DNA from: Candidatus Dormiibacterota bacterium
GTDB lineage: Bacteria; Chloroflexota; Dormibacteria; Aeolococcales; Aeolococcaceae
Reading direction: 5' to 3'
Assembly: GCA_036495095.1 (NCBI GenBank)
Contig: DASXNK010000043.1
Span: 1 to 45,564 of the forward strand
Length of the DNA stretch: 45,564 bases
Made by a program: the position numbers and the translations under genes
Part shown: in pieces, positions 1 to 45,564 of the stretch
Numbering within the stretch: the first letter of the stretch is position 1
Layout of the letters: every line of letters starts with the position of its first letter
Notes under the pieces: generated by a model
What the model saw: the letters and a program-made list of their open reading frames with translations, nothing else
Told to the model about the DNA's origin: nothing
Database searches by the model: none

Positions 1-754
1 GGTGGGGCAGCCCGCGGGCCGCGAGGAAGGCGGCGCGCACCCGGGCGCGGCCCTGCTCGGGAGGCGTGGCCGGCTCCTGGCCGCTCACCACCGGGGTGAC
101 CGCCACGGTACCCCCGCCGCGCCCCGCCAGAGCCTCGCGAACCCCCGGCAACGCCACGATGGGGCCCAGGCTGCTCACCGGGTTGCTCGGCGCCAGCAGC
201 ACCAGCTCGGCGGCGGCGATCGCCTCCTGCACCCCCGGCGCCGCCGTCGCCACCTCGATCCCGGCCTGGTGGACGGCGATCACCCGCGGCTGGGCGTGGC
301 GCAGCACCAGGTACTCCTGCAGGGTCAGGGTGCCCTCGTCGGTGCTGACCATGGTGCGCACCGGCGCGTCGCTCATCGGCAGCAGCCGGGCCTCCACCCC
401 CCAGGCCTCGGCCAGCCGCGCGGTGGCCTCGCCGAGGCTGCGTCCCTCGCGGAGCAGCCGGGTGCGCTCGAGGTGCTGGGCCATGTCCCGGTCACCGACG
501 TGGAACCAGCCGGCGCCGTGGCGGGCGAGCGCCGCGTTGCAGTGGAAGGTGTCTCCGCGCAGCCCCCAGCCGCGCTCCTCGTCGAAGCAGCCGGCGAGCG
601 CGTAGAGAACGCTGTCGAGGTCGGGGGAGACGTGGAGGCCGAGCCACTCCAGGTCGTCGGCGGTGTTGCCGATGCAGCAGAGCCCGGCGGTCCGTCCGCG
701 CAGGCCGCCGAGGAACCGGGCGGCGCCGAACCCGCCGCAGAGGACCGTGACCAC
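1..754 (-). CDS. cofD: CofD, LPPG:FO 2-phospho-L-lactate transferase (3' end beyond window)
   Basis: CofD transfers the phospholactyl (or phosphoenolpyruvyl) group onto FO, making F420-0 (or its dehydro form). The 251 visible residues carry family motifs in order: an N-terminal LCGGFGAARFLGGL loop, GNTADD, GLHVSPDLDSVLYALAG, RGWGLRGDTFHCNAAL, VGDRDMAQHLERT, LPMSDAPVRTMV, LQEYLVLRHAQP and LLAPSNPVSSLGPI. The GTG start at 754 is chosen because no usable start lies between it and the fbiC stop 17 nt upstream; no strong Shine-Dalgarno is seen, which fits translational coupling. The reading frame is open to base 1, so the C-terminus is missing. It follows fbiC, which makes FO, so the two genes encode consecutive F420 steps. 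Confidence 0.93.
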   Translation of the reverse strand, partial: MVTVLCGGFGAARFLGGLRGRTAGLCCIGNTADDLEWLGLHVSPDLDSVLYALAGCFDEERGWGLRGDTFHCNAALARHGAGWFHVGDRDMAQHLERTRLLREGRSLGEATARLAEAWGVEARLLPMSDAPVRTMVSTDEGTLTLQEYLVLRHAQPRVIAVHQAGIEVATAAPGVQEAIAAAELVLLAPSNPVSSLGPIVALPGVREALAGRGGGTVAVTPVVSGQEPATPPEQGRARVRAAFLAARGLPH

Positions 755-771
755 CGCGGCGGCCGCGCCGG

Positions 772-3243
<2,472 letters not shown>

Positions 3244-3251
3244 GTCGGCAC

Positions 3252-4466
3252 CTACTGTAGAGGATCGGTCGGTGAGGGGGCTCCCGCCGAGGCGGCGAAC
3301 GTGGGCACGCTGCCGCAGAGGGTCATGCCGCCGTCGGCGTTGCTCTGAAGGGAGAGCTCGCCGCCGACCCGGGCCAGCCGCTGGCTCAGCGACGCGAGCC
3401 CGTAGTGCTCACCGTCCCGGGGCACGTGGGTGACCTGGAAGTCCTCGGGAAGGCCGCGCCCGTCGTCCTGCACCAGGACCTCGGCGCTCTCCTCGCCGTA
3501 GTGCATGGTGACCAGCACCGTCGACGCCCCGGCGTGCTTGCCCACGTTGTGGAGCCCCTCGCGCACCACCGCGAGCAGCACCCCCTCCTGCTCGCTGCTC
3601 AGCGGATACGCCTCGCCGAGGACCGCGAAGTCGGTGGCGGTGCCGGTGAACGTCGCGAAGCCGCGCACGTCCAGGCCGATCACCGCCGGGAGGCCGTCGT
3701 CGCAGGCGGCCGGCGCGAGCGCGCGGAGGATGTCGCGCAGCGAGGAGGCCGCCTGTGACGCCTGCGCCTCGATGGCGCGGATCTGCTCCACCACGTCGGG
3801 CGCGCCACCTCCCAGGGTGGTGCTGGCGCGCTGCGCCGCGCTGCCGATGCCGAAGAGCAGCGGGCTGAGGTTGTCGTGGAGGTCGCGGGAGAGCCGCTGC
3901 CGCTCCTCCATCGCGCTGAGCCGGGCGGTCCGCTGCGCGCCCATCGCGGCTCCCAACGTCGGGCCCAGCTCGGCGGCGAACTCCTCGGCAAGCCGCCGGG
4001 CGCGGTCGCCGACGTCGCCGGGTGTGCGATTCAGGGCATAGAGGACCCCGATCACCCGGCCGCGATGGATGATCGGCACCCCGAGGATGGCGTGGATCCC
4101 CTCCTGGCGGACCATGTGATCGACCAGCCGGGGCGAGATCTCCGGCTCGGTCTCGAAGTCGGCGACCGACACCGACAGCCGGTGCTGCAGCACCTTGCCG
4201 GCGACACCGTCGCCGTACGCCACCTCGAGGCCGTTGCGCACCCCCGGGGTGCGCACCCGCCAGGCGCCGCGGGTGACCATGAGCCGCGGGCCCTCGCGCA
4301 GGCTCACCCCGGTCGCGTCGGTGCCGACGATGGGGCCGAAGCGGCAGGCCGCCCGCCGGGCGACGACGGAGGCGTCGAGCAGCCCCACCAGGCTGCGCGA
4401 CGCCTCGGTCATCCGCCGCAGGTCGGCGACGGCGATGCGCGCGGCGCTGTGGTCGGCGCGGGTCAT
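3252..4466 (-). CDS. GAF-domain sensor histidine kinase (HisKA_3 type)
   Basis: A cytosolic NarL/NreB-class sensor kinase of about 404 residues with no predicted membrane segment. A GAF-like domain fills roughly residues 30-175. The HisKA_3 dimerisation helix follows with [14 protein letters not shown] (phospho-acceptor His about residue 197). The HATPase_c domain shows [11 protein letters not shown] (N box), DDGRGLP (G1) and [11 protein letters not shown] then GGMTL (G2). The usual partner is a LuxR-type response regulator, but none is encoded nearby. The ATG at 4466 is used here; an in-frame GTG at 4478 is possible, and neither has a clear Shine-Dalgarno. fbiC begins 8 nt downstream. The ligand is unknown. 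Confidence 0.88.
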
Positions 4467-4490
4467 GCGCCGCGGCACCGCGGCCGGAAC

Positions 4491-4513
4491 GCGCCCGGCA
4501 CCGGGCCGGGCGC
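4491..4513 (-). terminator. GC-rich hairpin between the SDR gene and the sensor kinase
   Basis: A perfect 9-bp inverted repeat, GCGCCCGGC and GCCGGGCGC, with a 5-nt loop lies after the short-chain dehydrogenase stop and before the kinase start on the minus strand. It has no T-run, so it is a possible U-less terminator or RNA-stabilising stem rather than a proven terminator. Confidence 0.4.
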
Positions 4514-4544
4514 GTCCGATGCGACGTTCACCGCTGCTCCCCGG

Positions 4545-5297
4545 CTACAGCAGCCGCTCGCTGAGGACGTTGTCGACAGTGATGTGGGCACCGTTGACGA
4601 ACGAGGCGCGGTCGGTGGCGAGGAAGAGCACCGCCTGGGCGGCCTCGCGGGGGGTCCCCAGCCGTCCCTGCTTGGCCTGGAGGATGGGGCCCAGGTCGCC
4701 GAAGGCCGCCGCCAGCTTGCCGAAGGCCCGCTCGGTCACCATCGGGGTGTCGAGGAACGCGGGGCAGACGCAGTTCACCCGCACGCCGGCGTCGCGCAGC
4801 TCGGCCGCCGCGGTCCGGGTGAGCGACACCACCGCCGCCTTGGTGGCCGCGTAGGCGCCGAACATGGGACAGCCCCCGAGCCCGGCGACCGAGGACATGT
4901 TCACGATGTTGCCGCCGCCCGACGCGATGATCGCCGGCGCCCCGTACTTGATCCCGAACCACACGCTCTTGATGTTGACCTGGAGGATCTGGTCGAAGTC
5001 CGCCTCCTCGTGGTCGAGGAGGCTGACCACCTGCTCGATGCCGGCGTTGCTCACCAGCACGTCGAGGCCGCCGAAGGCCGCGGAGGCGGCGTCGATCGCC
5101 CTCTTCACGTCCTCGCCCCTGGACACGTCACCGGTGACCGAGGGGCAGCCGAGGCTGTCGGCGATCTCCTTCACCCCGGCGCTGATGTCCTGGAGCATCA
5201 CCTGCGCCCCCTCCTCGACGAAGAGCTCGGCGATCTGCCGCCCGATGCCCGACGCCGCGCCGGTGACCAGGGTGCGCTTTCCCTGCAGCTCAGCCAT
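4545..5297 (-). CDS. Short-chain dehydrogenase/reductase (classical SDR)
   Basis: An NAD(P)-dependent oxidoreductase of 250 residues, the normal classical SDR length. Visible motifs are the Rossmann glycine motif TGAASGIG (residues 12-19), NAG near 90, the catalytic Ser in MSSVAG, YAATK holding the catalytic Tyr and Lys, and a C-terminal ITVDNVLSERLL tail. An Asp after the second strand (LQDIS) suggests a preference for NAD(H). The substrate cannot be read from sequence. The ATG overlaps the tetR stop by 8 nt (ATGGCTGA), so the two genes are translationally coupled and the SDR is probably controlled by that regulator. Confidence 0.93.
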   Translation of the reverse strand: MAELQGKRTLVTGAASGIGRQIAELFVEEGAQVMLQDISAGVKEIADSLGCPSVTGDVSRGEDVKRAIDAASAAFGGLDVLVSNAGIEQVVSLLDHEEADFDQILQVNIKSVWFGIKYGAPAIIASGGGNIVNMSSVAGLGGCPMFGAYAATKAAVVSLTRTAAAELRDAGVRVNCVCPAFLDTPMVTERAFGKLAAAFGDLGPILQAKQGRLGTPREAAQAVLFLATDRASFVNGAHITVDNVLSERLL

Positions 5298-6030
5298 CCT
5301 GTCTCCTTTCTCCTTGCCCGTTGCCTGCGCTCGCCGCCCGCGTGCCCAGCGGCAGGCGAGCGTGCAGCTCCTGGGTGACGATGCCCCTCAGCACGAGGGT
5401 CATGTAGTGGTCGGCGATGGTGTCGGGGTCGAGCCGCGCGCCCGGCTGGTACCACTGCAGGGTGGAGTTCATCAGCCCGGCGATGGCCATGCTGGTGAGC
5501 CGGACGTCGTGGGGGCGGATGCTGCCCTCGCGGACGCCGCGCTCGAGCAGCAGCTCGACCAGCACCTCGGTCTCGCGGCGGAGGTCGAGGACCTGGCGGT
5601 ACTGGGGACCGCGGATGCGCCACTGCTCGCGCACCAGCACCCGCCACTGGTCGCGGAAGTGGTCGACCTCGTACATCCAGCGGCGGGCGACCTCGTAGGC
5701 GCACTCGACCACGGGCACGTCGCGCTCGCAGATCCGCCGCATGTCCGCGACGAAGGCGCCGCCGGTGTCGGTGACGATGTGGACGAGCACCGCCTCCTTG
5801 CTCTCCACGTGGTAGTAGAGCGAGCCCAGGGTCAGCCCCACCGCGGAACAGATGTTTCGCATCGTGGTCTCCGCGTAGCCGCGCTCGGCGAACAGCCGGG
5901 CGGCGACCTCGAGGATCTCGCGGGTGCGCACGACGGTCGGCTTGCGCTGCTGCGGCACCGACCGGGCGGTGCCGCCGGCCTGCCGGCCGGGGCGAGGGGC
6001 GCCGTCCGCGGACGCTGTGTGCTGGCTCAT
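5290..6030 (-). CDS. TetR/AcrR-family transcriptional regulator
   Basis: A 246-residue TetR-type repressor. After a disordered N-terminus of about 35 residues, the helix-turn-helix domain reads TREILEVAARLFAERGYAET, then TMRNICSAVGLTLGSLYYHV and ESKEAVLVHI, a very typical TetR signature. The C-terminal ligand domain has WYQPGARLDPDTIADHYMTLVLRGI, as in regulators of fatty-acid or acyl-CoA genes. It is transcribed divergently from the plus-strand operon at 6120, and a perfect inverted repeat lies between them (6049-6066). It ends inside the SDR start. Autoregulation and an acyl-CoA-type ligand are inferences from family and context. Confidence 0.93.
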   Translation of the reverse strand: MSQHTASADGAPRPGRQAGGTARSVPQQRKPTVVRTREILEVAARLFAERGYAETTMRNICSAVGLTLGSLYYHVESKEAVLVHIVTDTGGAFVADMRRICERDVPVVECAYEVARRWMYEVDHFRDQWRVLVREQWRIRGPQYRQVLDLRRETEVLVELLLERGVREGSIRPHDVRLTSMAIAGLMNSTLQWYQPGARLDPDTIADHYMTLVLRGIVTQELHARLPLGTRAASAGNGQGERRQDG

Positions 6031-6041
6031 CTCCCCGCACG

Positions 6042-6071
6042 TTGACGACTATCGAACGTCCGATAGATACT
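6042..6071 (+). promoter_or_regulatory. Sigma70-like promoter for the 6120-9885 operon
   Basis: TTGACG (6042-6047) is separated by 18 nt from GATACT (6066-6071). Transcription would start near 6078, which rules out the long in-frame TTG start at 6042 for the downstream gene. The TetR-type operator fills the spacer. Confidence 0.6.
6049..6066. promoter_or_regulatory. Probable TetR operator
   Basis: CTATCG-AACGTC-CGATAG is an inverted repeat with perfect 6-bp arms and a 6-nt centre. It lies between the divergent tetR gene and the catabolic-type operon, inside the plus-strand promoter spacer. The position and size suit a TetR dimer that represses both directions. Confidence 0.7.
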
Positions 6072-6119
6072 ACCAGCCCGGTGGAGGTGATTGGTAGGTC
6101 AGCGAAGGAGGTCCTGGTC

Positions 6120-7328
6120 GTGGGCACCAACAAACCTGTCGTCGTCTATGGAGCGAACGGGTACACGGGAAGGCTCGTCTGCGAGTACCTGCGCGAGTAC
6201 AACCTCCCCTTCATCGCCGCCGGCCGCGACGCGTCACGGGTCCGCAGCGTGCTGGAGAGCGTGCCGGGGATCGAGACCGCGGACTACGAGGTCCGGGAGG
6301 TCGAGCACTCGGTGGGAGCGCTCACCGAGCTCTTCTCGGGCGCCAAGGTCGTGTGCAACATGGTCGGGCCGTTCATCACCTACGGCCCCCAGGCCGCCGA
6401 GGCGGCGCTGAACGCCGGCTGCCACTACCTCGACACCACCGGCGAGCAGGACTGGTGCATGGTCGCCGACGAGAGGTTCGGCGCCCGCTTCGCCGAGAAG
6501 GGGCTGCTGATCTCGCCCTCCTGCGCGCACCAGTTCACCACCAGCGACATCGCCGCCCACATCTGCCTGGAGACCACCGGGGTCGACAGCCTCGACATCC
6601 TCTCCATCTGGGGCGGGATGCCGACCAAGGCGTCGACGGCGACGATCTTCACCATCCTCATGGCCGACCACCACTACCTCGAGCAGAACCAGTACGTGAA
6701 GTACCCGCCGGCGGCGTACTTCGAGGTGGTGCTGCCCGGACAGCATCAGACCGCGCTGGTGATGTCGAACTGGTCGTCCCCGCACCCGGTCTGGCACCGG
6801 CGCAACCCGCGCGTCGCCAACTGCAAGGTGCTCGGCGGCGTGTTCAACCGCGCGGTCATGGAGCAGGTCGTCCAGATGGCGCAGATGGTCGAGGAGAAGA
6901 TCAAGCCACTGGACCCGGACGGCCAGCGCAAGGCGCTCGCCGACGTGGCCGCCCAGGTGCAGGCGGGGATGCCGCCCCGGGAGAACCACCGGGTCAACCG
7001 GTCGCTCGACTCCGTGTACGCCACCGGGCCGCACAAGTCGGTGCACTGCGTGATCCGCGGCTCCAGCAACTACAAGCAGACCGCGCTGTACCAGGCCTTC
7101 TGCGCGCACAACCTGGTGATCGGCCGGCCCCGCGCCGTCGGCTTCGCCTCGGTGTGCCAGGCCTTCGGGCACCGCGAGGCGCTCGGCGTGCAGCAGAGCT
7201 TCGGCCTCCTCGGCGAGCCGGTCGTCACCGGCCAGGTGAGCCAGGTGCCGGCGCCGGTGTCCGCGTCGGACCTGGGCAGGCTCAACGGCGCCGGCGTTCC
7301 CGCGCAGGTGCTGCAGGCCGTGCACTGA
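6120..7328 (+). CDS. Saccharopine-dehydrogenase-like NAD(P)-binding protein
   Basis: A 402-residue protein that begins with a Rossmann fold, PVVVYGANGYTGRLVCEYL, followed by FIAAGRD. This matches the N-terminal domain of the saccharopine dehydrogenase / trans-acting enoyl reductase superfamily and resembles DUF5938 proteins. The GTG start at 6120 is chosen because AAGGAGGT (6105-6112) lies 8 nt upstream and because the predicted transcription start is near 6078; the ORF itself is open from TTG 6042. An acyl-CoA ligase follows after 10 nt, so a role in lipid or acyl-CoA reduction is plausible but unproven. Confidence 0.88.
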   Translation: MGTNKPVVVYGANGYTGRLVCEYLREYNLPFIAAGRDASRVRSVLESVPGIETADYEVREVEHSVGALTELFSGAKVVCNMVGPFITYGPQAAEAALNAGCHYLDTTGEQDWCMVADERFGARFAEKGLLISPSCAHQFTTSDIAAHICLETTGVDSLDILSIWGGMPTKASTATIFTILMADHHYLEQNQYVKYPPAAYFEVVLPGQHQTALVMSNWSSPHPVWHRRNPRVANCKVLGGVFNRAVMEQVVQMAQMVEEKIKPLDPDGQRKALADVAAQVQAGMPPRENHRVNRSLDSVYATGPHKSVHCVIRGSSNYKQTALYQAFCAHNLVIGRPRAVGFASVCQAFGHREALGVQQSFGLLGEPVVTGQVSQVPAPVSASDLGRLNGAGVPAQVLQAVH

Positions 7329-7338
7329 CCGTCACCCG

Positions 7339-8898
7339 ATGAACCTCGGTGACATCCTCACCAACGCGTCACGGGTGTATCCCGACACCACCGCCCTCGT
7401 CTGGGACGAGGGCGGTGGGCGTCGCAGCTACCGCGAGCTGAACCAGCGCGCCGACGCCCTCGCCGGCGCGCTGGCCGGCGATCTCGGCGTCGGTCACGGC
7501 GACCGGGTCGCGGTGATGATGTACAACGGCCCGACCCTGCTCGAGGCCATGTTCGCGGTGTGGAAGGCGGGGGCGACGGTGGTGCCGCTCAACGCCCGCT
7601 TCACCGCCGAGGAGATCGCCTACCACGTCGCCGACTCCGGGGCCCGGGTGCTCATCGGAGGCGCCGACTTCGCCGCCACCCTCACCGGCATGCGTGACCG
7701 GATCGGGGCGGAGACGCTGGTGCTCGAGGGCGGCGGCGACGGTGCCGCCGACCTCGGCGGGCTGGCGGCGGCGCACGCCGGGCAGCCCTTCACCACCGTG
7801 GACGTGGCCGACGACGACGTCGCCTGGATCGCGTACACGTCGGGCACCACCGGACGGCCCAAGGGCGCGATGCTCACCCACGGCGCGCTCACCTTCGTGG
7901 CGGTGTCCTGGCTGGCCGACCTGCAGCACCTCGAGCCCGAGGACGTCGGCCTCTACGCGGCACCGCTCACCCACGGGGCCGGGATCATGGCGCTCGCCTT
8001 CACCATGAAGGCCTGCACCCAGGTGCTGCTCCAGCCCACCGGCTTCGACGCCGCCCGCTTCCTGGCGACGATCGCTCGCGAGCGGGTCACCCACACCTGG
8101 CTGGTGCCGACCCAGGTCAAGATGGTGCTCGACCATCCCGGGCTGGACGGCGCCGACCTCTCCACCCTGCGCACCATCGTCTACGGTGGCGCGCCGATGC
8201 ACGTCGAGCACCTCCGGGAGGCGATCCGGCGGATCGGCCCGGTGTTCGTGCAGCTCTTCGCACAGACCGAGTCGCCGATGACCGCCACCCATCTCCGGGC
8301 CCAGGAGCACATCGTCGAGGGCCCGGGCAGCGAGCGGCTCGCCTCCTGCGGCCACGTGCGCTCGGGCATGGAGGTGGCCATCGTCGACGGCGACGACCGT
8401 CCCGTCGCCGCCGGCGAGACCGGCGAGATCTGCGTGCGCGGACCGGCGCTGATGAAGGGGTACTGGCAGCGGCCCGAGGCCACCGCCGAGACCCTGCGCG
8501 GCGGCTGGCTGCACACCGGCGACATCGGCCGCCTCGACGACCACGGCTACCTGTACATCATGGACCGGTCCAAGGACATGCTCATCTCCGGCGGGCTCAA
8601 CGTCTATCCGCGCGAGATCGAGGAGGTGCTGCTGCGCCATCCCGCGGTCTCGGAGTGCGCGGTCATCGGCATCCCCGACGATCGCTGGGGCGAGACCGCG
8701 ATGGCGGTGGTGGTGCTGGCGGACGGCGTGGAGGTGACCGCCTCCGACCTGAAGAGCTTCGCGAGCGAGCACCTCGCCCCCTACAAGAAGCCGCGAGCCT
8801 TCGAGTTCGTCGGCGCGCTGCCCAAGACGACCTACGGGAAGATCGACAAGAAGGCGCTGCGCGCGCCCCACTGGGCGGGTCGCGAGCGCATGGTCTGA
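7339..8898 (+). CDS. Acyl-CoA synthetase / AMP-dependent ligase
   Basis: Activates a carboxylic acid to its acyl-AMP and then to the CoA thioester. The 519 residues are standard for the ANL superfamily. The P-loop-like motif YTSGTTGRPKG is at 166-176. GWLHTGDIGRLDDHGYLYIMD and RSKDMLISGGLNVYPREIE form the hinge region, and the catalytic Lys is in TYGKIDKKAL (about residue 501). The usual Y-G-x-T-E motif reads FAQTES. The CoA-binding C-terminal domain is complete, so this is a ligase and not an NRPS adenylation domain. It sits between two oxidoreductase genes in one operon with 9-10 nt gaps. Chain length and substrate are unknown. Confidence 0.94.
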   Translation: MNLGDILTNASRVYPDTTALVWDEGGGRRSYRELNQRADALAGALAGDLGVGHGDRVAVMMYNGPTLLEAMFAVWKAGATVVPLNARFTAEEIAYHVADSGARVLIGGADFAATLTGMRDRIGAETLVLEGGGDGAADLGGLAAAHAGQPFTTVDVADDDVAWIAYTSGTTGRPKGAMLTHGALTFVAVSWLADLQHLEPEDVGLYAAPLTHGAGIMALAFTMKACTQVLLQPTGFDAARFLATIARERVTHTWLVPTQVKMVLDHPGLDGADLSTLRTIVYGGAPMHVEHLREAIRRIGPVFVQLFAQTESPMTATHLRAQEHIVEGPGSERLASCGHVRSGMEVAIVDGDDRPVAAGETGEICVRGPALMKGYWQRPEATAETLRGGWLHTGDIGRLDDHGYLYIMDRSKDMLISGGLNVYPREIEEVLLRHPAVSECAVIGIPDDRWGETAMAVVVLADGVEVTASDLKSFASEHLAPYKKPRAFEFVGALPKTTYGKIDKKALRAPHWAGRERMV

Positions 8899-8907
8899 GG
8901 TGGTGCG

Positions 8908-9885
8908 GTGAGGGCTGCGTACTTCCGGCGCGTCGGACCGGCGCGCGAGGTGCTGGAGGTCGGCGAGATCCCCGACCCCGAGGCGGGGCCGGGGCAGGTG
9001 CGGGTGCGGGTGGCGGCGTCGGGAATCAACCCGGCCGACGTCAAGCGCCGCGCGGGGATGCGCGGCGAGCTGCCCTTCCCCCTGGTGGTGCCTCACGACG
9101 ACGGTGCCGGGGTGATCGACGCGGTCGGGGAGGGAATCCCGCCGTCGCGGGTCGGGGAGCGGGTCTGGGTGTACGACGCCCAGCTGCGCGGCGCCTTCGG
9201 CACCGCCGCCGAGGCGGTGGTCGTGTCCGCGGCGCAGGCGGTGCCGCTGCCCGGGGGAACCGGGTTCGACGCCGCCGCGTGCCTGGGGGTGCCGGCGGTG
9301 ACCGCGCATCGCTGCGTGCACGCGGACGGCCCGGTGGAGGGCCGCACCGTCCTCGTCCAGGGGGCCACCGGCGCGGTCGGGCTCGCCGCGGCGCAGCTGG
9401 CGCGGCGGGCCGGCGCCCGGGTGCTGGTGACCGCCGGGTCGCCGGAGAAGCTCGCCGCGCTGGCGGAGCGGGGCTTCGACGAGGGCGTGGTCTACCGCAG
9501 CGCCGACGTCGGGGCGTGGGCGCGCGAGCGCACCGGCGGCGCGGGCGTCGACCGGGTGGTCGACGCCGAGCTCGGCGAGAACCTCGGCCGCGATCTCGAC
9601 GCGGTCCGCGCCGGCGGGGTGATCTGCGCCTTCGGGTCGGCGCTGAACCCGGAGCCGGTGCTGCCGGTGTACGCGATGCTGGGCAGGGCCGCGGTGCTCC
9701 GCATGGTGCTCGTGTACCTGATCTCGGCGGAGCAGCGGGCGGCGGCGAACGCGGAGGTGACGGCGGCGCTGGAGGACGGCAGCCTGGCCCCGATCATCGG
9801 CCGGCGCTTTGGCCTGGAGGACGTCGCCGCCGCCCACGAGGCCGTCGAGGCGGGCTCGTTCGGACAGGTGGTGGTGACGCCGTAG
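8908..9885 (+). CDS. Zinc-free MDR oxidoreductase (quinone-reductase-like)
   Basis: A 325-residue medium-chain dehydrogenase/reductase of the NADPH:quinone reductase branch. The N-terminal GroES-like fold has GEIPDPEAGPGQVRVRV and SGINPADVKRRAG. The NADPH-binding segment is VLVQGATGAVGLAAAQLARRAG. The cysteine cluster for structural zinc is absent, as usual for this branch. The C-terminus, PIIGRRFGLEDVAAAHEAVE, is typical. The GTG start at 8908 has GAGGTGG just upstream. It is the last gene of the TetR-controlled operon, 9 nt after the ligase. It may reduce an enoyl or quinone substrate, but the family is too broad to say. Confidence 0.92.
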   Translation: MRAAYFRRVGPAREVLEVGEIPDPEAGPGQVRVRVAASGINPADVKRRAGMRGELPFPLVVPHDDGAGVIDAVGEGIPPSRVGERVWVYDAQLRGAFGTAAEAVVVSAAQAVPLPGGTGFDAAACLGVPAVTAHRCVHADGPVEGRTVLVQGATGAVGLAAAQLARRAGARVLVTAGSPEKLAALAERGFDEGVVYRSADVGAWARERTGGAGVDRVVDAELGENLGRDLDAVRAGGVICAFGSALNPEPVLPVYAMLGRAAVLRMVLVYLISAEQRAAANAEVTAALEDGSLAPIIGRRFGLEDVAAAHEAVEAGSFGQVVVTP

Positions 9886-9936
9886 CCGGCTCGGCGCGCT
9901 GACGGCCGCCGGACGCCCGGCGCAGAATGGCCGCCC

Positions 9937-9957
9937 GGCCGCGGCATGGCCGCGGCC
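9937..9957 (+). promoter_or_regulatory. GC hairpin in the dodecin leader
   Basis: Two perfectly complementary 9-bp arms, GGCCGCGGC and GCCGCGGCC, flank an ATG loop. The stem ends 5 nt before the Shine-Dalgarno GGAGG (9963-9967) of the dodecin gene. It may end transcripts from the upstream operon (no T-run follows) or limit ribosome access to dodecin. Confidence 0.45.
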
Positions 9958-9974
9958 AGTGTGGAGGAGCCGGG

Positions 9975-10193
9975 ATGGCCGACACCGTGTATCGCGTCAC
10001 CGATCTCGTGGGCGTGAGCAGCGACTCCTGGGAGGCGGCGGCCCAGGTTGCGGTCGAGACCGCGGCGAAGACGCTGCGAGACCTGCGGGTGGCCGAGGTC
10101 GTGAAGCTCGACTGCACCATCGAGGACGGGAAGGTGGCGAAATTCCGCACCCGGCTCAACGTATCGTTCAAGTACGAGGGCGGCGGCGACTAG
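9975..10193 (+). CDS. Dodecin, small flavin-storage protein
   Basis: Dodecins form hollow 12-mers that bind flavin and buffer free riboflavin or FMN. The protein is 72 residues and follows the family pattern closely: VYRVTDLVGVSSDSWEAAAQ with the flavin-stacking Trp, then AAKTLRDLRVAEVVKLD, then FRTRLNVSFKYEGGG. The ATG at 9975 has GGAGG 8 nt upstream, so the in-frame extension back to 9927 is not real. The last 26 bp overlap the 3' end of the convergent patatin-like gene. A GC hairpin lies in its leader. Confidence 0.93.
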   Translation: MADTVYRVTDLVGVSSDSWEAAAQVAVETAAKTLRDLRVAEVVKLDCTIEDGKVAKFRTRLNVSFKYEGGGD

Positions 10194-11439
10194 AGACCAG
10201 ACCGTCGGTGGGTGCGGGGGCCTCGCCGCCGGGCAGGTCCTCGCACCGCCACGGGTCGGCGGCGGGTCGGCCCGCGAGCCATCGCCGGGCGTCGGCGCGG
10301 CCGAGGTCCATCATCGGGTCGAAGAACTCGCGGGCGAAGAGGAGGTAGCTGAGCACCTCGCCGCGCTGCGGGTTGCGCCCGACGTCGAGGACACGGCCGA
10401 GCAGGTGGAGGTCGCGGGACCGGCGCAGCCCGCCCAGGCCCGCGAAGTACCGCCGGTGGATCTCGCCGGCGAGCCGGCCCACGGTGTCGCCGCCGGGCGG
10501 CGCCACGAAGATGTACGGGACCGGCCGGCGGGCGCCGGGGACCTGCGCGGCGGCGGGGGTGTTCCCGCGGGCGAGGAGCTGGTTGACCATGACCAGCGTG
10601 GCCACGTCGTTGGCGAGCTGGTCGGCGAGGCCGGCCTGGAGCATCTGCGCCGCCCCGGCGAAGATGTCGGGGCGTTCGCCGTCGGTGGGCTCGCGGGTGC
10701 CGGCGATCGAGTTGAGGCCGATCACCACCAGCCGGTCGGCGCCGAGCCGGAGCGCCGGCTTGAGCGGGGTGTTGAGCCGGGTGCCGCCGTCGCCGTACCA
10801 GCCGGCGGCCCGTGAGGGGCGGGTGACCTCGACCGCGGGGAAGAGCACCGGGATCGCCGCCGATGCGCGCACGTGCACCTCGCTCAGCCGGGTGGCGACG
10901 TAGTCGATGCCGCGGACCGGGTCGTGCGGCGGCGGTGATCCGCCGTGGTGGAAGACGACGCTCCGGTTGGTGCGGTACGACGTCGCCACCGCGGCCACCG
11001 ACTGCAGCCTGCCCTCGGTGACGTTGCGGGCGACGCGGTCGAAGCCGATTCTGCTGGCCAGGGTCTGCGACTGCGGGCCCGAGTCGAGCAGGCTCGGGAC
11101 GCTGGCCCCGGGGACGCCGGCGAGCTCGAGGCCGTAGAGGAGCAGGCGCTTCAGCTCGCCGAGGGAGATGAGCGGGCCGAGGACGTCCTCGTACCGGGTC
11201 ATCTGCCAGGTGCCCTCGGCGCGCTGGATTGCGTCCCCGAAGGGGAGGTGGGCGCCGGCGGCGAGGAGGGCGGCGTTGATGGCGCCGGCGCTGGTGCCGA
11301 CGATGATCTGCGGGCGCTCGTTGCGGGCCTCGAGGATCGGGGCGAGGACGGAGAGGACGCCGATCTCGTAGGCCCCCCGTGCGCCGCCGCCGGAGAGGAC
11401 GAGGCCGACCCGTGTCGGTGTGGGCATGGGCTGGACCAT
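10168..11439 (-). CDS. Patatin-like phospholipase
   Basis: A Ser/Asp-dyad lipid acyl hydrolase of about 423 residues. It starts with the oxyanion-hole motif SGGGARGAYEIGVL (about 16-29) and the nucleophile elbow GTSAG with Ser50; the partner Asp is in WYGDGG. The C-terminal part, from MVNQLLARGNTP onward, carries no recognised domain. No signal peptide is visible. The start is uncertain: ATG 11439 (MVQPMP) or ATG 11427 fit the fold, and neither has a clear Shine-Dalgarno; the reading frame stays open to 11523. The 3' end overlaps dodecin by 26 bp on the opposite strand. Confidence 0.92.
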   Translation of the reverse strand: MVQPMPTPTRVGLVLSGGGARGAYEIGVLSVLAPILEARNERPQIIVGTSAGAINAALLAAGAHLPFGDAIQRAEGTWQMTRYEDVLGPLISLGELKRLLLYGLELAGVPGASVPSLLDSGPQSQTLASRIGFDRVARNVTEGRLQSVAAVATSYRTNRSVVFHHGGSPPPHDPVRGIDYVATRLSEVHVRASAAIPVLFPAVEVTRPSRAAGWYGDGGTRLNTPLKPALRLGADRLVVIGLNSIAGTREPTDGERPDIFAGAAQMLQAGLADQLANDVATLVMVNQLLARGNTPAAAQVPGARRPVPYIFVAPPGGDTVGRLAGEIHRRYFAGLGGLRRSRDLHLLGRVLDVGRNPQRGEVLSYLLFAREFFDPMMDLGRADARRWLAGRPAADPWRCEDLPGGEAPAPTDGLVSSRRRPRT

Positions 11440-11501
11440 GATGGCGGCTGGTACTCGGGCGCGGCTGAGCACCGTGGCCACCGCCGAGGACCGGGGGGCC
11501 T

Positions 11502-11516
11502 GGCCGGTGACCGGCC
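11502..11516. promoter_or_regulatory. Inverted repeat between lon and the patatin gene
   Basis: GGCCGGT-G-ACCGGCC has 7-bp arms around a single base in the 117-bp gap after the lon stop and before the patatin-like gene. It could be an operator; the one-base centre makes an RNA hairpin unlikely. Nothing else is evident in this gap. Confidence 0.3.
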
Positions 11517-11556
11517 GGAGCACGCCGCCCCGGCCGGTCCGCCTGGCGCCGTCTGT

Positions 11557-13893
11557 CTACGCGGCCCTCAGCGAGCCGGCGTGCGCCTCCCCCTCGAGCG
11601 CCACGGCGAGCACGTCCTCGACCCGGGTCGCCAGGTGGAAGGTCATGTCGTTGCGCACGCTCTCGGGCACGTCGTCGATGTCGTTCTGGTTCCGCCGCGG
11701 GAGGATCACCTCGCGCAGCCCCATCCGGTGCGCGGCGAGCACCTTCTGCTTCACCCCGCCGATCGGCAGCACCAGGCCCTGCAGCGTCACCTCGCCGGTC
11801 ATCCCCACGGTGCTCCGCACCGGTCGGCCGCTGAGCAGGCTGACGATCGCCGTGGTCATGGTGACCCCGGCCGACGGGCCGTCCTTGGGGATGGCGCCCG
11901 CGGGAACGTGGATGTGGAACGCCCTCGCCGCCGCGGACGGGTCGATGCCCAGCTCCACGGCGTGGGAGCGCACGTAGGACAGCGCGATCTGCGCCGACTC
12001 CTTCATGACGTCGCCCAGCTGTCCGGTCAGGGTCAGACCCCGGCCCGGGGTGCTGGTGGCCTCCACGAAGAGCACGTCGCCACCGGTGCCGGTGACCGCG
12101 AGCCCCGTGGCCACCCCCGGCACCGCGGTGCGCTCGGCGACCTCGTTGTCGACCTTCGGCTTGCCCAGGTACTCGCGCACCTGGTCGCCGTCGATCCGCA
12201 CCGGCGGCGTCAGCCGCCCGGTGGCGAAGCCGGTGGCCACCTTGCGGGTGAGCTTGCCGAGCTCGCGCTCGAGGTTGCGCACCCCCGCCTCGCGGGTGTG
12301 GTCGCTCATCACCCTGAGCAGGGCGGCGTCGGTGACGCTGACCTCCTCCGGACGCAGGCCGGCGCGGGCCACCTGCCGGGGAAGCAGGTGATCGCGGGCG
12401 ATCGCCACCTTCTCCTGCTCGGTGTAGCCGTCGAGCCGGATCAGCTCCATGCGGTCGAGCAGCGGCGCCGGGATCGTCTCCCACACGTTCGCCGTGGGGA
12501 TGAAGAGCACCTCGGAGAGGTCGAGGTCGACCTCGAGGTAGTGGTCGCGGAAGCTGTGGTTCTGCGCGGGATCGAGCACCTCGAGCAGCGCCGCGGACGG
12601 GTCGCCCCGCCAGTCTCCGCCGACCTTGTCGATCTCGTCGAGCATGATGACCGGGTTCTTGGTGCCGGCCTCCTTCAGCGCGCGCACGATCCGTCCCGGC
12701 AGCGCCCCGATGTAGGTGCGCCGGTGACCGCGGATCTCCGCCTCGTCGTGCACGCCGCCGAGCGACACCCGCGCGAACTTGCGTCCGAGCGCACGCGCGA
12801 CCGACTCCCCGAGCGAGGTCTTGCCCACGCCGGGCGGGCCCACCAGGGTGATGATCGCGCCCGAGCCGCGGCCGCCGAGCACCTCGAGGCCACGCTCCTG
12901 GCGCAGCTTGCGCACCGCCAGGAACTCGAGGATGCGGTCCTTCACGTCCTCGAGGCCGGTGTGGTCCTCGTCGAGGATGCGCCTCGCCTCGGTCAGGTCG
13001 TAGTTGTCCTCCGACCGGACGTCCCAGGGCAGGTCGAGCATCCAGTCCAGGTAGGTCCGGATCCAGCCGTTCTCCGGGTTCTGCTCGCTGGTGCGCTCCA
13101 GCCGGTCGAGCTCGCGCTCCACCTCGGTGCGCACCGCCTCGGGCATGCCCGCCTCGGCCACCCGGCTGCGGTACGTGGAGACCACGTCGCCGCTGCCCTC
13201 GCCCAGCTCCTTGCGGATCGCCTCCATCTGCTGGCGCAGCAGGAAGTCGCGCTGGGTCTTCTCCATCCCCTCGGACACCTTGCTGCGGATCTGCTCCTTC
13301 AGCGACGCGTCGGCGAGGTTCTGCCTGGTCCACTCGATGAGGCTGGTCAGCCGCTGCTCGACGTCGAGCGTCTCCAGCACCTCGATCTTCTGGTCGGTGC
13401 TGAGCTCGGGCGAGTAGCCGGCGAGGTCGGCGAGGTGGCTGGGGTTGCGGGCGTTCCGGACGAACTGCACCGCTCCCGGCGCGCCCCGCGACTCGAGCAC
13501 GCTCTCGATCAGCGCTCGGTACTCGCGCGCCAGCTCACGCACCCGGTCGGTGTCGTCCCCCGTCTCCGGCAGACGCTCGACCTGCACCCAGAGGGCGCCC
13601 TCGATGTCGGCCTGGCCACCGCCGGGACGGCCGCGGTGCTCACCTTTGAAGATGGCCACCTCGACGCCGGTGGGCAGCCGGCCGGAGCTCTCCACCCGGG
13701 CCACGGTGCCCACGCGGGCGAATCGGCCCTCGATGCGCGGCACCAGCAGCACCAGCCGGTTGCCCCGCCCCGCGGCCTCGACGGCCGCCTTCTGGGCGTC
13801 GTCGTTCAGCGCCAGGGTGACGGTCATGTGGGGCAGCACCACGACGTCGTCGAGGGGCAGCACGGGGAGGAGTTCGGAGTTCAGCTCGGTCAT
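11557..13893 (-). CDS. lon: Lon, ATP-dependent protease La
   Basis: A cytosolic AAA+ protease that degrades misfolded and regulatory proteins. The 778 residues cover all Lon parts. The N-terminal substrate domain starts at [18 protein letters not shown] coiled-coil helix is near 195-270. Walker A is GPPGVGKT (352-359), and the Walker B region is VIMLDEIDK (415-423). The proteolytic domain has the catalytic Ser674 in PKDGPSAG and Lys717 in GGVKQK. Both residues sit 5 positions before their E. coli counterparts Ser679 and Lys722. The ATG has only a weak AAAGA upstream. No HspR (HAIR) or CIRCE heat-shock operator is visible in the 167-bp upstream gap. Confidence 0.98.
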
Positions 13894-13958
13894 GTTCTTT
13901 GGTATCCCAGTCGAGCTCCGACCGGAGGCCCGGTTGCCTCGGGTCAGGAGCTGACGGG

Positions 13959-13970
13959 GGGTACGTACCC
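13959..13970. promoter_or_regulatory. 12-bp perfect palindrome in the lon / 14061 intergenic region
   Basis: GGGTACGTACCC is a perfect palindrome located 66 bp upstream of lon and 91 bp upstream of the divergent gene at 14061. It could be an operator for either gene; the regulator is unknown. Confidence 0.4.
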
Positions 13971-14016
13971 AGACCGGCCGGGGGCGAATCCAGGGCGTGG
14001 GGTGGTCCCCTGCGGG

Positions 14017-14022
14017 TAGGCT
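14017..14022 (+). promoter_or_regulatory. Possible -10 box for the 14061 operon
   Basis: TAGGCT fits TANNNT and would give a leader of about 30 nt. No clear -35 element is seen. Confidence 0.3.
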
Positions 14023-14060
14023 GATCCGACGCCGCTGCCGTGCGTTGGTGAGGAGACGCG

Positions 14061-14492
14061 ATGGACCGGGACGGATACGGGGTGCGTGAGGGGCAGACGC
14101 CGCTCGACCGCCTCCTCGAGGACTGCCGCACGCTCTCGCCGGCCGGCATCGAGCGGATCGCGCACGGCTGGGAGGTCCTCGCCGAGGGCGAGCTCCACCC
14201 GCCGTACGTCGCCGCCGAGCGCGCCGCCGTCCGGCTCCTGGAGCAGTCGGGTCGCGGCCAGGCGTGGGACGAGCTGCGCAACCGCCTGCTCGGCCTCACC
14301 GAGCGCGGCACCCCGATGATCGCGTGGCGGGTGGAGCACGGCGACACCGGCCACCGCGCCGAGCGCGCGCTGCTCGGCACCGCCCTGGCGCTGCTCGCCG
14401 GGCCCGACCTCGAGCGCGCCCACCGCGAGGCGCTGCTCCGGCCCACCGCGGAGGCGCTGCCCTGGCTGCTCACCGGCAACCTCCCGGTCTAG
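14061..14492 (+). CDS. Uncharacterised protein, 143 aa
   Basis: A soluble, probably all-helical acidic protein with no signal peptide, membrane segment or cysteine motif that I recognise beyond a single DCRTLS. Visible stretches are PLDRLLEDCRTLSPAGIERI, HPPYVAAERAAVRLLEQSGR and a closing LRPTAEALPWLLTGNLPV. It looks like a real gene: ATG 14061 follows GAGGAG, codon use matches the neighbours, and the semialdehyde dehydrogenase starts 2 nt after its stop, so it is the first gene of the operon. Function unknown. Confidence 0.75.
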   Translation: MDRDGYGVREGQTPLDRLLEDCRTLSPAGIERIAHGWEVLAEGELHPPYVAAERAAVRLLEQSGRGQAWDELRNRLLGLTERGTPMIAWRVEHGDTGHRAERALLGTALALLAGPDLERAHREALLRPTAEALPWLLTGNLPV

Positions 14493-14494
14493 CC

Positions 14495-15973
14495 GTGCCC
14501 ACCAGCACCGCGCTGAGCGACCGCGAGCACGCCGTCGTCGAGGCGGTTCCCAAGGGCCTGTACATCGGCGGCCGCTGGCGGGAGTCGTCGTCGGGGGCGA
14601 CCTTCGCCGTCGACGACCCGTCCACCGGGCAGCCGCTCTGCGAGGTCGCCGACGGCAGCCCCGAGGACGGCATGGAGGCGCTGGCGGCGGCCGCCGGAGC
14701 CCAGGCGGCCTGGGCCGCGCAGCCGCCCCGCGAGCGCGGCGAGATCCTCCGCCGCGCCTACGAGATGCTGGTGCGGCGCGCCGACGACCTCGCCCTGCTC
14801 ATGACCCTCGAGATGGGCAAGGCGCTCGCCGAGTCGAGGGCCGAGGTGCTCTACGCCGCCGACTTCCTGCGCTGGTTCGGCGAGGAGGCGGCGCGCATCG
14901 ACGGGCGCTGGACGATGGGCCCCACCGGGAACGGGCGCATCCTGGTGATGCAGCAGCCGGTGGGCCCGAGCGTGATGGTGACGCCATGGAACTTCCCGAT
15001 GGCGATGGGCACCCGCAAGATCGGGCCCGCGGTCGCCGCCGGCTGCACCATGGTGGTGAAGCCGGCCCGGCTGACCCCGCTGTCGATGCTCGAGCTCGCC
15101 CGCATCCTCGAGGATGCGGGCCTGCCGCCGGGGGTCCTCAACCTGGTCACCACCTCGAGCTCGGGCGCGGTGGTCTCGCCGCTGCTGAGGGACCCGCGCA
15201 CCCGGAAGCTCTCCTTCACCGGCTCGACCGAGGTCGGCCGCCGGCTCGCCGCCGAGGCGGCGGACAACGTCCTCCGCGTCTCCATGGAGCTGGGCGGCAA
15301 CGCCCCGTTCCTGGTCTTCGACGACGCCGACCTCGACGCCGCGCTCGAGGGCGCGATGCTCGCGAAGATGCGGAACATCGGCGAGGCCTGCACCGCTGCC
15401 AACCGGTTCCACGTCGCCGAGGGCCTCGCCGGCGAGTTCGCCCGGGGCCTCGCCGAGCGGATGGGGGCGCTCCGGGTGGGCCGGGGCAGCGACCCGCAGA
15501 CCCAGGTCGGGCCCCTGATCGAGGAGGCTGCCCGGCGCAAGGTGGTCGAGCTCGTCGACGACGCCGTCCACCGCGGCGCCCGGGTGCTGACCGGCGGTGC
15601 CCCGGTCGACGGGCCGGGCTGGTTCTACCAGCCCACCGTGCTCGTCGACGTGCCCCGCGACGCCCGCCTGCTCCGCGAGGAGATCTTCGGGCCGGTGGCG
15701 CCGATCACCACGTTCAGCACCGAGGAGGAGGCGATCGCCCAGGCCAACGACACCGAGTTCGGCCTGGTGGCATACGCCTTCACCCGCGACCTGGCCCGGG
15801 CGCTCCGGGTGGTGGAGGCGCTGGAGACCGGGATGGTCGGCCTCAACCAGGGCGTGGTCTCCAACGCGGCCGCACCCTTCGGCGGGGTGAAGCAGTCGGG
15901 CTTCGGACGTGAGGGCGGCCACGAGGGCATTCGCGAGTACCTCGAGGTCAAGTACGTCAACCTCGCGGGGTGA
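14495..15973 (+). CDS. Aldehyde dehydrogenase, succinate-semialdehyde dehydrogenase type
   Basis: NAD(P)-dependent oxidation of an aldehyde to its acid, most like GabD-type succinate-semialdehyde dehydrogenases. The 492 residues are typical. TPWNFP is at 163-168, the general base is Glu265 in MELGGNAP, and the nucleophile is Cys299 in GEACTAANR. The C-terminus, GGVKQSGFGREGG then EYLEVKYVNL, is typical of that subfamily. The GTG start at 14495 is 2 nt after the preceding stop; the frame extends further upstream only inside that gene. It shares a GTGA overlap with the GNAT gene downstream. Substrate assignment is by similarity only. Confidence 0.92.
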   Translation: MPTSTALSDREHAVVEAVPKGLYIGGRWRESSSGATFAVDDPSTGQPLCEVADGSPEDGMEALAAAAGAQAAWAAQPPRERGEILRRAYEMLVRRADDLALLMTLEMGKALAESRAEVLYAADFLRWFGEEAARIDGRWTMGPTGNGRILVMQQPVGPSVMVTPWNFPMAMGTRKIGPAVAAGCTMVVKPARLTPLSMLELARILEDAGLPPGVLNLVTTSSSGAVVSPLLRDPRTRKLSFTGSTEVGRRLAAEAADNVLRVSMELGGNAPFLVFDDADLDAALEGAMLAKMRNIGEACTAANRFHVAEGLAGEFARGLAERMGALRVGRGSDPQTQVGPLIEEAARRKVVELVDDAVHRGARVLTGGAPVDGPGWFYQPTVLVDVPRDARLLREEIFGPVAPITTFSTEEEAIAQANDTEFGLVAYAFTRDLARALRVVEALETGMVGLNQGVVSNAAAPFGGVKQSGFGREGGHEGIREYLEVKYVNLAG

Positions 15974-16659
15974 GCGATGCCGCCGGCCAGCGCCTGGCCG
16001 CCCACCTGCGCGCCCGCCTCGGCGCCTGGCCGCCGCCGCCCGGCACGGTGGAGGTGATCGGAGACCGGCGGCGCGAGCGCGAGCAGGGCGGTCGCTGGTG
16101 GATGCCGGCCCTCGCCATCGCCTCCCCGGAGGGCGCGGTGCTGTCGGTGCCCCCGGCGGCGGCCGAGCGGCTCCGCGACCGGCGGCTCGACCTGGAATCC
16201 GACGAGCTCTGGCGGGAGGTGGCCGCGCTCACCGGCGAGCCCGACGCGGTGCGCCGCAGCGGCGTCTTCCGCTGGACCGGCAGCCCGGTCCCGGCCCCCG
16301 GGCTGGGGGTCTGGCTCGACCCCGCCGACCCCCGGGTGCCGCCCTGGCTCAACGCGTTCGACAGCGAGGTGCTGATCGCCCTCGACGAGAACGGCGCATA
16401 TCTCGGCGGCGCCGGGCGCAAGCGCCACGATCCCCACGGCCACGAGATCAGCGTCGGCGTCGAGGCCGCGGCGCGCGGTCGCGGCCTGGCGCGGGCGCTG
16501 GTGTCGCGGCTGGCCCGCCGCATCCTCGACGACGGCGCCGTCCCGACCTACATCCACGACCCTCAGAATGGCGCCTCGTGCCGGGTGGCGGAGGCCGCCG
16601 GCTTCCCCGACCGGGGATGGCGCGCGATGGGTCTGTGGACGGCAGGAGGCAGCGGATGA
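15970..16659 (+). CDS. GNAT-family N-acetyltransferase
   Basis: A 229-residue protein whose C-terminal half is a GNAT fold. ISVGVEAAARGRGLARALVS is the acetyl-CoA pyrophosphate-binding motif A, followed by PQNGASCRVAEAAGF (motif B), which is typical of aminoglycoside- or ribosomal-protein-like GNATs. The N-terminal 100 residues contain no motif I recognise. Start GTG overlaps the preceding stop (GTGA) and the next gene starts within its own stop (ATGA), so all three are coupled. The substrate is unknown. Confidence 0.85.
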   Translation: MSDAAGQRLAAHLRARLGAWPPPPGTVEVIGDRRREREQGGRWWMPALAIASPEGAVLSVPPAAAERLRDRRLDLESDELWREVAALTGEPDAVRRSGVFRWTGSPVPAPGLGVWLDPADPRVPPWLNAFDSEVLIALDENGAYLGGAGRKRHDPHGHEISVGVEAAARGRGLARALVSRLARRILDDGAVPTYIHDPQNGASCRVAEAAGFPDRGWRAMGLWTAGGSG

Positions 16660-17393
16660 GCACGGGAACGGTGGTCGGGCCCATCGCCCTGGTGGGGAGC
16701 GGCGAGTTCCTGCCGGTGATGCGCGAGGTCGACGCCGAGCTGCTCACCGGCCGCCCCCAACGGGCCGTCTTCCTGCCCACCGCCGCCGCCCCGGAGGGGG
16801 AGGAGCGGCTCCGCTACTGGATCGACCTCGGCACCTCCCACTACCGCGGCATGGGGGTCGAGCCGGTGCCGCTGCGGGTGCTGAGCCGGGAGGACGCCGG
16901 CGATCCCGAGCTCGCCGCCCAGGTCGAGGGTGCGGGCCTGGTCTACCTCTCCGGCGGCAACCCCGCCTACCTGGTCGAAACCCTCCGCGACACCCTGGTC
17001 TGGCGTGCCATCCGCGCCGCCTGGGAGGCGGGGACGGCGCTGGCCGGCTGCTCGGCGGGGGCGATCGCCCTCTCCGCCGTCGTCCCCGACCCGCGCAGCA
17101 CCGAGATCGGGCGGATCGAGCCCGCCCTCGGCGTGGTGCCCCAGCTGGCGGTGATCCCCCACTTCGACCGCTTCGACCGGGTGCTGCCGAACCTGGCGGG
17201 CCGGATCCGCGCCGAGGCCCCGCCCGGCGTGACCACGGTCGGCGTCGACGAGCAGACCGCGCTGGTCGGCGGCCTCGAGGACTGGACGGTGCGCGGCCGC
17301 CAGCGGCTGTGGATCATCGGCGACGGCGACGAGCGGCGGAGCCACCGCGCCGGCGAGACGCTGCGGTTCCCGCTGCCCTCCGGCCCCGGCTGA
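16656..17393 (+). CDS. Peptidase S51 family protein (cyanophycinase / dipeptidase E-like)
   Basis: A 245-residue class I glutamine-amidotransferase-like serine peptidase. It begins with [11 protein letters not shown], then [27 protein letters not shown] and the nucleophile elbow GCSAGAIAL with Ser133, then IPHFDRF with a likely catalytic His. Members cleave Asp-dipeptides or cyanophycin-type polymers, but no cyanophycin synthetase is in the window, so the substrate is open. The ATG overlaps the GNAT stop (ATGA), and glgX begins 1 nt after its stop. Confidence 0.87.
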
Positions 17394-17394
17394 G

Positions 17395-19695
<2,301 letters not shown>

Positions 19696-20322
19696 CCAGA
19701 GCACGAGGGCGACGAGCAGAGCCTCCCACCGCGCCGGGCTCAGCGCACCCCGCCACCCCGGCCAGCTCAGCGCGCCGACCAGCACGCAGCCGGCGCAGCA
19801 GGCGGCGCCGCCGATGACCCCGGCGTCGAAGGCCCGGACCGGGACCGGCTCGAGCCGCGCCGGGAGGCTGGCCAGGGGGAGCAGGAGGACGGTCAGCAGC
19901 ACCGTCACCGCCCCCGCCACCAGCAGCGACCGGCCCGGCACCGCGTACCGCGGCAGCGCCACCGGCTCGGCCGCCGGCTCCGGCGCGGACCCCGCCACCC
20001 CGGTGCGGAGGAAGGTGTCGCGCTCGCGGTCGAAGGCGGCGCGGCGGCTGCGCGACAGCAGCACGCTCTTCGCTTCGCTGACCTCCGCGAAGCGGCGGGC
20101 CGCCCGCACCCCTCCGGGGTTGACGTCGGGATGATGGCGCTTGGCCAGCTCCCAGAAGGCGGCCTTGATCTCCGCGTCCCCAGCGTCCACGTCGACCCCG
20201 AGGACGCTGTAGTGGTCGCGGAAGGCGGTGGCCGGCTCCGCGGAGGTCATGGGGAGCGCATGCTACCCCACCGGCCGCGCACCTCACGGTTGTCGGCGGG
20301 CGAAGGCGCGGTGGTGCGGGGG

Positions 20323-21324
20323 TTATGAGGCGCCGAGCATCCACTCGACGGCGAGGCCGTTGGCCCGCACCAGGTCGGCGCCGGTGAGGATGTGACGCGC
20401 CCCGGGGAAGCTGACGAAGCGGCTGCGGACACCCCGGGCCTGGAGGGCCGCCACCGTCGCCGCGGTCCACTCCGCGGGGATGTCCTCGTCGTCGGTGCCC
20501 TGGAGGATGAGCACCGGCGGGCCGTCGGCGCGGAGATGGGTGCGCGGCGAGATCCGGGCATACCCGACCGGATCGGCATCCGGGGTGCCGAGCGGACCGG
20601 TGCCGCCGGGATGGCCGGTCCACCACTTCCGCGCGTTGTCGGCCATGTCGGTGCTGACCGGTGCGTAGAGGACGATCGCGCGGACCCGCGGGTCGACGAC
20701 CATCACCAGCTCCGCGACCCCGCCGCCGTTGCTGTGGCCGGCGACGGCGATCCGCCGGGTGTCCGCCTGGGGCAGGGTGGACAGCGAACCGATCAGGTCC
20801 ATCACCGCCACCGCCGCCGCCTCGATCGGCACCAGGTCGGGCTCGGGTGGGCTGGATCCCGCGTACCCGGGGTCGTCGGGCGCCACCGTCAGGATGCGCT
20901 CGGCGGCGAAGGCGCCGGCGTACCTGGTGCTGTCCTGGCCGGTGCGGTACTGCGCCGCCGGGATGTAGCCGTGGTTGACGATCGCCACCGGGAACGGGCC
21001 CGTCCCCGCCGGGATGTCGGCGAGACCGGTCATGGTGCCGCCCTGGCTGGGCCAGGTGACCCGGTGGACGGTGTACGTGGCGGTGCCGCCGAGCCGCTCG
21101 CCGACCACCAGCCGGCCGCCGCCGTAGCCGCGCGCCCGCAGCGACTCGATGGCGTAGGCGGGGAGCGCCGGAGTGGGGGAGGGGGTCGCGACCGGCCGGG
21201 CGGCGGCCGGCCTCGTCGCCGCGCCGCCGCCCGCGAGCGGGGTGGAGGAGCCGGAGCAGGCGGCGGCCGGCGCGGCCGCGAGCAGGGCGGCGAGGGCGGC
21301 GCCGAGCCGCGGGCGGAGGGTCAT
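20323..21324 (-). CDS. Lipoprotein alpha/beta-hydrolase
   Basis: A 333-residue serine hydrolase with an N-terminal lipoprotein-like signal: hydrophobic stretch 8-22, then A-A-A-C with Cys23, and a Ser/Thr/Pro-rich linker. The fold shows VAIVNHGY (oxyanion region), nucleophile elbow GHSNGGG with Ser198, LILQGTDDEDIP (catalytic Asp) and GARHILTG (catalytic His). It resembles the dienelactone-hydrolase / prolyl-oligopeptidase-like branch and is probably anchored on the outer face of the membrane. Its ATG lies head-to-head with the aldo/keto reductase promoter: the two start regions share the bases at 21322-21325. Confidence 0.9.
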   Translation of the reverse strand: MTLRPRLGAALAALLAAAPAAACSGSSTPLAGGGAATRPAAARPVATPSPTPALPAYAIESLRARGYGGGRLVVGERLGGTATYTVHRVTWPSQGGTMTGLADIPAGTGPFPVAIVNHGYIPAAQYRTGQDSTRYAGAFAAERILTVAPDDPGYAGSSPPEPDLVPIEAAAVAVMDLIGSLSTLPQADTRRIAVAGHSNGGGVAELVMVVDPRVRAIVLYAPVSTDMADNARKWWTGHPGGTGPLGTPDADPVGYARISPRTHLRADGPPVLILQGTDDEDIPAEWTAATVAALQARGVRSRFVSFPGARHILTGADLVRANGLAVEWMLGAS

Positions 21325-21352
21325 GACGTCGATTGTCCCGCAGCCCTACAGT
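21323..21352 (+). promoter_or_regulatory. Promoter of the aldo/keto reductase, leaderless type
   Basis: ATGACG (21323-21328), 18 nt, TACAGT (21347-21352). A transcription start 7 nt after the -10 would fall on the GTG at 21359, giving an mRNA without a leader. This rules out the in-frame ATG at 21323. Confidence 0.5.
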
Positions 21353-21358
21353 GGAGCT

Positions 21359-22168
21359 GTGCAGCGGCGCCCGCTCGGCGACTCCGGACTTGACGTGCCC
21401 GCGGTGGGCATGGGCACCTGGCGCACCTTCGACGTGCGCACCACGGCCGAGGTGGCGGCTCGCGCCGAGGTGCTCGGCGAGGCGATCGACGCCGGCGCGA
21501 CCCTGGTCGACACCTCGCCGATGTACGGCGCGGCTGAGCGGGTGCTCGGCGGGCTGCTCGCCGGCCGGCGCGACGCCGTGCTGGTCGCCACCAAGGTGTG
21601 GACGCCCGACCCGGCCGAGGGCGAGCTGCAGGTCCAGCGCGCGCTGGGCTGGTTCGAGGGCAGGGTCGACATCTACCAGGTGCACAACCTGGTGTCCTGG
21701 GAGGCGCATCTCGACACCCTCGAGCGGGAGCGCGAGCGCGGCACGGTGCGCGTGGTCGGCGCCACCCACTGGAGCCCGAGCGCGTTCCCCGAGCTGGAGA
21801 CGGTGATGCGCACCGGTCGCATCGGCAGCATCCAGGTGCCCTACAACCCGGTCGAGCGCGAGGTCGAGCGCCGCATCCTCCCGCTGGCCGCCGAGCTGGG
21901 CATCGGCGTGCTGGTGATGCGGCCGTTCGCCGAGGGCGCGCTGATGCGGCGGCCGCCTCCGGCGAGCGCGCTGGAACCGCTGCGGCGCTTCGGGGTGAGC
22001 ACCTGGGGACAGGCGCTGCTGAAGTGGATCCTCAGCGACGGCCGCTGCCACGCCGCCCTCCCCGCCACCTCGCGTCCGGGGCGGATGCGCGAGAACGCGG
22101 CCGCCGGCGACCCACCCTGGTTCGGGCCCCAGGAGCGCGCCCTGGTGGAGCGTCTCGCCCGCGACTGA
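21359..22168 (+). CDS. Aldo/keto reductase
   Basis: A 269-residue NADPH-dependent reductase with a TIM barrel. The catalytic tetrad is visible: Asp in VDTSPMYGAAE, Tyr in the same motif, Lys in VATKVWT and His in IYQVHN. PLGDSGLDVPAVGMGTW is the usual N-terminus. The GTG at 21359 is chosen because the homology begins there and a -10 box lies 6 nt upstream; the frame is open back to 21173, but that region lies inside the hydrolase gene. Substrate unknown. Confidence 0.9.
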   Translation: MQRRPLGDSGLDVPAVGMGTWRTFDVRTTAEVAARAEVLGEAIDAGATLVDTSPMYGAAERVLGGLLAGRRDAVLVATKVWTPDPAEGELQVQRALGWFEGRVDIYQVHNLVSWEAHLDTLERERERGTVRVVGATHWSPSAFPELETVMRTGRIGSIQVPYNPVEREVERRILPLAAELGIGVLVMRPFAEGALMRRPPPASALEPLRRFGVSTWGQALLKWILSDGRCHAALPATSRPGRMRENAAAGDPPWFGPQERALVERLARD

Positions 22169-22284
22169 CGCGGCGTGAGGATACAGTCCCCCGGGCGCTG
22201 GTGCGGATTGCGGTCTGCCGACGGCGGCGTCGGGTGTTGCGCACAGGCCCGAGTTCGGCGACTGCCTCATCCGTCCCGGCTCGC

Positions 22285-22324
22285 TATGCTGGAGCCCGCG
22301 GTCGCCGCCGGTGTGGTCCCACAC
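22285..22324 (+). promoter_or_regulatory. Putative -10 box and leader hairpin of the first secreted paralogue
   Basis: TATGCT (22285-22290) in the context TCGCTATGCTG recurs almost unchanged (TCGCTATCCTG) upstream of the second paralogue. A hairpin GTGTGG-tc-CCACAC follows at 22311-22324. The gene starts 77 nt after the -10 with the same ribosome-binding site as the paralogue. No clear -35 is seen. Confidence 0.4.
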
Positions 22325-22367
22325 GCCGGGTCGACGGCCGCGGCAATCAGAGAAGGGAGGCGGAAAT

Positions 22368-23252
22368 ATGCTGGGAATCAGAGCACGGCGCCGCGCCGGT
22401 GTGACCGTCGCGCTGGCGGGCATGCTCGGCGGCGCGATGGTGGGCTTCAGCTCGGTCGAGGGCGCCACCGCGCCGGTGCCGGGCGGCACCGGGACCGCCA
22501 GGGCGGCGGCCACCCCCACCGGCGGCGGCGGCTCAGGGGGCTCGCCGACCCGGGGCGGCACGGTCGGGTCGCCGACCCACAGCTTCAGCGGCTCCACCGG
22601 GTCGCCGACCCACAGCGGCAGCAGCTCCACCGGGTCGCCGACCCACAGCGGCAGCAGCGGTCCCACCGGCTCGCCGACGTACCGGGGGATCGCCGCGAAG
22701 CCGAGCTTCACCCCCGGCTCCTCACCGGTGTCCAGCCCCCAGGGCTCGCCGGTCGCCAAGGCCTCGCCGACCCCCAGCCTGCGCGGGACGGCTCCGGTCT
22801 CCAGCGCCAATCCGAGCTCCACCCCGAGGTCGAACCCGACCGCGGCCGCCCGGACGTCGCCGACCCCGCTCCCGGGGAACAACAACCGCAACCCCAACTG
22901 GAAGCACGACTCCCAGAGCTGGCACCAGTGGGACGGGGCCTGGCAGGATCCCAACTGGCACAACGAGCACTCCCGCGATTCTCGCCATGAGCAGTGGCAG
23001 GACAACTCGCGCCGTGAGCACGACGACTTCCACTTCGACGAGTTCCGCAACGAGGACAGCAGCTTCCGGCACGACTGCGACACGCTGCTGACCTTCCACA
23101 GCGTGCGGGCGCTGCTCGACTTCCTCGACGGCGACAGCTCGCTGCGGGACTTCTTCGAGCTCCACGGCGACCTGTACGACTTCCTCGTCCACCACTCCGA
23201 CTGGTCGGGCGACTTCGACCGCAGCTGCACCTTCATCGACCTGCACCTGTAG
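22368..23252 (+). CDS. Secreted protein with novel His/Asp-rich C-terminal domain (paralogue 1)
   Basis: A 294-residue exported protein that I cannot assign to a known family. Signal peptide at about 1-35 (basic RARRR, hydrophobic core, end near EGATA). Residues 40-175 are a disordered Gly/Ser/Thr/Pro linker containing three to four 11-residue GSPTHS-type repeats. From residue 178 a charged aromatic region (WKHDSQSWHQWDGAW) leads into a compact 74-residue terminal block that starts FHFDEFR and ends FIDLHL. This block holds two cysteines and many His and Asp. ATG 22368 follows AGGGAGG. The next gene encodes a close paralogue. No membrane anchor or sortase motif is visible. Confidence 0.85.
   Translation: MLGIRARRRAGVTVALAGMLGGAMVGFSSVEGATAPVPGGTGTARAAATPTGGGGSGGSPTRGGTVGSPTHSFSGSTGSPTHSGSSSTGSPTHSGSSGPTGSPTYRGIAAKPSFTPGSSPVSSPQGSPVAKASPTPSLRGTAPVSSANPSSTPRSNPTAAARTSPTPLPGNNNRNPNWKHDSQSWHQWDGAWQDPNWHNEHSRDSRHEQWQDNSRREHDDFHFDEFRNEDSSFRHDCDTLLTFHSVRALLDFLDGDSSLRDFFELHGDLYDFLVHHSDWSGDFDRSCTFIDLHL
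22566..22685 (+). repeat. 33-bp tandem repeat inside paralogue 1
   Basis: Units start at 22566, 22599, 22632 and 22668 (33, 33, 36 bp and a partial). Each begins GGSTCGCCGACC and encodes GSPTH-S plus a Ser/Gly/Thr tail. The paralogue lacks them, so they arose or were lost after the duplication. Confidence 0.8.
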
Positions 23253-23262
23253 ACGATCAACC

Positions 23263-23300
23263 GTCGGGCGGGGGTGCGGCCGGGCCGCGCCCCCGCCGAC
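23263..23300 (+). terminator. Hairpin terminator after paralogue 1
   Basis: A long GC stem: GTCGG-CGGGGG on the left pairs with CCCCCG-CCGAC on the right, with one bulged G and one G-T pair, starting 11 nt after the stop. No T-run follows. It would separate the two paralogues into single-gene transcripts. Confidence 0.55.
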
Positions 23301-23368
23301 TGACGACAGCGATGTCGTCGGTCGAAACCCCCGTCGAGCTCGCCTCGGAAACCGCCGTACGTCTTCGC

Positions 23369-23374
23369 TATCCT
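23369..23374 (+). promoter_or_regulatory. Putative -10 box of paralogue 2
   Basis: TATCCT in the context TCGCTATCCTG matches the sequence before paralogue 1. It lies 70 nt before the start codon. Confidence 0.4.
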
Positions 23375-23444
23375 GTGGGCAACGCGGTGGTACCTGGCGG
23401 ACACCCACTCGCCGCCGGCCCGCCGCTTCCAAGGGAGGCGGGAT

Positions 23445-24395
23445 ATGGGAAGAAGGCGCAGTCCACGTTCTCTGGTGGGCATCGCCGCACTGGCGGGGAG
23501 CGTCGCGCTGGCGCTGAGCTCGGTGCAGCAGGCGAGCGCGGCCACCGCGACCTCCCGGCCGCCGGGCCCCTCGCACACCGCGAGCACCGGCTCCGGAGGC
23601 GGCGGCTCGGGCGGGGGAGGCTCGAAGTCGTACTCGTACTCCGGCCAGAGCGGGTCCCAGGGCCAGGGCCGGTACTCCAGCGGCAGCTGCTCGCCCTACC
23701 CGAGCTGCGCATCCGGCTCCTCGGGAGGCCAGTACGGCGGCGCGAGCACCCGGAACAGCTCGACGGCCAGCGGCAAAGGCTCGCAGAGCTACTACGGCTC
23801 GGGCACCAACTCCAACGCCGGCAATTCGCCCACGTACCATCCCCCGACCAACTCCAGCTCCAACGGCACGCCGCGCTCGAACAGGGTCCAGAGCGCGCCA
23901 CCGCCGTCGCAGCAGCAGGGCCAGCAGACCCACCAGCAGAACGCCAACACCAAGCCGGTGAACAACAACAACAACACCAGGCCGGTGAACAACGGCAAGG
24001 GGAACTGGACCCCGCGCAACGACACCTGGCGGCACGACTCGACCGACTGGCACCGCTGGGACAACAGCTGGCGCGACCAGCGGTTCCACGACGACCACTT
24101 CCGCGACTCACGCCACGAGCACGGGTTCTTCCGTGACGACCGGTCCTGCGAGTTCCACGACTGCGATCGCTTCCACTTCGACGAGTTCCGCAGCGAGGAC
24201 CGCAGCTTCCGCAACGACTGCGACACCCTGATCAGATTCCACAGCGTCCGCTCGCTGCTCGACTTCCTCGACGGCGACACCTCGCTGCGCGACTTCTTCG
24301 AGCTCCACGGCGAGCTCTTCGACTTCCTCGTCCACCACTCCGACTGGTCGGGCGACTTCGACAACAGCTGCTCGTTCATCGACCTGCACCTGTAG
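23445..24395 (+). CDS. Secreted protein with novel His/Asp-rich C-terminal domain (paralogue 2)
   Basis: A 316-residue exported protein. Signal peptide about 1-33 (MGRRRSPRSL, hydrophobic core, QQASA). Residues 34-194 are a Ser/Gly/Gln/Asn-rich linker (GSGGGGSGGGGSKSYSYSG, NNNNNTRPVNN) with a small Cys pair SCSPYPSC. From residue 195 (WRHDSTDWHRWDNSW) it aligns with paralogue 1; in the terminal 74-residue block 63 positions are identical by direct comparison. An extra CEFHDC motif lies just before the block. ATG 23445 has GGGAGG upstream, embedded in the same sequence as in paralogue 1. A strong terminator follows. Family and function are not recognised. Confidence 0.87.
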   Translation: MGRRRSPRSLVGIAALAGSVALALSSVQQASAATATSRPPGPSHTASTGSGGGGSGGGGSKSYSYSGQSGSQGQGRYSSGSCSPYPSCASGSSGGQYGGASTRNSSTASGKGSQSYYGSGTNSNAGNSPTYHPPTNSSSNGTPRSNRVQSAPPPSQQQGQQTHQQNANTKPVNNNNNTRPVNNGKGNWTPRNDTWRHDSTDWHRWDNSWRDQRFHDDHFRDSRHEHGFFRDDRSCEFHDCDRFHFDEFRSEDRSFRNDCDTLIRFHSVRSLLDFLDGDTSLRDFFELHGELFDFLVHHSDWSGDFDNSCSFIDLHL

Positions 24396-24428
24396 GAGCA
24401 CGGTCGGCACCGGCGCAGGCGCCGGACC

Positions 24429-24465
24429 GGAGGGGGTGCGGACCACCGCACCCCCTCCTTTCGTT
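24429..24465 (+). terminator. Rho-independent terminator after paralogue 2
   Basis: A perfect 13-bp stem, GGAGGGGGTGCGG and CCGCACCCCCTCC, with loop ACCA, followed by TTTCGTT. It sits between the convergent paralogue 2 and phosphoesterase genes. Confidence 0.85.
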
Positions 24466-26252
24466 CAGGGCAGCGCGGGTGACGTGTCCCGGCGGTGGCC
24501 GAAGTCGAACAGGCCCATCAGGTCGCCGATCGCCGGGCCGTTGCCGGGCACGTAGGGATCGTCGCCCCCGGCCTCCGGGTTGGGCAGGTTGTCGGTGCTT
24601 CGCTCGGAGAGCGGCGAGAGCCGCCAGTTGCGCTCGATGAACTTGAGCACCGAGACGTGGTCGGCGTAGGTGTGGTCGACCGCCCCCGGCCGGGCGTACG
24701 GCGAGATCGCGAGCATCGGCACCCGGGGGCCGTCCCCGAAGAAGGTCACCGGCTGGATGTACCCCGAGTCGTAGTAGCCGCCGCCCTCGTCGAAGGTGAC
24801 CAGGATCGCGGTGTCGGCGAAGAGCTTCGGCTGCGCCATCACCCGCTTCACCACGTCCTTGGTGAAGTCCTCGAACAGCGCCAGGGTGGAGTAGCCGGGG
24901 TGGCCGTCGTTGTCGCCGGGCTTCACGAAGGAGACCGCCGGCAGGCTGCCGGCGGCGACCGCGGCGGTGAAGTCGTCGTAGCCGTGGAGGTTGGCGCGCT
25001 GCGTCGGGCTGGTCATGATCGAGGTGGCGTACTGCATCGGGTCGCAGATGCCGCAGTACTCGGCGGTCGGCCTGCCGTGGTTCCAGCCCACCCCGTAGTA
25101 GCCCCACGGGATGCCCCGCGCCGCCAGCGCGTCGCCGACGGTGCGGAACCGCTGCGGCGGGACGGTGAAGTGGTCGGAACCCAGCGGCGCCGGGGTGCCG
25201 TCGGCGAGGTAGCCGGGATCGTAGTTGTTGAGCAGGTAGTAGGCGCCGTCGGCGCAGTCGCCGCCGCGGAAGGGGTGGTGCTCGTCCAGGAAGGAGCGGA
25301 TCGCACCCACGCCCGGCTGCGAGCGGTCAGAGCAGTTCGAGTAGCTGCCTCCCCTGTAGCCGTCCTGGGTGAAGTTGTTGTTCGTGCCCGGCTTGGGGTT
25401 GGGGTTCTCGACCTGGTTCTGCGGCGGCTTGGTCGGGTGGCCGGCGGCGTCCTGGTGGAAGGCGGCGTCGCCGGTGCCGAGGCTGATGTGATTGGCGCCG
25501 GTGCCTCCCATCACCGCCTGGTGATAGTTGTCGGAGCTGGCGTAGTGGTCGGCGAGGAAGCGCAGCACCGGCGCGTCACCGTCGCTCATGCTGTAGTAGC
25601 CCATCTGCAGGCCGCCCTGGTGGATCGGGTCGGGCGGCGTCGCGCCGTTGTCGAACCCCGCGGTGTTCGCGGTCCACACCCAGAGGTCGTTGCGGCCGCC
25701 GTCCACCTGCTGCCACATCTGGTAGAAGCGGTGGATGGGGTCGCCCGTGTACGACGGGTAGGGGACGTACCTGGTGATCCGGTACGGGCAGTTGGGCAGG
25801 GTGGCGGGGAACCGGGTGTCGGGGACGTTCGGGGGCAGCCCCTTGGCGGTGGTGGTGTTGGGCCGGGGCAGCGCCGGGTACGCCACCGTCCGCGGCGGCG
25901 TCAGCCGGTAGACGTCGACGTCGGAGGCCTGGCGTTGCACCGAGCGCTCCGCCTCGGGACCGCAGCCGCCGCCGGCGGTGACGATCCCCTGGGAGAGCAG
26001 GGTGCGGGCGTGCTGGCCGACCGGCGGTGTCCAGGTGGCGAAGACGTTGTCGTAGGTGCGGTTCTCGCCGATGACCACGATCACGTGCTTGATCGGGGTC
26101 TGGGTGGGGACCGATCGGGCGTCCCCGGAGGCCGCCCGGGCGGGGGTGCCGAGGCTGGCCCCGGCGCCCGCGGCGAGCGTCCCCGCGAGCAGCAGCCCCA
26201 GGCCGGTCCGGCGGCGTCCCCGCCGGGGACCAGTGCAGCGCGTCGGCGTCAT
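24465..26252 (-). CDS. Secreted phosphoesterase (PF04185 family, phospholipase C / acid phosphatase-like)
   Basis: An exported phosphoric-ester hydrolase of 595 residues. The signal peptide has an Arg-rich n-region (GRRRTGLGLLLAGTL) and ends near TPARA, possibly a Tat signal. Core motifs are HVIVVIGENRTYDNVF (metal/nucleophile region), MGGTGANHISLGTGDA, VKPGDNDGHPGYSTL, ILVTFDEGGGYYDSGY and MLAISPYARPGAVDHTY with HVSVLKFIERNW, as in PF04185 enzymes. A Cys pair, CGICD, lies near residue 405. AGGAGG precedes the ATG. It would release phosphate from lipids or organic phosphates outside the cell, in keeping with the phosphonate locus further along, though the link is inference. Confidence 0.9.
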   Translation of the reverse strand: MTPTRCTGPRRGRRRTGLGLLLAGTLAAGAGASLGTPARAASGDARSVPTQTPIKHVIVVIGENRTYDNVFATWTPPVGQHARTLLSQGIVTAGGGCGPEAERSVQRQASDVDVYRLTPPRTVAYPALPRPNTTTAKGLPPNVPDTRFPATLPNCPYRITRYVPYPSYTGDPIHRFYQMWQQVDGGRNDLWVWTANTAGFDNGATPPDPIHQGGLQMGYYSMSDGDAPVLRFLADHYASSDNYHQAVMGGTGANHISLGTGDAAFHQDAAGHPTKPPQNQVENPNPKPGTNNNFTQDGYRGGSYSNCSDRSQPGVGAIRSFLDEHHPFRGGDCADGAYYLLNNYDPGYLADGTPAPLGSDHFTVPPQRFRTVGDALAARGIPWGYYGVGWNHGRPTAEYCGICDPMQYATSIMTSPTQRANLHGYDDFTAAVAAGSLPAVSFVKPGDNDGHPGYSTLALFEDFTKDVVKRVMAQPKLFADTAILVTFDEGGGYYDSGYIQPVTFFGDGPRVPMLAISPYARPGAVDHTYADHVSVLKFIERNWRLSPLSERSTDNLPNPEAGGDDPYVPGNGPAIGDLMGLFDFGHRRDTSPALP

Positions 26253-26327
26253 CCCACTTCCTCCTGTGCGACCTCCTGCAGGCGGGCCCGCCGGCCCGAG
26301 CCCAGGATGAGAGATGGGGGGAGAAGG

Positions 26328-26343
26328 TCCGGTGAAAACCGGA
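26328..26343. promoter_or_regulatory. Inverted repeat between divergent secreted-protein genes
   Basis: TCCGGT-GAAA-ACCGGA has perfect 6-bp arms and a GAAA centre. It lies 76 bp upstream of the phosphoesterase ATG and just before the promoter of the 26396 gene, so it is a candidate shared operator or a small RNA stem. Confidence 0.4.
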
Positions 26344-26359
26344 TCAAGAGGTGGGGTGT

Positions 26360-26389
26360 TTGCGCCTGCACACCATCACCGTGTATATG
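26360..26389 (+). promoter_or_regulatory. Promoter of the SpaA-like gene, leaderless type
   Basis: TTGCGC (26360-26365), 18 nt, TATATG (26384-26389). The ATG at 26396 is 7 nt downstream, where transcription would start. Confidence 0.5.
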
Positions 26390-26395
26390 TCAGGA

Positions 26396-27199
26396 ATGAT
26401 CAATTCATCGCGGCTGGCGCCCGGGGCGCTGATGCTCGTCGCCGCCGCGGGCTGGGCGGCGCTGGCCACCGGCAGCGCACCGGCGTCGGCGCGGTCGACG
26501 CAGCCGGCGGGGGGCGCGACGATCTGGATCCAGACCATGGACTCCTGCAAGCAGGCCATCGGCGGCGCAGGCTACCAGCTCGTCGGCGCCGGCGTCTCGA
26601 TGAGCGCCGACACCCCGGCGGGGCAGAAGACCCGGGTGGCGAGCACCCCCAACTGCCCGCTGGAGCAGGGCGACTGCGCCGCCACGACCACCGGGTGCGT
26701 GAGCTTCGCCGGCGTCGCGGCGGGCACGTACACGATCCGCGAGACCAGGGCCCCGGCAGCCGACACCTCGAACCCCGAGGGCTACGCGCCCTGCGAGGGG
26801 GGCAGCGCCTGCCGCTCCGAGGTCGCCACCGTCACCGTCGACGCCGGCGGTGGGGTGCGGGCGACGGTCACCAACCTGTACCCCGACGGCGCCTCCGCCA
26901 CCTGGCCGGCCGGGGGTGGCCGCCGCGGCCATTCCGCCTATGCGGCCACCGCCGCCGACCCCGTGGTCTTCCACGACTTCGGCCTCGCCCCGCCCGGCCG
27001 CAGCGGCCAGTGCGACGGCGACTCCGACGCCGACGACCACCTCACCGGCTCTCCCAGCGGCCACTGCGCGTACCCGGAGGACCAGGAGGACGCGGCCTGC
27101 AAGCCCTACCCGTGGAGCTGCCAGTCCACGGCGAGCGGGCCCAGGGTGAGGCCGGCGGCCGACAGGGCCACCCCGGTCACGGTGCCGCAGAGCATCTGA
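26396..27199 (+). CDS. Secreted protein with SpaA / Cna-B-like domain
   Basis: A 267-residue exported protein. Signal peptide about 1-33 (GALMLVAAAGWAALATG ... PASA). Residues about 40-165 form a beta-rich domain ending in GTYTIRETRAPAADTSNPEGY, the hallmark of SpaA/Cna-B prealbumin-like folds, with six or more cysteines that probably form disulfides. The rest (SAYAATAADPVVFHDFGLAP, then CDGDSDADDHLTG) is Asp-rich and resembles a calcium-binding loop, without a sortase LPxTG motif or membrane anchor. ATG 26396 lies 7 nt after a good -10. The last 94 bp overlap the convergent PPTase gene. Confidence 0.72.
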   Translation: MINSSRLAPGALMLVAAAGWAALATGSAPASARSTQPAGGATIWIQTMDSCKQAIGGAGYQLVGAGVSMSADTPAGQKTRVASTPNCPLEQGDCAATTTGCVSFAGVAAGTYTIRETRAPAADTSNPEGYAPCEGGSACRSEVATVTVDAGGGVRATVTNLYPDGASATWPAGGGRRGHSAYAATAADPVVFHDFGLAPPGRSGQCDGDSDADDHLTGSPSGHCAYPEDQEDAACKPYPWSCQSTASGPRVRPAADRATPVTVPQSI

Positions 27200-27732
27200 G
27201 GCGCACGCTCGAGGCTGGCGGCGGCGTCGTCGAGCCCGGCGCCACAGGCCTTCACCGCCGCCTCCACCCGGGTCCACCAGCGCAGCAGCACCGCCGCCCG
27301 CTCGGCCGCCGGCGCGGCATCGACCGCCGCCCGCGCCCCGGCGGGCAGCAGGTCGGCGACCCCCAGCCCGGCGTCGGTGAGCGGCCGCAGCGGCTCGACG
27401 TCGACCCCCACGGGGCAGTCGTCGGAGAGGGCGACCGCGCACCAGCGGCCGCGCCGTGACAGGCTGAAGGCGGGGCCGGGCCCGGCGAGCACGGGCTTCC
27501 CGCCGGCGGCGGTGGTGATCGGGATCGACTCGGGCGCACCGCCGACGCGCTCGGCGAGCAGCCGGCGCAGCGCCCGGTGGGCGGCGAGGAAGGCGTCACG
27601 CTCGGCCGGCAGGGTGATGCGGGCGGCACGGCGCAGATCGTCGTGCCCCAGCCCCGACCGCCGGCCGCCGTCCGGGACGGAGTCGAGGTGCACGAGGTGC
27701 ACCTCGATCCGCGCCACCGCGACGTCGATCAT
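27106..27732 (-). CDS. 4'-phosphopantetheinyl transferase (Sfp type)
   Basis: Attaches the CoA-derived phosphopantetheine arm to a carrier-protein serine. The 208 residues contain the two metal/CoA motifs: VGVDVEPLRP (Asp111, Glu113) and WWTRVEAAVKACG (Glu157, Lys161). The upstream FSLSRRG replaces the usual SHS-type motif, so the His is missing. The ATG overlaps the NRPS stop as ATGA, which makes the NRPS carrier domain the obvious partner. The 3' 94 bp overlap the SpaA-like gene on the other strand. Confidence 0.9.
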   Translation of the reverse strand: MIDVAVARIEVHLVHLDSVPDGGRRSGLGHDDLRRAARITLPAERDAFLAAHRALRRLLAERVGGAPESIPITTAAGGKPVLAGPGPAFSLSRRGRWCAVALSDDCPVGVDVEPLRPLTDAGLGVADLLPAGARAAVDAAPAAERAAVLLRWWTRVEAAVKACGAGLDDAAASLERAPQMLCGTVTGVALSAAGLTLGPLAVDWQLHG

Positions 27733-30700
27733 CCGGGCAGGTGGACCGGCCCGGCCGGGATGCCCCGCCAGCGTCCCCCCGCGGGCAGGCTCTCGCCCTT
27801 CATCGCCAGCGACAGCGGATCGAGCATGGCGCCATCGGCCAGCTGGGCGTCGTAGAGCACCACCGCGCGGGCGCCGACGGTGCTGGCCCGCCCCAGGGTG
27901 ACGGTGGACATCTTCATCACCCGGTCCTCGAAGAGGTGGGTCTGCAGCGAGGCGGAGGCGCCGACGCAGGCGTCGTCCCCGACCCGCACCAGGTCGAACT
28001 CGGTGAGATAGGTGGTCTGCAGGCACACCCGCCGGCCCACCCGGGCTCCGAACAGGCGCAGCAGCGGACCGATCCACGGAGTGCCGGTGAGCACCCCCAG
28101 CAGCGCGGGCACGGCCACGCTCTCGTAGAGGCCGGTGACCAGCTCGCTGCGGCGCACGAACAGCGCCCAGAGCGGCTCGACGCGGGGAACGTAGCGGCCC
28201 ACCAGCAGCCACTTCAGCAGCACCACCAGCAGGGTCACGCCCAGGCCCGAGGCGAGGGCGACCACCGGGGTGGCGAGGATCAGCTCGATCGCGGAGCCGC
28301 GGCGGGCGAGGCGCAGCTCGACGGAGGCGGCGAGCAGGAGGGCGAGCGCGATCAGCGTCGCCGGCAGGGTGATACGGAAGTACTCGACGGCGAGCCGCGC
28401 CGTTACCCGCGCCGCCGATGGGCGGTAGGTGACCTCCTCGGAGAAGGCCTCGCTCGGCTGGCGGCGGGGGAGGAAGATCGCCGGCGAGCCCAGCCACGAG
28501 GTCTCCGCCTCGACCGGCCTCGCCGGCGCCACCGACTGCACTCCGATCAGGCTGCTGTCGCCCAGCCGGGTGTGGCTGCGCACCACCGCGGCGTTGCCGA
28601 CGAAGCAGCGGCGGCCGAGCTCGGTGCGTCCCAGCGCGATCGCGCCGTGGGCGAACGTGGCCGCGCCCACCGAGGCGAAGTCGGCGACGAAGCTCTCCTC
28701 GCCGAGGGTGAGCAGGTCGGGGTCGATGTGAGCGGCGGTCGAGACCTCCGAGCGCCTGCCGATGCGGGCGCCGAGCAGGCGCAGCCAGGGCACCGCGTAG
28801 AGGGTGGCGTAGAGGGTGTTGCTGAGCTCGAGGCTCATCGCCATCAGCCGGTCGGCGAACCACTTCCGCAGCCCCAGCGCGGAGCACAGCGGGTGGATGC
28901 CCGGCTCGGTGCGGGCGAGCACGAGGCGGCGGCCCGCGGCCACCAGCGCGCAGGCGGTGAGCGCCGTCACCGGCCCGGCCACCAGGGTCGAGGCGATCGC
29001 CGCGAGCAGGCCCCGGCGCGCCATCGCCAGCGTCACCAGCAGCAGGCCCGGCATCGCCATGACGAAGGGGAGCACCCCGAGCACCGCCACGCCGGCGGCG
29101 AACCCCGCACCCAGCGCCGGCGACCAGCGCCGCCCCTGGTGGCCGGCGGCCGCCATGGCGTCGAGCAGAGCGTCGCCCTCGGCGCTCGGCACCGCCGGCG
29201 ACCCGCCCCAGCTCTGTCCGTCGGGAAGCCGCTGGCCGCGGGCCAGCAGCGACTGGTCGGCGAGCCGGGACCCCGGCCCCATCTCGGCGCCGCCGACCAG
29301 CACCGAGCCGGTGCCGACCACCGCTCCGGCGCCGACCCGGACCGGGTCGAGGAGGAGCCAGCCGTCCTCGACGACGGCGGGCATCACGTCCACGCCGTAG
29401 CCGAGGCTGGCGCCGTCGCCGATCTCGGTGAGCCACGGGGTCTGGATCCGCTCGGTCGCGATCTGGCAGGAGTGGCCGATCCGCGCGCCGAGCAGGCGGA
29501 GGTAGGCGGCCATCAGCGGCGAGCCCGCGAGCAGGCGCAGCGGTGCCAGCGCGAGCAGCCGGGTGAACATCCACCAGCGCACGTGGGTGGCGCCCCACAG
29601 CGGGTGGCGTCCAGGCCGGATCCGCGCGGCCACGGTCCAGCGCCCGGCGACCGGCAGCACCAGGGCGGTGACCAGGAAGCCGAGGGGCAGGAGCAGCGCG
29701 CCCAGCACCAGCCGCGAGGCCGTCAGGCTGCCGCCGGACCGCGCCAGCAGCCAGGCGGCGGGAGCGCCGAGGATCAGCACCAGCGCGTAGAGCCCGGCCA
29801 GCTGGACCGCGCCGGCGGCGAGCACGCGGCCACCGCGGTGACGCAGCGCCGCCGGCCGGGGGCCCGTGGCGGCGCCGTCGTGCGGCCCCACCGCCGCCAG
29901 CGTCGAGAGCGCCTCGAGGTGGTCGGCGAGCGCCCGGATGGTCGGTCGCTCGTAGAGGTCGCCGATCCCCACCGAGCGCGACTCGGGCCGGCGGCGGAGG
30001 CGCGAGACCACCATCGCGGCGAACAGCGAGTGGCCGCCGAGGTCGAGGAAGAAGTCCGCCTCCACGGAGATGTCGGGGTGGCCGAAGACCTCGGTCCAGA
30101 CCGCCAGCAGGTCGGCCTCGAGCGGGGTCGCCGGGGCCACGACCTGGTCGGCGCGCAGCCCCAGCCGCGGCGACACCGGAGCGGGGAGCTGGGTGCGGGC
30201 GACCTTCGAGCCGGCCAGCGTGGGCAGGCGGTCGAGCACCTCGATGAACGCCGGCACCATGTACGCGGGGAGGCGGCGGCGCAGCCGGTCGTGGAGCCTC
30301 CCGCGCAGCTCCGCCTCCCCGGAGGGTCGGCGCAGGGTGACATGGGCGACCAGGTCGGTGGCCACGCCGTCGACCTCCAGGGCCGAGACCACCACGTTCT
30401 CCACCGCCTCGTCCTCGCGGACCACCTCCTCGATCTCGCCGAGCTCGATGCGGTAGCCGCGGATCTTCACCTGGGCGTCGAGGCGGCCGAGGAACTCGAT
30501 CTCCCCGGAGGCGGACAGACGGCCGAGGTCGCCGGTGCGATACATCCGCGACCCCGGGGCGGTGAGATCGGCGACGAACCGCTCGGCGGTGAGCTCGGGA
30601 CGGTTCACATAGCCCTGGGCGACGCCGGGGCCGCCGATGCAGATCTCCCCGGGCTCGCCGGCGGGCACCGGGCGCAGCCGCTCGTCGCACAGCCGGACGG

Positions 30701-31715
30701 TGTACGAGGGGAGGGGCCGGCCGATCGTCACCGCGCGGTCGGGGCGAAGCTCGCACCAGGTGGCGGTGACGGTGGTCTCGGTGGGGCCGTAGGTGTTGAG
30801 CATCCGCCGCCCGGGGCGGCTCCAGCGCTGCACCAGGTCCCGCGGGCAGGCCTCGCCGCCGACGATCAGGGTGCGCAGCGAGGGCACCTCGCGGTCGAGG
30901 GTGGCGAGCAGCGTGGGCACGCAGCAGAGCACCGTCACCCCGCGCTCGACCAGGAGGTCGGCGAGCTGGGGGCCGAGCCGGCAGCCGTCGGTGGGCCCCG
31001 CCACCACCGTTGCGCCGGCCATCCACGCCGGCCACATCTCCTCGACGGAGAAGTCGAAGGCGATGGTCATCCCCTGGTACACGCGGTCCTGTGCGGTCAC
31101 GTCGTAGATCGGCGTGACCACATCGAGGAAGTCGCAGATGTTGCCGTGGCTGACCGCAACACCCTTGGGACGGCCGCTCGACCCGGAGGTGTAGATGATG
31201 TACGCGAGGCCATCGCGGCCGGCGTCGGCGTCCGGCCGGGTGGCGGGCACGCCGGCGAGGCAGGAGGGTTCGTCGAGCTCGAGCGCCGGGCAGGGCAGCG
31301 AGCCCGCCGCGGCGGCGGCGAGGGCGGCGCTGGTGAGCACCACCCGGAGGCCGGCATCGGTGGCGATGAAGGCGATCCGGTCGGCGGGGTGGCCCGGGTC
31401 GATGGGGACGAAGGTCGCCCCCGCCTTGAGCACGCCCAGCACCGCGGCGTAGGTCTCGAGCGAGCGCTGCAGGAGGATGCCGACCCGGTCGCCGGGGGCG
31501 ACCCCGAGGGCGATCAGCCGGTGGGCGACGCGGTTGCCCTGGCGGTCGAGCTCGCGGTACCGGGCCTGGCGGTCGCCACACTCCACGGCGACCGCGTCGG
31601 GCACGCGGTCGGAGGTGGTCTCGAAGTGGTGGTGGAGCCGTCCGACACGCCCCCGGACCGGGCTCGACGCCGCCCAGCCCAGGCGCGACGCAGACGTCGG
31701 ATCGGACACTGCCAT
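27729..31715 (-). CDS. Pls/PosA-type non-ribosomal peptide synthetase (A-T-membrane/LbH)
   Basis: A 1328-residue single-module synthetase. The adenylation domain covers about 25-510 (YTSGSSGRPKG 175-185, FDFSVEEMW near 221, NTYGPTETT near 307, YRTGDLGRL 392-400, A10 Lys near 504). The carrier domain follows with FFLDLGGHSL, phosphopantetheine Ser563. Next come a hydrophobic region near 635-690 and a long part with left-handed beta-helix hexapeptide-like repeats (LLGARIGHSCQIATER, LLGARIGRRSEVSTAAHID, LFGARVGRRVC) interleaved with further membrane segments. There is no condensation or thioesterase domain. This matches the terminal-domain architecture of poly-lysine synthetase-like Pls/PosA proteins. 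ATG 31715 has an AGGAAGGGGG tract upstream. The substrate is not determined. Confidence 0.9.
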   Translation of the reverse strand: MAVSDPTSASRLGWAASSPVRGRVGRLHHHFETTSDRVPDAVAVECGDRQARYRELDRQGNRVAHRLIALGVAPGDRVGILLQRSLETYAAVLGVLKAGATFVPIDPGHPADRIAFIATDAGLRVVLTSAALAAAAAGSLPCPALELDEPSCLAGVPATRPDADAGRDGLAYIIYTSGSSGRPKGVAVSHGNICDFLDVVTPIYDVTAQDRVYQGMTIAFDFSVEEMWPAWMAGATVVAGPTDGCRLGPQLADLLVERGVTVLCCVPTLLATLDREVPSLRTLIVGGEACPRDLVQRWSRPGRRMLNTYGPTETTVTATWCELRPDRAVTIGRPLPSYTVRLCDERLRPVPAGEPGEICIGGPGVAQGYVNRPELTAERFVADLTAPGSRMYRTGDLGRLSASGEIEFLGRLDAQVKIRGYRIELGEIEEVVREDEAVENVVVSALEVDGVATDLVAHVTLRRPSGEAELRGRLHDRLRRRLPAYMVPAFIEVLDRLPTLAGSKVARTQLPAPVSPRLGLRADQVVAPATPLEADLLAVWTEVFGHPDISVEADFFLDLGGHSLFAAMVVSRLRRRPESRSVGIGDLYERPTIRALADHLEALSTLAAVGPHDGAATGPRPAALRHRGGRVLAAGAVQLAGLYALVLILGAPAAWLLARSGGSLTASRLVLGALLLPLGFLVTALVLPVAGRWTVAARIRPGRHPLWGATHVRWWMFTRLLALAPLRLLAGSPLMAAYLRLLGARIGHSCQIATERIQTPWLTEIGDGASLGYGVDVMPAVVEDGWLLLDPVRVGAGAVVGTGSVLVGGAEMGPGSRLADQSLLARGQRLPDGQSWGGSPAVPSAEGDALLDAMAAAGHQGRRWSPALGAGFAAGVAVLGVLPFVMAMPGLLLVTLAMARRGLLAAIASTLVAGPVTALTACALVAAGRRLVLARTEPGIHPLCSALGLRKWFADRLMAMSLELSNTLYATLYAVPWLRLLGARIGRRSEVSTAAHIDPDLLTLGEESFVADFASVGAATFAHGAIALGRTELGRRCFVGNAAVVRSHTRLGDSSLIGVQSVAPARPVEAETSWLGSPAIFLPRRQPSEAFSEEVTYRPSAARVTARLAVEYFRITLPATLIALALLLAASVELRLARRGSAIELILATPVVALASGLGVTLLVVLLKWLLVGRYVPRVEPLWALFVRRSELVTGLYESVAVPALLGVLTGTPWIGPLLRLFGARVGRRVCLQTTYLTEFDLVRVGDDACVGASASLQTHLFEDRVMKMSTVTLGRASTVGARAVVLYDAQLADGAMLDPLSLAMKGESLPAGGRWRGIPAGPVHLPG

Positions 31716-31866
31716 CTTCGTCCGGAACCCCCTTCCTGACAATCGAGAGAATGCTCGTGGGACCGCTTGTCGGGCCATCGGCTACAACGCAGTCGGGGGG
31801 AGCTTCTTGCGCGCTGGCACTGGCCCGAGATGACAGTCCCGAATAGGCGATGAAGATGAGGTCAGG

Positions 31867-31887
31867 CTGACGTCGGTGTGGCGTCAG
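31867..31887. promoter_or_regulatory. Inverted repeat upstream of the NRPS gene
   Basis: CTGACG and CGTCAG, perfect 6-bp arms separated by 9 nt, in the 209-bp gap between the adaptor-protein stop and the NRPS start. A second, shorter dyad (GGATT/AATCC) lies next to it at 31887-31907. Possible operator or weak terminator; no convincing -35/-10 pair is seen. Confidence 0.35.
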
Positions 31888-31924
31888 GATTAACGGAATG
31901 ACAATCCCTGGTTAAGGTATCGCC

Positions 31925-34015
31925 TCAGCGGCCGACGGCGATCACCACCGTGTCGCCGGCCCGCAGGCCCGATGTGACCTCGGTGCGCGCCGGGTCGCCG
32001 GCACCGATCGTCACCGGCCGGGCCACCGTCCCGCCGCCCTCGCGGGGGACGAGGACGTAGATCGCCGAGCCGGAGGTGTGGATCGCGCTCGTGGGCACGG
32101 TGAGCACCCCGGAGACCTCCTGGACGACGATGCCCATCTGGGCGCTGGCGCCGGGATGGAGGTCGGGATGCTCGCCCCCGATGGCGGCGGTGACGGTGAA
32201 GGTGGCCACCCCGGCGTTGACCAGCGCGGCGGGCGCGATCCCGGTCACGGCGCCGACCACCTGCTCGCCGCCGCCCGCGGGGGTGACGTGGACGCGGTCA
32301 CCGGCGCGGATCAGCCGCAGCTGGGCGTCGCTCACCGGGCCACTGACCTGGTAGGCGGTGGGGGTGAGCAGGACGACGGCGTGGGTGAGGTTGGCGACGC
32401 CGTTGTTCCCCGCGGTGGGCCCGCTGCTCGCCGCGGTGGCCAGCAGCGCGCCGCCGCCGACCGACACGGTGCCGGTGCCCACGCCGGCCACGCTGCCGCT
32501 GCCGATCGCCTGGCCCGGGGCGACGTTCACCTGCTCGACGATACCGTCCACCGGGGCCACCAGCACCGCCGAGGCCACCGCGTCCTGGGCGGCGACCACC
32601 TGGGACTGGTCGGCCTGCACCTGTGCCTCGTCCATGGCCACCTGCTGGGGGATGGTCCCGTTCATCACGGCACTCAGCTGGGCCAGCGAGTTCTGCAGCT
32701 GGATGGTGGCGGTGGTGACCTGGGCCTGGGCCTGGTGGGTGCCCTGCACCGTCCGGGTCTGCGCCTGGACGACGGAGTTGGAGTTGGTCTGCTGCGCCGA
32801 CTGGAACGCGACCCGGGCGTTCTGGAGCTGGATCGTGGCGGCGGCGAGCTGCGCCTGGGCCTGGTCGACGCCGCTCTGCAGCTGGGCCTGGGCCTGGGCG
32901 ACCTGCGCCAGCCCCTGGCGGGTCGACCCCTGCAGCTGGACGGCGGCGCTGCGCAGCTGCACCTGCGCGGTGGCGAGCTGCTGCTCCGCCTGGCCGGCGT
33001 CGAGCTGCAGCCGGGCCTGCGCCTGCACCACCTGGCTCTGGGCGACGGCGGCGGCGCCCTCGTCCTTGACCAGGGTCTGCTGGTCGCCGTTGACCCGCTG
33101 CTGGTCGGAGGTGACCGCCTGGCGGTCGGCCTGGCACTGGGCGGTGGCCGGGGGATGGGCGCAGTCGGCGTTCTCGCGGCCCTGGTCCTGGTGGAGCTGG
33201 CCGAGGTCGGTGCCGAGGCCGTGCTGGTCGACCGCCACCAGGGCGGCGGCGGCGGCGAGCTGCACCTGCGCGGCCTGCACCGCGGCGCCGTCGAGGCGCT
33301 GGACGTCGCCGAGGTTGCGCTGGCCGGCGGTGACCGCCACCTGAGCCGTCGCCACCGCCGCCTGGCCCTGCGCCTGCGCCTGGGCGAAGGTCGCGGCGGC
33401 GAGGGCGACGGTCTCCTGGCCGGAGATCTGGACGTCGAAGAGGCTGCGCTGGTCGGCGGCGACGGTGGCCTCGTCGGCGCCGATCTGTCCCTGGGCCGCG
33501 GCGAGGGCGGTCTGCAGCGCGATCTGCGCCGCCTGCACCACCTCCTGGCCGAGCTGGGCGGTGTCGGAGAGGTTGACCTGGGCGGGCCCCAGCGCCCCCC
33601 GCGCCGACCCCACCGCCCCCTCGGCGGTCACCTCCCCGGTGTTGTTGGGCCCTCCCTCGTCCTGGCGGAGCCTCGCCTGGGCGGAGGCCAGCGCCGAGCG
33701 GGACTGGTCGAGCTGCGCCACCACCCCGGTGGTGTCGAGGGAGGCGAGGATGCCGCCCGCGGCCACGTGCTGCCCCGCCTGCACGGCGACGCTGGCGATA
33801 TGGCCGCCGGTGCCGAAGTCGAGGTCGGTCTCGCTCGCCGGCTGCAGCGTGCCGGTGACGTCCACGGTCTGGGTCACGGTGCCGCGCTGCACCTGGGCGG
33901 TGCGGAGGTTGGACGGGGCGGGCCCGCGGCGGGCGACGAGCACGCCGATGATGGCGACGACGAGCAGCAGCGCCGCCGGGATCATCCAGCGGCGCGGCCG
34001 CAGCCTGGCGGCCAT
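31925..34015 (-). CDS. Membrane-fusion (HlyD/MacA-like) adaptor with very long coiled-coil hairpin
   Basis: A periplasmic-adaptor-type protein of 696 residues with one N-terminal membrane helix (12-27). The lipoyl domain is split: the first half near 55-95 (GHIASVAVQAGQHVAAGGIL), the second near 483-505 (APVDGIVEQVNVAPGQAI), with beta-barrel and membrane-proximal regions after it (GDRVHVTPAGGGEQVVGAV). Between the halves lie about 380 residues of Ala/Gln-rich helix with repeated AQAQLQ-like units. Cys285 and Cys294 flank a Pro-Pro turn at its exact middle. The start is 34015 (AGGAAGGG 9 nt upstream); 34024 is possible. No ABC or RND partner is adjacent. Confidence 0.85.
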   Translation of the reverse strand: MAARLRPRRWMIPAALLLVVAIIGVLVARRGPAPSNLRTAQVQRGTVTQTVDVTGTLQPASETDLDFGTGGHIASVAVQAGQHVAAGGILASLDTTGVVAQLDQSRSALASAQARLRQDEGGPNNTGEVTAEGAVGSARGALGPAQVNLSDTAQLGQEVVQAAQIALQTALAAAQGQIGADEATVAADQRSLFDVQISGQETVALAAATFAQAQAQGQAAVATAQVAVTAGQRNLGDVQRLDGAAVQAAQVQLAAAAALVAVDQHGLGTDLGQLHQDQGRENADCAHPPATAQCQADRQAVTSDQQRVNGDQQTLVKDEGAAAVAQSQVVQAQARLQLDAGQAEQQLATAQVQLRSAAVQLQGSTRQGLAQVAQAQAQLQSGVDQAQAQLAAATIQLQNARVAFQSAQQTNSNSVVQAQTRTVQGTHQAQAQVTTATIQLQNSLAQLSAVMNGTIPQQVAMDEAQVQADQSQVVAAQDAVASAVLVAPVDGIVEQVNVAPGQAIGSGSVAGVGTGTVSVGGGALLATAASSGPTAGNNGVANLTHAVVLLTPTAYQVSGPVSDAQLRLIRAGDRVHVTPAGGGEQVVGAVTGIAPAALVNAGVATFTVTAAIGGEHPDLHPGASAQMGIVVQEVSGVLTVPTSAIHTSGSAIYVLVPREGGGTVARPVTIGAGDPARTEVTSGLRAGDTVVIAVGR

Positions 34016-34051
34016 CACATCCATCCCTTCCTGTGCACCCGCAGTGCCCAT

Positions 34052-34070
34052 GGCATGCCGACGGCATGCC
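34052..34070. promoter_or_regulatory. Tandem palindrome GGCATGCC-GAC-GGCATGCC in the adaptor leader
   Basis: The 8-bp palindrome GGCATGCC occurs twice, 3 bp apart, between the predicted transcription start (about 34081) and the Shine-Dalgarno of the adaptor gene. As DNA it suits a dimeric regulator; as RNA it could form an 8-bp stem. Confidence 0.5.
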
Positions 34071-34087
34071 CACTGTCCGAGCGGCGC

Positions 34088-34117
34088 ACCCTACTGTGTT
34101 CTGGCCGCCTCCGTCAA
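34088..34117 (-). promoter_or_regulatory. Promoter of the adaptor gene
   Basis: On the minus strand TTGACG (34117-34112), 18 nt, TAGGGT (34093-34088). It is the only such pair in the gap between ppk1 and the adaptor gene. Confidence 0.55.
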
Positions 34118-34137
34118 GTACAGGGGGCTCGCGGCGC

Positions 34138-34159
34138 CGCGTGAACCGCAGTTCACGCG
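34138..34159 (-). terminator. Hairpin spanning the ppk1 stop codon
   Basis: CGCGTGAAC and GTTCACGCG, a perfect 9-bp stem with a 4-nt loop, overlaps the TGA stop of ppk1 (34153-34155). No T-run follows. It may mark the end of the phn-ppk1 operon. Confidence 0.45.
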
Positions 34160-36285
34160 CCCGCCCGGCCGGTGCCGATGATCTCGATGACATGCTCCTC
34201 GGCGCCGCGGGCGAGCTCGGCGAGGACCTCGTGCGCGTTGATCCCGCGGCGGCGCGGGACCCGGTGCCACACCCCGTCGGCGTCGAGCTCCCAGGCGAGC
34301 TGGTCGTCGGCGAGGAGCACGTCCACGATGGTCGCGAGCCGAATCTGCAGCCGGGGGTCCAGCACCGGTGCCACCGCCTCGACGCGGTCGTCGAGGTTGC
34401 GGGCCATGATGTCCGCGGAGCCGATGTACCACTCCGCCCCGTCACCGCTGCCGAAACCGTAGATGCGCGAGTGCTCGAGCCAGCGGCCCACCAGCGAGCG
34501 CACCCGGATGTGCTCGGACATCCCCGGCACGCCGGGACGCAGCGAGCAGGTGCTGCGCACGATGAGCTCCACCTGCGCGCCCGCGGTCGAGGCCGCGTAG
34601 AGCGCCTCGATGATCTCCGGATCGACGACGTGGTTGGCCTTGATGACGATGCGGCCGCGGTTCCGCGCCTGGCGGCCGATCAGCTCCAGCAGGCCGGGGC
34701 GCAGCGTCCTCGGCGCCACCAGCAGCCGCCGGTAGCGTCGCTGCCGGCTGTACCCGGTGAGGTAGTTGAAGAGGTCGGTGACGTCGGCGCCGAGCTCGGG
34801 GTCGCAGCTGAACAGCCCCAGGTCCTCGTAGAGGCGGGCCGTCTGCGGGTTGTAGTTGCCGGTGCCGATGTGGCAGTAGCGGCGGATCGCGCCGCCCTCG
34901 CGACGCACCACCAGCGTGGTCTTGGCGTGGGTCTTCAGCCCCACCATGCCGTGGACCACATGCACCCCGGCGCGCTCCAGCACCCGCGCCCAGGCGATGT
35001 TCGCGGCCTCGTCGAAGCGGGCCTTCAGCTCCACCAGGGCGACCACCTGCTTGCCCGCCTCGGCGGCGCCGATCAGGGCGCGGACGATCGCGCTGTCGCC
35101 GTCGGAGGTGCGGTAGAGGGTCTGCTTGATGGCGAGCACGTCGGGGTCGCGCGACGCCTGCTCGATGAAGGCCTCGACCGAGGTGGCGAAGGACTCATAG
35201 GGGAGATGGACGAGCACGTCGCCGTCCCGGATCACCCGGAAGATGTCCGCCGGCCCGCCCTCGTCGTCACCGCGCAACCGGGGCTGGGTGACCGGCTCGT
35301 GGGGCGGGTCCTTCAGCTCCGGCCGGTCGATCCTGTACAGGCCCCAGAGGCCGCCGAGGTCGAGCGGCCCCTCCACCCGGTACACCTCGTCGGGCCCGAT
35401 CTCCAGCTCGCGGACGAGCAGCTCGAGCACCTCGCCGGACATCGTGGCGTCGACCTCCAGCCGCATCACCGTCGGCGAGTGGCGCCGCTTCTGGAGGATG
35501 TCCTCGACCGCGCTCATCACGTCCTCGCCGCGCTCGTCGGCGAGGAAGTCGGCGTTGCGGGTCACCCGGAAGGGGTGGGTGCCGAGCACCCGCATCCCCG
35601 GGAAGAGCCGGTCGAGGTGGGCGGCGATCACCTCCTCGAGGGGGACGAACCGCTCGTGGTCGGGGAGCACGATGAACCGCGGCAGCAGCGGGGGCACCTT
35701 GACCCGGGCGATCCGGGTCACCTCGCCGTCGGGGTCGGCGACCACCACGGCGAGGTTGAGCGACAGGCTGCTGATGTAGGGGAACGGATGCGCGGGGTCG
35801 ACCGCGAGCGGGGTGAGCACGGGGAAGACCTGCTCGTCGAAGACGGTGTCGAGGTGGCGCCGATCCTCGTCGTCGAGGGACGCGTGGGTGCTGTAGCGCA
35901 ACCCGACCTCCTGGAGGCACTCGGTGAGCGCCCCGAAGGCGCGGCCCTGCTCCTCGTAGAGGTCGAGCACCCGCCGGCGGATCAGCCCCAGCTGCTCGGC
36001 CGGGGTGAGACCGTCGGCCGAGCGGGTGCGCACCCCCGCGGCGCGCCGCGCATGGAGGCCGGCGACCCGTACCGCGAAGAACTCGTCGAGGTTGGTGCTG
36101 AAGATCGCCAGGTACTTGGCCCGCTCCAGGGGGCGCTGCTCCGGGTCCTGGGCAAGGGCGAGCACCCGGGCGTTGAACTCGAGCCAGCTGAGGTGCCGGT
36201 TGAGGAACCGCGAGCCGGAGGGCGCGGCGGGTCGCTGCTCGCCGTCGACGGCGGCGCCGGTGGTGGTCCCGGTCTCCGCGGTCAC
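34153..36285 (-). CDS. ppk1: Ppk1, polyphosphate kinase
   Basis: Reversibly polymerises the gamma-phosphate of ATP into polyphosphate. The 710 residues are normal length. The N-terminal domain begins FLNRHLSWLEFNARVLALA, then KYLAIFSTNLDEFFAVRVAG. The phospho-acceptor His is in VHGMVGLKTHAKTTLV, and the second active-site His in RYCHIGTGNYNPQTARLYED. LGLFSCDPELGADVTDLFNYL is typical PPK1. The GTG start overlaps the phoU stop (GTGA). It is the last gene of the phosphonate operon, so phosphate freed by C-P lyase could be stored as polyphosphate. Confidence 0.97.
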   Translation of the reverse strand: MTAETGTTTGAAVDGEQRPAAPSGSRFLNRHLSWLEFNARVLALAQDPEQRPLERAKYLAIFSTNLDEFFAVRVAGLHARRAAGVRTRSADGLTPAEQLGLIRRRVLDLYEEQGRAFGALTECLQEVGLRYSTHASLDDEDRRHLDTVFDEQVFPVLTPLAVDPAHPFPYISSLSLNLAVVVADPDGEVTRIARVKVPPLLPRFIVLPDHERFVPLEEVIAAHLDRLFPGMRVLGTHPFRVTRNADFLADERGEDVMSAVEDILQKRRHSPTVMRLEVDATMSGEVLELLVRELEIGPDEVYRVEGPLDLGGLWGLYRIDRPELKDPPHEPVTQPRLRGDDEGGPADIFRVIRDGDVLVHLPYESFATSVEAFIEQASRDPDVLAIKQTLYRTSDGDSAIVRALIGAAEAGKQVVALVELKARFDEAANIAWARVLERAGVHVVHGMVGLKTHAKTTLVVRREGGAIRRYCHIGTGNYNPQTARLYEDLGLFSCDPELGADVTDLFNYLTGYSRQRRYRRLLVAPRTLRPGLLELIGRQARNRGRIVIKANHVVDPEIIEALYAASTAGAQVELIVRSTCSLRPGVPGMSEHIRVRSLVGRWLEHSRIYGFGSGDGAEWYIGSADIMARNLDDRVEAVAPVLDPRLQIRLATIVDVLLADDQLAWELDADGVWHRVPRRRGINAHEVLAELARGAEEHVIEIIGTGRAGA

Positions 36286-36956
36286 CCCAGCTCCTCGACC
36301 AGGCCGGTCCGCAGGTACACGAGGTCCTCGCCGATGTTGGTGACCCGGTCGGCGATGCGCTCGAGGTGGTGTGCGATCAGGGTCAGGCGGGTGGCGCGGG
36401 CGGCGGCCTCCTCGCCCGCCGCGCAGGCGCGCACCTGCTCGTCGAAGAGCCGGCGGTAGATGCGGTCGACCCGGTCGTCGTGGGACGCGACGGTGCGGGC
36501 CTCCTCCACGTCACCGGCGATCACCGCGTCGAGCATGTCGCCGAGCTGGGTGCGGCACAGCTCGGCCATCCGGGAGAGGCCGGGAAGGCCACCCTCGGAG
36601 CGATCGTCGACGAGCTCGCGGGCGATCTTGGCGATGCTGGCGCAGTGGTCGCCCATCCGCTCCAGCTCCGCCGACATGTGCAGGTAGGCGAGCAGCCGGC
36701 GCAGGTCGCCGTTCACCGGCGCCTGGGTGAGGATGGTGGTCGTCGCCAGCTCGCGGAGCTGGAGCTGGAGCGCGTTGAGCTCGGCGTCGCCGGCGACCAC
36801 CTCGTCGCAGAGCGCGGCATCGTGCTCGACCAGCGCCGCGACCGCACGCGGGATGGCGCGCTCGACGAACTCGGCCATCCGCAGGGCCAGTTCCCGGACC
36901 GCGGCGAGGTCCCGGTCGAGGGCGCCGCGCATCGAGTGAGCGATCACGTCACTCAT
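36282..36956 (-). CDS. phoU: PhoU, phosphate signalling regulator
   Basis: A 224-residue cytosolic helical protein that modulates phosphate sensing through the Pst transporter and its sensor kinase. It has the two three-helix-bundle repeats of PhoU, with metal-binding ELERMGDHCASIAKIA in the first and HHLERIADRVTNIGEDLVYL in the second. ATG 36956 overlaps the GNAT stop (ATGA), and ppk1 starts in its own stop. No pst genes or PhoR/PhoB are in the window, so PhoU here is attached to the phosphonate operon. Confidence 0.95.
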   Translation of the reverse strand: MSDVIAHSMRGALDRDLAAVRELALRMAEFVERAIPRAVAALVEHDAALCDEVVAGDAELNALQLQLRELATTTILTQAPVNGDLRRLLAYLHMSAELERMGDHCASIAKIARELVDDRSEGGLPGLSRMAELCRTQLGDMLDAVIAGDVEEARTVASHDDRVDRIYRRLFDEQVRACAAGEEAAARATRLTLIAHHLERIADRVTNIGEDLVYLRTGLVEELG

Positions 36957-37438
36957 GGTGGCACCGGTGCACCGGCGATGCTCACCCCCGGGTTGCGAAC
37001 CGCGCGCCGGAAGCGCATCGCCGGCCGCCGCTGCTCGAAGCCCTCCCGGCGGTAGAAGCGGTGGGCGGCGGTGCGGAACGAGGACGAGTCGACCGCGATC
37101 TCGCTGCAGCCGAGCGCCGCCGCGGCCTCGTCGACGGCCGCCACCAGCGCCGCGCCGACACCGCCGCCGCGCCGTTCCGAGGCCACGCAGAGCGCCGCCA
37201 GCCAGCCCTGGCGGACGCCGTCCAGCATGTACGGACGGGCCTGCACCTCGGCGTAGCCGACGACGGCGCCGTCCTCCTCGGCCACCAGCATGCGCACCCC
37301 GGGGGTGCTCAGCGCCGCGTGGTAGACGGCGCCGACCGCGGGATTGCCGGTGGCGCCGTCGTGGCCGCCCATGGCGTCCACGAGCGCGGCGACCGCGGCG
37401 GCGTCCCCGCCGGTGGCGGGGCGGATGGTCAGAGCCAC
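36953..37438 (-). CDS. GNAT acetyltransferase in the phn operon (PhnO-like role possible)
   Basis: A 161-residue GNAT. RPATGGDAAAVAALVDAMGG is the N-terminal helix region, MLVAEEDGAVVGYAEVQ the central sheet, and ALCVASERRGGGVGAALVAAVDE the acetyl-CoA motif A, followed by AHRFYRREGFEQR. PhnO, an aminoalkylphosphonate N-acetyltransferase, is the same size and family and occurs in phn operons, so an equivalent role is the best guess. It is placed by context, not by a specific signature. The GTG overlaps the end of the HD gene by 10 nt; its stop overlaps the phoU ATG. Confidence 0.82.
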   Translation of the reverse strand: MALTIRPATGGDAAAVAALVDAMGGHDGATGNPAVGAVYHAALSTPGVRMLVAEEDGAVVGYAEVQARPYMLDGVRQGWLAALCVASERRGGGVGAALVAAVDEAAAALGCSEIAVDSSSFRTAAHRFYRREGFEQRRPAMRFRRAVRNPGVSIAGAPVPP

Positions 37439-37953
37439 AGGCGGGTGAGGCGGTCGAGCAGGTCGGCGGGCTGCGGGGTGGGGGCGCCGGGCACCTTGGC
37501 CCGGTCGTCCCAGCGGCGCAGCGAGAGCGCGTCGGCCGCCCAGGCATGGGCGGTGAAGCGGCCCAGGTCGGAGCCGGTGGCGGCCCCTCCCTGGTCGGTG
37601 AGCGAGCTCGTCGAGGCGACGCTGAGGGTGGCCGCGTAGGCCGGCTCGGTGGCCACCAGCACCCGCTTGGCGAGCACGTGGGCGCCCACCAGCCAGGCCA
37701 CCCGCGCGCCCAGGACCGCCGAGCAGAAGCGCGCCCCCGCGGCCTCGTGGGGAAGCCGCGGGCACTCCCCGGCGACCTCGGGCAGCCGGGCGATGTCGTG
37801 GAGCGCCGCGGCCACCACCAGGGCGTTGTCGGCGCCCGCGGCGATCGCCTGGCCGGCGGTCTGCATCGCGTGGGCGAGCTGGTCGACGGGCTCGCCCATC
37901 GGCGGCAGCGCCGCGAGCCGGAGGAGCAGCTCGCAGACGCCGGCGGGGGTCAC
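37429..37953 (-). CDS. Phosphonate-operon HD-domain protein (PhnZ / phn_HD-like)
   Basis: A 174-residue HD-domain protein. Its C-terminal half, VGAHVLAKRVLVATEPAY, SLTDQGG and LRRWDDRAKVPG, is the signature of the HD proteins found in phosphonate operons, the family of the diiron oxygenase PhnZ. Likely metal ligands are His28, His52, Asp53, His69, His92 and Asp149, matching PhnZ His34, His58, Asp59, His80, His104 and Asp161; Lys96 matches Lys108. The substrate-contact Tyr24 and His62 of PhnZ correspond to Pro18 and Arg56, so the reaction probably differs. PhnZ numbering is from memory. GTG overlaps the phnM stop (GTGA). Confidence 0.85.
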   Translation of the reverse strand: MTPAGVCELLLRLAALPPMGEPVDQLAHAMQTAGQAIAAGADNALVVAAALHDIARLPEVAGECPRLPHEAAGARFCSAVLGARVAWLVGAHVLAKRVLVATEPAYAATLSVASTSSLTDQGGAATGSDLGRFTAHAWAADALSLRRWDDRAKVPGAPTPQPADLLDRLTRLWL

Positions 37954-39116
37954 CGTGCCCCCACGCCGGCGGCGACGGCGCCCAGCACCGGATGCCCCGC
38001 CACCCAGGTCTGGCGCACCACCGGGTGGCCGGCGACGCACTCCACCGCCACCAGGTCGGCACGGCAGCCCACCTCGAGGCGCCCCCGGTCGGTGAGGCCG
38101 GCCAGCCGGGCCGGACCCTCGGTCACCAGCGCCGCCGCCGCCGCCCAGTCGCAGCCGGTGTCGGCGGCGATCAGGTAGGCGGCGACCAGCAGCGAGGGCG
38201 GGTGGTAGTCGGAGGCGAGGGCGTCGAGGCAGCCGTCGGCGAGGGCGCCGCGCGCCGAGAGGTTGCCGTAGTGGGAGATCCCCCGCCGGGCGTTGGGGGC
38301 GCCCATGAGGATGCCCAGGCCTGCCTCGCGGGCGGCGTGGGCGGCCTCCAGGGTGACCGGGAACTCGGCGATGACCGCGCCCAGGCCGGCGGCGCGTCGC
38401 ACCGTCGCCGCGGAGTCGTCGTCGTGGGAGGCGAGGGCGACGCCGGCGTTGCGCGCCAGCCGGGCGACCCGCTCGCGCACCTCCGCGGCCCGCCCCTGGC
38501 CACGCTGCTTCTCCAGCAGGCGCAGCCGCAGCTCCACGTCGACGTCGCCGTCGGCGTGCTCGGCGAGCTGGGTGTAGTAGCCCCGCCAGGCGGTCACATC
38601 GGTGAACTGGCCCTGCCCCGGGGTGTGGTCCATGTACGAGATCAGCCCGAGCGCCCCGCCGGCGGCGATCTCCGGAGCCGCCTCGACGGTGGTGCCGGTG
38701 ACGTCGACGCGCAGGTGCAGGCGGTGGTCGACGCGCAGCCCTGACCGCTGGGCGACGATCGCGGCGGCGACGGTGCGGGCGCGGTCGATGCTGCGGTGCT
38801 TGACCGCGTCGTCCTCGAGCGAGATGCAGAGCATGTGGGTGGTGATGCCGTGGCCCGCGAGCTCGCCGTCGAGGTCGTGGAGCGCCGCCTCGAGGGGCAG
38901 CACCGTGGTCGGCCGCGGCCGGGCCCGCTGCTCCAGGCAGTCGGAGTGGAGGTCGACCAGGCCGGGGAGCAGGTCGAGGTCGCCGAGGTCGACGCGGGTG
39001 GCGGCGGCGGGCGGCTCCGGGCCCACCCCGGCGATGTGCCCGTCCTCGACCGCGACCCACCAGCCGCGGCGGGTGGCACCGGCGATGGGGAGGCGGGCGC
39101 CGCGGTACGCGATCAT
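37950..39116 (-). CDS. phnM: PhnM, ribose 1-methylphosphonate 5-triphosphate diphosphatase
   Basis: Removes pyrophosphate from alpha-D-ribose 1-phosphonate 5-triphosphate to give the substrate of PhnJ. It is an amidohydrolase-fold enzyme of 388 residues. The metal motif DLHSDCLEQRARPRPT has His57 and Asp59. Other typical segments are GHGITTHML, VALASHDDDS, ILMGAPNARRGISHYGN and the Asp in ALASDYHPPSLL. The ATG overlaps the phnL stop (ATGA) and the gene ends inside the start of the HD gene. Confidence 0.96.
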   Translation of the reverse strand: MIAYRGARLPIAGATRRGWWVAVEDGHIAGVGPEPPAAATRVDLGDLDLLPGLVDLHSDCLEQRARPRPTTVLPLEAALHDLDGELAGHGITTHMLCISLEDDAVKHRSIDRARTVAAAIVAQRSGLRVDHRLHLRVDVTGTTVEAAPEIAAGGALGLISYMDHTPGQGQFTDVTAWRGYYTQLAEHADGDVDVELRLRLLEKQRGQGRAAEVRERVARLARNAGVALASHDDDSAATVRRAAGLGAVIAEFPVTLEAAHAAREAGLGILMGAPNARRGISHYGNLSARGALADGCLDALASDYHPPSLLVAAYLIAADTGCDWAAAAALVTEGPARLAGLTDRGRLEVGCRADLVAVECVAGHPVVRQTWVAGHPVLGAVAAGVGAR

Positions 39117-39790
39117 GCCGCCACCAGGGCGCCCTCGCGCATGGTCAGCACCTCGTCGACCAGGCCGCCGCCGGTGGGCACGTCGTGGAAGACGGCGAGG
39201 ATGGTGGCGCCCTCGCGCTTGCGGTCCAGCACCGCCCCCAGCGCCCGCTCGCGCCGGTGGTGGTCGAGCGACGCGGTGATCTCGTCGAGGAGCAGCAGGG
39301 GCCGGGGGAGGGCGAGGCTGCGGGCGATGTTCACGACCTGGCGCTCGCCTCCGCTGAAGGTGGCCGGGGGTGCCTCCAGCAGCCGCTCGGCGAGGCCGAG
39401 GCGGAGCAGCCGGTCGGCGGCGTCGTCGCGCGCCACCCCCGCGGCGGCGACCAGGTCGACCGCCGCGATCCGGGGGATGGCCTCGAGGAACTGGGTGGCC
39501 AGCGACATCAGACCGCGGCGCGCTGCGAGGATCTCGCGGGCGCCGGCGGCGGCGACGTCGAGGTCGCTACCGCGGTGGCGGAGCACGATGCTGCCGGCGT
39601 CGCAGTGGTAGGTGCCGTGGATGCAGCGGAGCAGCGACGACTTGCCCGACCCGCTCTCCCCGGTGATCACCGTGCAGCTTCCCGGCGCCACCTCCAGGCT
39701 GACACCGCGCAGCACCTCGACCCGGAGGCCGTCGAGGAGGTGACGGGTGAAGCCCTTGCGGAGCCCGCCGACACTCACCCCCACGCTCAC
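39113..39790 (-). CDS. phnL: PhnL, ABC-type ATPase of the C-P lyase system
   Basis: A 225-residue ATP-binding protein required for the C-P lyase core (with PhnI). Walker A is GESGSGKSS (44-52), YHCDAGSIVLRHRGSDLD is typical PhnL, the signature motif reads FSGGERQ, and Walker B is LLLLDEITASLD. The GTG start at 39790 overlaps the phnK stop (GTGA). Unlike transport ABC proteins it has no permease of its own; PhnE and PhnC form the transporter. Confidence 0.95.
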   Translation of the reverse strand: MSVGVSVGGLRKGFTRHLLDGLRVEVLRGVSLEVAPGSCTVITGESGSGKSSLLRCIHGTYHCDAGSIVLRHRGSDLDVAAAGAREILAARRGLMSLATQFLEAIPRIAAVDLVAAAGVARDDAADRLLRLGLAERLLEAPPATFSGGERQVVNIARSLALPRPLLLLDEITASLDHHRRERALGAVLDRKREGATILAVFHDVPTGGGLVDEVLTMREGALVAA

Positions 39791-40599
39791 AGCTGCGAGC
39801 TGACCAGCAGCTGGGTGTACGGGTGCTGGGGGTCGGCGAGGAGCTGGTCGCAAAGACCCTCCTCGATCACCCGTCCCCGGTGCATCACCAGCAGCCGCTG
39901 GGCCAGGGTGCGGATCACCCCCAGGTCGTGGGAGACCACCAGGACCGCCACCCGGGTCTCCTCGTGGATGCGGCGGACCAGGTCGAGGATGCGCGCCTGG
40001 ACGCTGACGTCGAGGCCGGAGGTGGGCTCGTCGAGAAGCAGCACCCCCGGCGAGTTGGCCAGTGCCCGGGCGAGCTGCACCCGCTGGCGCATGCCCCCGC
40101 TGTAGAGGCTGACCCGGGTGTCGGCGCGGTCGAGGGGCAGCTCCACCTCGGCGAGCAGGTCGAGCACCCGGCGGCGGATGTCGTCGAAGCCGCGCCACCC
40201 CGAGGCGAGCAGCCGCACCGCCACGTTGCCGCCGGCGGAGACGTCGAGGTCGAGGCCCTGCTGCGGGGTCTGGTAGACGATGCCGAGGCGCTCGGCGCGC
40301 ACCCGGCGGCGGGCGCCGCCGCGGCTGTCGGTGACGTCCTCGCCGCCCACCAGCACCCGGCCGCGGGTGGGGGCGAGGTCGAGGTTGGCGCAGCCCAGCG
40401 CCGTCGACTTCCCGCTGCCGGACTCGCCGACGATGCCGAGCACCTCTCCGGGGCGCACGTCGAGGCTGAGCCGCCGGCAGCCGATCACCGCGCCGCAGGC
40501 GGCGCAGCGGGCCGGCGCCTCGGCCGGGTCGGAGCACTCCGCGCAGCCGGCGCCGTAGCGCACGGTGACGTCGCGGAGCTCGAGGGCGGCCGCGCTCAT
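39787..40599 (-). CDS. phnK: PhnK, ABC-type ATPase of the C-P lyase complex, with zinc-ribbon insertion
   Basis: A 270-residue ATPase that binds the PhnGHIJ core. Walker A GESGSGKST is at 58-66, the signature LYSGGMRQRVQLARAL is intact, Walker B is VLLLDEPTSGLD and the H-loop VVSHDLG. The N-terminus has an insertion between YGAG and the first helix: C19-x2-C22, nine residues, C32-x2-C35 and then C41 (GCAECSDPAEAPARCAACG), which looks like a small zinc-binding loop. The E. coli protein lacks it. ATG overlaps the phnJ stop (ATGA). Confidence 0.95.
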   Translation of the reverse strand: MSAAALELRDVTVRYGAGCAECSDPAEAPARCAACGAVIGCRRLSLDVRPGEVLGIVGESGSGKSTALGCANLDLAPTRGRVLVGGEDVTDSRGGARRRVRAERLGIVYQTPQQGLDLDVSAGGNVAVRLLASGWRGFDDIRRRVLDLLAEVELPLDRADTRVSLYSGGMRQRVQLARALANSPGVLLLDEPTSGLDVSVQARILDLVRRIHEETRVAVLVVSHDLGVIRTLAQRLLVMHRGRVIEEGLCDQLLADPQHPYTQLLVSSQL

Positions 40600-41474
40600 C
40601 GGATCCGCCCCTCGCGGCGGCGGCGGCACCAGTCGGTGTCGGAGCAGATCAGCCGGGGCGGTGCACCGCCGCCGGAGCACTCGACCCGGAAGCTGGTCGC
40701 CGACCCGCAGCGGCTGCAGGGGGCGGCGAAGCGCTCGGCCTCGAAGGGGCGGTCGTCGAAGGCGAGGGGGCGCACCGCGGTGTAGGGGGGCACCGCGTAC
40801 ACCGTGGCCTCGCGGCCGGCGCCGAAGAGCGAGATGTGGGGCGCGCCGTCGAGCCGCCCCAGGTCGTGGCGGGGGATCGGCGAGGGGCTCATCACGTAGC
40901 CACCCTCGACCTCGACGGGGTGGCTGTGGGTGAACGAGGCGTGGTCGTGGTGGACCAGGTCCTCGTAGAGGTAGAGCCAGACCCCGGAGTAGTCGCCCTC
41001 GGCGTGCATCCGCCGGGTCACCGAGGGCCGGGGGTCGACGATCCGCAGCGGGTCGGCGATCGGCACCTGGAACACCAGCACCACCTCCTCGTCGAGCTCC
41101 TCCTCGGGGATGCGGTGGCGGGTCTGGATCAGCGTCGCCCGCGGGGTCTCGGTGGTCGCGCGGGCGCCCGTGGTGCGGGTCACCAGGTCGCGGATGCCGG
41201 CGGCGTTGAGGCTGTCGTCGTCGCCCTGGTCGATCACCTTCACGCTGTCCTCGGGCACCACCACCGCGAGCGTGACCTGGAGGCCGCCGCTGCCCCACCC
41301 GCGCGCCACCGGCATCTCCCGGGAGGCGAAGGGGATCTGGTGGCCGGGGATGCAGAGCGCCTTGAGCAGGGCCCGGCGGACCTCGCGCTTGGCGGTCTCG
41401 TCGAGGTAGGCGTGGTTGTAGCCGCGCCGCCCGGCGGCGCCGCCGGTGAGCAGCCCGTCGAGCGCCGCGCTCAC
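40596..41474 (-). CDS. phnJ: PhnJ, carbon-phosphorus lyase
   Basis: The radical SAM enzyme that breaks the C-P bond of ribose 1-phosphonate 5-phosphate. The protein has 292 residues. GYNHAYLDETAKREVRRALL, PGHQIPFASREMPVARGWG and the His-rich HHDHASFTHSHPVEVEGGYV are conserved PhnJ blocks. The cluster cysteines Cys253, Cys256 and Cys277 and the radical-forming Cys283 keep the E. coli spacing (241, 244, 266, 272) to within one residue; an extra Cys266 is present. ATG overlaps the phnI stop region (4 nt). Confidence 0.97.
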   Translation of the reverse strand: MSAALDGLLTGGAAGRRGYNHAYLDETAKREVRRALLKALCIPGHQIPFASREMPVARGWGSGGLQVTLAVVVPEDSVKVIDQGDDDSLNAAGIRDLVTRTTGARATTETPRATLIQTRHRIPEEELDEEVVLVFQVPIADPLRIVDPRPSVTRRMHAEGDYSGVWLYLYEDLVHHDHASFTHSHPVEVEGGYVMSPSPIPRHDLGRLDGAPHISLFGAGREATVYAVPPYTAVRPLAFDDRPFEAERFAAPCSRCGSATSFRVECSGGGAPPRLICSDTDWCRRRREGRIR

Positions 41475-42517
41475 CGCCCCGCCACCGTGGCGTCCTCGAC
41501 CCGGTCGCCGAGGGCGGCGAGCCGCTCCAGGTCGCTGGTGAAGGTGACGTGGTGCGGGAGCTTGAGGTGCTCGACGAAGCCCGCCGCCTCCTGGCCGTCG
41601 AGGACGGTCTCGAGGAACTCGCGGTCGTCGCAGGGCGGCGGCGCCGCGTCGGAGTCGAGGGAGGCGCGGGCGCAGTTGGCGTCGAGCAGCGCGGCACTGA
41701 TGGCACGGCGCTCGACCCGGCCGCAGGTGCCCCCGACGCCGACGGTCAGGCGGGGGTCGGCGACCCCGTCGTGGACCCGGTAGAGCACCACCTCGGCGCT
41801 GGTCGCGACCAGCTCGCCCACCCGCACCGGCTCGCCGCTGAGCGGGTGGGTGACGGAGACCGAGAGCGTCCCCTGACGGAGCTCGACCAGGGTGGGGTCG
41901 CTGCGCTGGCCGTAGCCGCGGATGCCGGAGTAGGCGAGTGCGGTCATCGCCCCGGTCTCGCCCCGGGCCAGCCGCCCCCGCAGGTCACCGCGATCGTCGC
42001 CCCCGGCGGCGGCGACCAGGCCACCACGCTCCAGCCCCTCGAGCGCCCGGGGAAAGCACCGCGGCGGCGGCGCGGCGGGCTCGGGCGCCGGCCCGCCCTC
42101 GACGCCGGCTGCCGGCCCGGGGTCCTCGTCGAGGTCGAGCAGGCGCTGGGCGTAGTCGAGGGTGGCGCCGAGGTACTGGCCGCCGGGGGGGTCGACGAAG
42201 GCGGGGGTGATCCGGCGCAGCGGCCGCATCCCGCCGGCGGCGACGGTGCAGCCGGCGAGCCGGGGCAGGGTCGCCGCCCAGGCGCGCACCAGCGAGACCG
42301 CGCGGGCGACGTCGCCGCGGGCCTGGCGGAGCGCCCGGGCGCAGATCCGCGGCTCCGCCACCCCCGCCTCGGCGGCGACCTGGTCGACGAGGAGGGGGAG
42401 GAGGGCGCAGAGGTCGTCGACCCCGGCCTCGCCGGCGGCGACCGGGGCGGCGCCGTCGCGGGCCAGGCGCGCCGCCGCGGCGATGGCGCCGGTCTGGTCG
42501 AGGACGGTGGTGTACAT
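41471..42517 (-). CDS. phnI: PhnI, C-P lyase core subunit (nucleosidase)
   Basis: With PhnG, PhnH and PhnL, PhnI replaces adenine of MgATP by the phosphonate to make ribose 1-phosphonate 5-triphosphate. The 348 residues fit the family: MYTTVLDQTGAIAAAARLA at the N-terminus, QARGDVARAVSLVRAW, PPGGQYLGATLDYAQRLLDL and GRLARGETGAMTALAYSGIR. TVGVGGTCGRVERRAISAALLD and LPHHVTFTSDLERLAAL are near the C-terminus. The middle (about 120-170) is a Pro/Ala-rich linker. Its ATG overlaps the phnH stop by one base (TGATG). Confidence 0.95.
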   Translation of the reverse strand: MYTTVLDQTGAIAAAARLARDGAAPVAAGEAGVDDLCALLPLLVDQVAAEAGVAEPRICARALRQARGDVARAVSLVRAWAATLPRLAGCTVAAGGMRPLRRITPAFVDPPGGQYLGATLDYAQRLLDLDEDPGPAAGVEGGPAPEPAAPPPRCFPRALEGLERGGLVAAAGGDDRGDLRGRLARGETGAMTALAYSGIRGYGQRSDPTLVELRQGTLSVSVTHPLSGEPVRVGELVATSAEVVLYRVHDGVADPRLTVGVGGTCGRVERRAISAALLDANCARASLDSDAAPPPCDDREFLETVLDGQEAAGFVEHLKLPHHVTFTSDLERLAALGDRVEDATVAGR

Positions 42518-43041
42518 CAGCGCAGCCGCTCGACGCGGGTGGTGCGGGGCAGGGCGGCCACCCGCCCGGCGGAGTCGATGACGAGCAGGTCGACACCGAG
42601 CGGCCAGGTGGCGCAGGCGGCGTCGCGGGCGTCGAGCTCGGAGGCGTCGAGCGGCAGCTCGGTGTCGAGGTGCCCCGCCACCCCCGGGCCCCGCAGCCGC
42701 AGCCGCCGGCCGGGCCCCGGCTCGGCGACCGCATAGACCGCGGTCGCGCCCGCCTCGGGGCAGGCCTCGTCGCCGCGGGGCAGGCGGGCGAGGGCACCGC
42801 CGGAGCCGCCGCCGCCCACCACCAGCAGCTCGGCGCCGGCCGCCGGCGCCGCGGCGGACGCCCAGGGCAGGGGCGGCGGCACGCCCGCCAGGGCCACCCG
42901 GCAGCCGGCGTCCCAGGTGGAGCCCAGCACCAGGGCGAGGGCCGCCTCGGTGGTGGGCGCGACCGGCACCCGGCGGCCGGGGTAGCCGAGGGCGACGAGG
43001 ACCGCCCGGTAGGCGCGATGGAGCGCGGCGGCGCGGGTCAT
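42517..43041 (-). CDS. phnH: PhnH, C-P lyase core subunit
   Basis: A structural subunit of the PhnGHIJ complex, 174 residues (E. coli about 194). Family features are LHRAYRAVLVALGYPGRRVP and LLGSTWD-like LVLGSTWDAG. The C-terminal half has AEPGPGRRLRLRGPGVAGH followed by WPLGVDLLVIDSAGRVAALPRTTRV. It is shorter through the central region. ATG 43041 overlaps the phnG stop (4 nt); the frame stays open far upstream inside phnG and phnF, which is a shadow. Confidence 0.93.
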   Translation of the reverse strand: MTRAAALHRAYRAVLVALGYPGRRVPVAPTTEAALALVLGSTWDAGCRVALAGVPPPLPWASAAAPAAGAELLVVGGGGSGGALARLPRGDEACPEAGATAVYAVAEPGPGRRLRLRGPGVAGHLDTELPLDASELDARDAACATWPLGVDLLVIDSAGRVAALPRTTRVERLR

Positions 43042-43433
43042 CCGGGGACCACCCGGGTGGCGGCCACCGCCGCCGCGCCGGCGTCTGCCCGAGCCCGCTC
43101 GTCGGCGAGGGCGGCGGTGGCGAGGGCGGTCACCGCGTCGTCGGCGCGGGCGTCGCAGAGCGCGGCGGCGAGCGCGGCGCGGTCGTCCCAGCCGAGCACG
43201 CAGGCCCAGCCGCGGCGGCCCGCCAGCTCGACGGTGGCGGTGGTCACCACGGCGTCGACGAGCGCGAGCTCGCCCGCCACCGTCGCCAGCCGCACCGGCA
43301 CCACCGCCGCCGCCGGCGGCTCCACCACCCCGGCGCCGGAGCCGGCGGCGATGGCGGCCGCGAGCGAGAGCAGCGCCTCGCGCCGGGTGCGCGCCGCCGC
43401 GGCCAGGCCGGAGGCGCGCTGGGCGGCGGTCAC
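43038..43433 (-). CDS. phnG: PhnG, C-P lyase core subunit
   Basis: A 131-residue subunit of the C-P lyase core. It shows RRREAL-like TRREALLSL, PVRLATVAGELALVDAVVTTATVEL, RRGWACVLGWDDRAALAAALCDA and a helical C-terminus. The GTG at 43433 overlaps the phnF stop (GTGA); the longer ATG at 43484 would lie inside phnF and is rejected. Confidence 0.93.
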   Translation of the reverse strand: MTAAQRASGLAAAARTRREALLSLAAAIAAGSGAGVVEPPAAAVVPVRLATVAGELALVDAVVTTATVELAGRRGWACVLGWDDRAALAAALCDARADDAVTALATAALADERARADAGAAAVAATRVVPG

Positions 43434-44161
43434 GGCACCCGGCCCATCTCGAACACGACCCGGAAGATGTCGGCACGGAGCCACGAGGTGGTCACCTCGA
43501 CGGGGCGGCGGTGGCTCGCGGAGCCGGTGAGCGCGCGCACCTCGTAGACCGCCGGGCGCCCGGCCACGCCGATCCGCTGGGCGACGTCGGAGGACGCGGT
43601 GACCAGCTCGGCGCGGGCCCAGGTGCGCACCGGGCGCAGCCGGTACTCCTCGGCGAGGGTCCGGTGGAGCGACCCGTCCTCGGCCAGTACCCTGGCGAGG
43701 CCGGGGACGAGCTCGGCCACCAGCCAGGTGTCGGCGCAGGCGGCGGGCTCGCCGTCGACGCCGCGCTGGCGGCGGAGCTGGAGGAGCGGGGTGGCGTCGT
43801 CGACCTCGAGCACCTCACGGACCCAGCGTGGCGCCCGGGCGAGGCGGAGCCGCTCGGTGCGGGTCGAGGGCACCGCCCCGCCGAGACGCACCGCGTGGCT
43901 CCAGCTGGGCGGGAGGTCGGGGGCAATCCGGTACTCGACCCGGTGGGCCACGAAGGTGCCCCTGCCCTGGCTGCGGCGGACCAGGTGGCGCCGCTCCAGC
44001 TCGTCGAGGGCGGCGCGAGCGGTGAGCCGGTTCACCCCCCGCTGGCGGGCCAGCTCGTGCTCGGAGGGCAGGGGCGTCCCCGCCGGCCGGCGGGCGATGC
44101 CGGCCTCGATCTCGTCGGCGAGGCTGAGATACGTCGGCTGCTGCGGGCTGGTGGTGCGCAC
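43430..44161 (-). CDS. phnF: PhnF, GntR-family regulator (HutC/UTRA type)
   Basis: Represses phn operons in response to phosphate-linked signals. The N-terminal winged helix (YLSLADEIEAGIARRPAGTP, LPSEHELARQRGVNRLTARA, ALDELERRHLVRRSQGRGTF) is a standard GntR domain; the C-terminal UTRA ligand domain ends in VTTSWLRADIFRVVFEMGR. The GTG at 44161 is used: the promoter at 44169-44197 puts the transcription start near 44162, so the upstream ATG at 44173 lies inside the -10 box. The operator lies in the same promoter, so autoregulation is likely. The stop overlaps phnG (GTGA). Confidence 0.92.
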   Translation of the reverse strand: MRTTSPQQPTYLSLADEIEAGIARRPAGTPLPSEHELARQRGVNRLTARAALDELERRHLVRRSQGRGTFVAHRVEYRIAPDLPPSWSHAVRLGGAVPSTRTERLRLARAPRWVREVLEVDDATPLLQLRRQRGVDGEPAACADTWLVAELVPGLARVLAEDGSLHRTLAEEYRLRPVRTWARAELVTASSDVAQRIGVAGRPAVYEVRALTGSASHRRPVEVTTSWLRADIFRVVFEMGRVP

Positions 44162-44168
44162 CGTCCGC

Positions 44169-44197
44169 AGCATATCAACATGTCTAGACAACCTCAA
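44169..44197 (-). promoter_or_regulatory. phnF promoter with 17-nt spacer
   Basis: On the minus strand TTGAGG (44197-44192), 17 nt, TATGCT (44174-44169). Transcription would start at the GTG of phnF (44161), giving a leaderless message. It would drive phnF-G-H-I-J-K-L-M, HD, GNAT, phoU and ppk1. Confidence 0.65.
44181..44190. promoter_or_regulatory. PhnF operator TGTCTAGACA
   Basis: A perfect 10-bp palindrome within the promoter spacer. Its core GTCTAGAC fits the GT-N-TA-N-AC consensus of HutC-type GntR regulators. Binding here would block the promoter. Confidence 0.75.
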
Positions 44198-44217
44198 CGC
44201 CCGCGGTGCTGCCGGGA

Positions 44218-45036
44218 TCATCGGATGCGCCTGCGCAGCAGCACGGCGAGCCCCTCGACGATGAGGATCAGCACCAGCATCACCAGCAGCAGGGTGGTGA
44301 GCTTCTGGTACTGGAAGAGGTTGAGGGTGGTGAAGATCTGCAGCCCCAGCCCGCCGCCGCCGACGAAGCCGAGGGCGATGGTGGAGCGGAGGTTGGTGTC
44401 GAAGCGGTAGATGGTGAGGCCGAGCAGGGTGGGCAGCACCCCGGGCAGCACCGCGTGGGTGGCCACCTGCATGCGGCCGGCGCCGCCGACCCGGAGCACG
44501 TGCACCGGGCCCATCTCCATGTCCTCGATGCACTCCGCGTAGAGCCGGCCGAGGATGCCCACGGAGTGCACGCCCAGCCCGAGCGTGCCGGGAAACGGGC
44601 CCAGACCCACCGCGGTGACGAAGAGCAGCGCCCAGACGATGTCGGGGATGGCGCGGCAGATGCCGATGACCGCCCGGCTGGCGTAGTAGGCGACCGGGTT
44701 CGGGGTGGTGTTCTCGGCGGCGCAGAGCGCCAGCGGGACGCTGATCACCATCGCCAGCACCGTCCCCAGGAGGGCGACGTCGAGGGTCTCGACCGCCGCT
44801 CCCAGGGCGGGCTGCAGGTCGGTGACGTCCGGAGGTGAGCCGCGGTGGAGGATGTCGACGATGCCGCCCACCCCGGTGACGACCTCCGCGGGGTTGAAGT
44901 GGGTGACGTGCACCGCCTGGGCCAGGACCACGAGGATGACGGCGGCGCCGGCGGCATTGCCGGCCAGCTCGCGGCCGCCGCGGCGGGGGCGGGGCAGCTC
45001 GCCGCCGGGGCGGCGACCGGCGGCGGCGAGGCTCAC
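44218..45036 (-). CDS. phnE: PhnE, phosphonate ABC transporter permease
   Basis: The inner-membrane permease of the PhnCDE phosphonate importer. The 272 residues contain about six hydrophobic segments (GNAAGAAVILVVLAQAVHV, VALLGTVLAMVISVPLALCAA, ICRAIPDIVWALLFVTAVG, and later ones). The permease loop before the last segments reads VGGAGRMQVATHAVLPGVLPTLL. The GTG overlaps the phnC stop (GTGA). It ends 56 bp upstream of phnF, which has its own promoter. Confidence 0.95.
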   Translation of the reverse strand: MSLAAAGRRPGGELPRPRRGGRELAGNAAGAAVILVVLAQAVHVTHFNPAEVVTGVGGIVDILHRGSPPDVTDLQPALGAAVETLDVALLGTVLAMVISVPLALCAAENTTPNPVAYYASRAVIGICRAIPDIVWALLFVTAVGLGPFPGTLGLGVHSVGILGRLYAECIEDMEMGPVHVLRVGGAGRMQVATHAVLPGVLPTLLGLTIYRFDTNLRSTIALGFVGGGGLGLQIFTTLNLFQYQKLTTLLLVMLVLILIVEGLAVLLRRRIR

Positions 45037-45564
45037 GCCGGCACGCCGAGCCCGCGGTAGAGCCGGGTCAGGGCGGCGTCGTCGACCTCGGCGGCGGGGC
45101 TGTCGACCACCACCCGGCCGGCACGCAGCCCGACGATGCGATCGGCGTGCCAGCGCGCCAGCTCGGGCTGGTGGAGCACGCAGACCACCGCCATCCCCTC
45201 GTCGACGGCGAGGCTGCGGAGCAGCGCCATCACCTCCTCGGTGGCGTCGGGGTCGAGGCTGGCGACGGGCTCGTCGGCGAGCAGCACCCGGGGCTGCTGG
45301 GTGAGCGCCCGGGCGATCGCGACCCGCTGCGCCTGGCCGCCGGAGAGCGTTCCTGCCCGCTGCGAGGCGTACTCGGCGAGCCCCACGCGGTCGAGCGAAT
45401 CGAGCGCGCGGGCCTTCAGCTCCGCCGGGAAGAGCTTCGTGGAAAGAGAGCGCCGTAGCGGCAGCTCGCCGAGGGCGCCGAAAGCGACGTTCTCCAGGGA
45501 GGTGCGGCGGCGAACGACGAGCACCTGCTGGAACACCATCGCCGCCTGACGCCGCGCACGCCGC
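45033..45564 (-). CDS. phnC: PhnC, phosphonate ABC transporter ATP-binding protein (5' end beyond window)
   Basis: The ATPase of the phosphonate importer. 176 residues are visible, continuing upstream without a stop to the window edge. It has the Q-loop MVFQQ, VVRRRTSLENVAFGAL, signature TLSGGQAQRVAIARAL, Walker B VLLADEPVASLD and the H-loop CVLHQPELA. Walker A lies outside. An ATG at 45539 is internal to the domain and is not the true start. PhnD, the binding protein, would be expected upstream of the window. Confidence 0.95.
   Translation of the reverse strand, partial: RRARRQAAMVFQQVLVVRRRTSLENVAFGALGELPLRRSLSTKLFPAELKARALDSLDRVGLAEYASQRAGTLSGGQAQRVAIARALTQQPRVLLADEPVASLDPDATEEVMALLRSLAVDEGMAVVCVLHQPELARWHADRIVGLRAGRVVVDSPAAEVDDAALTRLYRGLGVPA

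Follow-up and report, generated by a model that had tools for sequence, protein, structure and literature searches.

A MacA-type adaptor with a very long predicted hairpin and a cysteine pair at its tip from an apparently monoderm member of the Dormibacterota

Gene content of the locus

The window, that is, the whole stretch of 45,564 nucleotides that was analysed, contains on its minus strand an open reading frame coding for a MacA-like adaptor protein (Table 1). A second in-frame start codon, ATG 34051, would lengthen the protein by 12 residues. The records of relatives place the host, a soil bacterium, in Candidatus Dormibacterota, although some are still labelled 'Chloroflexi bacterium'. 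On the minus strand, the genes follow each other in the order phoU, ppk1, adaptor, Pls/PosA synthetase and PPTase, with a gap of 146 bp between the adaptor and synthetase genes. The synthetase contains an A domain, a carrier and a hexapeptide-type carboxy-terminal part, and the small PPTase gene (27106–27732, minus strand) comes directly after it. ARAGORN calls a tRNA-Asp at 29286–29378 (minus strand), inside the Pls-like coding sequence, a call that is most likely spurious. The minus strand also has, at 39116–41474 and upstream of phoU and ppk1, phosphonate (C-P lyase) genes, among them phnJ and a frame that contains PhnL; the PhnL-like frame of this cluster is the only ABC-ATPase-like frame within the window. 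Promoter- or terminator-like sites were not found between the genes of the locus, a result that is weakly informative at 73% GC.

Table 1. Features of the adaptor gene, its product and its neighbours in the window
Feature	Positions	Strand	Basis and remarks
MacA-like adaptor ORF, 696 aa + stop	31925..34015	-	ATG 34015; RND_mfp just below cut-off; MacA is the nearest solved structure
N-terminal transmembrane helix (predicted), residues 11-28	33932..33985	-	AlphaFold2 helix and hydrophobic sequence
N-arm basal helix, residues 96-119	33659..33730	-	AlphaFold2
N-arm distal helix, residues 127-285, ~24 nm	33161..33637	-	AlphaFold2
Tip C285-AHPPATAQ-C294 (CX8C)	33134..33163	-	Sequence and AlphaFold2; family-conserved at hairpin midpoint
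C-arm distal helix, residues 292-452, ~24 nm	32660..33142	-	AlphaFold2
C-arm basal helix, residues 456-481	32573..32650	-	AlphaFold2
ppk1, polyphosphate kinase	34153..36285	-	Pfam/NCBIfam; upstream neighbour of adaptor start, kept in same-genus genome G002 (L047)
Pls/PosA-family poly-amino-acid synthetase	27729..31778	-	TIGR02353, 579 bits (cut-off 423); downstream neighbour of adaptor

The location of the adaptor and synthetase genes on the same strand, close together and with the adaptor first, the synthetase score above its family cut-off and the PPTase next to it would all fit an adaptor dedicated to exporting the cationic poly-amino acid that the Pls/PosA-like synthetase would make, perhaps with ppk1 also involved. 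We consider this highly improbable. In the same-genus genome G002, the orthologous adaptor gene also follows ppk, while its end (L046) is followed by homologues of the window genes at 26351 and 24465, with neither a Pls nor a PPTase gene in between. The Pls family cut-off is passed in the host genome only (one of 61 genomes, and none of the 60 relatives), whereas the adaptor family is present in at least 31 of the 61, which makes the link a recent one. Absent from the G002 locus and limited to a single genome, the Pls/PPTase pair was most likely inserted recently and would not explain why the adaptor exists. A role mainly devoted to the Pls product was rejected, since Pls is missing both at this spot in G002 and in the other relatives searched.

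Domain organisation and family assignment

An AlphaFold2 model of the adaptor, made with 26 homologous sequences, has a mean pLDDT of 78.7 and a pTM of 0.38, so that its overall shape is uncertain, as expected for a long thin monomer. From the amino-terminus, the modelled protein contains a transmembrane helix, a split lipoyl domain, a giant hairpin, a beta-barrel and a membrane-proximal domain, the part following the hairpin being rich in beta-structure. Matches to family models are weak, although significant: the Pfam models Biotin_lipoyl_2 (E-value 1.5e-5) and HlyD_3 (1e-3) both score below their curated cut-offs, and the NCBIfam model RND_mfp gives 92.6 bits against a cut-off of 94.9. A search of the PDB with an alignment-based profile ranks MacA chains first (9qgy/5nik, E-value 2e-42). 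With the model as query, MacA is also on top in Foldseek (E-value 6e-16), while VIA-align gives it a Z-score of 18.6, in a tie with AcrA. Spr0693 (PDB entry 5xu0) is matched by both the sequence profile and the structure searches. Judged by these models, the protein belongs to the periplasmic adaptor or membrane fusion protein superfamily (RND_mfp, HlyD_3, Biotin_lipoyl_2). Its nearest characterised relative is MacA by profile and Foldseek, with the VIA-align tie to AcrA, and it is a variant of the known MacA-type adaptor.

E. coli MacA, from the MacAB-TolC system (PDB entries 5nik, 9qgy and 3fpp), shares with the window adaptor the order of domains; besides giving the best profile and structure match, it resembles it in that relatives of the window adaptor adjoin MacB-type ABC transporters. 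Unlike MacA, the window adaptor has a cysteine-capped, proline-rich tip that lacks the RLS pattern for docking to TolC, its genome contains no TolC, and no transporter gene adjoins its own. The initial annotation had the arms longer than those of a typical MacA, which is borne out: the MacA stem measures 7 nm (70 Å, PMC5985334), while the predicted hairpin measures about 28 nm, about fourfold more. Spr0693 (Streptococcus pneumoniae) and YknX (Bacillus) are similar in that they serve MacAB-like pumps of bacteria lacking an outer membrane, but the alpha-barrel of Spr0693 is 5.6 nm (56 Å) high (PMC5768738) and thus much shorter than the hairpin with its tip cysteine pair. EmrA and HlyD also have a long hairpin splitting the lipoyl domain, and one long two-cysteine relative from the host genome (L013:4629-8681, contig C133; arms of 151 and 155 residues) adjoins a gene for an EmrB-like DHA2 MFS protein and not an ABC transporter. 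However, the TolC partner of EmrA and HlyD is absent from the host genome, and their family models score far below cut-off on the window adaptor.

Predicted structure of the hairpin

Between the lipoyl halves, the model contains about 386 residues, nearly all of them helical, in agreement with the roughly 380 helical residues first proposed. The upward helix (N-arm) and the downward helix (C-arm) are connected by a tip turn formed by residues 286–291, and pLDDT values around the tip are 81–93 in blocks of ten residues. Near the base of the hairpin, low-confidence breaks at residues 120–126 and 453–455 face each other (pLDDT below 50 for residues 123–128 and 452–455), leaving continuous distal helices of about 160 residues (24 nm) on a base section of 24–26 residues. 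An alpha-helix rises 1.5 Å per residue, and at this rise the whole hairpin would be about 28 nm long and the distal helices 24 nm. The initial annotation had given arms of about 185 residues, or about 28 nm if fully helical; the total length holds, while the uninterrupted arm does not. In structural alignments, residues 132–444 match the extended chemoreceptor hairpin of 2ch7, with 308 residues aligned, and residues 94–482 match PrgA; on the basis of these alignments, the hairpin is modelled as extended and not folded back. Structure prediction, the check suggested at the outset, thus yields a continuous distal helical hairpin with the cysteines at its tip, to which structural alignment adds the extended form.

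Hydrophobic heptad periodicity is weak in both arms: the periodograms peak at 3.58 for the C-arm and 3.60 for the N-arm, neither significantly. Across the family, mean arm lengths taken modulo 7 give an R of 0.45 (p about 0.004, with 12 periods tested on related sequences), and heptad quantisation of arm length is only suggestive.

The cysteine pair at the tip

The 696-residue adaptor contains just two cysteines, Cys285 and Cys294, in the sequence CAHPPATAQC. In the model, the upward helix ends with Cys285, and Cys294 is the third residue of the downward one. They lie at the midpoint of the hairpin, where the initial annotation had put them, with 191 residues separating them from the last residue of the first lipoyl half, an aspartate, and 193 from the second half.

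Outside Dormibacterota, homologues occur in Acidimicrobiia, Cellulomonas, Pseudonocardia, Herbiconiux and a few more groups. In 139 homologues from Dormibacterota, Actinomycetota and a few others, the length of the segment separating the lipoyl halves was measured and its cysteines were located. The hairpin contains two cysteines in 90 of them, none in 46, six in two and four in one; an odd number never occurs (0 of 139), which is evidence that the cysteines work as pairs. Of 46 adaptors from Dormibacterota, 40 have the pair, and 39 of these 40 contain no further cysteine from 60 residues before the hairpin through to the carboxy-terminus. The spacing at the tip ranges from CX5C to CX32C in Dormibacterota and reaches CX235C elsewhere, with no conserved histidine, aspartate or extra cysteine in the tips listed. 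Members without cysteines mostly have short hairpins, with 54–68 residues between the lipoyl halves. Two actinobacterial adaptors (L100:4348-7005 and L111:5833-7773) contain three symmetric cysteine pairs, one in a central CX3-5C turn and the other two in CX8C turns that share a similar PSS-EC motif. The arrangement looks like a duplication of the entire hairpin into an M shape.

The even count of cysteines favours a disulfide. An even count would fit any paired use, and instead of an intramolecular staple the cysteines might provide a metal site, a thiol or redox switch or a link between neighbouring subunits. VKOR was not found in the host genome, and of four DsbA-family hits both readable ones look cytosolic; no disulfide-forming machinery was thus identified, which is in keeping with such uses. 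Against a metal site, the variable spacing and the lack of additional conserved ligands suit a covalent staple better, and the proline-rich turns between helix ends place, in the predicted secondary structure, both cysteines at facing positions. We regard these other uses as unlikely.

Equal arms in homologues of different length

In 27 non-redundant Dormibacterota adaptors, the arms range from 75 to 281 residues, and the two arms of a protein are nearly equal: the right arm minus the left is between -1 and +4 residues in all but one, the exception being the longest, at +15 (Pearson correlation 0.999). The median absolute difference is 2 residues, whereas the minimum in 10000 random placements is 30. 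Over 71 non-redundant two-cysteine homologues from all phyla, the arms correlate with a Spearman coefficient of 0.92, and the observed centring is reached by none of 5000 random placements. Beyond Dormibacterota, a minority of the two-cysteine homologues are clearly off-centre, partly through automatic misreading of the anchors or of repeats. An antiparallel hairpin demands that its arms be equal and co-vary, so that this symmetry is evidence for the hairpin independent of structure prediction. In the sequences of the two phyla, the arm lengths appear to change together while the cysteine cap stays at the tip, and both tip cysteines and arm symmetry can be taken as traits of the family and not as peculiarities of the window gene. 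The longest of these proteins, an adaptor of 926 residues from a member of the same order (L042:1378-4155), has arms of 281 and 296 residues, which would exceed 40 nm each if fully helical.

In a quick tree calculated without the hairpin, long-armed members are found in several separate groups (the window adaptor, 191 residues; C133 and C41, 151 and 144; L042, 281; L110 and L113, 160), suggesting that elongation may have occurred repeatedly; the supports of the forks are modest, and the window gene is on a long branch.

The long two-cysteine adaptors of Actinomycetota (Cellulomonas, Pseudonocardia; for instance L115, L120 and L153) are similar in their hairpins, mostly centred on the midpoint, and in their linkage to ABC genes. 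They differ in having disordered Ser/Thr/Pro linkers and large tip loops, and in that a second, short adaptor without cysteines usually opens the operon, followed by an ABC ATPase, a permease-sized gap and the long adaptor. Operons with two adaptors, the long one with a Ser/Thr/Pro-rich tip loop, were observed at L115, L120, L131-L135, L140-L142, L151, L153-L155, L158 and L161. In the AlphaFold model of the long Cellulomonas humilata adaptor (L120, mean pLDDT 66), a short basal hairpin is followed on both sides by low-confidence linkers of about 45 residues and then by a distal hairpin with arms of about 50 residues each, with cysteines 201 and 264 near its end. As the long arms of Actinomycetota include disordered linkers, a rigid tube is not general to the whole family. 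The arms in Dormibacterota are compatible with helix over most of their length, and the models put their hairpin closer to one rigid rod than the Actinomycetota type. Peptidoglycan-binding domains were not found in the short adaptors or tip loops; a Pfam scan of nine proteins gave adaptor domains only, plus one sub-threshold M23 match on the lipoyl part.

Candidate partner transporters

In 57 of 60 loci from public genomes, an ABC ATPase gene is located within 3 kb of the adaptor gene. The window copy, between ppk1 and the Pls/PosA-family synthetase gene, has no ABC, RND or TolC gene adjacent to it, as had been noted from the start, and the adjacency of MacA and MacB is not found here; this sets the gene apart from its family, whose members nearly always adjoin a MacB-type ABC transporter. 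The host genome encodes at least six other relatives (contigs C211, C29, C194, C82, C133 and C41), and the search for partner transporters that had been proposed finds ABC-MacB sets beside two of these. On C211, the operon consists of the adaptor, ABC_tran and MacB_PCD+FtsX genes, while on C82 the genes for an ABC ATPase and a MacB_PCD permease come immediately after the adaptor gene. The C211 paralogue is the nearest in the host genome (49% identical), and its right arm has 194 residues, as compared to 193 in the window protein. MacB-type permeases without a neighbouring adaptor are also present on contigs C31 and C26. The most likely partner of the window copy is an ABC-MacB pair from another locus, such as that of the arm-matched paralogue on C211.

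The missing transporter gene, the long branch and the absence of the Gly-rich carboxy-terminal tail that the ABC-linked relatives have would also be consistent with an orphan relic, either a duplicate that drifts without its ABC-MacB genes or one in which the long hairpin has collapsed on itself. This is very unlikely. Compared with the same-genus ortholog, dN/dS is 0.27 over 171 codons, which is purifying selection and indicates that the gene is maintained; in addition, the frame is intact, the symmetric arms and the cysteines are conserved, and so is the place beside ppk in G002.

Envelope type and TolC docking

Neither TolC-type (OEP, PF02321) nor Omp85 proteins were found in the host assembly (4.38 Mb in 216 contigs, 96.6% complete), while seven control genomes were positive for each; the host therefore appears to be monoderm. 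The two phyla in which the two-cysteine family is found are largely monoderm. Adaptors dock onto TolC with an R-x3-L-x6-S (RLS) pattern at their tip (PMC4446572), and this pattern is absent around the tips of all 90 two-cysteine homologues, including that of the window. The initial annotation had suggested a hairpin able to cross a thick wall or envelope; of these two, the wall is retained and the envelope is not.

Discussion

We think it rather probable that the window protein is a disulfide-capped, MacA-type adaptor of a MacAB-like export system in an apparently monoderm host, and the data suggest a stapled tube or stalk that extends into or through the cell wall. MacA-like adaptors form hexameric funnels on MacB, also in monoderms, where Spr0693 and YknX, adaptors of MacAB-like pumps, form hexamers, and the Spr0693 pump was modelled to rise 154 Å over the membrane, which is comparable to the inner wall zone (PMC5768738, PMC5985334). 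As in MacA, six copies of the window adaptor would form a ring on the MacB permease, and their hairpins, side by side, would make a tube or stalk of alpha-helices about 28 nm long, or four times the length in MacA. An intramolecular disulfide between the two cysteines would staple the hairpin at its free end, and the stapled, proline-rich tip would prevent fraying of this coiled-coil end where no TolC caps it. Since the tip would dock to no TolC, we propose that it is located in or beyond the peptidoglycan, where cargo may be released away from the membrane or the pump may be anchored in the wall. With the lipoyl and barrel layers added to the 28 nm of the hairpin, the protein would rise about 33 nm or more, which, given the thickness of a typical Gram-positive wall, would be enough to enter or cross it. 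Paired insertions would lengthen both arms together, so that reach could evolve without loss of register.

A more far-reaching proposal, which we put forward tentatively and hold to be possible rather than probable, is that there is a hitherto undescribed class of MacAB-type pumps in monoderms of two phyla in which the adaptor itself would be the trans-wall conduit, a hexameric helical tube in which the disulfide-capped end replaces TolC and whose length (about 11 nm to over 40 nm) would be adjusted to the local wall through paired insertions. The hairpin may instead be a stalk or anchor and not a conduit, its tip gripping or sensing the wall or a wall protein and relaying or receiving the strokes of MacB/FtsX, as FtsX does with hydrolases. 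MacB-family proteins are mechanotransmitters, and purified YknX binds peptidoglycan (PMC5985334); the distal hairpin of the Cellulomonas protein, on its disordered linkers, would be incapable of forming a closed tube, and tip loops of up to 235 residues are present in some Actinomycetota. On the other hand, solved MacA-like adaptors, including Spr0693 from a monoderm, are closed hexameric tubes (PMC5768738), no wall-binding Pfam domain was found in the proteins scanned, and the Dormibacterota arms are compatible with helix over most of their length. We judge a stalk or anchor to be possible, if somewhat doubtful.

No description of long-hairpin adaptors capped by cysteines was found in the literature searched, which mostly did not extend to subscription journals. 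As far as this literature goes, what is new is the rule that the family follows in two phyla: arms that differ greatly in length between proteins but are symmetric, and a cysteine pair at the tip. Reviews treat it as an open question why MacA-like adaptors are present in bacteria lacking an outer membrane (PMC5985334, PMC4446572). With its equal arms and cysteine cap kept through several-fold changes in length, the hairpin amounts to a natural ruler experiment, and viewing it as a ruler predicts that selection maintains reach towards or through the wall and not docking to a channel. Arm symmetry and the even number of cysteines are simple rules that can be tested and by which the family can be identified in genomes, and together they offer a direct route to testing whether the pumps of monoderm bacteria discharge beyond the wall.

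Follow-up and report, generated by a model that had tools for sequence, protein, structure and literature searches.

A C-P lyase cassette related to actinobacterial ones, probably joined to and co-read with a resident phoU-ppk1 pair in one Dormibacteria genome

Introduction

In Escherichia coli, the C-P lyase genes belong to the operon phnCDEFGHIJKLMNOP (PMC10574752). Polyphosphate kinase genes (ppk) have been described in linkage with Pst transport, both in the pitH1-pstSCAB-ppk supercluster of Streptomyces (PMC7866108) and in the phosphate island of HIMB59, where C-P lyase is located in a separate island (PMC10734472). We found no report of phn genes linked to phoU-ppk1 in the open literature, and one may be present elsewhere.

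Here we analysed such a linkage in a Candidatus Dormiibacterota bacterium. The window, i.e. the whole stretch of DNA that was analysed, is a whole contig (C43) of 45,564 nt from a bin of 216 contigs (G000; 4.38 Mb, 96.6% complete, 2.5% contamination). Like the E. coli operon, the locus has a transporter, the PhnF repressor, the GHIJKLM core and a PhnO-like GNAT protein in one run, but it is without phnN and phnP and has genes for an HD-domain protein, PhoU and PPK1. As in the Streptomyces supercluster and the HIMB59 island, ppk is linked to other phosphorus genes, although in those two systems it is not linked to C-P lyase. The nearest of the Actinomycetota phn operons are those of an Acidimicrobiales (L033) and a Solirubrobacteraceae (L034) genome. 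They share with the source genome, in which phnD is placed by a probable contig link, the order phnD-C-E-F-G-H-I-J-K-L-M with the same 4- and 1-nt overlaps, followed by HD and GNAT genes. However, in both, the GNAT homologue makes up the first half of a fusion protein with IMPase and the locus sequence examined holds no phoU or ppk1, whereas no IMPase was found in the window, which runs directly into phoU-ppk1.

Results

Twelve genes, all on the - strand, make up the run phnF-phnG-phnH-phnI-phnJ-phnK-phnL-phnM-HD-GNAT-phoU-ppk1 (Table 1). Their eleven junctions overlap, in this order, by 4, 4, 1, 4, 4, 4, 4, 4, 10, 4 and 4 nt, the 1-nt overlap of phnH and phnI being TGATG. The initial annotation had described overlaps of 1-10 nt at every junction from phnF to ppk1 with no intergenic room for a promoter, and the coordinates agree with it on both points. 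Its title omits the HD and GNAT genes, which lie between phnM and phoU. Upstream of phnF the run continues with phnC and phnE, which overlap by 4 nt, and a gap of 44-57 nt containing a palindrome separates phnE from phnF. The start of phnF is either ATG 44173 or GTG 44161, the latter having been the earlier choice.

Table 1. Features of the phn-phoU-ppk1 locus, with positions in the window
Feature	Position	Strand	Evidence
phnC, 3' part (gene cut by contig end); phosphonate ABC transporter ATPase	45033..45563	-	PF00005
phnE, transporter permease; GTGA 4-nt overlap with phnC	44218..45036	-	PF00528
Putative PhnF operator TTGTCTAGACA	44181..44191	-	HutC-subfamily consensus match
phnF, GntR/HutC repressor	43430..44173	-	PF00392 + PF07702 (GntR+UTRA)
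phnG	43038..43433	-	PF06754 30.3 bits (cut-off 32.4, just missed); tblastn matches in relatives
phnH	42517..43041	-	TIGR03292 71.3 bits, below 91.5 cut-off
phnI	41471..42517	-	tblastn 47-58% to phnI of the seven nearest loci
phnJ, C-P lyase radical-SAM subunit	40596..41474	-	PF06007 2.8e-115
phnK	39787..40599	-	best match TIGR02323, under cut-off
phnL	39113..39790	-	best match TIGR02324, under cut-off
phnM	37950..39116	-	TIGR02318 / NF011984, NF011990
HD-domain protein, PhnZ/TmpB oxygenase kind	37429..37953	-	TIGR03276 136.8 bits (cut-off 214.6)
GNAT acetyltransferase, PhnO-like	36953..37438	-	PF00583; PRK10146 best match
Joint, 3 nt before phoU ATG	36956..36959	-	start of DNA homology to congener paaE-phoU-ppk1 locus
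phoU, resident, 77% to congener G008	36282..36956	-	TIGR02135
ppk1, resident, 79% to G008	34153..36285	-	TIGR03705
Biotin-lipoyl (membrane-fusion-like, MFP) gene	31925..33985	-	71% to G008 downstream neighbour of ppk1

The C-P lyase core phnG-H-I-J-K-L-M is present together in the window, and the C-terminal Fe-S/radical-SAM cysteines of PhnJ (CSRCGS...ICSDTDWC) are intact in an alignment with PDB 7z15 chain D and 4xb6. Transporter genes are represented by phnC and phnE in the window and by phnD-phnC on another contig of the genome, C194, which is probably connected to it. Alignment of window phnC with the C194 phnC fragment and the phnC of relatives indicated that the two are distinct genes, and phnE was found in a single copy in the genome. 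PhoU has two PhoU domains and a full-length TIGR02135 match of 169 bits, above the cut-off of 130. PPK1 has four PPK domains, and both of its catalytic His motifs (GLKTHAK and LEHSRIY) are intact in an alignment with PDB 1xdo.

Among 49 pairs of same-strand neighbours in the rest of the sampled DNA from the same genome, 11 have overlaps of 1-10 nt, and 25 are either overlapping or within 30 nt of each other. Compared to this background, eleven overlapping junctions out of eleven are unusually tight. A near-identical pattern from phnF to phnM (4, 4, 1, 4, 4, 4...) is found in L033 and L034, and most of these overlaps are also present in a Chloroflexota locus (L032). The overlaps are thus a property inherited with the cassette and not eleven independent events, and only the GNAT-phoU and phoU-ppk1 junctions bear on a partnership between phosphonate use and polyphosphate.

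Such a partnership had been proposed in the initial annotation. However, a survey of 116 phn loci, made up of 80 named PhnJ loci plus 36 of the phylum with some in both sets, revealed neither ppk1 nor phoU within the flanking sequence examined, using tblastn on the 80 loci and home-built profiles on all 116. In 87 of the 116 this sequence reached at least 6.5 kb downstream of phnJ, which is roughly what separates phnJ from the ppk1 end in the window. As controls, PhnJ was recovered in 116/116 of the same six-frame set, and the PhoU of the window was detected by the PhoU profile. In 28 of the 29 phn genomes checked, ppk1 is located elsewhere in the genome. As far as checked, the linkage is also absent from the locus of the congener G008 and occurs in the source genome only, an outcome that the initial annotation itself had named as speaking against its proposal. 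The phn-phoU-ppk1 pairing is therefore local to one genome and not a conserved partnership in the relatives checked, and as a general claim on phn loci it fails in the loci surveyed. From the earlier proposal, a single phnF-ppk1 transcript remains plausible, but a functional phosphonate-polyphosphate partnership is not supported by an arrangement of a single genome.

The pair phoU-ppk1 is found without phn in the relatives. On one contig of G008, of the same genus, the order is MFP-ppk1-phoU, a gap of ~280 nt, and then paaE-paaC-paaB-paaA (identities in Table 1), with the phenylacetate (paa) genes, named here by our reading of the sequences, upstream of the pair instead of phn. Further phn-less pairs of the same family are those of G006 and G026-G031. 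Like in the window, phoU and ppk1 of these family pairs (G008 included) are co-directional and adjacent or overlapping, but they are located upstream of CHAD genes or downstream of paa, regulator/ppx-like or pst genes. Their junction varies from a 3-nt gap in G008 to mostly 1-nt overlaps in the others. On contig C211, the source genome also has a phoU beside ABC-transporter genes of the pst kind, as well as a CHAD/CYTH-linked ppk1, and the window PhoU is one of about four PhoU-type proteins in the genome (8 domain matches). As the genome has these separate pst-linked phoU and CHAD-linked ppk1 genes, the window pair is probably accessory. The pst-linked PhoU being another gene, the role of phosphate sensor of the operon that had been given to the window PhoU is not supported.

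The homology between the source genome and G008 begins immediately before phoU (Table 1) and continues through intergenic DNA on the ppk1-MFP side, and the 281 nt between paaE and phoU in G008 have no match in either flank in the source genome. Both genomes have the phoU start ATGAG(T/C)GA, and in G008 no gene overlaps it. In the window, a TGA occurs in each of the two other frames among the first 8 nt of phoU (ATGAGTGA), so that any ORF entering in one of these frames is terminated there. The window GNAT ends at such a TGA, about 13 residues past its domain. Given the joint, such a GNAT-phoU overlap is to be expected, and it gives no evidence of selected coupling; to us it looks like a scar of the joint. 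Overlaps as proof of translational coupling, as read in the initial annotation, were for this reason rejected: an overlap alone does not show coupling, and this one is explained by the first codons of phoU itself.

It could be suggested that phosphonate breakdown, PhoU and polyphosphate storage form an adaptive operon, co-expressed, translationally coupled and kept by selection. The unbroken series of eleven overlaps, the intact catalytic motifs of PhnJ and PPK1, the lack of a detected promoter or convincing terminator between the genes and the chemical relatedness of the pathways would fit with this. We nevertheless consider it quite unlikely, as neither ppk1 nor phoU occurred in the phn loci surveyed within the sequence examined, the G008 locus is without phn, the genome has other phoU and ppk1 genes, and the overlaps are either inherited with phn or, between GNAT and phoU, forced by the phoU start.

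PhnJ was found in one of the 110 genomes of the class and in 36 of the 400 of the phylum (Chloroflexota). In a phylogeny of 110 PhnJ sequences, the window PhnJ belongs to a supported clade of eight, in which the others come from six Actinomycetota genomes and a distant member of the Chloroflexota, and the remaining Chloroflexota PhnJs are placed apart from it. Transfer of phn between phyla would be the natural reading of this, while a tree alone is no proof of it. The phn genes thus seem to be newcomers, or at least they are not a property of the family.

Contig C194 carries paaA-E, a pyruvate kinase gene (pyk), phnD and phnC in the same direction. Together with C43 it suggests that paaE and phoU flank the phn genes in the source genome, the two contigs being probably linked, on the grounds of synteny, across a gap of unknown size. 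C194 and C43 were examined for a direct sequence overlap and none was detected, and the contigs carry the two different phnC genes. An assembly or binning artefact, in which C43 would fuse phn DNA of another organism to the phoU-ppk1 of the host, could be suspected from the number of contigs and the 2.5% contamination of the bin and from phn being otherwise unseen in the class. We find this very improbable, since C194 as a second contig also has phnD-phnC, beside the other flank (paaE-pyk), and since the phn genes differ little from neighbouring genes in GC and GC3.

Another congener, G009, shares paaE-pyk with the source genome at 89% DNA identity on a contig that ends at pyk, and no pyk match was found in G008. 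The linkage could therefore be old in the genus, in the form paaE-pyk-phn-phoU-ppk1, with pyk and phn later deleted in G008, as pyk is not specific to the source genome. This seems unlikely, because none of the other class genomes examined has PhnJ, even though G008 and G009 are 67-68% complete (G009 68%), and because the intergenic DNA of G008 matches neither flank. Insertion in the lineage of the source genome and deletion in G008 are not separable with certainty, and the polarity rests on distribution. If the linkage were old, the pairing would be older, yet still unseen outside the genus.

Discussion

The reading that we favour, with a probability of about 0.72, is that a C-P lyase cassette related to those of actinobacteria became lodged between the paa genes and a resident phoU-ppk1 pair, and that the two are now probably read together. 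The cassette would have consisted of phnD-phnC ... phnC-phnE-phnF-phnGHIJKLM-HD-GNAT and would have come to lie between paa and phoU-ppk1. Its 3' end may have joined at the start codon of phoU after loss of its IMPase domain, and phoU-ppk1 would be read through from phn promoters controlled by PhnF, with the cell keeping its pst-linked phoU and CHAD-linked ppk1 separately. The gene order, the overlaps, the break in homology at phoU, the phn-less locus of the congener and the absence of the linkage from the surveyed loci are observed in the genomes compared. The horizontal origin, the direction of the event and the loss of IMPase are suggested by sequence comparison, and co-transcription, control of phoU-ppk1 by PhnF and any effect on polyphosphate are likewise our interpretation.

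The palindrome TTGTCTAGACA just upstream of phnF fits GTMTAKAC, the operator consensus of the HutC subfamily (PMC4494728). Its core TTGTCTAGA is seen again before phnD on C194, and in L034 and L076 it is present before phnF in the form of a full palindrome. This suggests that PhnF controls both phn promoters, i.e. those before phnD and before phnF. A scan of the run, which is weak at 75% GC, detected neither a sigma-70-like promoter nor a convincing terminator, and an Rfam search gave no RNA element. Read-through from the phn promoters would reach phoU-ppk1, which probably shares the PhnF-controlled phn transcript.

Alternatively, phoU-ppk1 could be transcribed independently of phn from a promoter of its own inside the GNAT coding sequence, which would be compatible with the joining event but contrary to a shared transcript. 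The pair of the congener stands alone behind its gap of ~280 nt and can be expressed without phn. We regard an own promoter as rather doubtful, as the DNA upstream of phoU is not conserved between the source genome and G008 and no promoter-like site was detected upstream of phoU in either of them, where expected hits are near zero at this GC. Under a shared transcript, phoU-ppk1 may once have had its own promoter and now answer to PhnF, so that growth on phosphonate would directly raise polyphosphate storage; we hold this tentatively and lean somewhat against it.

These results suggest that a seemingly designed operon can be a recent join, and that tight overlaps may arrive with a cassette or be imposed by the downstream gene through its start codon. 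In case the co-transcription is real, the locus would provide a natural test of whether polyphosphate synthesis tied to phosphonate use has an effect. If the rewiring to PhnF is also true, it would represent a natural case in which a catabolic operon acquired horizontally has captured the regulation of a resident storage pair.

IMPase matches were detected in 40 of the 116 phn loci, of which nearly all the named ones are actinobacterial, and in L032 and L035 IMPase is encoded by a gene of its own downstream of phnM. The GNAT-IMPase fusion may also postdate the divergence and have arisen in the relatives. The window GNAT scores under the curated level for PhnO (PRK10146 49.6 bits vs 142). Similarly, the HD protein falls below the curated PhnZ/TmpB family score, with the PhnZ and TmpB models far under cut-off. 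In the alignment of the HD protein with PhnZ (4mlm), the H/HD/H/H/D motifs, which we take to be metal ligands, align, and the Tyr of YxGE, presumably the gate, is replaced by Pro.

Results and Discussion

A gene of the inositol-monophosphatase family, lying after phnM or fused nearby, was found in about 40 of the 116 phn loci surveyed, and the named loci that carry it are nearly all actinobacterial. It may be that its product is an overlooked accessory enzyme in C-P lyase pathways without phnN/phnP. In the window, the HD protein at 37429-37953 retains the metal-ligand motifs of the oxygenase PhnZ, with Pro in place of the PhnZ gating Tyr.

Inositol-monophosphatase-family genes and the two phnC genes
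Feature	Position
IMPase-family gene, fused or after phnM	L033:10203-11453
IMPase-family gene, fused or after phnM	L034:13487-14827
IMPase-family gene, fused or after phnM	L032:14515-15318
IMPase-family gene, fused or after phnM	L035:13445-14287
phnC, C43 side of C43-C194 gap	window 45033-45563
phnC, C194 side of C43-C194 gap	L145:1-489

Because the phnC genes on either side of the gap between the window and contig C194 are distinct, our data suggest one cluster with two transporters, for phosphonate or phosphite. The genome also has two pyruvate kinase genes (L145:1628-3049 and L200:3256-4686) that are 84% identical, one of them located between paaE and phnD and present also in the congener G009.

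In genus g14, phoU, ppk1 and CHAD form a single unit (L123:11882-15567, L125:3678-7968); in the window's genus the arrangement is divided between two ppk1 paralogues, of which one accompanies phoU and the other a CHAD-like gene. ARAGORN predicted a tRNA-Asp at window 29286-29378, within a long minus-strand open frame (27729-31604), and one of these two calls is probably wrong.
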